DNA of 31,554 nucleotides, taken from IMG/VR virus record IMGVR_UViG_3300009000_000025, positions 1 to 31,554 of that record; one strand, 5' to 3'. Position numbers and translations under genes: made by a program. Shown here piece after piece: positions 1 through 31,554 of this stretch. Every line of letters begins with the position of its first letter. Position 1 is the first letter of the stretch. Source of the DNA: a virus. Below the pieces are notes generated by a model that did not search any database, had not been told where the DNA came from, and worked only from the letters and a program-made list of their open reading frames with translations.

Positions 1-432
1 AATCCTATCGTACAAGCACAGCTTAATCAGGGGTATGGTCAACAGATGCAAGACACAGGTATGACGCCATATGGTGCTGACCCTGTTGTTCCTCCTACAA
101 CTGGTGTTCCTCCTACAACAGATGAGAGGCCAAGCTATACCGACTGGCGACAGGCTCAAATGGACGCTGGTATTGAACGTCCTTATTTTGACTACATGAG
201 GGGCTTGACATCAGACCAGAGAAGTCAAATGTTGGCTGGTGATCTACAAACCCCTTGGAGTGGCGGCTCTAACGGGTCAATCCTGCAAGACCTTTTCAGC
301 GGTTGGGAAGACCTTGATATGGACAGTTTCTCAAGACGTAGTCGATATAGTGACGATGATGATAGACGGTCGTCAAGGAAAAAGTACTTTGGCAGTTCTT
401 TCGGGGATATGTGGAAACATGACAGACGTTAG
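1..432 (+). CDS. C-terminal part of a virion protein, probably portal
   Basis: The reading frame is already open at base 1 and ends with TAG at 430-432, so the start lies outside the window and 143 residues are visible. The visible part is a tail: Gln/Pro-rich, with a duplicated VPPTT stretch, then a hydrophilic segment (YTDWRQAQMDAG) and a very acidic/basic end (a DDDDRR stretch, then KHDRR). Nothing catalytic is visible. It lies directly upstream of the scaffold and major capsid genes, where podoviruses place the portal, and portal proteins often end in a disordered charged tail like this. The portal call therefore rests on position and tail character, not on a conserved domain. It could also be another head protein. 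Confidence 0.5.
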   Translation, partial: NPIVQAQLNQGYGQQMQDTGMTPYGADPVVPPTTGVPPTTDERPSYTDWRQAQMDAGIERPYFDYMRGLTSDQRSQMLAGDLQTPWSGGSNGSILQDLFSGWEDLDMDSFSRRSRYSDDDDRRSSRKKYFGSSFGDMWKHDRR

Positions 433-649
433 TATGTACAAAGATGAACACTTGGCTAAAGAGGCTGACAGGCTTCTGCATGACGACGTTCTTAATCATG
501 CTATAAAAGAGGCAAAAACAGAATACACTGACAAACTTTGTGTTGTAGACCCAGAGGATGCAATAGAAATTATCAAGATACAGTCTGTCATAGTGGCGTT
601 GGATGAGGTCCACACTACATTGAACAGGTACATCTTAAAACAAGTTTAG
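419..649 (+). CDS. Hypothetical protein, 76 aa
   Basis: The ATG at 419 overlaps the end of the preceding gene by 14 nt. An in-frame ATG at 434 is an alternative start, and neither has a strong Shine-Dalgarno. The product is small, charged and probably alpha-helical (DEHLAKEADRLLHDDVLNHA, later ALDEVHTTLNRYI), with no membrane segment or metal motif. It sits between the probable portal and the scaffold. Small helical proteins in this slot occur in many podoviruses and are of unknown function. An in-frame extension up to 239 is possible but would overlap the upstream gene heavily, so I rejected it. Confidence 0.6.
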   Translation: MTDVSMYKDEHLAKEADRLLHDDVLNHAIKEAKTEYTDKLCVVDPEDAIEIIKIQSVIVALDEVHTTLNRYILKQV

Positions 650-700
650 AGAAGGCACTCATACTGAGCCAGCCACTAAAAGCCCATGAGGAGATAAATC

Positions 701-1759
701 ATGGCAGAACAGACACTGAGCAATCAACCCAATAGTGGGCCTGTCGGTGGTGATGAAGCACTTTCATTTGATGAAGGAGTTTCAAGTTTGGAGACCCTTG
801 TGGACCCTGATGTTCAGGACAATCCGAAGGCTGTTGAAGAAGACACTAAAAATGAAGCGGAGGACGACGTTGAAGAGCAACCTGAAGAGGACTCTGAGGA
901 TGAAGATACCCCCGACGACACGGGAGAAGAAGACGAGGAAGACAGTACCGAAGAGTCTGAAGAAACTGAGGAGGAAAACGAAGATGTCATCGCCTATGCT
1001 GATGATGTGGTCGTAGAATTTGAAGGTGAACAGACTACCCTTGGTGAGATTGTCGATTCAAGACTTCAGGAACGTGTTAAATCTTTTCAGGCTGACTACA
1101 CACGAAAGACTCAGGAAGTAGCTGAAGAACGTCGTGTAATTGATAGCCAGACTGAAAAACTAGTAAATATCGCAGAGCAAACAAAACAGCAAAGAGACAC
1201 TTTCTTAGCTTTCCAGCGTCAGTTTGCCCCTGACCCACCTGATGTTCGTATGGTCGATACAGACCCTGCTGCATATCAGCGTCACAAGGCATACTACGAT
1301 GAATGGATGAATGGGTACAATCAGTTCGAGCAGGAGTCCCAGAGGTATAACCTACAGCAGCAGCAGGAAATGCAGCAGCAGCAGGAGATGTTCCTTGAGG
1401 ACCAGAAACGGATGATGGTTGAAACCCTTCCAGAATTGGGAACTGAAGAAGGCTTTATCAAGTTTAAGGAAGACCTAGGGGAGTATTTTGTCCCTTATTA
1501 TGGTTATAGCGTAGAAGAACTCAATCAAGTTACGGATCACCGTTTCGCTAAGTTGGCTAAGGATGCAATGTCCTACAGGCAGCTAAAAGGTACGGCCCCT
1601 GAGACTAGAAAGAAGTTGGAAGGCAAACCTAAGATTCTTAAACCTGGTGCTAAAAAGGTCTCTAAGAAAGTTACAGCAAGCAAGGCTAGACAAGACCGTT
1701 TGGCTAAGACTGGTGAACTTGATGCTGCTATTGATGCTCTGATGGATTTCGATCTTTAA
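701..1759 (+). CDS. Capsid assembly scaffold protein
   Basis: 352 residues, preceded by a strong Shine-Dalgarno (gaggag) 8-12 nt before the ATG. Scaffold proteins assemble inside the prohead and leave or are degraded at DNA packaging. Three things support the call. Residues about 40-95 are almost pure Glu/Asp. Residues about 125-245 look like a long helical, Gln-rich coiled coil with a QQQQEMQQQQEMF stretch. The C-terminus (about 300-340) is strongly basic, which is the usual capsid-binding end. The gene lies immediately upstream of the major capsid gene, the canonical scaffold position. There is no protease motif. The Gln run is encoded by repeated cag triplets near 1353-1387. Confidence 0.82.
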   Translation: MAEQTLSNQPNSGPVGGDEALSFDEGVSSLETLVDPDVQDNPKAVEEDTKNEAEDDVEEQPEEDSEDEDTPDDTGEEDEEDSTEESEETEEENEDVIAYADDVVVEFEGEQTTLGEIVDSRLQERVKSFQADYTRKTQEVAEERRVIDSQTEKLVNIAEQTKQQRDTFLAFQRQFAPDPPDVRMVDTDPAAYQRHKAYYDEWMNGYNQFEQESQRYNLQQQQEMQQQQEMFLEDQKRMMVETLPELGTEEGFIKFKEDLGEYFVPYYGYSVEELNQVTDHRFAKLAKDAMSYRQLKGTAPETRKKLEGKPKILKPGAKKVSKKVTASKARQDRLAKTGELDAAIDALMDFDL

Positions 1760-1789
1760 CATTAAAAGCCAGATACAAGGAATCAAACA

Positions 1790-2794
1790 ATGGCTCAAGT
1801 AACTAATACATACGAGTCTTACGATGCCATCGGTAATCGTGAAGAACTCGCTGATAAGATTTATCAGATCACCCCAGAGGAAACACCTTTCATCTCTATG
1901 ATTGGTCGTAAGTCAGTTTCATCTGTACATCCTGAGTGGCAGACCGATACGCTTGCTACTCCTGTAACCACTAACGCCCAACCAGAGGGTGACGACTGGT
2001 CCTATGATGCAATCACTCCTACCACTCGCGTAGGTAACTACACTCAGATTGCCAACAAGACCTTCATCATCTCACGTACTCAGGACAAGACCTCCAAAGC
2101 TGGTCGTAAGTCAGAATTGGCTCGCGAAGTTGCTAAAAAAGGTGTTGAACTCCGTACTGACATGGAAGTTCAGTTGTTGTCTAACACTGCTTCTAGTGCA
2201 GGTACTGGCGATGGTGCAACTAACCGTGTCTCCGGTGGTTTCCGCGCATGGCTGACTTCCAATGACGATCTTGGAGCAGGCGGTGCATCCGGTGGCTTTA
2301 GTGGCGGTACTGTTTCAGCAGCTACCAATGGTACTCAACGTGCCTTTACCAAGGCTATCCTTGATGCTACTATCCTAAGCACCTACAACAATGGTGGCAA
2401 CCCATCTTCAATGATGATGTCCCCATACGTCAAGACTGTGTTCTCAGGGTTTATGGACGATGCTAATGTTGCACCGTTCCGCTATGCTGCTGAGAAAGGG
2501 AAAAAGAACGCTATTATCGCAAGCGCAGAGGTTTACCTCAGTGACTTCGGTGAGATCGCAATGATCCCTAACCGTCAGATGGCCCGTGCTGGTGCTGCTG
2601 TAGCTCGTAATGCTTTCCTTGTAGACCCTAAAATGGTCTCTCTTGGTGAGTTTGATGCAATCAAGTTGGAAAAGCCTGCTAAGACGGGTGATGCTGAAAA
2701 ACGTGTTCTGATTTGTGAATACACCCTGTGTGTCCACAATGAGGCTGCACACGGTGTTGCTGCTGACCTTTACGGCCTGACAGCTTCTAGCTAA
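1790..2794 (+). CDS. Major capsid protein (SU10-like, HK97 fold)
   Basis: 334 residues. The start is typical of the SU10-type/DUF5309 capsid family: a helical N-terminus, then ITPEETPFISMIGRKSVSS, a DTLATP strand and the WSYDAITPTTRVGNYTQI segment. A central Gly-rich region (about residues 145-185) fits a flexible loop, and the C-terminal half has the alternating Ala-rich/strand pattern expected for an A-domain. The length is normal for the family. Codon use is noticeably more regular (ctt, gct, ggt) than in neighbouring genes, as expected for the most highly expressed late gene. It lies between scaffold and a small accessory protein. The family call comes from recognising the N-terminal pattern, not from a search. 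Confidence 0.88.
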   Translation: MAQVTNTYESYDAIGNREELADKIYQITPEETPFISMIGRKSVSSVHPEWQTDTLATPVTTNAQPEGDDWSYDAITPTTRVGNYTQIANKTFIISRTQDKTSKAGRKSELAREVAKKGVELRTDMEVQLLSNTASSAGTGDGATNRVSGGFRAWLTSNDDLGAGGASGGFSGGTVSAATNGTQRAFTKAILDATILSTYNNGGNPSSMMMSPYVKTVFSGFMDDANVAPFRYAAEKGKKNAIIASAEVYLSDFGEIAMIPNRQMARAGAAVARNAFLVDPKMVSLGEFDAIKLEKPAKTGDAEKRVLICEYTLCVHNEAAHGVAADLYGLTASS

Positions 2795-2818
2795 TCTCCA
2801 TAAGAAAGGAATAACATT

Positions 2819-3229
2819 ATGGATTCATACGTCCCTAAGTCTGTAGCTGACGCTGCTACAGTTACGCTTTCGACCCGTGATAGTGGTCGTTTGCACATCA
2901 TGCCTGATTTGACAGCAGATACTGTCATTTCGCTTCCTACTGCTGCTGCTGGGCTTACCTATAAGTTCATCATTGGTGCAGTAACTACGGATGCACAGGA
3001 TTGGCAAGTCGATACTGGTTCTGACACCAATTACTTCCTTGGTGGGGTAATGTGGCAGATCGGTGCTGGCGCTGCTGAGTTTGTTGGCCCAGATGGTAAC
3101 TCTAACTCTATTATAAACATCCTTGCTCCTGAGCCTGGTACTGTTGTAGAGTTTACTTGTGATGGCACTAACTGGGTTATTAACGGCCTTGTTGTTGCTG
3201 CCACTACTCCTACTTGGGCTGACCAGTAG
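2819..3229 (+). CDS. Probable capsid decoration / accessory virion protein, 136 aa
   Basis: The gene starts 24 nt after the capsid gene with an aaagga Shine-Dalgarno. It is small, almost free of Lys and rich in Thr, Ala, Val and Gly, with alternating strand-like segments (TVTLSTRDSGRL, FIIGAVTTDAQDW, VVEFTCDGTNWVINGLVV), suggesting an all-beta fold. The phrase FTCDGTNWVINGL resembles the DGTTW strand motif common in phage fibre and decoration proteins. Its place between the capsid gene and a stem-loop suggests co-expression with capsid at high level. The decoration role is inferred from position and size; a fibre-like head protein is an alternative. Confidence 0.5.
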   Translation: MDSYVPKSVADAATVTLSTRDSGRLHIMPDLTADTVISLPTAAAGLTYKFIIGAVTTDAQDWQVDTGSDTNYFLGGVMWQIGAGAAEFVGPDGNSNSIINILAPEPGTVVEFTCDGTNWVINGLVVAATTPTWADQ

Positions 3230-3239
3230 AATAACAAAA

Positions 3240-3267
3240 GTGAGGGCTGCTTAACGGTGGCCCTCAC
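3240..3267 (+). terminator. Stem-loop after the capsid genes
   Basis: A perfect 8-bp inverted repeat, gtgagggc (3240-3247) and gccctcac (3260-3267), has a 12-nt loop. It sits in the 78-nt gap after the accessory head gene. A further ccctcac copy follows at 3281-3287, which could pair alternatively with the left arm. There is no T-run downstream, so it is either a weak/partial terminator, a transcript-processing site or an RNA stabiliser that separates abundant head mRNA from the connector genes. Confidence 0.4.
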
Positions 3268-3307
3268 ACCCACAATTGAACCCTCACATGAATTAGGAGA
3301 TCACCGG

Positions 3308-3637
3308 ATGCCCGGCCCTCAGAAAAAAGACACAACTGAAACTGCAACAGCAACCCCTCAGAATGAGAAATTGTACCCTGTAAAGCTAGTAAGAAACTAC
3401 CGTCCAATTGGAGAGTTTAAGGTTCTTGAGTTGTTGGACGAGGAAGACCCAAACTCAGGTTGGGAAGAACGTAAGCCTGATGGAGAATTTGAAGTCCTTG
3501 ATGACAAGGGTAAGATCACCCAAGTAGCCTCTGGTGAACGGTGGAAAGTTACAGCAGGGTCTAGGCTCATGCTAAATAAGGATGAAGCTAGAAACCTTCT
3601 TAAAATTGGTGTTGCGGAGAGGCACGATGACCTATGA
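3308..3637 (+). CDS. Hypothetical protein, 109 aa
   Basis: I chose the ATG at 3308 because it has an aggag Shine-Dalgarno at 3295-3299. An in-frame GTG at 3257 lies inside the upstream stem-loop and has no ribosome site. The product begins with a low-complexity Thr/Ala/Gln segment (about 1-25), then a beta-like LYPVKLVRNYRPIGEFKVLE region and acidic stretches. The end is helical (LNKDEARNLLKIGVAERHDDL). It lies between head and connector genes and overlaps the next gene by 11 nt. Role unknown; a minor head or connector protein is plausible. Confidence 0.65.
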   Translation: MPGPQKKDTTETATATPQNEKLYPVKLVRNYRPIGEFKVLELLDEEDPNSGWEERKPDGEFEVLDDKGKITQVASGERWKVTAGSRLMLNKDEARNLLKIGVAERHDDL

Positions 3638-4022
3638 TGAGTTGAAGGAGCAGGGTTTCGATGCTGCCCAGATACCTGAAAGTTCATGGGAGATTTTTAG
3701 AGTTGACCCTGATGGAGTGTGGAGAGAAGACATACATTGGATAGAGAGACCCCGTGATGGTTTTGGTGGTATCTCTATCAAGCGTAAGGTAAACCTCCAT
3801 GAAGATGCTCTACTAAGGGCCAACAGAGAGGAATATGAAGACGGTAAGGGGATGGTAAGGAACAACGGGACATCACTAGATGCTAAAGTTGCCTCCATTC
3901 CTCTCAACGTCTACTTTGCTGAACTCAACGAACACGTTAAAAATGGCGATAAAGAGCATATAAAGTGGTGGTTGAACCAGGAAAAGAACAGACCTTACAG
4001 GACTCAAAAAGGTAAAGTATAA
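3627..4022 (+). CDS. Hypothetical protein, 131 aa
   Basis: The start at 3627 (MTYDELKEQG) has a ggagagg site just upstream and overlaps the preceding stop by 11 nt. A longer in-frame start at 3582 would overlap by more than 50 nt and is unlikely. The protein is soluble and charged, with Trp-rich segments (SSWEIFRVDPDGVWREDIHWIERP) and a positively charged C-terminus. It ends with TAATG, sharing one base with the adaptor gene. No family recognised. In related phages genes here encode structural or head-completion proteins, so I infer a late role. Confidence 0.6.
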   Translation: MTYDELKEQGFDAAQIPESSWEIFRVDPDGVWREDIHWIERPRDGFGGISIKRKVNLHEDALLRANREEYEDGKGMVRNNGTSLDAKVASIPLNVYFAELNEHVKNGDKEHIKWWLNQEKNRPYRTQKGKV

Positions 4023-4633
4023 TGGCATTATCTAACTACGCAGAATTACAGACAGCACTCACAGCTTGGGTTGACAGCCGTAGTGATGTGACTAACCTAG
4101 ATGCTGATGTAGTTAGGCTTGCTGAATCTCACTTTAACTTGGAACTCAGAGCTAGGCAAATGCTCACTTCTACAGACCTTACACCGTCTAGTGGCAGTGT
4201 GACGTTGCCTAGCGATTTTTTAGGTGCTTACAGTGTCGTTGAAAAAGCTACTCCAAGGCGTGTACTACAATATTACGGGAAAGAGCATCTTGAAAGCAAT
4301 TTTGACACCACAATCTCTGGGTTGGCTGTTGGTTACACTATTGTCGGTAGTTCACTTACTATGGCTCCACAGCCTTCTAACGACATTGAATTAACCTACT
4401 ACCAAGAGATACCAAACCTAGAGGCAAACTCTACAAACTGGTTGATGACAAAGTACCCTGCCCTTTACCTTGAGACCTGCCAGATGGAAGTCTACAGGAA
4501 CCTCAAGATGGACACTGACCTACAGATTTCATCTCAAAGGGTAGAGAACATGATCAAGAGGTTGAACGCATCTTCAGACAATGAGTTGTTGTCTATGGCA
4601 ACCTCTGTTAACAATGTTGGACCTGTATTCTAA
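4022..4633 (+). CDS. Head-to-tail adaptor protein (P22 gp4 / SU10 adaptor-like)
   Basis: 203 residues, mostly helical, coupled by TAATG to the preceding gene. The N-terminus (YAELQTALTAWVDSRSDVTN, then DVVRLAESHFNLELRAR) matches the pattern of small podoviral adaptor proteins that form a ring below the portal. Typical features follow: a beta insertion (LPSDFLGAYSV), the EIPNLEANSTNWLMTKYPALYL segment, and C-terminal helices. Similar sequences in podoviruses begin with a helix that interprets W, then DADVVRLAE. The neighbouring nozzle gene is consistent with this. The call comes from pattern recognition and gene order. Confidence 0.7.
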   Translation: MALSNYAELQTALTAWVDSRSDVTNLDADVVRLAESHFNLELRARQMLTSTDLTPSSGSVTLPSDFLGAYSVVEKATPRRVLQYYGKEHLESNFDTTISGLAVGYTIVGSSLTMAPQPSNDIELTYYQEIPNLEANSTNWLMTKYPALYLETCQMEVYRNLKMDTDLQISSQRVENMIKRLNASSDNELLSMATSVNNVGPVF

Positions 4634-4634
4634 G

Positions 4635-6080
4635 ATGATACCTTTCCCAGATTACGAACCAGATAAAAGTATCTTTGACCCTTCAGGCGCTACTGTTGTC
4701 ACTAACGTAGAGCCTGTTGAGGGTGGTTGGGGGCCAATAGCTAATCACGTCCCTGTGGCTACAGCACTCCCTACAGGTGTTAAAGGCGCTATTGCAACCT
4801 TGGATTCATCTGGAACCTACAGTATCTTTTGTGGGACAACAACCAAGCTGTACAAGTACAATTCAGGCACTTTGTCGTTTGATGACGTGTCCACAGCAGC
4901 AACCACATACGCTGTCCCCCAAGGGTATAACTGGTCGTTTCACCAATGGGGTGACTTGTTGTTGGCTACAAATCAAACTGACGGGCTGTACAAGTTTGAT
5001 CTAACTTCGGGGACAGAGTTTGTTAATGTATCCTCCGCACCTCTTGCTAGAGCAGTTACAAACGTAGGTGAGTTTGTCGTGTTGTTGTATATCGACGGCT
5101 CACCAAGACGGGTGCAGTGGTCTGAGATCGGGGATGTTGATAGCTGGACTGTAGGTCTTAACGGTTCAGATTTCCAGGATTTCCCTGACGGTGGTGACAT
5201 TAGGGCTGCACAACCAGGTGAAGGTGGGGCTGTAATACTCCAACAACGTGCTATCAGGAAGATGGATTATGTTGGAGGTGACTACACATTTGCGTTTTCA
5301 CAACTCTCAACAGCAAGGGGGTCAGTATCTAACCTATCCTCTGTTGTTGCTAACAATGGGATTTTCTTCCTAGATGAAGATGGCTTCTACTATTTGTCTA
5401 ACCAAGGTCCTGAGCCTATTGGGGCTGAAAAGGTAAACAGGACGTTCCTAGAGGACATTGACCTTGATTATATAGCAGAGGTTCAAGGTTCTGCTGACCC
5501 TGTTAACAAGATGGTTTGGTGGGTCTACAGGAAAGTAGATGCCTCACGGGGTATCATAGGGTATGACTGGCAGCTTAAACGCTGGACTACTATGGACAAG
5601 AACTACAACTACCTGTTCTCAGCGTCTATCCCAGCATACACATTGGAGGCTCTTGACGCTATCAGTGCTTCAATTGATGCCCTTGGTGTATCACTAGACT
5701 CTAGGATATGGACAGGTGGAAGACCTACTTTTGCAGCCTTTGACAGCAACAATGAGTTTGGATTCTTCAGTGGCAACCCTATGGATGTTGTTGTTGAGAC
5801 TACAGATCAGGTCTTGGGGAATGAGGGCGGTAGGGCGTTTGTCAATGGATACAGGTTCGTTACAGACGCTGCTACACACACTGGTAAGGTAGGCACTAAG
5901 GACACACATGCAGGAACTAGGTCTTGGTCAACTGAGGGAACTCCTGATAGTGACACAGCTCTAATCCCATGCAGAGAGAACGCTAGGCTCCATAGGTTCA
6001 GGGCTATAATCCCACAGGACGAGCCTTGGAACCACATACACGGTGTTGAAGCCAAGGTTAGAGATGGGGGACGACGCTAA
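4635..6080 (+). CDS. Tail nozzle / tail hub protein (beta-propeller type)
   Basis: The ATG at 4635 (MIPFPDYEPDKS) lies 1 nt after the adaptor stop. A longer in-frame start at 4581 would lie inside the adaptor gene and is rejected. 481 residues. The sequence is dominated by repeated blades of the form YKYNSGTLSFDDVS, GLYKFDLTSGTEFVNV, VVLLYIDGSPRRVQWSEIGD and GIIGYDWQLKRWT, typical of P22 gp10-like nozzle proteins in marine podoviruses. Such proteins form the hexameric tube below the adaptor and carry the tail fibres. The end overlaps the next gene by one base (TAATG). Confidence 0.78.
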   Translation: MIPFPDYEPDKSIFDPSGATVVTNVEPVEGGWGPIANHVPVATALPTGVKGAIATLDSSGTYSIFCGTTTKLYKYNSGTLSFDDVSTAATTYAVPQGYNWSFHQWGDLLLATNQTDGLYKFDLTSGTEFVNVSSAPLARAVTNVGEFVVLLYIDGSPRRVQWSEIGDVDSWTVGLNGSDFQDFPDGGDIRAAQPGEGGAVILQQRAIRKMDYVGGDYTFAFSQLSTARGSVSNLSSVVANNGIFFLDEDGFYYLSNQGPEPIGAEKVNRTFLEDIDLDYIAEVQGSADPVNKMVWWVYRKVDASRGIIGYDWQLKRWTTMDKNYNYLFSASIPAYTLEALDAISASIDALGVSLDSRIWTGGRPTFAAFDSNNEFGFFSGNPMDVVVETTDQVLGNEGGRAFVNGYRFVTDAATHTGKVGTKDTHAGTRSWSTEGTPDSDTALIPCRENARLHRFRAIIPQDEPWNHIHGVEAKVRDGGRR

Positions 6081-6460
6081 TGGCTATCCTACAGCATCAA
6101 ACCCATGAACGGCTGATAACAAAGCCTCTTGAGCTGACCACCAGCAGACAGACGTTCTACACCTGTCCTGCTAAATTGTCGCCAAGATTGAGCCATGTTC
6201 TGTTGTCTAACAAGACAGGTGCTACAAGTCCTGCAACAGCAAGTTTCACCCTTGAGTATTATCAGGCATCGACAACAACATATTTCAGCCTTGCTACAAC
6301 AGAAGACATTCTTGTAGATAGCAGGGTTCTCTTGGACTCTAACAACATGCCATTGCTGAGTATGAAAGAGGGAGACCTTATAACCTGTAAGGCATCTGCT
6401 AACAGCTCTATTGATTGCATTGTTGTTGTCATCGAACAGGAAGCCCGTAAGGTAGTATGA
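6080..6460 (+). CDS. Small virion-associated protein, 126 aa
   Basis: Coupled by a TAATG overlap to the nozzle gene and by ATGA to the next. Ser/Thr-rich and beta-like throughout (ASFTLEYYQASTTTYFSLAT, then a VLLDSNNMPLLSMKEGDLITC segment and a C-terminal IVVVIEQEARKVV strand). There is no membrane helix or catalytic motif. The strands with a GDLITC turn look like a jelly-roll or fibre-like fold, which would fit a small tail or particle-surface protein. I do not recognise a named family, and the function is inferred from location only. Confidence 0.6.
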   Translation: MAILQHQTHERLITKPLELTTSRQTFYTCPAKLSPRLSHVLLSNKTGATSPATASFTLEYYQASTTTYFSLATTEDILVDSRVLLDSNNMPLLSMKEGDLITCKASANSSIDCIVVVIEQEARKVV

Positions 6461-6852
6461 AGATACAATCCATACACCCTCATAATGTTGATGATACGTG
6501 GCCTTTAATAGCGGGTGGCCTTATTAAAGCCTGTAACAGGACAGGTGGAAGGGTTACACCTGATTATCTTTACAGGTGCTGTATAACAGGTGATAAGACT
6601 TATGTGGTCACTTCAGATGAAGAAAACCTGCCGTTTATGGCTTGTGTGGTTACTTTTGAGAATTGGGGTGGTGAGCGAGTATGCTATATAAATGCAACAC
6701 ATGGAACTAGGATGAGAGAGTCAATGGAACTTCTTAAAGGTTGGGCTAAATACCACGGTGCTACATCTGTGACTTGGGATGGCACTGAAGGTTACAAAAA
6801 GACTTTCCCTGAGGCTGAAACAGTAAGTCAAACTTACAAACTGGAGATTTAA
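6457..6852 (+). CDS. GNAT-like (acetyltransferase-fold) phage protein, 131 aa
   Basis: Overlaps the previous gene by ATGA. Its overall pattern is N-terminal VDDTWPLIAGGLIKAC, a YLYRCCITGDKTYVVTSDE strand pair, and a MACVVTFENWGGERVCYIN strand pair. Then come RESMELLKGWAKYHGATSVTW and a Gly-Tyr-Lys-Lys segment. This matches the short GNAT-fold proteins that podoviruses often encode among the internal virion genes (the T7 gp13 area). The classic acetyl-CoA loop (Q/RxxGxG/A) is not evident, so enzymatic activity is doubtful. Family membership is from memory of the pattern and moderately sure. Confidence 0.55.
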   Translation: MKIQSIHPHNVDDTWPLIAGGLIKACNRTGGRVTPDYLYRCCITGDKTYVVTSDEENLPFMACVVTFENWGGERVCYINATHGTRMRESMELLKGWAKYHGATSVTWDGTEGYKKTFPEAETVSQTYKLEI

Positions 6853-6853
6853 T

Positions 6854-8026
6854 ATGTCAGGTGGCGGCGGTGAAAAAGTTACAAACACCACAATCAACAA
6901 CACAGACCCTTGGAGTGAGGCACAACCTTATCTCGAAAAGAGTATGTCGGAAGCTGAGAGTCTTTATGACGCTGGTGTAGGTCACAACCCATACAATCAG
7001 AGTTTGGTTATCCCTTATGCTGATGCTACTATGCAGGGTATGCAGGGGGTACAAGATACTGCTGGGATGTACCAGAACGCCCTACAGAACCCAATGTCGT
7101 TCAACACAAATATGTTTGACACAGGTGGATTGAACGCTGCCCAACAAACATCTCTTGGGCAACTTGGGTATGCTGCACAGGGTAACCCTTACAACGCACA
7201 GTCTCAGCAAGGTGTTAATTCTCTACAGAACATGAACACACAATTGGATGCTAGTGGTGGTCTAAGTCCTGCTCAACAGGCATCACTACAGCAGAGTGCA
7301 GGGTTAGCCGCTGGTAATGAGCTTTATGGTAGTAATCCTGGTTTCCAGAGGAACCTACGGGAAGCCCAGAACGACGCTATGAACTCTGTTAACGAGCAGG
7401 CTATGAAAGCTGGCAGGTATAGCTCAGGGGCGCATCAGGGTGTTATGGCAGACCGTATCGGTGACCTGACAGCTAATATGTACTCTAATGAGTATGGTCG
7501 TCAATTGGGTCGTCAGGATGCTGCAAGAGGAGAGCAGTTCCAGATGGGACAGCAGGGTCTTGGTAACAGGACATCCTCCGCTAAAGACCTCTTTGGTGCT
7601 GGTAATACAGGTTATGGAAACCAGTACGATGCTGTGATGAACCAATTCAACGCTGGTCAGCAGGGTACTCAAAATATGTTTGGTGCTGCTGCTGCAATGC
7701 CATCAGACTACAGCACAGCTTCATCAGGCTACAGAGATATGATGGGTATCGGTAGTATGTACGAAGACCTTGCCACAAGAGAGGCTAATGACCAGTTGCG
7801 TAGGTACAACGAGGCTGACATGGAGGAACTTAACAGACTTGCACAGTACAACTCTTTGATTGGTGGCGCTGGTAAGATGGGTTCCTCTACAACTAACCAG
7901 ACTATTTCACCTACAGCTTCCCCGTTCCAAGCTGCTGCTGGCGGTGCTATGACAGGACTTGCTAGTGGTGGTACAACAGGTGCAATGATCGGTGGGGGTC
8001 TTGGTCTGTTAGGGAGCCTATTCTAG
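6854..8026 (+). CDS. Internal virion / ejection-type protein, 390 aa
   Basis: The ATG follows the previous stop with a single-base gap. Three features stand out. The N-terminus is Gly-rich with TNTTINNTDPW. A long central part is rich in Gln, Asn, Ala, Met and Gly with repeats of the type LSPAQQASL / LNAAQQTSL. The hydrophobic C-terminus is AAAGGAMTGLASGG followed by AMIGGGLGLLGSLF, a glycine-zipper-like segment able to enter membranes. Proteins of this build are found with podoviral internal (ejection) proteins and may pass into the envelope with the DNA. There is no enzyme motif. Exact role uncertain. Confidence 0.6.
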   Translation: MSGGGGEKVTNTTINNTDPWSEAQPYLEKSMSEAESLYDAGVGHNPYNQSLVIPYADATMQGMQGVQDTAGMYQNALQNPMSFNTNMFDTGGLNAAQQTSLGQLGYAAQGNPYNAQSQQGVNSLQNMNTQLDASGGLSPAQQASLQQSAGLAAGNELYGSNPGFQRNLREAQNDAMNSVNEQAMKAGRYSSGAHQGVMADRIGDLTANMYSNEYGRQLGRQDAARGEQFQMGQQGLGNRTSSAKDLFGAGNTGYGNQYDAVMNQFNAGQQGTQNMFGAAAAMPSDYSTASSGYRDMMGIGSMYEDLATREANDQLRRYNEADMEELNRLAQYNSLIGGAGKMGSSTTNQTISPTASPFQAAAGGAMTGLASGGTTGAMIGGGLGLLGSLF

Positions 8027-8040
8027 GAGGAGTGTAAGAT

Positions 8041-9525
8041 ATGGCTAATTCAATGCGTGGTCTGACCCCTGAAATGACTGCTGAGTGGGTAAAAAGGATG
8101 CAAGAGGCTTATGAAAAAAAGGGGGCTAAAAGTAAAGCTGTACGACCTGCTGGTATGAACCCAAGGTCAAGGGCGTTACCTAGTTATGTGCCGCTAAAAC
8201 AAGAAACTCCATTACCTGCAAATGCAAATAATTCTCCAGACAGGTTCCCATTCAATCCTCCACCTATACCTGTACAAGACTTAGGCTACCCTCCACATGC
8301 TAGTGGAGCTTTGGGGAGTAACCAAGGTCAAGGCTTAGGCTACCCTCCACATGCTAGTGGAGCTTTGGGTCAAGCACCAAGTTACCAAGACCAGTTTCCT
8401 GTTGACGGTGCAGTGCAAGGGACTAATCCTAATGCTGCTATGATGGGTGGTGACGAGACTGCTGGACAACCTAGCATGATGGATAAGATCATGGGCTACA
8501 AACCTGACATGGGTATGCAGCAGTTGTTTGAGGCTACAGGAAAGGCGTTTGGTAATCCTCTTATAGGTGTTGCCCCTAGCGCAGGCGGTACTAGCATAGG
8601 TGGTGAGTACTCAAACCTCAATCCTGCATATGCTGAGAAGAAAAGGACAAAACTTGCTGCTGATAAACTTCGTGAACAAGAAGAGTCCCAAGAAAATGAG
8701 AAGCGCCAGTACATAAAAATGGGCTTGGAGTCAGGTGCAATCACTCCTAAACATGCACAAAGGCTCATGGCACTTAAAGGAGTTCCAAAAGGAATTAAAG
8801 ATATTATCGAAGCTAAGACTTTTGGTAATGTTGATAATCTTGGTACGTACAAGGGCGGTCGTATCTTAAAAGCACCTACATCTAAAAATGTTGGACACTA
8901 CCTAGATAAGGAAACTGGAAATACGCTACCATTTTCTCAAGAGGATTGGATAAATTCCTCCCGTAAAGGACAGTCTAAGTCAGCCTCAGAAGCTAATGAA
9001 GATGCTTTTTCTGAAATGGGTATTTCGTCTGCTGAGAACGCTCTTGCTGTTATAAGGAAAGAAAAAGAATCCCCAATTTGGGAAAAACTTATTGGCCCGG
9101 GTACGTTTAGTGGGAGGATTGCAGATTATTTGAGCGCAGATACTCCACTTGGTAGGATAAGACAAGCTATGGAGCCTATTTTAGCTACACAAAGTTTGGA
9201 TGAGATGAGAAGACTTAGGGAAGCCTCACCTAATGGCAGCACAGGCCTTGGTCAGGTTACAGAGTTTGAACATAAAATAATGCAAAGCAAGATAGCTGCG
9301 CTAAACCCAGAGACTACAGACATCAAAGTCTTAGAGAAAAACGTAGAAGAGGTGTTGAACTATCGTAGGTGGTTGTTTAATAGGAAGTCTCGCCCAGATG
9401 AAGGTGGCCTTTCTTACAAAGAGTGGTTATCAAAAAATAAGACAGATACTAAGGTGAAAAACTTAGAGTCTGAATTAAAGAGACTTAAAATAACTCCAGT
9501 AGGAAGGGTTCCTCAAGGTGGCTAA
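8041..9525 (+). CDS. Internal virion protein, 494 aa
   Basis: An aggagg Shine-Dalgarno precedes the ATG. The first 110 residues are Pro/Gly-rich and disordered and include an 18-residue unit (LGYPPHASGALG core) present twice. A central part has a charged helix (residues about 200-235, RTKLAADKLREQEESQENEKRQ). The second half is more globular, with a segment (SPIWEKLIGPGTFSGRIADY) and a basic Lys-rich end. It overlaps the next gene by 8 nt. The layout matches podoviral ejection proteins that are stored in the head and delivered to the cell. I recognise no catalytic motif; the role is inferred from place and length. Confidence 0.55.
   Translation: MANSMRGLTPEMTAEWVKRMQEAYEKKGAKSKAVRPAGMNPRSRALPSYVPLKQETPLPANANNSPDRFPFNPPPIPVQDLGYPPHASGALGSNQGQGLGYPPHASGALGQAPSYQDQFPVDGAVQGTNPNAAMMGGDETAGQPSMMDKIMGYKPDMGMQQLFEATGKAFGNPLIGVAPSAGGTSIGGEYSNLNPAYAEKKRTKLAADKLREQEESQENEKRQYIKMGLESGAITPKHAQRLMALKGVPKGIKDIIEAKTFGNVDNLGTYKGGRILKAPTSKNVGHYLDKETGNTLPFSQEDWINSSRKGQSKSASEANEDAFSEMGISSAENALAVIRKEKESPIWEKLIGPGTFSGRIADYLSADTPLGRIRQAMEPILATQSLDEMRRLREASPNGSTGLGQVTEFEHKIMQSKIAALNPETTDIKVLEKNVEEVLNYRRWLFNRKSRPDEGGLSYKEWLSKNKTDTKVKNLESELKRLKITPVGRVPQGG
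8280..8369 (+). repeat. Tandem 36-bp direct repeat with internal palindrome
   Basis: Bases 8280-8315 recur exactly at 8334-8369 (period 54 nt, 18 codons), in frame in the 494-aa virion protein. Each copy also holds an inverted repeat ctccac/gtggag with a 6-nt spacer. Confidence 0.85.
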
Positions 9526-11050
9526 GTTTAGGTTTGAACATGATGGGACTATGTATGATGTTGAAGCTGACTCTCAGGAAGAAGCAGGCAACAAAATGCT
9601 ACAGGCCTTCGGTGGGCAAGAACAAGAAGTAAGCACTGCACGTCAACTTGAGGCTGGTGTACAAGGTGCAGCTAATTTGTTGACTGCTGACCATGCAGAT
9701 AGAATTTTAGCTGGGATTGGTACTGGTGGTGGATACCTTGGAGACTACGACAAAACCCTAGAGTCTATCCGTGAAAGGATGGATGAGACCAGCCGACTTG
9801 CACCTGGTTCTGAACTACTCGGTGGTGTTGCCGCTGGATTTGTTCCTGTTGCTGGTCAAGTAGGTAGGGTTGCATCTGTAGTTAAGGGCGGGAGTAAACT
9901 CTTAGGCATAGGTAAACTTGCAGCTAAAGGCGCTGGTGCTGGTGCTGCTTATGAGGGTTTGTCTACACACGGTAGAGATAGGGGAGACACAACACCTGAT
10001 GACTATGTAGACAATATGTTGAAAGGGGGCCTTGTAGGTGGTGTCGCTGGGCCTGTTGGTGCAGGTATTTTAGCTAGTGGTCGTTGGCTCGCTAAGGGGA
10101 AAAGTAAGGCCTCTAGTTATTCTGACAGACTAGATGAAGTACATAAGATGAAACCTGACTCCTATAAAAAAGTTGATAAAGACACTACAGCAGTCAGAGA
10201 CAATCCTCTTAGAGATGCTATTGACGAAGGTAAGGCTAAGTTAAAAGGGTCTGGATATGCGAAAAACTCAGTCTCTAGTAAGTTGATCAGGCTTTTAGAA
10301 AGGGATTTGAAAGACAGTAACCCAACAAAAGTTCCTGGAAAAACTACAAAAAAGTACTCTGGTATGGATGACGATGGCTACCCTAGGTACGAAACAAAGA
10401 CTACAAAAGCTATTAAAAAACCCGCTAAGAAAAATTTCACAGTAAAAGACAGCATGGATATGTTAGAGAAAATCAACATGGCTGTCAATAAAGCAAGGGG
10501 GAAAGGTGGGAAGGACTACACAACAGCCCTTGCTATAAAAAAGTCTTACATGGATTCTCTGCAAAAGGCAGTGACACCGAAAGCTTGGGATAATATAAAG
10601 ACTAGAAACAGCTTGCATCAAAACACAAAAACCTATGAAAAACTAAAAAAAGAACTTAGTAAAGATGTCTTGGATGTTGATAAGGTAAAGGCATTAGCTA
10701 GAGATACTAGTTTGCCACCAGAGGTAAGAAAGTTATTGAGTGATGCTGCTAAAGACCCGTCTAAAGCAAAAAGTGCAATCAAAACACTAGCTAGACTTCC
10801 TTTTGGTATAAGTGGAGGTATTATTGATATTGCTAGTGGTAGGGGACTGCAAGGTGCAGCTCGTCTTACAGCAGCATTAGGGTCAAGGGCAATAAACAGT
10901 AAGCAAAGAGGTAAGTTAAACTATGATTTGCAAGACAAGTTGTTTGACCAGTTTGCCAAGAAAGAAGCCCTAGCACCTATGAACAAGGGGTTGTTAAGCA
11001 CAGGACTTGGGGCTAGCGGTGCAGGATTATTTTCGGATGGGGAATACTAA
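9518..11050 (+). CDS. Internal virion protein, 510 aa
   Basis: Starts at a GTG (9518) overlapping the previous gene by 8 nt, with an aggaagg site about 10 nt upstream; no ATG nearby fits. The N-terminus AKFRFEHDGTMYDVEADSQEEA is a common tag-like opening of phage virion proteins. A Gly/Ala-rich hydrophobic region follows at about residues 85-190 (LLGGVAAGFVPVAGQVGRVA, GLVGGVAGPVGAGILASG), which could insert into membranes. After this the protein is very Lys-rich with repeats of KTTKKYSG/KTTKAIKKP. This suggests DNA or membrane contact during ejection. It ends in TAATG shared with the next gene. Confidence 0.55.
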   Translation: MAKFRFEHDGTMYDVEADSQEEAGNKMLQAFGGQEQEVSTARQLEAGVQGAANLLTADHADRILAGIGTGGGYLGDYDKTLESIRERMDETSRLAPGSELLGGVAAGFVPVAGQVGRVASVVKGGSKLLGIGKLAAKGAGAGAAYEGLSTHGRDRGDTTPDDYVDNMLKGGLVGGVAGPVGAGILASGRWLAKGKSKASSYSDRLDEVHKMKPDSYKKVDKDTTAVRDNPLRDAIDEGKAKLKGSGYAKNSVSSKLIRLLERDLKDSNPTKVPGKTTKKYSGMDDDGYPRYETKTTKAIKKPAKKNFTVKDSMDMLEKINMAVNKARGKGGKDYTTALAIKKSYMDSLQKAVTPKAWDNIKTRNSLHQNTKTYEKLKKELSKDVLDVDKVKALARDTSLPPEVRKLLSDAAKDPSKAKSAIKTLARLPFGISGGIIDIASGRGLQGAARLTAALGSRAINSKQRGKLNYDLQDKLFDQFAKKEALAPMNKGLLSTGLGASGAGLFSDGEY

Positions 11051-14000
11051 TGGCTACTAAGGCTGAAAAACGTGCAAAACTTGAAAAGGCTTTGAAAGAC
11101 CCTAATGTAAAAGCTGCATTGGAGACTATTAAAAAGGCAGAGGGAACTTCAGAATTTTCAGACCCGTACCGAAAGGGATTCAACGGCAACTCTTATTCTA
11201 GTTTGTCAGATCACCCAAATAAAGTTTGGTCAGCTAAATCTGGCAAGAAAACAATGAAATCCTCTGCTTCTGGCCCTTACCAGATTATGAAAGACACTTG
11301 GTACGGAACAAAGAAAAATGGCTGGAATGGGATTAAGTCTCAACTTGGTCTTACAGACTTTTCCCAAGAGTCTCAAGACATAGCTGCTCTACACTTAATA
11401 AACCAAAAAAAGGCCCTTGACCCTTTGTTGAAAGGAGATTTCAAAACTTTTGCAAATAGGGTCGGCCCTGTGTGGGCATCTTTTCCTAACAACACTTATG
11501 GACAGCCTAAGAAATCAATCTCTAAATTAGAATCTTGGTTTAAGGAAGCAAAGGGTAAAACGCAAAGTACACCAGAAGCTCTAACATTCTCAGATGTAAC
11601 GACTGACCCAATATACAACGGATTGCTTGGTGATCTCAATGCAACCCCTGAGAATACCGGCCTAACAGACTTAGAGAAACTTGGCTCGTTTCGTGAGGCA
11701 CAAGACCTACAACATGATCCTGTGACTGCTCCTACACAAAGACCAAGTATCCCCCAAGGAACCAGCCCAAGAACTTCTGTTGACGCAGCTCCTAGTTATC
11801 AAGATACAGATATAGGCGCACTTGGTAGGGCTGCTAGTAACCCTATTGAGGCTGCTATAGCTAAAGCTGAGATTGACCAAGGCATAGACCCAAGAGGAGA
11901 TCAGCTTGCCCCAACACCTGGTAGGGATAGTCACATACTAGCAAATATTGCTGCTAAGGATAATGCAGTAAACGCAGGTGATCCTAACAGGTACACTGAC
12001 AGTTTCACAGAATACAACAAAATGGTAGGTAGGGTTGACCCTGTTGAAAAGGCCATCACCGAGGAAGAGGTTAAGCAAGGGGTCAAACCACCAGAAGCTA
12101 TGTACAATTCATTGTTGAACGATGAGCTTAACAAAGGGTTGACCAACTTTGATGATTTACCTACTGTAGGGGACTATCCTGCTGATCCACCTGTAACTAC
12201 CCCTACGTTCAGACCGTCTGTAACTACACCTACGTTCAGACCTGATAGTTTTGCTGGTGGTGATATACCTGTACCTAAGCCTAGACCTCATTATGTTGAC
12301 CCTAGCCTTGGTGGGCCTATCTTAGATGAAGCAGACCCTATGGCTGGTAAAGGGCCGACAGGTTTTGAAGGGCCACAGACACCATCTGGAGTAGCGTTTC
12401 CTGAACCTACATTTGAAGGGTTACAAGAACCTAGTGTAGATTCTAACATTCCTCCAACAGGCGGCACTCCTTTCGTACCTGGAACTGGTCATAATGCACC
12501 TGTCCAACAGCAGAATGTTGTACCTACCGACACCTTAAATGGTAGCTACAATACTGAGAGAGAATTAGAAGGCCGGGTAGACAGGGAAGATGCTGTCACA
12601 CGCTTAATGGCAAGTGAAAGTATACCTAATGGTCTTGCCCCGTTTAATCCGCCTGAGTTTGCACTTAAGCCAAACCCTGTACAATCAGTGTCAACCGACT
12701 CCAACGGTATGCTCCCTAATGCCCCGACACCTGTTAAAACAACCCCTGTAAGTTTTCAAGAGCCTTACCAAAGGGCGTCAACCCCACACGACAGGAACTA
12801 TGAAGAAACCCTTATGCAGGGCTATATGCCTAAGAGTACCTTACCTAATGTAGCCCGTGGGCCTGATGTACCGTCTGCTGGCTTAGATACCTCATATCTC
12901 ACAGGGGACAGGTCAAGTCAGTTTGACAGGGCTTTTGACCCATTTAACACAACAAACATTCATAAGTCTGAAGGTAGGTTGTACCAAGACGGTTCTTCAA
13001 GCAGCAATATTCTAGGCCCATCTTCAGTAAACACTACGCAAGATAACACAGGTGTGGTGCAAGATAACTATGAAAGAGAGAGCGCGGCTTCTGGTGCTTC
13101 TTGGGGACCAATAGCAAGTTCTGTTGCAGCTAAAGTTAGGTCGGTAGCACCTAGCAATGATAGCCCTCAAGAAAACTTTTTCAGGGATATACCATCAACG
13201 CCTATAGCCAGCCAAGCAGGAAGCTACGAATCTAACTTAGGTAATGTTAACTTAGCTGCTGATAGTGGAGGAAGTTATTACACAAGCCCTCAACAACAAC
13301 AGACACAACCTATAAGTTATGAGCCAATGGCACTTAGTGCAGACACTAGCTCGTTAACAAACGATGGGTTTTATAATGGGCTGACAGAACTGGATTGGAC
13401 TGACCCTGCTGCAAATGGTATGCAGTACACTGATGCTAAAGACGCTATAGAAAAAACCCAAGTTGGGATAAGTACCCTAACAGACCCAAGTCTTTTGCCA
13501 GCAAAACCAACCGTTGTACAACAACTGCTTGGCGTCAACCCAAATAGGTATGGAACAAAAGGGTTACTCACTAACATTGCAAAAGCTGCTGGTAAAGGTG
13601 GGTCTGCTGCTGGTCCTTTAGGTGCTGTCGCTGGTGCGTTATTTGGAGCAGTCAATTCAGCGCCAAAACGGACGTTTGACCAGGCTATGTCTATGTATCA
13701 GAACAACCCTAACATGACACAAGTGAAAAATGCTCACAACGCCCCTTCAAGGTCAGGTTCATTTTCTGTCCACACAAGTCCAGGGGGCAGAACTAGCGTA
13801 GTATCCGGTAAGGGTGAGTATGGTGATGGGTCATACACAGTTACTTCTAAGACAAGTGATGGTGGGTCCGTAAAAACTGTACATCTTGGAGAAGGTAGTG
13901 CAAACCCTGGTGGGCAGGCAGCTACAAAAATTGTCTGTACAGCAATGCTGAATGAGTACGGATTTGGGTCTTACAGGCAGAAAATCTGGTTGTTGTATTC

Positions 14001-14271
14001 CAAGAGATACACAGGCCCAGCACATGAGGTTGGCTACCATGCAATGTTCCTGCCACTAATCAAGTGGGCATACAAGGACAAGAAAGAGTGGGTACGTAAG
14101 CCTCTTGAGCATGTAGTAAGACTGAGAACTGTAGCTTGTGAAGACATTATGAAGAAACGTAAGAGGTGGCATGTCGGACACTTGTACAACACTGTGTTCT
14201 GTGCAGCTTGCTATACATTAGGTAAGGTAATCACTATGGTTAAAAAGGATAAGCAACCATGTCAGGCGTAG
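11050..14271 (+). CDS. Large virion protein with lytic transglycosylase domain
   Basis: 1073 residues in three parts. Residues about 15-170 match the phage lambda R endolysin (lytic transglycosylase, GH104-like). They carry catalytic Glu31 in KKAEGTSEF, then LSDHPNKVW, SASGPYQIMKDTWY, LGLTDFSQESQDIAALHLI and VGPVWASFPNNTYGQ, in the same order as lambda R. Residues about 170-880 are a Pro/Thr/Asp-rich disordered linker with local repeats (VTTPTFRP twice). The last 110 residues form a compact Cys/Trp-rich domain (CTAMLNEYGFGSYRQKIWLLY, then RTVACEDI) that I recall at the C-terminus of other phage virion proteins. By analogy with T7 gp16 it would open peptidoglycan for DNA entry. It overlaps the fibre gene by 13 nt. 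Confidence 0.72.
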   Translation: MATKAEKRAKLEKALKDPNVKAALETIKKAEGTSEFSDPYRKGFNGNSYSSLSDHPNKVWSAKSGKKTMKSSASGPYQIMKDTWYGTKKNGWNGIKSQLGLTDFSQESQDIAALHLINQKKALDPLLKGDFKTFANRVGPVWASFPNNTYGQPKKSISKLESWFKEAKGKTQSTPEALTFSDVTTDPIYNGLLGDLNATPENTGLTDLEKLGSFREAQDLQHDPVTAPTQRPSIPQGTSPRTSVDAAPSYQDTDIGALGRAASNPIEAAIAKAEIDQGIDPRGDQLAPTPGRDSHILANIAAKDNAVNAGDPNRYTDSFTEYNKMVGRVDPVEKAITEEEVKQGVKPPEAMYNSLLNDELNKGLTNFDDLPTVGDYPADPPVTTPTFRPSVTTPTFRPDSFAGGDIPVPKPRPHYVDPSLGGPILDEADPMAGKGPTGFEGPQTPSGVAFPEPTFEGLQEPSVDSNIPPTGGTPFVPGTGHNAPVQQQNVVPTDTLNGSYNTERELEGRVDREDAVTRLMASESIPNGLAPFNPPEFALKPNPVQSVSTDSNGMLPNAPTPVKTTPVSFQEPYQRASTPHDRNYEETLMQGYMPKSTLPNVARGPDVPSAGLDTSYLTGDRSSQFDRAFDPFNTTNIHKSEGRLYQDGSSSSNILGPSSVNTTQDNTGVVQDNYERESAASGASWGPIASSVAAKVRSVAPSNDSPQENFFRDIPSTPIASQAGSYESNLGNVNLAADSGGSYYTSPQQQQTQPISYEPMALSADTSSLTNDGFYNGLTELDWTDPAANGMQYTDAKDAIEKTQVGISTLTDPSLLPAKPTVVQQLLGVNPNRYGTKGLLTNIAKAAGKGGSAAGPLGAVAGALFGAVNSAPKRTFDQAMSMYQNNPNMTQVKNAHNAPSRSGSFSVHTSPGGRTSVVSGKGEYGDGSYTVTSKTSDGGSVKTVHLGEGSANPGGQAATKIVCTAMLNEYGFGSYRQKIWLLYSKRYTGPAHEVGYHAMFLPLIKWAYKDKKEWVRKPLEHVVRLRTVACEDIMKKRKRWHVGHLYNTVFCAACYTLGKVITMVKKDKQPCQA

Positions 14272-15329
14272 ACGAATACAGCACTACCCCAGGTAGCAAC
14301 ACAACTATCAACTCTATCGATATAGCTGAAGGTTGTGCGCCTAGTGGGATTAACAATGCTATCAGGCAGGCTATGGCAGACACTGCTTCAAATCTTGCAT
14401 GGCTTGAGAAAACCACAGCCTACACCGCTGTAAGATACAATAGTGTGTTGTGCGACACAGTTACAACAGGTGCTTTCACCCTTACACTTCCCGCTACACC
14501 AGCTAACGGTGATTGGGTGCGTGTGGGGTCAAGTTCAAGCTGGGCATCAAACAACCTGACAATAGGAAGGAACTCCCAGAGTATCAGGGGTGCAGGCTCT
14601 GACTTGACTCTCAGTGATGCTGGTAACGTGTCTTATCTGTTTGTCTTTGATGGGACTACATGGCAGTATTATGTGACTGCTGATGATACCACAGGTGTTA
14701 TCACTTCAGGCACTCCTGTGGCTAACGACTTTGCTAGGTTCACAGATGCCAGTACTATTGAGGGCAGGTCGTATGCTGAAGTTAAGGCTGATCTTAGCCT
14801 AGAACCGGGTACTGACATTCAGGCTGCACTAGCTGAAGGTGTTTTTGCTGATGGTGATAAAACAAAACTTGATGGTATTGAAGCAAGTGCAGACGTAACT
14901 GATGTTACAAACGTGACCGCAGCAGGAGCCCTTATGGATAGTGAGTGCACAAGCCTTGCTGACGTGAAAGCACTTGACCAATCTGTGGTTACGACTGCAA
15001 GTCCTACCTTCGTACAACCTACTGTCAAGGCCGTCATTGAAACACGTTACGCAGTCACAGGAACCACACCAGCAATCGACCCTGCTAACGGTGGTATCCA
15101 GACGTGGACACTGAGCGGCAACAGCACACCCACGGATAGCTTGGGGGATGGAGAATCTGTCACACTACACATCGATGACGGCACTGCATACACGATCACA
15201 TGGACTTCCCTTGTGGGCGAATGGATTGGTGGGACAGCACCAACACTAGCGACTACAGGCTATTCTGTAGTTGAACTTTGGAAAGTGAACACCACCGTTT
15301 ATGGTGCAGGTCTAGGAGATTTAAGCTGA
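14259..15329 (+). CDS. Tail fibre protein, 356 aa
   Basis: The N-terminus (DEYSTTPGSNTTINSIDIAEG, then CAPSGINNAIRQAMADTASN) is the typical particle-binding opening of marine podovirus tail fibres, with the CxPSxxNNAxRxxM pattern. Next come beta-helical or strand repeats with FVFDGTTWQYYV, then a coiled-coil-like segment around residues 175-225 (AEVKADLSL, DGDKTKLDGIEASADVT). The tip is a different, Thr-rich beta domain. The C-terminal part differs by eye in base use (more G/C) from the N-terminal part, consistent with exchange of the receptor-binding end. It ends with TGATG shared with the next gene. Confidence 0.75.
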   Translation: MSGVDEYSTTPGSNTTINSIDIAEGCAPSGINNAIRQAMADTASNLAWLEKTTAYTAVRYNSVLCDTVTTGAFTLTLPATPANGDWVRVGSSSSWASNNLTIGRNSQSIRGAGSDLTLSDAGNVSYLFVFDGTTWQYYVTADDTTGVITSGTPVANDFARFTDASTIEGRSYAEVKADLSLEPGTDIQAALAEGVFADGDKTKLDGIEASADVTDVTNVTAAGALMDSECTSLADVKALDQSVVTTASPTFVQPTVKAVIETRYAVTGTTPAIDPANGGIQTWTLSGNSTPTDSLGDGESVTLHIDDGTAYTITWTSLVGEWIGGTAPTLATTGYSVVELWKVNTTVYGAGLGDLS

Positions 15330-15796
15330 TGGTATATGCACTCATAAAAAATGGTCAAGTAGACACGTATCCGTACAGCTTCGCACAATTGCGTAAGGAC
15401 AACCCAAACGTCAGTTACCCGCGAGACCCTGATGACACGAAGCTGAGAGAGTTTGACGTTTATCTTGTCAACGAGACTGCCAAACCAGCTTACGACATGA
15501 CCAAGAATATCACAGAAGGTACGCCGCAAACCATCAACGATGTGTGGTTGCAGATGTGGGAAGAAACGCCAGCCAGCGCGGAAGAAATTGCGGTGCGACA
15601 AGCCCGTGAGAAAACCAAGGCTGAACGGATTGAGGTAAAACAGGACACCTTCGTCGGCAACTTTATCAGCATGTCTCCTGCGGAGGTGAACACCTACATT
15701 GACAGCAACGTCACTGACCTCTCCTCTGCCAAAAACGTAATCAACAAACTGGCACTTATGGTGCTGTTGCTGGCAAGGGCGGAGTTCGGGGAATGA
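15329..15796 (+). CDS. Probable tail fibre accessory/assembly protein, 155 aa
   Basis: Start at 15329 (MVYALIKNGQVDTYPYSF) sharing the A/TG of the fibre stop (TGATG). The opening YALIKNGQVDTYPYSFAQLRKDNPNVSYP followed by VNDVWLQMW-like text is a domain I know from phage fibre-associated or chaperone-like proteins. The middle is acidic helix with EEIAVRQAREKTKAE, and the end is helical. It sits between two fibre-type genes. A direct role in fibre folding is inferred. It may instead be a small tail structural protein. Confidence 0.5.
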   Translation: MVYALIKNGQVDTYPYSFAQLRKDNPNVSYPRDPDDTKLREFDVYLVNETAKPAYDMTKNITEGTPQTINDVWLQMWEETPASAEEIAVRQAREKTKAERIEVKQDTFVGNFISMSPAEVNTYIDSNVTDLSSAKNVINKLALMVLLLARAEFGE

Positions 15797-16440
15797 GCGG
15801 GCATCATCAAAGACGCGCTGCCGCTGCTGCTGGTGGCCTTACAACTTTAACCACTCAATACGAAGTGTCTGCACAAAGTGGTGCACAGCTTTCTGTAAGT
15901 GGTCAGGTAGCGGCTGGGGATTTAATCCTATGTTTTCGGAGTGATGCTGATGAGCCTTCCTCCGCCCCATCAACACCCACAGGATTCACATCAGTATCGT
16001 CGGGTCTTGTTACAGACACGTGGGGGTTTAGAACATCATTCAAGGTCTCAGATGGTACTGAGGGAAATATTCAATACTGTTCTACTGCCAACCAAGGTTC
16101 CGCAGTGGTTCTTCGCCCAGATGCCCCACTGACCGGGGCTAGTGTGTATGCAGAAACTAGTGATACTAGCTCCACCCAACAGGACGCCACAATCACCGGA
16201 GCGACCCTACCCACGGTCATCACAGGGTGGACTGCTAACTCTGGGGGTAACGCTAGCAGCGAAAGCTTCAGCCCAACGGAAGATGACGTTTATGACACTG
16301 GTGCATCTCTCCACGTTCACCATGTCTTCTATAAATTTTACAACGAAGATGATACCTTAGGGACGACTGTGTCAACAAACCGGGGTAATTCCTCTGGAAG
16401 TGAAGCAATAGCCTCTGCCGTCCTAAACTTAACATACTGA
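15793..16440 (+). CDS. Probable receptor-binding or tail appendage protein, 215 aa
   Basis: ATGA overlap with the preceding gene. Almost entirely Ser/Thr/Gly/Ala-rich beta strand (LTTLTTQYEVSAQSGAQLSV, AAGDLILCFRSDADEPSS, ATITGATLPTVITGWTANS) with very few Lys. It ends in a hydrophobic strand (ASAVLNLTY) typical of trimeric or jelly-roll fibre tips. It has no signal peptide or enzyme motif. The position after the tail fibre and its helper suggests a fibre tip or a separate adhesin, but this is inference; no family is recognised. Confidence 0.45.
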   Translation: MSGHHQRRAAAAAGGLTTLTTQYEVSAQSGAQLSVSGQVAAGDLILCFRSDADEPSSAPSTPTGFTSVSSGLVTDTWGFRTSFKVSDGTEGNIQYCSTANQGSAVVLRPDAPLTGASVYAETSDTSSTQQDATITGATLPTVITGWTANSGGNASSESFSPTEDDVYDTGASLHVHHVFYKFYNEDDTLGTTVSTNRGNSSGSEAIASAVLNLTY

Positions 16441-16442
16441 GA

Positions 16443-17012
16443 ATGAGCCACAGCATGTATAAACTCAATAAAGCATCAATGAACCTCATCAAGTCCTTCG
16501 AGGGCTGGCGCTCCAAAGCATACAAAGACTCTGTAGGCGTGTGGACAATCGGCTATGGGCACACCTCAATGGCAGGGCCACCCAAGGTAAGGGCAGGCAT
16601 GAAAATTACCAAAGCCTTTGGTGAAGACCTGCTACAAAAAGACCTACAGAAATATGCCAAGGCTGTAGATGATGCTGTAAAGGTAGAATTGAACTCTAAC
16701 CAGTTTGGCGCTCTAGTCAGCTTCTGCTACAATGTAGGCCCTGGAAACTTCAGAAAGTCCTCTGTCCTACGTTACACAAACAAGTCAAGATTCAGTGACG
16801 TACCTGCTAGACTTATGTTGTGGAATAAGGCTGGGGGTCTTGTCCTCAGAGGCTTAACACGTAGGCGTAAGGCAGAGGGCAAGCTGTTTATGTCAACAAG
16901 TGAGAAATTTAACAAAGTAACCGTTCCAACTGTAACCACAGTAACAACCACAGCCGTTGTTGTAGTTGCCTTCTGGGATAAAATCAAAGCGTTTTTTGAG
17001 GGGCTAATCTAA
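16443..17012 (+). CDS. Endolysin, T4-type lysozyme (GH24) with C-terminal membrane segment
   Basis: 189 residues. It cuts the glycan bond between MurNAc and GlcNAc of peptidoglycan to lyse the host. The E-8x-D-5x-T catalytic triad of the GH24 family is visible: Glu20 (SFEGWRSKAY), Asp29 and Thr35 (VWTIGYGHTS). The second motif LNSNQFGALVSFCYNVG and LRGLTRRRKAEGKLF are also in place. After the enzyme domain, residues about 158-176 form a hydrophobic run (TTTAVVVVAFW), so the enzyme may be membrane-tethered at the C-terminus. An in-frame ATG at 16455 (MYKLNK) may be the true start; neither has a clear Shine-Dalgarno. Next gene: holin candidate. Confidence 0.88.
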   Translation: MSHSMYKLNKASMNLIKSFEGWRSKAYKDSVGVWTIGYGHTSMAGPPKVRAGMKITKAFGEDLLQKDLQKYAKAVDDAVKVELNSNQFGALVSFCYNVGPGNFRKSSVLRYTNKSRFSDVPARLMLWNKAGGLVLRGLTRRRKAEGKLFMSTSEKFNKVTVPTVTTVTTTAVVVVAFWDKIKAFFEGLI

Positions 17013-17203
17013 TGTTTGAGAAAATCTGGTACAAGTCTAAAACCTACTGGTTCAACATCCTGAGTTTTGTTGTCCTTGTGTTGTCAATGCCTGAACTTAT
17101 TGGTGTGTTGCCATCTGGCATAGTTCCTTGGGTTGCTCTGTTTGCAGCACTTGGCAATATGTACCTCCGGTCAATTACACACAGCCCTGTCTATTTCAAA
17201 TGA
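17012..17203 (+). CDS. Holin candidate (class II-like, two membrane helices), 63 aa
   Basis: TAATG overlap with the lysozyme. Two hydrophobic helices (residues about 14-33, WFNILSFVVLVLSMPELIG, and about 36-54, SGIVPWVALFAALGNMYLR), a short loop between them and a short tail. Size, number of helices and position next to the lysozyme fit class II holins, which form pores that release the endolysin. The next gene, an independent 3TM holin-like protein, overlaps it. The two may be a holin/antiholin pair. Confidence 0.6.
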   Translation: MFEKIWYKSKTYWFNILSFVVLVLSMPELIGVLPSGIVPWVALFAALGNMYLRSITHSPVYFK

Positions 17204-17553
17204 TAAGGTGGCTGGTGGGGGCTATCTTGTCACCCTTCTTGAGGATAGGTGAAAAATATCTGGACAACGAAAAAGACAAGGTGAAACTAAGAGAGGGTAC
17301 AAAGCGTGTATCCATAGAGGCTGACACAAGTGTAAGAAAGATCAAGTTCAGCTCATGGATGGGACGACTGCCTCTCTTTGTTGCTGAACTGACTTGTAGC
17401 ATGTACATAGCTGCTATCTTCATTGACAGCACTTTCGCCAGTGACTACATAAACCCCCTTGAACTCCCAGAATGGTTTAAAGAACACTTTTATATCATAG
17501 TAACCTCTGTTTTTGGAATAGCGGTAACACAGAGGTTCTTGAACAGAAAGTGA
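17200..17553 (+). CDS. 3TM holin-like membrane protein, 117 aa
   Basis: ATGA overlap (start 17200). The residues read MIRWLVGAILSPFLRI, a charged stretch of about 30 residues, then RLPLFVAELTCSMYIAAIFID and LELPEWFKEHFYIIVTSVFGIA. This order and the wording near LPLFVAEL and LNPLELP-type region are characteristic of the holins found in alphaproteobacterial gene transfer agents and their phages (GTA 3TM holin). It should permeabilise the inner membrane with the preceding small holin. The following gene starts 7 nt after its stop, but that copy is truncated. Confidence 0.65.
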   Translation: MIRWLVGAILSPFLRIGEKYLDNEKDKVKLREGTKRVSIEADTSVRKIKFSSWMGRLPLFVAELTCSMYIAAIFIDSTFASDYINPLELPEWFKEHFYIIVTSVFGIAVTQRFLNRK

Positions 17554-17558
17554 TAAGG

Positions 17559-17623
17559 CTATGGAACCTGATCTTACAGACGAAGAGAAGATTGAACTAA
17601 GAGAAATAATTGAGAAAGACAAA
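17559..17623 (+). repeat. Direct repeat, copy 1 (65 bp)
   Basis: Identical to bases 18065-18129, 506 bp apart. It includes the first 21 codons of the 60-aa membrane-protein gene and the two bases (ct) before its ATG; identity stops with g/c mismatch before it and at 17624 against 18130 after it. Confidence 0.95.
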
Positions 17624-17644
17624 GGAGCATTTCCATGCGTATAA
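17561..17644 (+). pseudogene. Truncated copy of the downstream 60-aa membrane protein
   Basis: ATG at 17561, 27 codons, TAA at 17642. The first 21 codons are identical to the gene at 18067, but the membrane helix is lost and six unrelated residues end the frame. It reads into the Shine-Dalgarno and start of the Gly-rich secreted gene at 17635, so it may still serve to bring ribosomes to that gene. Most likely a relic of the insertion that split this locus. The original copy still sits 7 nt after the 3TM holin with an aagg site, as expected of the ancestral arrangement. Confidence 0.75.
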
Positions 17645-18039
17645 TTATAACCATTCTGTTTGCCGTTATAGTAAGCACGGCAGCACACGCTCAATCAGGT
17701 GGCGGTAACTGCGGAATAGGAGTTGGAAACGGAGGTGGCAACGGAACAGGAAACGAGTCCGGTGGTGGCGGGTGTGGAAACAACAACGGTGGAGGAAATA
17801 GCGGCGGCTCTGGCGGAAGTTCGGGCGGCTCTGGCGGAGACACGGGTAGCTCTGGTGGAAGCGAGGGCGGAAGTTCGAACGGCTCTGGAAGCGCGGGTGC
17901 AGACTCTGGAACAGAAAGTTACGACGACCGTGAGCGCATGTCTCGCAGACCGCTACTGAAGTGTTGTAACAAAAACGGCAACGTGAAATACGATCAGACG
18001 TTCTGCCCTAGGTCTTACAGAGCGGATAGATGCAAATGA
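17635..18039 (+). CDS. Gly/Ser-rich secreted protein, 134 aa
   Basis: The ATG at 17635 has its own aaaggag site. Residues 1-20 are a signal peptide (MRIIITILFAVIVSTAAHA, cleavage before QS). Residues about 22-92 are Gly, Ser and Asn repeats (GGGN, GGSGGSSGGS, SGGDTGSSGG). The C-terminal 35 residues are compact and Cys-rich (LLKCCNKNGNVKYDQTFC, then ADRCK) with five Cys in a short space, counting with the upstream ones. Base use is much more G-rich than the neighbours. It looks like a recently gained exported protein: an adhesive, fibrous or envelope-associated one. No known family recognised and a lysis role is not shown. It is flanked by the 65-bp repeats. Confidence 0.7.
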   Translation: MRIIITILFAVIVSTAAHAQSGGGNCGIGVGNGGGNGTGNESGGGGCGNNNGGGNSGGSGGSSGGSGGDTGSSGGSEGGSSNGSGSAGADSGTESYDDRERMSRRPLLKCCNKNGNVKYDQTFCPRSYRADRCK

Positions 18040-18064
18040 CCAATCAACGAGGGAGGGCCATTAC

Positions 18065-18129
18065 CTATGGAACCTGATCTTACAGACGAAGAGAAGATTG
18101 AACTAAGAGAAATAATTGAGAAAGACAAA
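18065..18129 (+). repeat. Direct repeat, copy 2 (65 bp)
   Basis: Identical to bases 17559-17623. It overlaps the intact 60-aa gene from 2 bases before its ATG to codon 21. The upstream flank here has a strong Shine-Dalgarno (gggaggg) that copy 1 lacks. Confidence 0.95.
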
Positions 18130-18249
18130 AGGTGGAAGTGGTTGGCAACTACAATAAGGAACACCGCTGGTTGGATAGCAGCAGTGGCACTAGGAATCAC
18201 AGTAGGGTGGGACTGGCTGCTAAAGATTATAAAACAAGGGGCATCGTAA
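18067..18249 (+). CDS. Small single-helix membrane protein, 60 aa
   Basis: The N-terminal 22 residues are acidic and helical (DLTDEEKIELREIIEKDK). A Trp-flanked hydrophobic segment follows (WIAAVALGITVGWDWLLKII). An acidic helix on the cytoplasmic side and one membrane helix are common in small lysis-cassette or superinfection-related phage proteins; no family is recognised. A truncated duplicate of its 5' end lies at 17561. It shares one base (TAATG) with the next gene, so the two are coupled. Confidence 0.65.
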   Translation: MEPDLTDEEKIELREIIEKDKRWKWLATTIRNTAGWIAAVALGITVGWDWLLKIIKQGAS

Positions 18250-18722
18250 TGAAAGCCACAGAGTTCTTAGCTGGTTTGATCATAGCTGTTGCCTTCCTTG
18301 TGTTGTCAGCATCTTCTATCCCTACAACTTACTGGTACAAATACCTTAGCATCAAACCTACAAAAGAGGTTTACACTGTTGGGGAGCCTCTCAAATTTAT
18401 CTCTACAGTAGAGAACTACACCTCTGGAGACTACTCTATTGAATGGCACGACGAGCTAAGGTGTGTAGTGAAAAACGAAGATACCTTGGTAGGAAAAGTT
18501 ACCTCAACAGGGAGCCTATTTTTTAACAACAGACTTCCTAACAAAACTGTGTGGTCGTGGGGTTCAGTACCTAAAAACACACCTCTTGATGTACCCTGTT
18601 ACATTAGGAGTATTCAGACAATTGAGGTGTTGTTTGGAATAAGCAGGAAGACTACCTACGAAAGTTCTTTTTTCAAAATATCAGAGTTTGATTACACAAG
18701 ACAGCAACAACAGAAAGGCTGA
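18249..18722 (+). CDS. Membrane-anchored protein with periplasmic domain, 157 aa
   Basis: The ATG at 18249 overlaps the previous stop; a long in-frame extension to 18132 would lie inside the previous gene and is rejected. There is one N-terminal membrane helix (about 7-27, FLAGLIIAVAFLVLSASSIP) with no cleavage site, then a soluble domain. The domain is beta-like (LSIKPTKEVYTVGEPLKFIS, VENYTSGDYSIEWHDELRC) with two Cys pairs possible, and ends in a Gln stretch (TRQQQQKG). Position in the lysis block suggests an envelope role such as spanin-like or antiholin function, but no lipobox is present and the family is unknown. Confidence 0.55.
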   Translation: MKATEFLAGLIIAVAFLVLSASSIPTTYWYKYLSIKPTKEVYTVGEPLKFISTVENYTSGDYSIEWHDELRCVVKNEDTLVGKVTSTGSLFFNNRLPNKTVWSWGSVPKNTPLDVPCYIRSIQTIEVLFGISRKTTYESSFFKISEFDYTRQQQQKG

Positions 18723-18728
18723 CATATC

Positions 18729-19538
18729 ATGGTATGGGATAGAAACTACGGCACAAGGGAAGACGACTTCTGGATTCGCCATGCTATTGAAGAGATAGAC
18801 AACACCTATGGTGACAGGGTACGACCTAAAGCCAAGTCACTGTTGAAATTTGGTAAGAACGAGTCTCTGGGCACTTCTATCGAAACCATCTGGGAACAGG
18901 GAGGTAACGAGACTTATGCAACCACAAACGCAATCGATTCAATATCAAGCTCTAGTGGTAGTGACACAGAGGTCATGACTATAGAAGGGCACACTGTTAG
19001 CGGTACAGGGACAGATGCACAGTTTACCTTTGTCATTCAAACAGTCACCCTGGCCGGTCAAACAGAGACACCTTTGGTTACACCTCTAGCTAGAGTCAGC
19101 CGTGCTTTCAACGCAGGTGCAACGACACTTGTTGGTGATGTTTATATCTATGAGGATGATACTGTAACTAGCGGTGTGCCTCAGACAGCTTCCAAGATAC
19201 ACATGAAAATTCCTGCTGGGCAGAACACAAGTTTCAAAGGCTCAACAACATTTAGTAACACTGACTATTTCATAATGACAGAAATGCACTTTGCAGTCGG
19301 TAAGAAGGCAAGTGCTACTGTCGATTTTGATATGGAAATCCGTAAGGTTGGTGGCCTGTTCCTGCCTAAATTCCAAACCACGTTAGCTACCACAGGATCT
19401 AACTCAGAGAACATAGAGTTCAGGCCTTACTTTATCGTGCCTAAAAATGCAGACATAAGAATTAGAGCAATCGGCTCAACTACTGCAATTGAAGCCGACT
19501 GCAATTTTGAGGGTGTGATCTGTGAGATTGCAGATTAG
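18729..19538 (+). CDS. Probable virion structural protein, 269 aa
   Basis: Starts 6 nt after the previous stop. Mostly beta: TEVMTIEGHTVSGTGTDAQFTF, VTLAGQTETPLVTPLARVSRAF, IYEDDTVTSGVPQTASKIH and IVPKNADIRIRAIGST. The opening (NYGTREDDFWIRHAIEEID) and the GNETYATTNAIDSISSSSG segment resemble virion proteins common in marine phages. Its location after the lysis cassette is unusual, which may mean it is a decoration or appendage protein. It is the last rightward gene and overlaps the convergent 45-aa leftward gene by 4 nt. Confidence 0.55.
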   Translation: MVWDRNYGTREDDFWIRHAIEEIDNTYGDRVRPKAKSLLKFGKNESLGTSIETIWEQGGNETYATTNAIDSISSSSGSDTEVMTIEGHTVSGTGTDAQFTFVIQTVTLAGQTETPLVTPLARVSRAFNAGATTLVGDVYIYEDDTVTSGVPQTASKIHMKIPAGQNTSFKGSTTFSNTDYFIMTEMHFAVGKKASATVDFDMEIRKVGGLFLPKFQTTLATTGSNSENIEFRPYFIVPKNADIRIRAIGSTTAIEADCNFEGVICEIAD

Positions 19539-19672
19539 TGTAGGGTTGTAGCTTCAAACTGGTCTGGGGCCACAAAGTTTTCAAGTAGCTCCAGCCTAAG
19601 TTCTAGCATTACAATCCTCTCTGTCATCTCCTGTAGAAGCTCTTGGAGGCTCCTCTCCTTACTACTCTCCAT
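19535..19672 (-). CDS. Small helical protein, 45 aa
   Basis: Read on the minus strand from an ATG at 19672 to TAA at 19537-19535. A ggggag site lies just upstream. It overlaps the glutaredoxin end by 11 nt (the same overlap phase as several other gene pairs here), and the opposite-strand virion gene by 4 nt. The protein is helical, with heptad-like Leu pattern (SLQELLQEMTERIVMLELRL) and a short Asn/Phe/Pro C-terminal tail. It would be a coiled-coil oligomer. Function unknown. Ribosome site, coupling and coding pattern support it. Confidence 0.6.
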   Translation of the reverse strand: MESSKERSLQELLQEMTERIVMLELRLELLENFVAPDQFEATTLH

Positions 19673-19943
19673 CCAGTTTCTCCCCAAAGCTGTACTGGTC
19701 ATCCATGTATGGTTCGTTATCCTCTAGGAATTGCTTCAAGTCCTCATAACCTCCTATGTACTGCCTATCTACAAATACAGCAGGTGCAGTGCGTATCCCT
19801 TGGCTATCGAACAACCTCCGTAACTCCGTACTACCTTGATGGTCAAGAGAACATATTGAGAAATTGACGTTGTGGGAGTCTAAGAGTCCCTTTGCCTTTG
19901 TACAACTCTCACAGTAAGCCTGTGTCACAAGTGTCACTTTCAT
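19662..19943 (-). CDS. grx: Glutaredoxin-like protein
   Basis: 93 residues. Thioredoxin fold oxidoreductase with a CxxC site (Cys11-Glu-Ser-Cys14 in AYCESCTKAK). It has the cis-proline loop TAPAV (Pro54) and a GGYEDL motif (about 64-69) used by glutaredoxins to hold glutathione. It is encoded at the end of the leftward operon that also has the class II ribonucleotide reductase, which in phages often uses a glutaredoxin as electron donor. The CESC centre differs from the textbook CPYC and is closer to NrdH-like sites. The start has a ggggag Shine-Dalgarno. Confidence 0.78.
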   Translation of the reverse strand: MKVTLVTQAYCESCTKAKGLLDSHNVNFSICSLDHQGSTELRRLFDSQGIRTAPAVFVDRQYIGGYEDLKQFLEDNEPYMDDQYSFGEKLDGE

Positions 19944-19945
19944 TT

Positions 19946-20620
19946 CTAAAACTCCCCACCTGACTTAATTCTAGCGTTCATCCACTGTGCTGTTACACCT
20001 GTAGGCTCCAAGAACTTTGACACAGGTGTGTTGTCATCACTGGATACAAACATCATGTCCAAGAGTGCCTTGTCTGTGAAAACAAAAAAGGTGTTTACAG
20101 AGGTCTTTGCTTGGATGAAGTATGCCAACTGGCTGTTGTACCCCATTTTGATAAGATACCACACTGTGAAGCCACCGACCTGCTGACCATCACCAAACAA
20201 CTCGTTCATACCAAGTGACTTGTCTTCTGTGTATGCTCTGTGGAAAGCAAGTGTGCCATTAAGAGCCTGTTTCTTCCCACCTAGAAATGCAAACGCACAA
20301 GAGCTGATACAATACTGGTTCTTCAACACCACTGTTGTCAATCCTTTTTCATCAAACAACAACCCAAGCATAATCCCCTCTGCAAACAGGCCACCCCTGC
20401 TGCTGAGAATGATGGTGTCTGTCTTTTTGTTATTTTCCAGGTAAGCCTTAAGCTCTTTTGTAGCCCCTGCATCTATATCCCCGCTCATAAAAACAGTTGT
20501 CTCATTTGATTTGGTGAACTCATGTGCCCCTACAAGAAGTGTGGACATGAAGATAGCAACAAGTGCGATGAGTACCACAAGGGCTGTAATCTTCCAAGGT
20601 GTCTTAACATCGTTATTCAT
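19946..20620 (-). CDS. Membrane-anchored ClpP-like (crotonase-fold) protein
   Basis: 224 residues. N-terminal membrane helix (about 12-31). The soluble part, outside the inner membrane if topology is as usual, has the ClpP/crotonase-fold pattern of predicted periplasmic proteins (COG3904-like): IILSSRGGLFAEGI (oxyanion-type loop, about 71-83), YCISSCAFAFLGG (about 103-115, with candidate nucleophile Ser107) and TLAFHRAY (His127). Cys104 and Cys108 may form a disulphide. It could be a serine peptidase acting on an envelope or host protein. An active site Asp is not identified. Good Shine-Dalgarno (aggag). Sits between NrdJ and glutaredoxin. Confidence 0.6.
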   Translation of the reverse strand: MNNDVKTPWKITALVVLIALVAIFMSTLLVGAHEFTKSNETTVFMSGDIDAGATKELKAYLENNKKTDTIILSSRGGLFAEGIMLGLLFDEKGLTTVVLKNQYCISSCAFAFLGGKKQALNGTLAFHRAYTEDKSLGMNELFGDGQQVGGFTVWYLIKMGYNSQLAYFIQAKTSVNTFFVFTDKALLDMMFVSSDDNTPVSKFLEPTGVTAQWMNARIKSGGEF

Positions 20621-20632
20621 TTTTCAATTCTC

Positions 20633-22522
20633 CTATATTAAATCCACAATTTCACAAGAGTCACCAGAGCAAGCTAGGGTCTGACTACCAAGGGTATTGT
20701 CTTCAGTCTCATAAGTTTTCAACAACTCCCAATCAAGTTCTTTAGGCATTTCCTTTCTAAGGTCAACAATATCTTTCCAACTGACTTCTTGGTAGGGAGC
20801 CTGCTGATAAGTGTGACTGTCGTATGGCAGGAAACTAACACCTGACATTTCATCGAAGTGCTTGTACACAAACGCACCAACTTCAACCCACTCATCATCC
20901 CTTACGCTGATGGTTACACTAGGCTTGTGTTCACACCAATGCCTCTGGTACATGAGCCAAGTCTCTAGCTGGTCAATGGCACTAACATCAGATGTGACAA
21001 TAGCCCCTTTTGGTGACGACATTGGGAAACTGAACACAGTGGTCGTGTCAGGACTAAATGCCGCAGGCTCATTAGGAACACCGCTGTCCTTCAGGAACTG
21101 AGTTAGAGGATCACCATTATCCCCACGAACAGTCCGTATGTAATGCCTGCTATAACGAGTGTGAATACCGGATGAAGAGTCAACCAACTGCGAAACCGTC
21201 CCACTAGGCTTGTTACAAGTGATAGCAGCGGCCACAGGAATCCCAAGACGATCAGCCCAAACTTTGTTAGTATCAACAGCGACATTACGAAGATGTTCAA
21301 GAGTTTTCTCCAAACCTTTGTTTTTTGTTGTCATCAAGGTGTTGTCCATCACACCTGTTAACGACACACCTAGAAGACGCTCTTCCTCAGTGTTCTTCTG
21401 CCACACCTTGCGTAGGTATGGGAAGTGTGTATAGGTTGATTGGATAGTACCTAGGATGGTTGCCAGTTTTACCTTACGCTCAAGGTCATCGATTGTGTCT
21501 GTGGCTCTTACAACAACCTCTGTAAGGTTACAAAACTGGTAGGGTCGAAGGATGATCTCTGAGCAAGGATTCGTGCCAAACATATGTGCAGGATCACGCC
21601 TACCGTTCTTCCCAGCCTGTTTCTGACTTGACTCACGGTTGAAGATGCCTCTCTCACCTGAACCGCTCTCCATAAGACTAAGCCACTCACGCATGAACGC
21701 ATTTACGTCAGGCTTGCTTGTGTAGGCCACAGAGTTATTAGCATATTGACGTTGGGGGTTGTTCTCCCACCAGGAACCAGACTTAGCTGTTGCCATTCTG
21801 TTGCTGCTAAGGTTGCTCAAGCTAATCATTGCAGACCGCCTCACACCACCAACAACAACTACCTTCCCTATCTTACACATGATGTCGTGGCACTCAAGGT
21901 CAGTCAGTTTACGACCAGCAGCACCCTTAAAGACATCAATGGTGAAATTGAACAGGTCAACAAGAGGAGCGGGGCCACTGGCACGACCACCAAAGGTCTT
22001 TAGTTTAGAACCAGCAGGTCTTATCTTTGACACGTCCCAAGTAGGTATGTAACCGTCCCACAGGTCAGCCAAGAGTTCCTTGTAAGCCCTAGCCCACCCT
22101 TCCTTACTGTCAGCAACAACGATTTCACCTGTGCTGCGAAAGGTCTCACAGATTGGTGGTAGCTTCTCAATGTTCTCACGTTCCACACTGAACCCCACAC
22201 CAGTGCCACACAACAGGATGAACATAGCCTCATCAAATGACCTTGGGTGATCAACAGGAAGATATGAGCAGTTGTAGGCACAGGTGTTATCCCTATCCAT
22301 TGCCTTACCTGCTGTCATCAAGGCTCTCATACTAGGCATGATATCAAGGTTGACAATCGCCTCCTCAATCTCAAAGTAGCAATCAACATCACCCACTACG
22401 TTTTTCATGTAACGCTCAACAGTCTCAGGCCATTCTTCTCGTCGTCCCTCATCCTCTAGCCACTTGGCGTATCGTGACTTGTGGATAAACGATTGGTAGT
22501 CAGTCGGTAGGTAATTACTCAT
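20633..22522 (-). CDS. nrdJ: Ribonucleotide reductase, class II (adenosylcobalamin-dependent, monomeric)
   Basis: 629 residues. Converts ribonucleotides to deoxyribonucleotides using coenzyme B12 radical chemistry, supplying dNTPs for phage replication. The thiyl-radical site is Cys320 in GTNPCSEIIL with Glu322. The paired redox Cys are Cys85 (NCSYLPVDH) and Cys331 (FCNLTEVV). The C-terminal Cys618/Cys623 in LACSGDSCEIV pass electrons. Spacing of 11 between Cys320/331 and of 5 between the last two matches the monomeric Lactobacillus-type enzyme. About 110 residues shorter than that enzyme (739), common in phages. It needs host B12 and an electron donor; glutaredoxin is encoded two genes downstream. 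Confidence 0.93.
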   Translation of the reverse strand: MSNYLPTDYQSFIHKSRYAKWLEDEGRREEWPETVERYMKNVVGDVDCYFEIEEAIVNLDIMPSMRALMTAGKAMDRDNTCAYNCSYLPVDHPRSFDEAMFILLCGTGVGFSVERENIEKLPPICETFRSTGEIVVADSKEGWARAYKELLADLWDGYIPTWDVSKIRPAGSKLKTFGGRASGPAPLVDLFNFTIDVFKGAAGRKLTDLECHDIMCKIGKVVVVGGVRRSAMISLSNLSSNRMATAKSGSWWENNPQRQYANNSVAYTSKPDVNAFMREWLSLMESGSGERGIFNRESSQKQAGKNGRRDPAHMFGTNPCSEIILRPYQFCNLTEVVVRATDTIDDLERKVKLATILGTIQSTYTHFPYLRKVWQKNTEEERLLGVSLTGVMDNTLMTTKNKGLEKTLEHLRNVAVDTNKVWADRLGIPVAAAITCNKPSGTVSQLVDSSSGIHTRYSRHYIRTVRGDNGDPLTQFLKDSGVPNEPAAFSPDTTTVFSFPMSSPKGAIVTSDVSAIDQLETWLMYQRHWCEHKPSVTISVRDDEWVEVGAFVYKHFDEMSGVSFLPYDSHTYQQAPYQEVSWKDIVDLRKEMPKELDWELLKTYETEDNTLGSQTLACSGDSCEIVDLI

Positions 22523-22725
22523 TTGTTCAACCCTTCGATAATCTCATTGAACTCATCTTCTGTTGTGTAGTAACGTAGTGTAGTACAAAATGCACTGATG
22601 TCTGATGCCTTCTTATCAAAGGTCACATCCACGTCAGTATTTGGGTTCAACAAAACCTTTAAGCGTGAGGTCAGCGACTCTACAACAACCTTATCCATTT
22701 GGTAGTAATTCAACTTAATTTTCAT
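22519..22725 (-). CDS. Hypothetical protein, 68 aa
   Basis: Coupled by ATGA overlaps with MazG upstream and NrdJ downstream, with a ggag site before the start. The sequence KIKLNYYQMDKVVVESLTSRLKV then DVDVTFDKKASDISAFCTTLRYY and FNEIIEGLNK suggests alternating helix and strand, one Cys, no motif I can name. Placed between two nucleotide-metabolism genes, it may be an accessory factor for either, but this is only position. Confidence 0.6.
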   Translation of the reverse strand: MKIKLNYYQMDKVVVESLTSRLKVLLNPNTDVDVTFDKKASDISAFCTTLRYYTTEDEFNEIIEGLNK

Positions 22726-23057
22726 CTGTAGTCTCCACTTCCACCAATAACACCACGCTCCATACGTGACTTGAGTTTTTCCAGGTTTGCTATAGGTATC
22801 TCCTCAAAGTCAATGTCTAGGTCTGTAGCTAGTGCTGCCATGTACCACAACACATCACCCAGTTCAGCAACCATATCCTCCCTGTCTAGGGGTGTACCGT
22901 CCCTGAAGTGCTTCTTGATCTTGTTCAAGAGTTCTCCCACCTCGCCAGCAAGACCCATAGCAGGATACATAATGTCCAAACTACCAGAGTAAACTGCTGT
23001 CTTGTTAGCCTCTAGCTGGTAATCAGCAAAGGTCAATTCATCTAAATTATAGTCCAT
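22722..23057 (-). CDS. mazG: MazG-like nucleotide pyrophosphohydrolase
   Basis: I chose the ATG at 23057 (MDYNLDELTF, 111 residues) because it has an aaggagg site. A longer in-frame start at 23087 has none. Family all-alpha NTP-PPases hydrolyse (d)NTPs or ppGpp-like signals. The EVGEL (Glu39, Glu42) and AELGDVLWY (Glu65, Asp68) metal-ligand motifs are intact in the proper order. It overlaps the previous gene by 11 nt. Phage MazG may clean the dNTP pool or affect the host starvation state; which substrate is used cannot be told from sequence. Confidence 0.85.
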   Translation of the reverse strand: MDYNLDELTFADYQLEANKTAVYSGSLDIMYPAMGLAGEVGELLNKIKKHFRDGTPLDREDMVAELGDVLWYMAALATDLDIDFEEIPIANLEKLKSRMERGVIGGSGDYR

Positions 23058-23232
23058 ACTCTTTCTCCTCCTTTGTAAATACTTCAACAGCAGTGTATTC
23101 TCCTACAGACTGACCACCCCACCTTTGCACCTCGCTATGTACCATTTCCTTTGTGGAATATATACGTGGCTCGTAGTCATAGTGCTTCTTCCACTTCCAC
23201 CTGATTACGTATCCTAAGCTAACTTCACGCAT
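23047..23232 (-). CDS. Hypothetical protein, 61 aa
   Basis: ATG at 23232 with a ggag site 7 nt upstream, overlapping the metallophosphoesterase by 8 nt and the MazG gene by 11 nt. The product is basic and aromatic at the N-terminus (YVIRWKWKKHYDYEPRIYS) and more acidic at the end. It has a strand-helix-strand look. No family recognised. Tight coupling on both sides suggests it is real. Confidence 0.6.
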   Translation of the reverse strand: MREVSLGYVIRWKWKKHYDYEPRIYSTKEMVHSEVQRWGGQSVGEYTAVEVFTKEEKEYGL

Positions 23233-23995
23233 ACTCTTTCTCCAGTCTGCTCATTGATATAAACTCAGGGTCGTACATACCGTTCTCGATATTACGTTTC
23301 ACCAGGATACCTGTCCACCATTCTCCGTTTGATTGTCCTGCCCATCCTTCATCACCACCTTTGTAACACCCAACAACAGCACCAATGGCGTTGGCTTCAT
23401 CCTTAAAATACATTCCTCGTTTGTGAGAATGACCTACAGTCGCTGAATTATACCGTTTCTGTACAATGCCATAAGAATGATGTATGCCGCTGATAGCCCT
23501 GCCATAGTTCCCAGCACCAATGAAATGAGCATAATCCACCCCATCGATATTTGCAATTGCAGGGGCTCCATTAGAATACTCATGGTAAGCATCAAACCAC
23601 CTGTTACAATTGAGGTGATCAAAAGACACACCATACCTAAGGCCGTGTATTCTAGGATCGTGTGAAATAGCAGTTTTAATCCTGTTCTCATGGTTTCCCT
23701 CGAACCCAATGAACTTTGGCTTTTTCTTTTTTGCCTTGTTGAACTCATGTCTGATGCGCTCCTGACTGTCGTTGTATGAATTGATGTCAGCCTCGTAGTT
23801 TTGTGAGACAATTGCTTCTGGCTTCCTTGTGTCGTAGCTGTTGAGGGATGCCATGTCAGCACCGTCCCCTAGATCAACAACATAATCAGGCTTCAAGTCG
23901 TATAGGAACTTTCCTAACCATGAGAACCTTTCGTTACTAAAATCTGGCTTCGCGTGTCCACACGACCAAACCACTGCTGTTTTATTTGCTGTCAT
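23225..23995 (-). CDS. Metallophosphoesterase-like phosphatase/nuclease
   Basis: Start at 23995 (MTANKTAVVW, ggag site 7 nt upstream; a longer reading back to 24079 would cover the upstream gene). 256 residues. Calcineurin-type metal motifs are visible in order: first block WSCGH (residues 10-14), DLGD (41-44), GNHE (100-103), and GHSH (188-191), with Asp/His ligands. The first ligand Asp of the usual D-x-H is replaced by Cys12, so one metal site may differ. Substrate unknown; phage members may act on nucleotides or DNA. Lies in the leftward metabolism block. Confidence 0.72.
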   Translation of the reverse strand: MTANKTAVVWSCGHAKPDFSNERFSWLGKFLYDLKPDYVVDLGDGADMASLNSYDTRKPEAIVSQNYEADINSYNDSQERIRHEFNKAKKKKPKFIGFEGNHENRIKTAISHDPRIHGLRYGVSFDHLNCNRWFDAYHEYSNGAPAIANIDGVDYAHFIGAGNYGRAISGIHHSYGIVQKRYNSATVGHSHKRGMYFKDEANAIGAVVGCYKGGDEGWAGQSNGEWWTGILVKRNIENGMYDPEFISMSRLEKEYA

Positions 23996-24149
23996 GTGTA
24001 GTCTCCAACACCTCAAGTTCAGTAATGAATTTAACGGCAGCATCTGCTGACTTTTTTGGCATAGGCTTTGACAGGTCAATATTGTAGGTTAGTCTCCCGT
24101 CTATAAAAACCCTGTAGCCACCACCATATTCTCGTGCTTCAATAACCAT
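23982..24149 (-). CDS. Hypothetical protein, 55 aa
   Basis: Minus-strand ATG at 24149 to TAA at 23984-23982. It has a ggag site 6 nt upstream, an 11-nt overlap with the preceding gene and a 14-nt overlap with the metallophosphoesterase. The encoded sequence starts with VIEAREYGGGYRVFIDGRLTY, then KPMPKKSADAAVKFITELE: a strand hairpin then a helix, like small DNA-binding or regulatory domains. No named family. It fills what would otherwise be a gap between two genes in a tightly packed operon. Confidence 0.6.
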   Translation of the reverse strand: MVIEAREYGGGYRVFIDGRLTYNIDLSKPMPKKSADAAVKFITELEVLETTHDSK

Positions 24150-24381
24150 TAGTCACTCCATTGTTCTGCCATTGCTTTGGCAATACCTGTGAAAAATCTT
24201 CATCACCTACCTCCTTAAAACCCTCTGTGTAGACCTCATCGACATCTTCCATACACTCATCCATATCTTCGTAGTATATCTCCTCAGTCCAGTAGTTATC
24301 TCCATCTGTGACGCTGTACAAGCACCACACCTGACCGTCAACAGTCTCATATGGACCTGACTTCACACCTGTTAGTTTCAT
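24139..24381 (-). CDS. Acidic hypothetical protein, 80 aa
   Basis: The start at 24381 (MKLTGVKSGP) overlaps the endonuclease I stop as ATGA and has a ggag site; a longer start at 24402 is less likely. After a short beta segment (YETVDGQVWCLYSVTD) the protein is strongly acidic (EEIYYEDMDECMEDVDEVY). Acidic small early phage proteins often act as DNA mimics or host-enzyme inhibitors, but this is only a possible reading. No family recognised. Confidence 0.6.
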   Translation of the reverse strand: MKLTGVKSGPYETVDGQVWCLYSVTDGDNYWTEEIYYEDMDECMEDVDEVYTEGFKEVGDEDFSQVLPKQWQNNGVTNGY

Positions 24382-24779
24382 TTTGAAGGCTCCTTTGTCC
24401 ATTTGACAGGTATCTTTTTGTCTGCATATTGGAAACCGTGCTTATCGCACCATACAGCATATGTTGTCTTTGACTTCTTACTCAGTTTCTGCCCTGAATT
24501 ACTAAACACAAACCTAATGTCCAACTCAGGTCGCTGCTCTTTTATCAACAGGTGTTTTACCCTGTCGCTGCTTACAAACCTTCCTTTCGTTTCAATGTAG
24601 ATGCCATTGCTAAGTCTGAAATCAGGTGTGTACGTTTTAGGCTTTGGGATGTAGGGTATCCTTTCTTTCTCATACGTGTATTCAACACCTAAATCATCCA
24701 TGAACTTTGCGTTGTCCTGCTCCAAGCCTGACCGGAATCCAGCTTTAATTGCTCTCTTCCTTATCCTTCGTTTGAACAT
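24378..24779 (-). CDS. Endonuclease I (Holliday junction resolvase, T7 gp3-like)
   Basis: 133 residues from the ATG at 24779, spaced 7 nt from a ggag site; the adjacent ATG at 24782 is too close. Branched-DNA nuclease that resolves junctions and breaks down host DNA. It matches T7 endonuclease I closely: FRSGLEQD (Glu20), YTPDF (Asp53), IYIETKG (Glu63, Lys65), then VKHLLIKEQRPELDIRFVFS and KIPVKWTKEP. These are the catalytic residues of T7 (Glu20, Asp55, Glu65, Lys67) with a two-residue gap. It overlaps the upstream zinc-ribbon gene by 35 nt and the downstream acidic gene by 4. Confidence 0.9.
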   Translation of the reverse strand: MFKRRIRKRAIKAGFRSGLEQDNAKFMDDLGVEYTYEKERIPYIPKPKTYTPDFRLSNGIYIETKGRFVSSDRVKHLLIKEQRPELDIRFVFSNSGQKLSKKSKTTYAVWCDKHGFQYADKKIPVKWTKEPSK

Positions 24780-24951
24780 CATCAGGCTCCTTTTTGTGGT
24801 CGCGATTATTCCATCGATCAAAGTCTTCTGGATCAAGCCAGATGCCAGATTCATAGCATCCGTTTTGCGGGTGAGAAAAACAATCTGTGTGTGGCTCATA
24901 GTCAACGGCTGGAAGTGATACACCGCAAAATGGGCATGGTTTAAGTTTCAT
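24745..24951 (-). CDS. Lar-like zinc-ribbon protein, 68 aa
   Basis: Start at 24951 (MKLKPCPFCG), with an aaggagg site 6 nt upstream and an 11-nt overlap with the exonuclease stop. A longer frame back to 24999 lies inside the exonuclease gene. The LKPCPFCG opening with later Cys (TDCFSH, GCYESG) and a W-x-R-WNNR ending is the pattern of Lar / restriction-alleviation zinc ribbons and related small phage proteins. Lar modulates type I restriction. Here only the domain type is claimed. The C-terminus is a charged tail overlapping the endonuclease. Confidence 0.65.
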   Translation of the reverse strand: MKLKPCPFCGVSLPAVDYEPHTDCFSHPQNGCYESGIWLDPEDFDRWNNRDHKKEPDDVQTKDKEESN

Positions 24952-25636
24952 CGTCACCCTCCTTTTTAACTGGCGGTGTCCAAGCCTCATCAGCTTCACG
25001 CCTTAACCACAACAATGTAGCGTTCTCAGTCAAAGCCTCAAGATCACCCTCATAAGCCCTCAAAGTAGCCTCGTATAAATCGTATTCATCCATAAGACCA
25101 CCCAAGTATTTCTCTACTGCCTTCTCACCCTTGCCCTTTGCCCCTTTTATGTTGTCAGCACTATCACCAATGATAACCTGACTCCAGAAGAACCTTACAG
25201 CATCAATAGGTGATACCTCAGTCAAAGTGTCTCTTCCCCAATTGAAAATCTTGCAAGGCACTTGTAGAAAATCCTTGTCTGTTGATGCAATGATGCACTC
25301 ATAATCAAGGTTGTGTGCCTCTGTTACAATGTCATCATCAGCCTCTTGGTTGTCCGACACTGTAGCACCATATTCCTCTATAAGATACTCCCTAGCGTCC
25401 TCCAGGTAAAACGGCTTTTCCTTTCCTTTCCTATTAGCCTTGTAAGGTGCAATTGTAGCAACATCGTTCCTGAAGTTTGTTTTGCCAGTCAAGAAAACCT
25501 TGTGTTCTAAGTCCTCACACCTGTAAAAGATATAGTCAAACATTTCGTCAATGGTGTCATACAGGTCTTCTATCTCAAGCCCCTCACATTTGAAACTACA
25601 CCTGTATGATATTATGTCTCCATCAATGAGGATCAT
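24941..25636 (-). CDS. 5'-3' exonuclease (FEN/PIN type, T7 gp6-like)
   Basis: ATGA overlap with the preceding gene puts the start at 25636 (MILIDGDIIS); a longer frame back to 25672 overlaps it and is rejected. 231 residues. Acidic metal ligands in FEN order: LIDGD (Asp5, Asp7), QEADDD (Glu98, Asp100-102), STDKD (Asp120, Asp122), GDSADN (Asp158, Asp161), and a KANRKGKEKP basic loop. In T7 the gp6 exonuclease removes primers, degrades host DNA and aids recombination. It is next to the T7-like endonuclease I, as expected. Confidence 0.86.
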   Translation of the reverse strand: MILIDGDIISYRCSFKCEGLEIEDLYDTIDEMFDYIFYRCEDLEHKVFLTGKTNFRNDVATIAPYKANRKGKEKPFYLEDAREYLIEEYGATVSDNQEADDDIVTEAHNLDYECIIASTDKDFLQVPCKIFNWGRDTLTEVSPIDAVRFFWSQVIIGDSADNIKGAKGKGEKAVEKYLGGLMDEYDLYEATLRAYEGDLEALTENATLLWLRREADEAWTPPVKKEGDDET

Positions 25637-26367
25637 TTTACCTTTTCCCCTTTCATAGCCTTGATCATCCACCCAAGATACACCTGAGCCTTTTCCAAGT
25701 CTTCAATAGGCTTACCTTTATAACCGTGCCTGTGGAGATACTTGGTGACATTACCTTGGCAATATCCAATGAATTTCTCAGGGCCTAGCACCTGTTCGAT
25801 GTAGGCAATACATTCTATCTTACCAGGTTCAGGGGTGTAGTGGTCAGGCTTGTTTACAACATCTTCCTCCATCTCAGTATCATCAATAAACTTGCCAGAG
25901 ACCCTAGCATCCCCAGAGACCTCACCAGAGACCAAAGCAGTACCATAGACCTCACTATCACCAAAGACCTCAGCATCCCCAGAGACCTCACTATCACCAA
26001 AGACCTCAGCATAACCAAAGACCTCAGCATCACCAAAGACCCAAGCATTGCCATAGACCTTAGCATCCCCAAAGACCTCAGCATCATCAAAGACCTCAGC
26101 ATTCCAAAAGACCCTAGCATCACCAAAGACCCTAGCGTTGCCAGAGACCCTAGCGTTGCCATAGACCCTAGCGTTGCCATAGACCCTAGTATCACCAGAC
26201 ACCTCAGCATTACCATAGACCTTGGCATTACCAGAGACCCAAGCATTACCACAATGACTTAAATTCTTCTCACTCTCAATCCATCCACCAAGTGCACCGT
26301 TACTTACCTTGCGAATACGTTTAAGGCCCTCATCGTTTGTCTCACCAGTGAACTCATATTTTTTCAT
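25633..26367 (-). CDS. Hexapeptide-repeat beta-helix fused to DUF3310 domain
   Basis: 244 residues, strong Shine-Dalgarno (aaggaga). Residues 1-38 form a cap (KKYEFTGETNDEGLKRIRKV, then LGGWIESEKN). Residues 39-156 are 19 full hexads of the type [YFS]G[ND]A[RE]V plus one short 4-residue unit, a left-handed or polymer-forming type beta-helix. Residues about 170-240 are the DUF3310 domain (VNKPDHYT, then IECIAYIEQVLG, GYCQGNVTKYLHRHGYKGK, DLEKAQVYLGWM), which in T7 gp1.7 has nucleotide kinase activity. Each half is known from phages; the fusion is what I find unusual. A multimeric scaffold presenting a kinase is a plausible idea, untested. Confidence 0.75.
   Translation of the reverse strand: MKKYEFTGETNDEGLKRIRKVSNGALGGWIESEKNLSHCGNAWVSGNAKVYGNAEVSGDTRVYGNARVYGNARVSGNARVFGDARVFWNAEVFDDAEVFGDAKVYGNAWVFGDAEVFGYAEVFGDSEVSGDAEVFGDSEVYGTALVSGEVSGDARVSGKFIDDTEMEEDVVNKPDHYTPEPGKIECIAYIEQVLGPEKFIGYCQGNVTKYLHRHGYKGKPIEDLEKAQVYLGWMIKAMKGEKVK
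25900..26253 (-). repeat. 18-bp tandem repeats in the beta-helix coding region
   Basis: 19 full 18-nt units plus one 12-nt unit, degenerate; the closest copies (around 26131-26190) share the gaccctagcgttgccatag core on the plus strand. The period is coding: one unit is one hexapeptide. Confidence 0.9.
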
Positions 26368-26397
26368 GTTGCTATCTCCTTAAAAATTGAGCAGTTT

Positions 26398-26420
26398 AAA
26401 AAACGACATGCTCAGGTCGT
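26398..26420 (-). terminator. Possible intrinsic terminator (leftward)
   Basis: Read on the minus strand: acgac, 8-nt loop, gtcgt, followed directly by six T. The stem is only 5 bp and poor in GC. It lies in the 61-nt gap after the 61-aa gene (stop 26429-26431) and before the hexapeptide gene, so could reduce transcription from the polymerase part into the metabolism part of the operon. Confidence 0.4.
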
Positions 26421-26428
26421 AAGACAGG

Positions 26429-26614
26429 TCAGGTGTCAGACCAAGTGAGTGACCCGTCTTTCTTCTCAGCAGCAAGAGAATTTACATAGGAAAACCCTGT
26501 GGCTTTCAAAGTATCCTCAAACACTGTCAACACATCAGCAAGATAACCATTCCTGATATTGCGGCTCACAGTTGTCTCAGCTTCACCATCATCAATTATA
26601 ATAGTGACTTTCAT
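26429..26614 (-). CDS. Hypothetical protein, 61 aa
   Basis: ATG at 26614, 7 nt after the SSB stop; only a weak ggat site is seen, suggesting coupling to SSB. An in-frame longer start at 26713 overlaps SSB. Sequence KVTIIIDDGEAETTVSRNIRN then LADVLTVFEDTLKATGFSYV gives a strand-helix form with an acidic turn. No family known. It ends right before the possible terminator. Confidence 0.6.
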   Translation of the reverse strand: MKVTIIIDDGEAETTVSRNIRNGYLADVLTVFEDTLKATGFSYVNSLAAEKKDGSLTWSDT

Positions 26615-26621
26615 AGGATAA

Positions 26622-27137
26622 TTATCCGGCAAGGGAAAGTACCTCCACATCTTCAGGGTTGAACGACACTTGATCGATGACAGCAACTTCCAATAGCCGT
26701 ACACCCTTGCCACGTTTTGTTGACCACAACTCCAGGATAACCTTCACCTCAGTACCGTTGCCAAGTGGTCCTTGAGCCTCAAAAGACCACTCTGTAGAAC
26801 TAGGGCCATCAGTGTGATCGTACACAACAGGTGGGCCACCATAGATGTCAACACCTTCATCAGTGAGGAAAGGTCCTTTGTGGTAGCGTTTGAGTTTCAT
26901 GTACTTATTGGAGTCATCATCCATAAACTCCTCCGGTTCACGAAAGGTGTCATATCCAAGCTGTGACTCTGGCATACCAGCATCAATCAACTTCTGAATG
27001 TCCTCCTCATTTTTAAAGTAAAAGTTACAGGTGTAAGCCCCGTCGCCTTTCTCCATGTGAAAATCTGCCTTGTCCATGTTCTCAGGAAACAGTTTTGCCC
27101 AAGTCACGTATCCGTCGAAAATAAATTTCTTACTCAT
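26622..27137 (-). CDS. Single-stranded DNA-binding protein, T7 gp2.5-like
   Basis: 171 residues, starting 17 nt after the polymerase end is reached in reverse direction: it precedes the primase-polymerase operon's downstream side, with a ggag site. OB-like strand pattern seen in T7-type phage SSBs: KADFHMEKGDGAYTCNFYFK, MKLKRYHKGPFLTDEGVDI, YGGPPVVYDH, STEWSFEAQGPLGNGTEV, VKVILELWSTKRGKGVRLL. The KGVRLLEVAVIDQV end is typical. Its C-terminal tail is only weakly acidic (EDVEVLSLAG) compared with T7. The name rests on family pattern and on its place next to polymerase. Confidence 0.72.
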   Translation of the reverse strand: MSKKFIFDGYVTWAKLFPENMDKADFHMEKGDGAYTCNFYFKNEEDIQKLIDAGMPESQLGYDTFREPEEFMDDDSNKYMKLKRYHKGPFLTDEGVDIYGGPPVVYDHTDGPSSTEWSFEAQGPLGNGTEVKVILELWSTKRGKGVRLLEVAVIDQVSFNPEDVEVLSLAG

Positions 27138-27154
27138 TTTTGTAGTTCTCCAGG

Positions 27155-29029
27155 TTAATGAATGTTAGCGTAGTTATCACCGAATTGAACATCAATCGCC
27201 AATTCGACATTTAGTTTGAGTTCAGCATTGGTGTCTACCATTGCCTGTTCCAAGTCGTATTCCAACTCCTCTGCTTGGTGTTTATCGAAAGGTGATACAA
27301 CAACCACCTCATCGTGAAATTGTGCAATAGGCCATACCTCTCTTCGTGTCAGGTGGTACACCCATCTGTCAAAACAGTAGACCCCTGAGCTTTGGTTGAT
27401 CGTACTCCAAATGTCTTTCTCAGTTCTAAGGTGATGCCAGAATCCTGAGATTGGATTTCGTACCCATTGCAATTCTGATTTGCTGCCTGTCAAAGTCTTC
27501 TTTGTTTCAATGTTGTTAACTACCTCCTTTACTGCCCAATTACGCTCCCAATATGCCTCTATGAGTTGAGCAGCAGCACGTTCTGACAACCCTGTCGCTC
27601 TGCTCAATGTTCTAGCACCAACTCCGTACACACTGGCATAATTTGCTGCCTTGTAAGACTTCCTGATAGCCTGCACCTCTTGACCACCAGCAGCTATCAT
27701 CCCATCTGTAATAGCCCCTGCAAACTTGGCAAGATCTAAGTGTGGGTCCCAATCCTTACAGTCCATCAGTTTACAATATTCAGGGTCGTGCGGTGTCATG
27801 TAATGGCGTTTGGTTGTGTCTTCAAGGGATACCATATCAGCACCACAAAGCAGTTCACCATCAGGCGCTCTCAACAACCCTCTGATCTCTTTACCCCAAG
27901 GCTTGTCAACACCAGGTAAATTCACAAGAGGCGCGACATGCTTGAACCTGAATGTGTTGGTCAAACCATGCACTCTAGCCTGTAGCTTGCCGTCCTTAGC
28001 ATACTTCAAAAACGACTTTACAATGTTCAGCCTGTGAACAAGAACGCTATAACCATCCAACAACTCAATAGCAGGGTCATTACTAGCCAGTTCAAGAACA
28101 GAGGGGCAAAGTTCTTTATCTTCTGTACGTACCTGTGGAACTTTTTTCTCAACACCTTTAACATTTCTTGTGAATTTCCAGGTTTGAGGTCTCCAACCCA
28201 AGCTAAACAGCCAGTCCTTGATCTGAGGTGTAGAATTAGGGTTGCCTCTCTCTGTGCTATCAACATATTCAACAGGCTCTGTCCTAGTACGTGCAAGACC
28301 CTGCCCATCCAAGAAATCATACCACTCTTGACCTTTTGCACTGACAGAACCGCAAGCAAGTTCAAAAACCTTTGGCTTTGCCTTGGTCTTGTAGTTGATC
28401 TTTTCAGGCATAGCATCTGAAAGTGTCTCAAATTTCTCAGCTATTAAGCCCTCCAGTTTAGTGTAGAGAGACTCTGCCCCTGCAACATCAATGTCAAAAC
28501 ACTGCTGCTCCTGTTTTTGTGCCAGTTGCATCTTGAATGTAAGATACCACATGACCCTATCTCTCGCCTCTTGGTCGTCCATGTAGAGCCTGTCCAGCTT
28601 TGCACTCAGGTCTTTCCAGAGCTTGAGGTTGATCTTAACATCTTCCTCACACCTGTGGACATATTCCTCTTGTGTCAGACCTTCCCAGTCGTCTATCTCA
28701 GGCTTCTTAATGCCGTAGTCAGTGCCAAAGTCTGCCAGACCGTAAGATTTACGTCGAGTCGGCAACAGATACCAAGCAAGCGGGAGTGTGTCAATTATAT
28801 CACACTTGATCTCAACACCTAAAACTTTTGATAGAGCAGGGATGTCATAACCAACAACATGATGCCCCACCACACAACTAACGGAAGCGAATAGAGAACG
28901 TATGTCATCCATATCCACCAAGGTAGTGATATTTCCATCGTCTTTCTCCAGGTTTGTGTAGCTTAAACAGTGAATTTTTGTAATGGTGTCTAAGAAACCA
29001 TCAGCTTCAAGGTCAAATAATATTTTCAT
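27155..29029 (-). CDS. DNA polymerase, family A (T7 gp5-like)
   Basis: 624 residues (T7: 704). N-terminal 3'-5' proofreading domain with ExoI FDLEAD (Asp6, Glu8), ExoII GHHVVGYDIPAL (Asp62) and ExoIII YVHRCEEDVK (Asp130). Polymerase motifs: A GADMVSLED (Asp398), B RKSYKAANYASVYG (Arg456, Lys460, Tyr464, Tyr468, spacing as in T7), and C QFHDEVVVV (His572, Asp573, Glu574). Motif A differs from the T7 ASGLELR wording. The T7 thioredoxin-binding insert is not evident to me. TAATG overlap with the primase-helicase upstream. Confidence 0.95.
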   Translation of the reverse strand: MKILFDLEADGFLDTITKIHCLSYTNLEKDDGNITTLVDMDDIRSLFASVSCVVGHHVVGYDIPALSKVLGVEIKCDIIDTLPLAWYLLPTRRKSYGLADFGTDYGIKKPEIDDWEGLTQEEYVHRCEEDVKINLKLWKDLSAKLDRLYMDDQEARDRVMWYLTFKMQLAQKQEQQCFDIDVAGAESLYTKLEGLIAEKFETLSDAMPEKINYKTKAKPKVFELACGSVSAKGQEWYDFLDGQGLARTRTEPVEYVDSTERGNPNSTPQIKDWLFSLGWRPQTWKFTRNVKGVEKKVPQVRTEDKELCPSVLELASNDPAIELLDGYSVLVHRLNIVKSFLKYAKDGKLQARVHGLTNTFRFKHVAPLVNLPGVDKPWGKEIRGLLRAPDGELLCGADMVSLEDTTKRHYMTPHDPEYCKLMDCKDWDPHLDLAKFAGAITDGMIAAGGQEVQAIRKSYKAANYASVYGVGARTLSRATGLSERAAAQLIEAYWERNWAVKEVVNNIETKKTLTGSKSELQWVRNPISGFWHHLRTEKDIWSTINQSSGVYCFDRWVYHLTRREVWPIAQFHDEVVVVSPFDKHQAEELEYDLEQAMVDTNAELKLNVELAIDVQFGDNYANIH

Positions 29030-30591
29030 TATCTTCCAATTTCTCTCATGGTGAATGTCTCTCGATCAAAAAACATTTCACCTGCATTGCCTAGTATCGT
29101 ATTAGGCCTGTTTTTAGTAACTGTTAGCCTAGTAATGTTTGACTCTGTTTCACTTTCGTGCATCATGTCTCTGTCAACATTAATGACAACAGCAGCCCTC
29201 TGCCCCAACATTCTTGCATATTTAATCTCACCGTCATCATTTGTGTGGGCAATGGATACAATACCTATATCAAGTTCACTCGACAACTGAGACAACCTAA
29301 CAGCAAGTTCAGCTAGTGATGCCTCTCTGTGATCAACATTGTTTATGCTGATGCACTCCTGTACTGGCTCTATAAAGATGTAATCCACACCGTATCCTAC
29401 AGCAAGCATCCTGAACAGGGTCAACAGGTCATCCATAGAGCCGCTGGGGGGCAACGTGAACTGATAGTACCGTCCAGTGCTGGCAATCTTTGCAATGGCC
29501 CCACGGACCTGTGTGTCCAAATTAGCAGCCTCAATCAAATCCTTTCGTGTGACGTTCTTGTGTAACTCATAGCTACACAGGCCTAAAATCGACCTGGTCT
29601 TGCTCTCTTCCAGATGACACACAGCTATTTTGCAATCTTGGTCCTGTGTTAAGAGTTGAAATTCCAAAAAACGCATGAGTTCGGTTTTTCCTACGCCAGT
29701 ACTTGCTTTAAACAACGTAAAGAAACCCTTTTGTAGACCTAACAGCACCTCATCAAGAGCTTTGACGCCAGTTGACGCATATGTCAGGTCGTTCTGTCCC
29801 TCATACAACGCAATCAATTCAGCCTCAGTGTGATAGACGTTTTCAGGTGTAAAGGCTGCTGCATTAAAATAACTCTGGACAAACATCTGTTGTTGACCAG
29901 CCTGCAACATCTCGTTTGCGTCTTTGTAAGTCCCTGTCTCTAATTTTTTGCATTTCCCAACAAAAATCGAGTTGAATTTGTCAGCCATTGCTTTACCAGG
30001 TTCGTCGCTGTCCAAGCACAAAATAATTTCTTCAAAGCCTGAAAGATATTTTTCAGCTAACGGCCAGAACTCTCTGCTAGGTGTTGCAGACGGGATAGAA
30101 ACAACTGGCAGAATTGTAGTCATTTTCTCAGTGTTCAACATCTGGTACGCACTGCAAGCGTCTAATTCACCCTCAACAACCAGAATCTTTTTTGCACAAC
30201 CCCTAGGAAACTTGTCCGACAACCATAATTGGCTTGAGGTGGAACCTTCAGAACGGAAATCTTTCGGAACAAGTCTGATCTTTTTAGACAGGTCTGGATA
30301 GGTGTATTCCTGTCTGACAACATCACCTCCAACCTGTCTGTATGTTTTCACACCTAAATTATCAAAGACAGTATTTTTCACACCCCTAAAAGAAACACTA
30401 TCCTTGATAATATCTACACACGGCAACGGATACTCCTCTGCAACCCAATCGAAATAAGCACCGCCAGCAGTCGGATAACTGCGGCCACAAGAGTGACATT
30501 TACCGCATTTTTTATCGACATTATATGAAAAGGCATCACTAGACCCGCAATCAATATGTGGGCAGGGTTTGTGGGACAACTCATTAGACAT
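29029..30591 (-). CDS. Primase-helicase (T7 gp4-like)
   Basis: 520 residues. N-terminal zinc-binding part CPHIDC..(Cys10, Cys15) and KCHSCG (Cys32, Cys35), used to recognise priming sites. TOPRIM fold: ILVVEGELDA (Glu140) and LCLDSDEPG (Asp194, Asp196), with KDANEML. RecA-like helicase: Walker A KASTGVGKTELMR (Lys302), then CHLEESKTRSI, FIEPVQE (Walker B-like) and ARMLGQRAAVVINVDRD. Order and length match bifunctional T7 gp4. First gene of the leftward operon proper, with a 235-nt untranslated stretch upstream that contains the 120-bp dyad element. Confidence 0.92.
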   Translation of the reverse strand: MSNELSHKPCPHIDCGSSDAFSYNVDKKCGKCHSCGRSYPTAGGAYFDWVAEEYPLPCVDIIKDSVSFRGVKNTVFDNLGVKTYRQVGGDVVRQEYTYPDLSKKIRLVPKDFRSEGSTSSQLWLSDKFPRGCAKKILVVEGELDACSAYQMLNTEKMTTILPVVSIPSATPSREFWPLAEKYLSGFEEIILCLDSDEPGKAMADKFNSIFVGKCKKLETGTYKDANEMLQAGQQQMFVQSYFNAAAFTPENVYHTEAELIALYEGQNDLTYASTGVKALDEVLLGLQKGFFTLFKASTGVGKTELMRFLEFQLLTQDQDCKIAVCHLEESKTRSILGLCSYELHKNVTRKDLIEAANLDTQVRGAIAKIASTGRYYQFTLPPSGSMDDLLTLFRMLAVGYGVDYIFIEPVQECISINNVDHREASLAELAVRLSQLSSELDIGIVSIAHTNDDGEIKYARMLGQRAAVVINVDRDMMHESETESNITRLTVTKNRPNTILGNAGEMFFDRETFTMREIGR

Positions 30592-30825
30592 ATTAAACCT
30601 CTTGTTTTATACTCCTGTGAAGGAGCGAAAGCGACAACCCCCATTTAATTAAAACCTAAAGATATAACAATTGTTTAACCAACTGTTTTTATCTTTATGG
30701 TTGTTGTCGCTTTCGCTCCTTCACAGGAGTTTTAACTTTTGTTGTTTCTCTAGTATATAAGAACACCTCAAAAAAATTTCTTACCAACAAAAAGGTAAAA
30801 ATTGATCGGTTTATGGGTGCTTTTT
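30592..30825. promoter_or_regulatory. Main intergenic region: probable control region/origin
   Basis: The largest gap of the window and AT-rich. Reading leftward, it carries AT-rich DNA with a candidate -10 (TATACT at 30757-30752, no convincing -35), the dyad element, then the primase-helicase leader. A second candidate TATAAA lies about 16-21 nt before the ATG, just outside the dyad. It lies between the sigma-like gene and the replication genes, where a T7-type phage would be expected to have promoters and perhaps an origin. Confidence 0.5.
30611..30730. repeat. 120-bp dyad-symmetric element (28-bp perfect arms)
   Basis: Bases 30611-30638 are the exact reverse complement of 30703-30730 (28 of 28). 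The symmetry axis at 30670.5 also falls on a perfect central 10-bp palindrome, aacaattgtt (30666-30675), and partial matches lie between them (641-644 with 697-700; 650-654 with 687-691). Each arm has internal structure: ctcc/ggag and gcgaaagc, a motif known to form very stable mini-hairpins. Outside the arms identity falls away. Confidence 0.95.
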
Positions 30826-31440
30826 TTATTTGTGTTGCCGAATTGCAACTATTCCAGCCTTTAACAGGTTACTTACGGTTTGCTGACTGACCCCCATTAT
30901 CTTACCAACCTCTGCCTGTGTCCTGCCACCCAGGGTCAGCCCAATTGCACGGGATTGCTCAGGGTCTAGGTTTTTGAGTAGCTTCTCAGCATCTTTTAAC
31001 CGCTCGCTGTGGATTAACGACTCTTCTGGACTAGGTGTAGGGTCTATATGGTTGTCGTGCAGTGTTACGCCATTTCCGCCAGTGTCGAATGTTGATGCAA
31101 AGGCTTCCAACCGCATTTTGGCAACATTATAGAACGAGCCGTCACCGTAAGCAGATTGCTTAACGTGCCAGTTAGCAGCCTTGACTAGCTCCAATGACAA
31201 CGCACTGAACAGCTCTTCAGAATCCTTGTCTGGATGACGTTTGACCAGGCTTTTGACTAAAGGGGTGAACTTTTTAATCAGCCTGTCCCTGTCCTGCAAA
31301 CTTGGCAGGTCGCTAAATGCTGGCCCATTGTCTGACCCAGAAAAGCACTCTTCACAGGTCAGACGATCCTGCGCCCAACCGTCATAATCCAGAATTGATA
31401 GTTCACTCACTTTGTCTCCGCAGAAATCGCACTCTAGCAT
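30826..31440 (-). CDS. Sigma-70-like factor with N-terminal zinc ribbon
   Basis: 204 residues from the ATG at 31440 (MLECDFCGDK; ggag site 9 nt upstream); a longer frame to 31479 lies in the preceding gene. Cys4-x2-Cys7 and Cys29-x2-Cys32 form a zinc ribbon. Residues about 52-115 (DRLIKKFTPLVKSLVKRH, EELFSALSLELVKAA, FYNVAKMRLEAF) resemble sigma region 2. The end (LDPEQSRAIGL, RTQAEVGKIMGVSQQTVSNL) is a region 4 HTH. So it probably directs host RNA polymerase to phage promoters. Region 3 is short or absent. The next part is the dyad control region. It overlaps no known gene; an unrelated HTH regulator is the alternative. Confidence 0.65.
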   Translation of the reverse strand: MLECDFCGDKVSELSILDYDGWAQDRLTCEECFSGSDNGPAFSDLPSLQDRDRLIKKFTPLVKSLVKRHPDKDSEELFSALSLELVKAANWHVKQSAYGDGSFYNVAKMRLEAFASTFDTGGNGVTLHDNHIDPTPSPEESLIHSERLKDAEKLLKNLDPEQSRAIGLTLGGRTQAEVGKIMGVSQQTVSNLLKAGIVAIRQHK

Positions 31441-31441
31441 G

Positions 31442-31554
31442 TTATTGGTCTCCTGTAGGTAGGCAGTCAGAAAGTTCAAAACCCTCTGTACGGCCTTCTG
31501 TGTCGATTACAGAGGGTATCTGTGTTGGGTGCTCGCCTATTAGCCAGTCGATGG
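31442..31554 (-). CDS. 3' end of an unidentified upstream gene
   Basis: The minus strand is open from the window edge to TAA at 31444-31442, 1 nt before the sigma-like ATG. The visible 36 codons include DWLIGEHPTQIPSVID and FELSDCLPTGDQ, no motif recognised. The close spacing and the Shine-Dalgarno for the sigma-like gene inside it suggest a coupled pair. It contains the 10-bp inverted repeat discussed among rejected items. Confidence 0.5.
   Translation of the reverse strand, partial: IDWLIGEHPTQIPSVIDTEGRTEGFELSDCLPTGDQ

Follow-up and report, generated by a model that had tools for sequence, protein, structure and literature searches.

The window, as we call the whole 31,554-nucleotide stretch of DNA analysed here, is a 31.5-kb linear virus record in which a structural arm on the plus strand and a replication arm on the minus strand converge near 19.6 kb. 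Its replication genes, which encode a primase-helicase, DNA polymerase A, endonuclease I, MazG and a B12-dependent ribonucleotide reductase, are cobavirus-like (Zobellviridae, Cobavirinae), and the primase-helicase is ~43% identical to its counterparts in Lentibacter phage ICBM2 and Roseobacter phage CRP-5. The phage has an SU10-type capsid protein, and its terminase, encoded on an adjoining contig, is nearest to that of Sulfitobacter phage pCB2047-A (57%); this combination of affinities makes it a mosaic. A gene at 25633-26367 fuses YdcK-type beta-solenoid repeats to a DUF3310 domain, and its repeat stretch differs in length from that of a sister phage, L123, described below.

Two minus-strand genes, both read leftward, frame a non-coding gap of 234 bp (30592-30825), and no larger gap is seen in the ORF list of the window. 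On one side lies the primase-helicase gene (29029..30591; Toprim + DnaB_C), the first gene of its operon, and on the other a sigma-factor-like gene (30826..31434). The sigma-like protein has region 4 homology (Pfam Sigma70_r4, 1.4e-7; PHROG RNA polymerase sigma factor, 6e-10) and a weak region 2 similarity (E 0.13 to FliA); its structure model was of low confidence (mean pLDDT 53) and was not used. No relative of this gene was found in phages or genomes, and viral contigs yielded one, L108/L123. The gap does not lie between divergent genes, and with both neighbours running leftward its reading direction is the minus strand.

Within this gap we find a near-palindrome at 30611-30730, whose two perfect 28-bp arms, ACTCCTGTGAAGGAGCGAAAGCGACAAC and its inverted copy, are placed symmetrically about an axis at 30670.5. 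The promoter-distal arm (30611..30638, minus strand) ends ~20 nt ahead of the primase start codon, and the promoter-proximal arm occupies 30703..30730 on the same strand. Between them lies an AT-rich inner part of 64 bp (30639..30702, 25% GC), with the decamer AACAATTGTT exactly on the axis (30666..30675). Each arm also carries a local dyad, CTCCT-gtga-AGGAG at 30612..30625 and its mirror copy at 30716..30729, as well as the mini-hairpin motif gcgaaagc (30625..30632, plus strand; mirror gctttcgc, 30709-30716). In shuffled versions of the window (n=30) the longest perfect inverted repeat measured 10-14 bp, and a palindrome with 28-bp arms is far above chance expectation. An earlier note on this DNA had described the perfect arms, the axis with its 10-bp palindrome, the 64-bp AT-rich inner part and the location in the large non-coding gap between a sigma-like gene and primase-helicase, and all of these are borne out by the sequence.

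The palindrome has a counterpart at the head of the other main operon. When a 17-bp piece of the arm was used as a query, L015 and L022, two further records, proved to carry this palindrome as well, there with 32-bp arms. The full contig of L022, L109, is 99.99% identical to window positions 1-14009 and so represents the left portion of this phage's genome; there the palindrome (L109 283-407) lies upstream of the terminase/structural operon genes, which gives the genome two copies, one at the head of each operon. The arms of the two copies are identical over 28 bp, and their inner and outer flanks have diverged. At both copies the palindrome is preceded by a promoter-like box of 37 bp, TTGTTGGTAAGAAATTTTTTTGAGGTGTTCTTATATA (30754..30790, minus strand), which is identical at 35 of its 37 positions in the terminase-side cassette and faces its own operon in the same orientation. 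Outside the two cassettes, no further box was found in the available phage sequence. The decamer AACAATTGTT sits on the palindrome axis in both copies (within 0.5 bp) and recurs directly after the box in the terminase-side cassette and in the sister phage; it occurs three times in ~37 kb, each time inside one of the two cassettes. Conservation reaches further on the promoter-proximal side of the arms (CCATnAAGATAAAAAC) than on the distal side, which shows that the element has a direction.

We consider it likely that box, palindrome and operon form a cassette that is present twice. The sequence, the paired copies, their common orientation and the conserved box are matters of direct observation, as is the architecture that the sister phage keeps with a changed sequence. 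An assembly artefact can be set aside: the terminase-side copy is found in two independent records (L015 and L022), an analogous element lies on the primase side of L123, and the arms are too short and the inner parts too different for a mis-join. The two-sided promoter considered in the earlier note does not fit a site whose neighbours are codirectional and whose conserved box stands on one side only, pointing at both copies into the operon that follows. Ahead of the terminase-side cassette, at the genome's left end, L015 also carries 17-bp direct repeats (TGTTGCACTGATGCCAC and variants, 112-222 and 392-410), which are iteron-like and may be an origin or a regulator-binding array. In the terminase-side palindrome, an exact 15-bp tandem duplication, CAGGAGTTAGTACAC, is present at the distal arm (L015 632-661).

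L108/L123, where viral contigs contain their sole relative of the sigma-like gene (protein 85% identical), offers a further instance. The aligned part of the L123 contig is mostly ~90-100% identical to the window, and it has the same box between the sigma-like gene and the primase, followed by a different palindrome. Its arms, GAGCCTCaACAGAGGCGA and TCGCCTCTGTgGAGGCTC, pair with one mismatch and then a bulged extension. Window and sister nevertheless have in common an AT-rich centre and mirrored arms whose outer ends each form a 5-bp/4-nt hairpin, although the hairpins themselves (CTCCT-gtga-AGGAG in the window, GCCTC-aaca-GAGGC in L123) differ in four of five pairs on both sides; a shuffled arm carries such a hairpin at the same place with P ~0.002. 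Symmetry and nested hairpins are kept between the phages while the sequence is changed. In all three instances the palindrome begins ~20-40 nt past the TATATA of the box. These three are the only distinct instances on which the comparison is based, the genome ends being missing and the terminase-side cassette of the sister not having been found.

The sister also separates what belongs to the element from what does not. The earlier note saw a single symmetric functional element, a view strengthened by the return of arms and axial decamer in the second cassette and by the architecture retained in L123. Its refuting condition, relatives that lack or poorly conserve the arms, has a mixed outcome here: the pairing is kept and the exact arm sequence is not. 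The gcgaaagc motif, to which it gave a key role, is missing from the L123 element and is therefore not an essential part. Around the element, the C-terminal helix-turn-helix stretch of the sigma-like protein (last ~30 residues) is identical in both phages, and the part ahead of it has diverged (window 30917-31036, ~58-70% DNA identity). Elsewhere in the replication arm, small-gene insertions or replacements in L123 lie opposite window positions 24954, 24385 and 24139-23985, between flanks that are ~97-100% identical.

The divergence from the sister at the palindrome belongs to a block that extends well beyond it. A change-point fit (log-likelihood gain 203) places its limits at 29874..30751 (minus strand), with 60% identity inside and 90% outside. 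The block starts right past the TATATA of the box and stops in the linker between the primase and helicase domains, such that the primase half (residues 1-240, the zinc and TOPRIM part) is 64% identical in amino acid sequence and the helicase half 94.5%. Palindrome and primase half have thus been exchanged together as one block. Their joint exchange either came about by chance, because they are neighbours, or points to a joint function.

On one reading, the palindrome may be an origin of replication, or a site of strand initiation, that is recognised by the primase which the phage encodes, with each arm a hairpin-bearing half-site and the box providing activating or priming transcription. The half-sites would lie on opposite strands and point towards each other across an AT-rich region that melts, in the manner of paired single-strand initiation sites. 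Such an origin would agree with the swap of palindrome and primase half as a unit with its break in the linker, with the conserved local hairpin in each arm, with the AT-rich centre adjoining the primase gene, and with the identical arms of the two copies, which are expected if one primase reads both. A leader RNA accounts for neither the exchange with the primase half nor the identical arms. A single recombination event of ~880 bp would, however, carry neighbours along in any case, and the second copy is equally well explained as the head of an operon. T7-type primases are known to need only a trinucleotide site. Within one strand, moreover, pairing between the arms would be favoured over local hairpins. 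GC skew, which the earlier note had named as a possible origin signal, tracks gene direction and does not change at the palindrome. We regard an origin as a real but somewhat unlikely possibility. A fuller version, which we judge unlikely, would give a double-stranded DNA phage two initiation sites that act in both directions and are specific to its primase, each a pair of mirrored hairpin half-sites, with site and primase domain passing between phages as a single module; a TOPRIM primase-helicase system would then have sequence-specific origins.

Known origins offer partial parallels. The primary origin of T7-type phages is a promoter plus an AT-rich stretch, and here too a promoter-like box is followed by AT-rich DNA near a primase-helicase; unlike in T7, no phage RNA polymerase gene is seen among the genes scanned, and the palindromic arms have no counterpart in that origin. 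The nearest hairpins read by a primase are those of RSF1010, although the primase is unrelated. Its ssiA and ssiB are hairpin-bearing single-strand initiation sites, one per strand, served by a dedicated primase (PMC4434180). Each half-site of our palindrome likewise bears a hairpin, one per strand, and its arms co-vary with the primase half. RepB', however, is a primase of the archaeo-eukaryotic type; the enzyme here is not of that type but a TOPRIM primase-helicase (Toprim + DnaB_C), and priming at the arms is conjectural. Small hairpins that lie close to phage genes and recur within the genome are also a feature of the N4 virion RNA polymerase promoters (PMC4496689). An N4-type promoter, which the earlier note mentioned, is at odds with the absence of the mini-hairpin motif in the sister phage and with the coding capacity seen: no giant virion RNA polymerase is apparent, the largest ORF in the available phage sequence, which lacks the genome ends, being 1073 aa. 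Of the functions raised in that note, an origin or an operator keeps its place among the readings, and the two-sided and N4-type promoters do not.

An operator set would act at the DNA level. A phage or host regulator may bind the arm dyads, the box-adjacent AACAATTGTT decamers or both, and thereby control both operons; from phage to phage, regulator and operator sequence would change in concert, as is the case for immunity-specific operators. The dyads in both arms are of operator size, in the window-type copies 104 and 105 bp (~10 turns) separate their centres, and the AACAATTGTT decamers are clustered, all within the two cassettes and, in the sister, directly after the box. In the sister, however, the dyad centres are 88 bp apart (~8.4 turns), no cognate regulator was found, and an operator has no need of 28-32 bp of mirrored arms. 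We judge this reading unlikely. The palindrome may also have no function of its own. As an inverted duplication or a mobile remnant, it would owe its perfect arms to template-switch correction and its second copy to copying from one locus to the other. Quasi-palindrome correction does yield perfect arms, and the element has no match elsewhere. Nevertheless, two independent sequence types have the same architecture in the same place, both directly behind the box, and there are no extra copies at other loci, which makes a functionless palindrome very improbable.

The reading we prefer, plausible though short of probable, is that of a promoter-leader cassette, which would head the replication (primase; middle) and late (terminase/structural) operons and in which the palindrome would serve as a leader hairpin. 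The 37-bp box would be a phage-specific promoter, possibly read by RNA polymerase with the sigma-like protein encoded just upstream; it has no fit to a sigma-70 consensus or promoter, so that we infer its promoter status. Transcription would start shortly past the TATATA, which would place the palindrome at the extreme 5' end of both operon transcripts. There its RNA would fold as a leader hairpin, with a stem that spans 28-32 bp in copies of the window type, and would set the fate of the long transcripts through RNase III processing or as a 5'-protection structure. Alternatively, its role may be antitermination of the put/nut kind; all of these are the best-known roles for leaders like this. 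The parts of this proposal that we infer are promoter activity, use of the sigma-like protein and action at the RNA level.

Several observations favour such a leader. The second copy lies before the terminase, with the box (35/37), orientation and spacing kept. The predicted RNA folds of the three leaders, each a single long hairpin, are strong (-74, -82 and -38 kcal/mol; z -14.6, -15.0 and -6.1 against shuffles), and the arms of the sister are changed with their pairing and the local hairpin still in place. The identity of the helix-turn-helix in the two sigma-like proteins is in step with the conserved box. RNase III processing sites are transcribed duplexes of at least two helical turns in leader or intergenic RNAs; for two copies here, stems of 28-32 bp are predicted, and their transcription and cleavage are putative. 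On the other side, RNA pairing alone leaves the identical arm sequences of the two copies unexplained, the exchange of the arms with the primase half is not what an RNA leader predicts, a local hairpin in each arm is superfluous if only the long stem matters, and there are but three distinct instances. The data do not separate a leader, an origin and an operator.

Among known RNAs, the putL and putR antiterminators of HK022, ~70 nt with two separate stem-loops, lie behind the early promoters (PMC9378689). As in HK022, a structured leader element would be present in two copies, one behind the putative promoter of each main operon; unlike in HK022, to which this phage is unrelated, the predicted leader is a single hairpin, 106-125 nt long, whose arms contain further hairpins, and two adjacent stem-loops of ~70 nt in total are not found. 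Among inverted repeats placed ahead of phage genes, the nearest layout described is that of the ESAS of Cluster K mycobacteriophages, which have 17-bp imperfect arms, a spacer mostly of 4-13 bp and many copies, and which are linked to a 13-bp start-site repeat (SAS) at start codons (PMC3203893). Both are inverted repeats with a variable spacer just upstream of phage genes, but here the arms are 28-32 bp, the spacer 61-64 bp and the two copies tied to an upstream box, with no 17-bp imperfect repeat linked to a 13-bp SAS. An intrinsic terminator is rejected, as no U-run follows the stem in gene direction and the sole weak match is on the opposite strand of one of the two copies. With regard to a protelomerase site, the centre of the palindrome is imperfect and no protelomerase gene is present among the proteins scanned, a subset of the ORFs.

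Searches for similar elements, which may have missed records very close to the window, returned none. Rfam gave no match to a known RNA family in the window, L109 or L123; phage and plasmid collections contained no similar element; and cultured cobaviruses and phages related by terminase have no large palindromes. A host-derived repeat was rejected, the arm 20-mer being absent from 84,980 bacterial and archaeal genomes. Two candidates from cobaviruses fell away. The terminal 29-bp palindrome of the contig L052 (1-104), at first taken as a relative, is probably a contig-end fold-back, since its first 18 bases are replaced in L045/L047. The conserved motif ACCTATAGAACCCTTGTCAGGGACAAG upstream of cobavirus primases is a single copy and proved to be coding, since in CRP-5 its in-frame translation gives TYRTLVRDKP, the C-terminus of a small gene. 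Literature searches on cobaviruses and on palindromes in Zobellviridae turned up no account of such an element.

In summary, this cobavirus-like marine phage has matched cis elements, one at the head of each of its two main operons. The palindrome is probably a control element of these two gene blocks, and its form has probably not been described before. Its symmetry persists through a change of sequence that is accompanied by a change in half of a replication protein. If the palindrome is a leader, it would represent a new system of regulatory RNA or promoter, found in a phage related to a widespread marine group; if it is an origin, it would show how the start of replication is picked in a T7-like primase-helicase phage that has no evident RNA polymerase.
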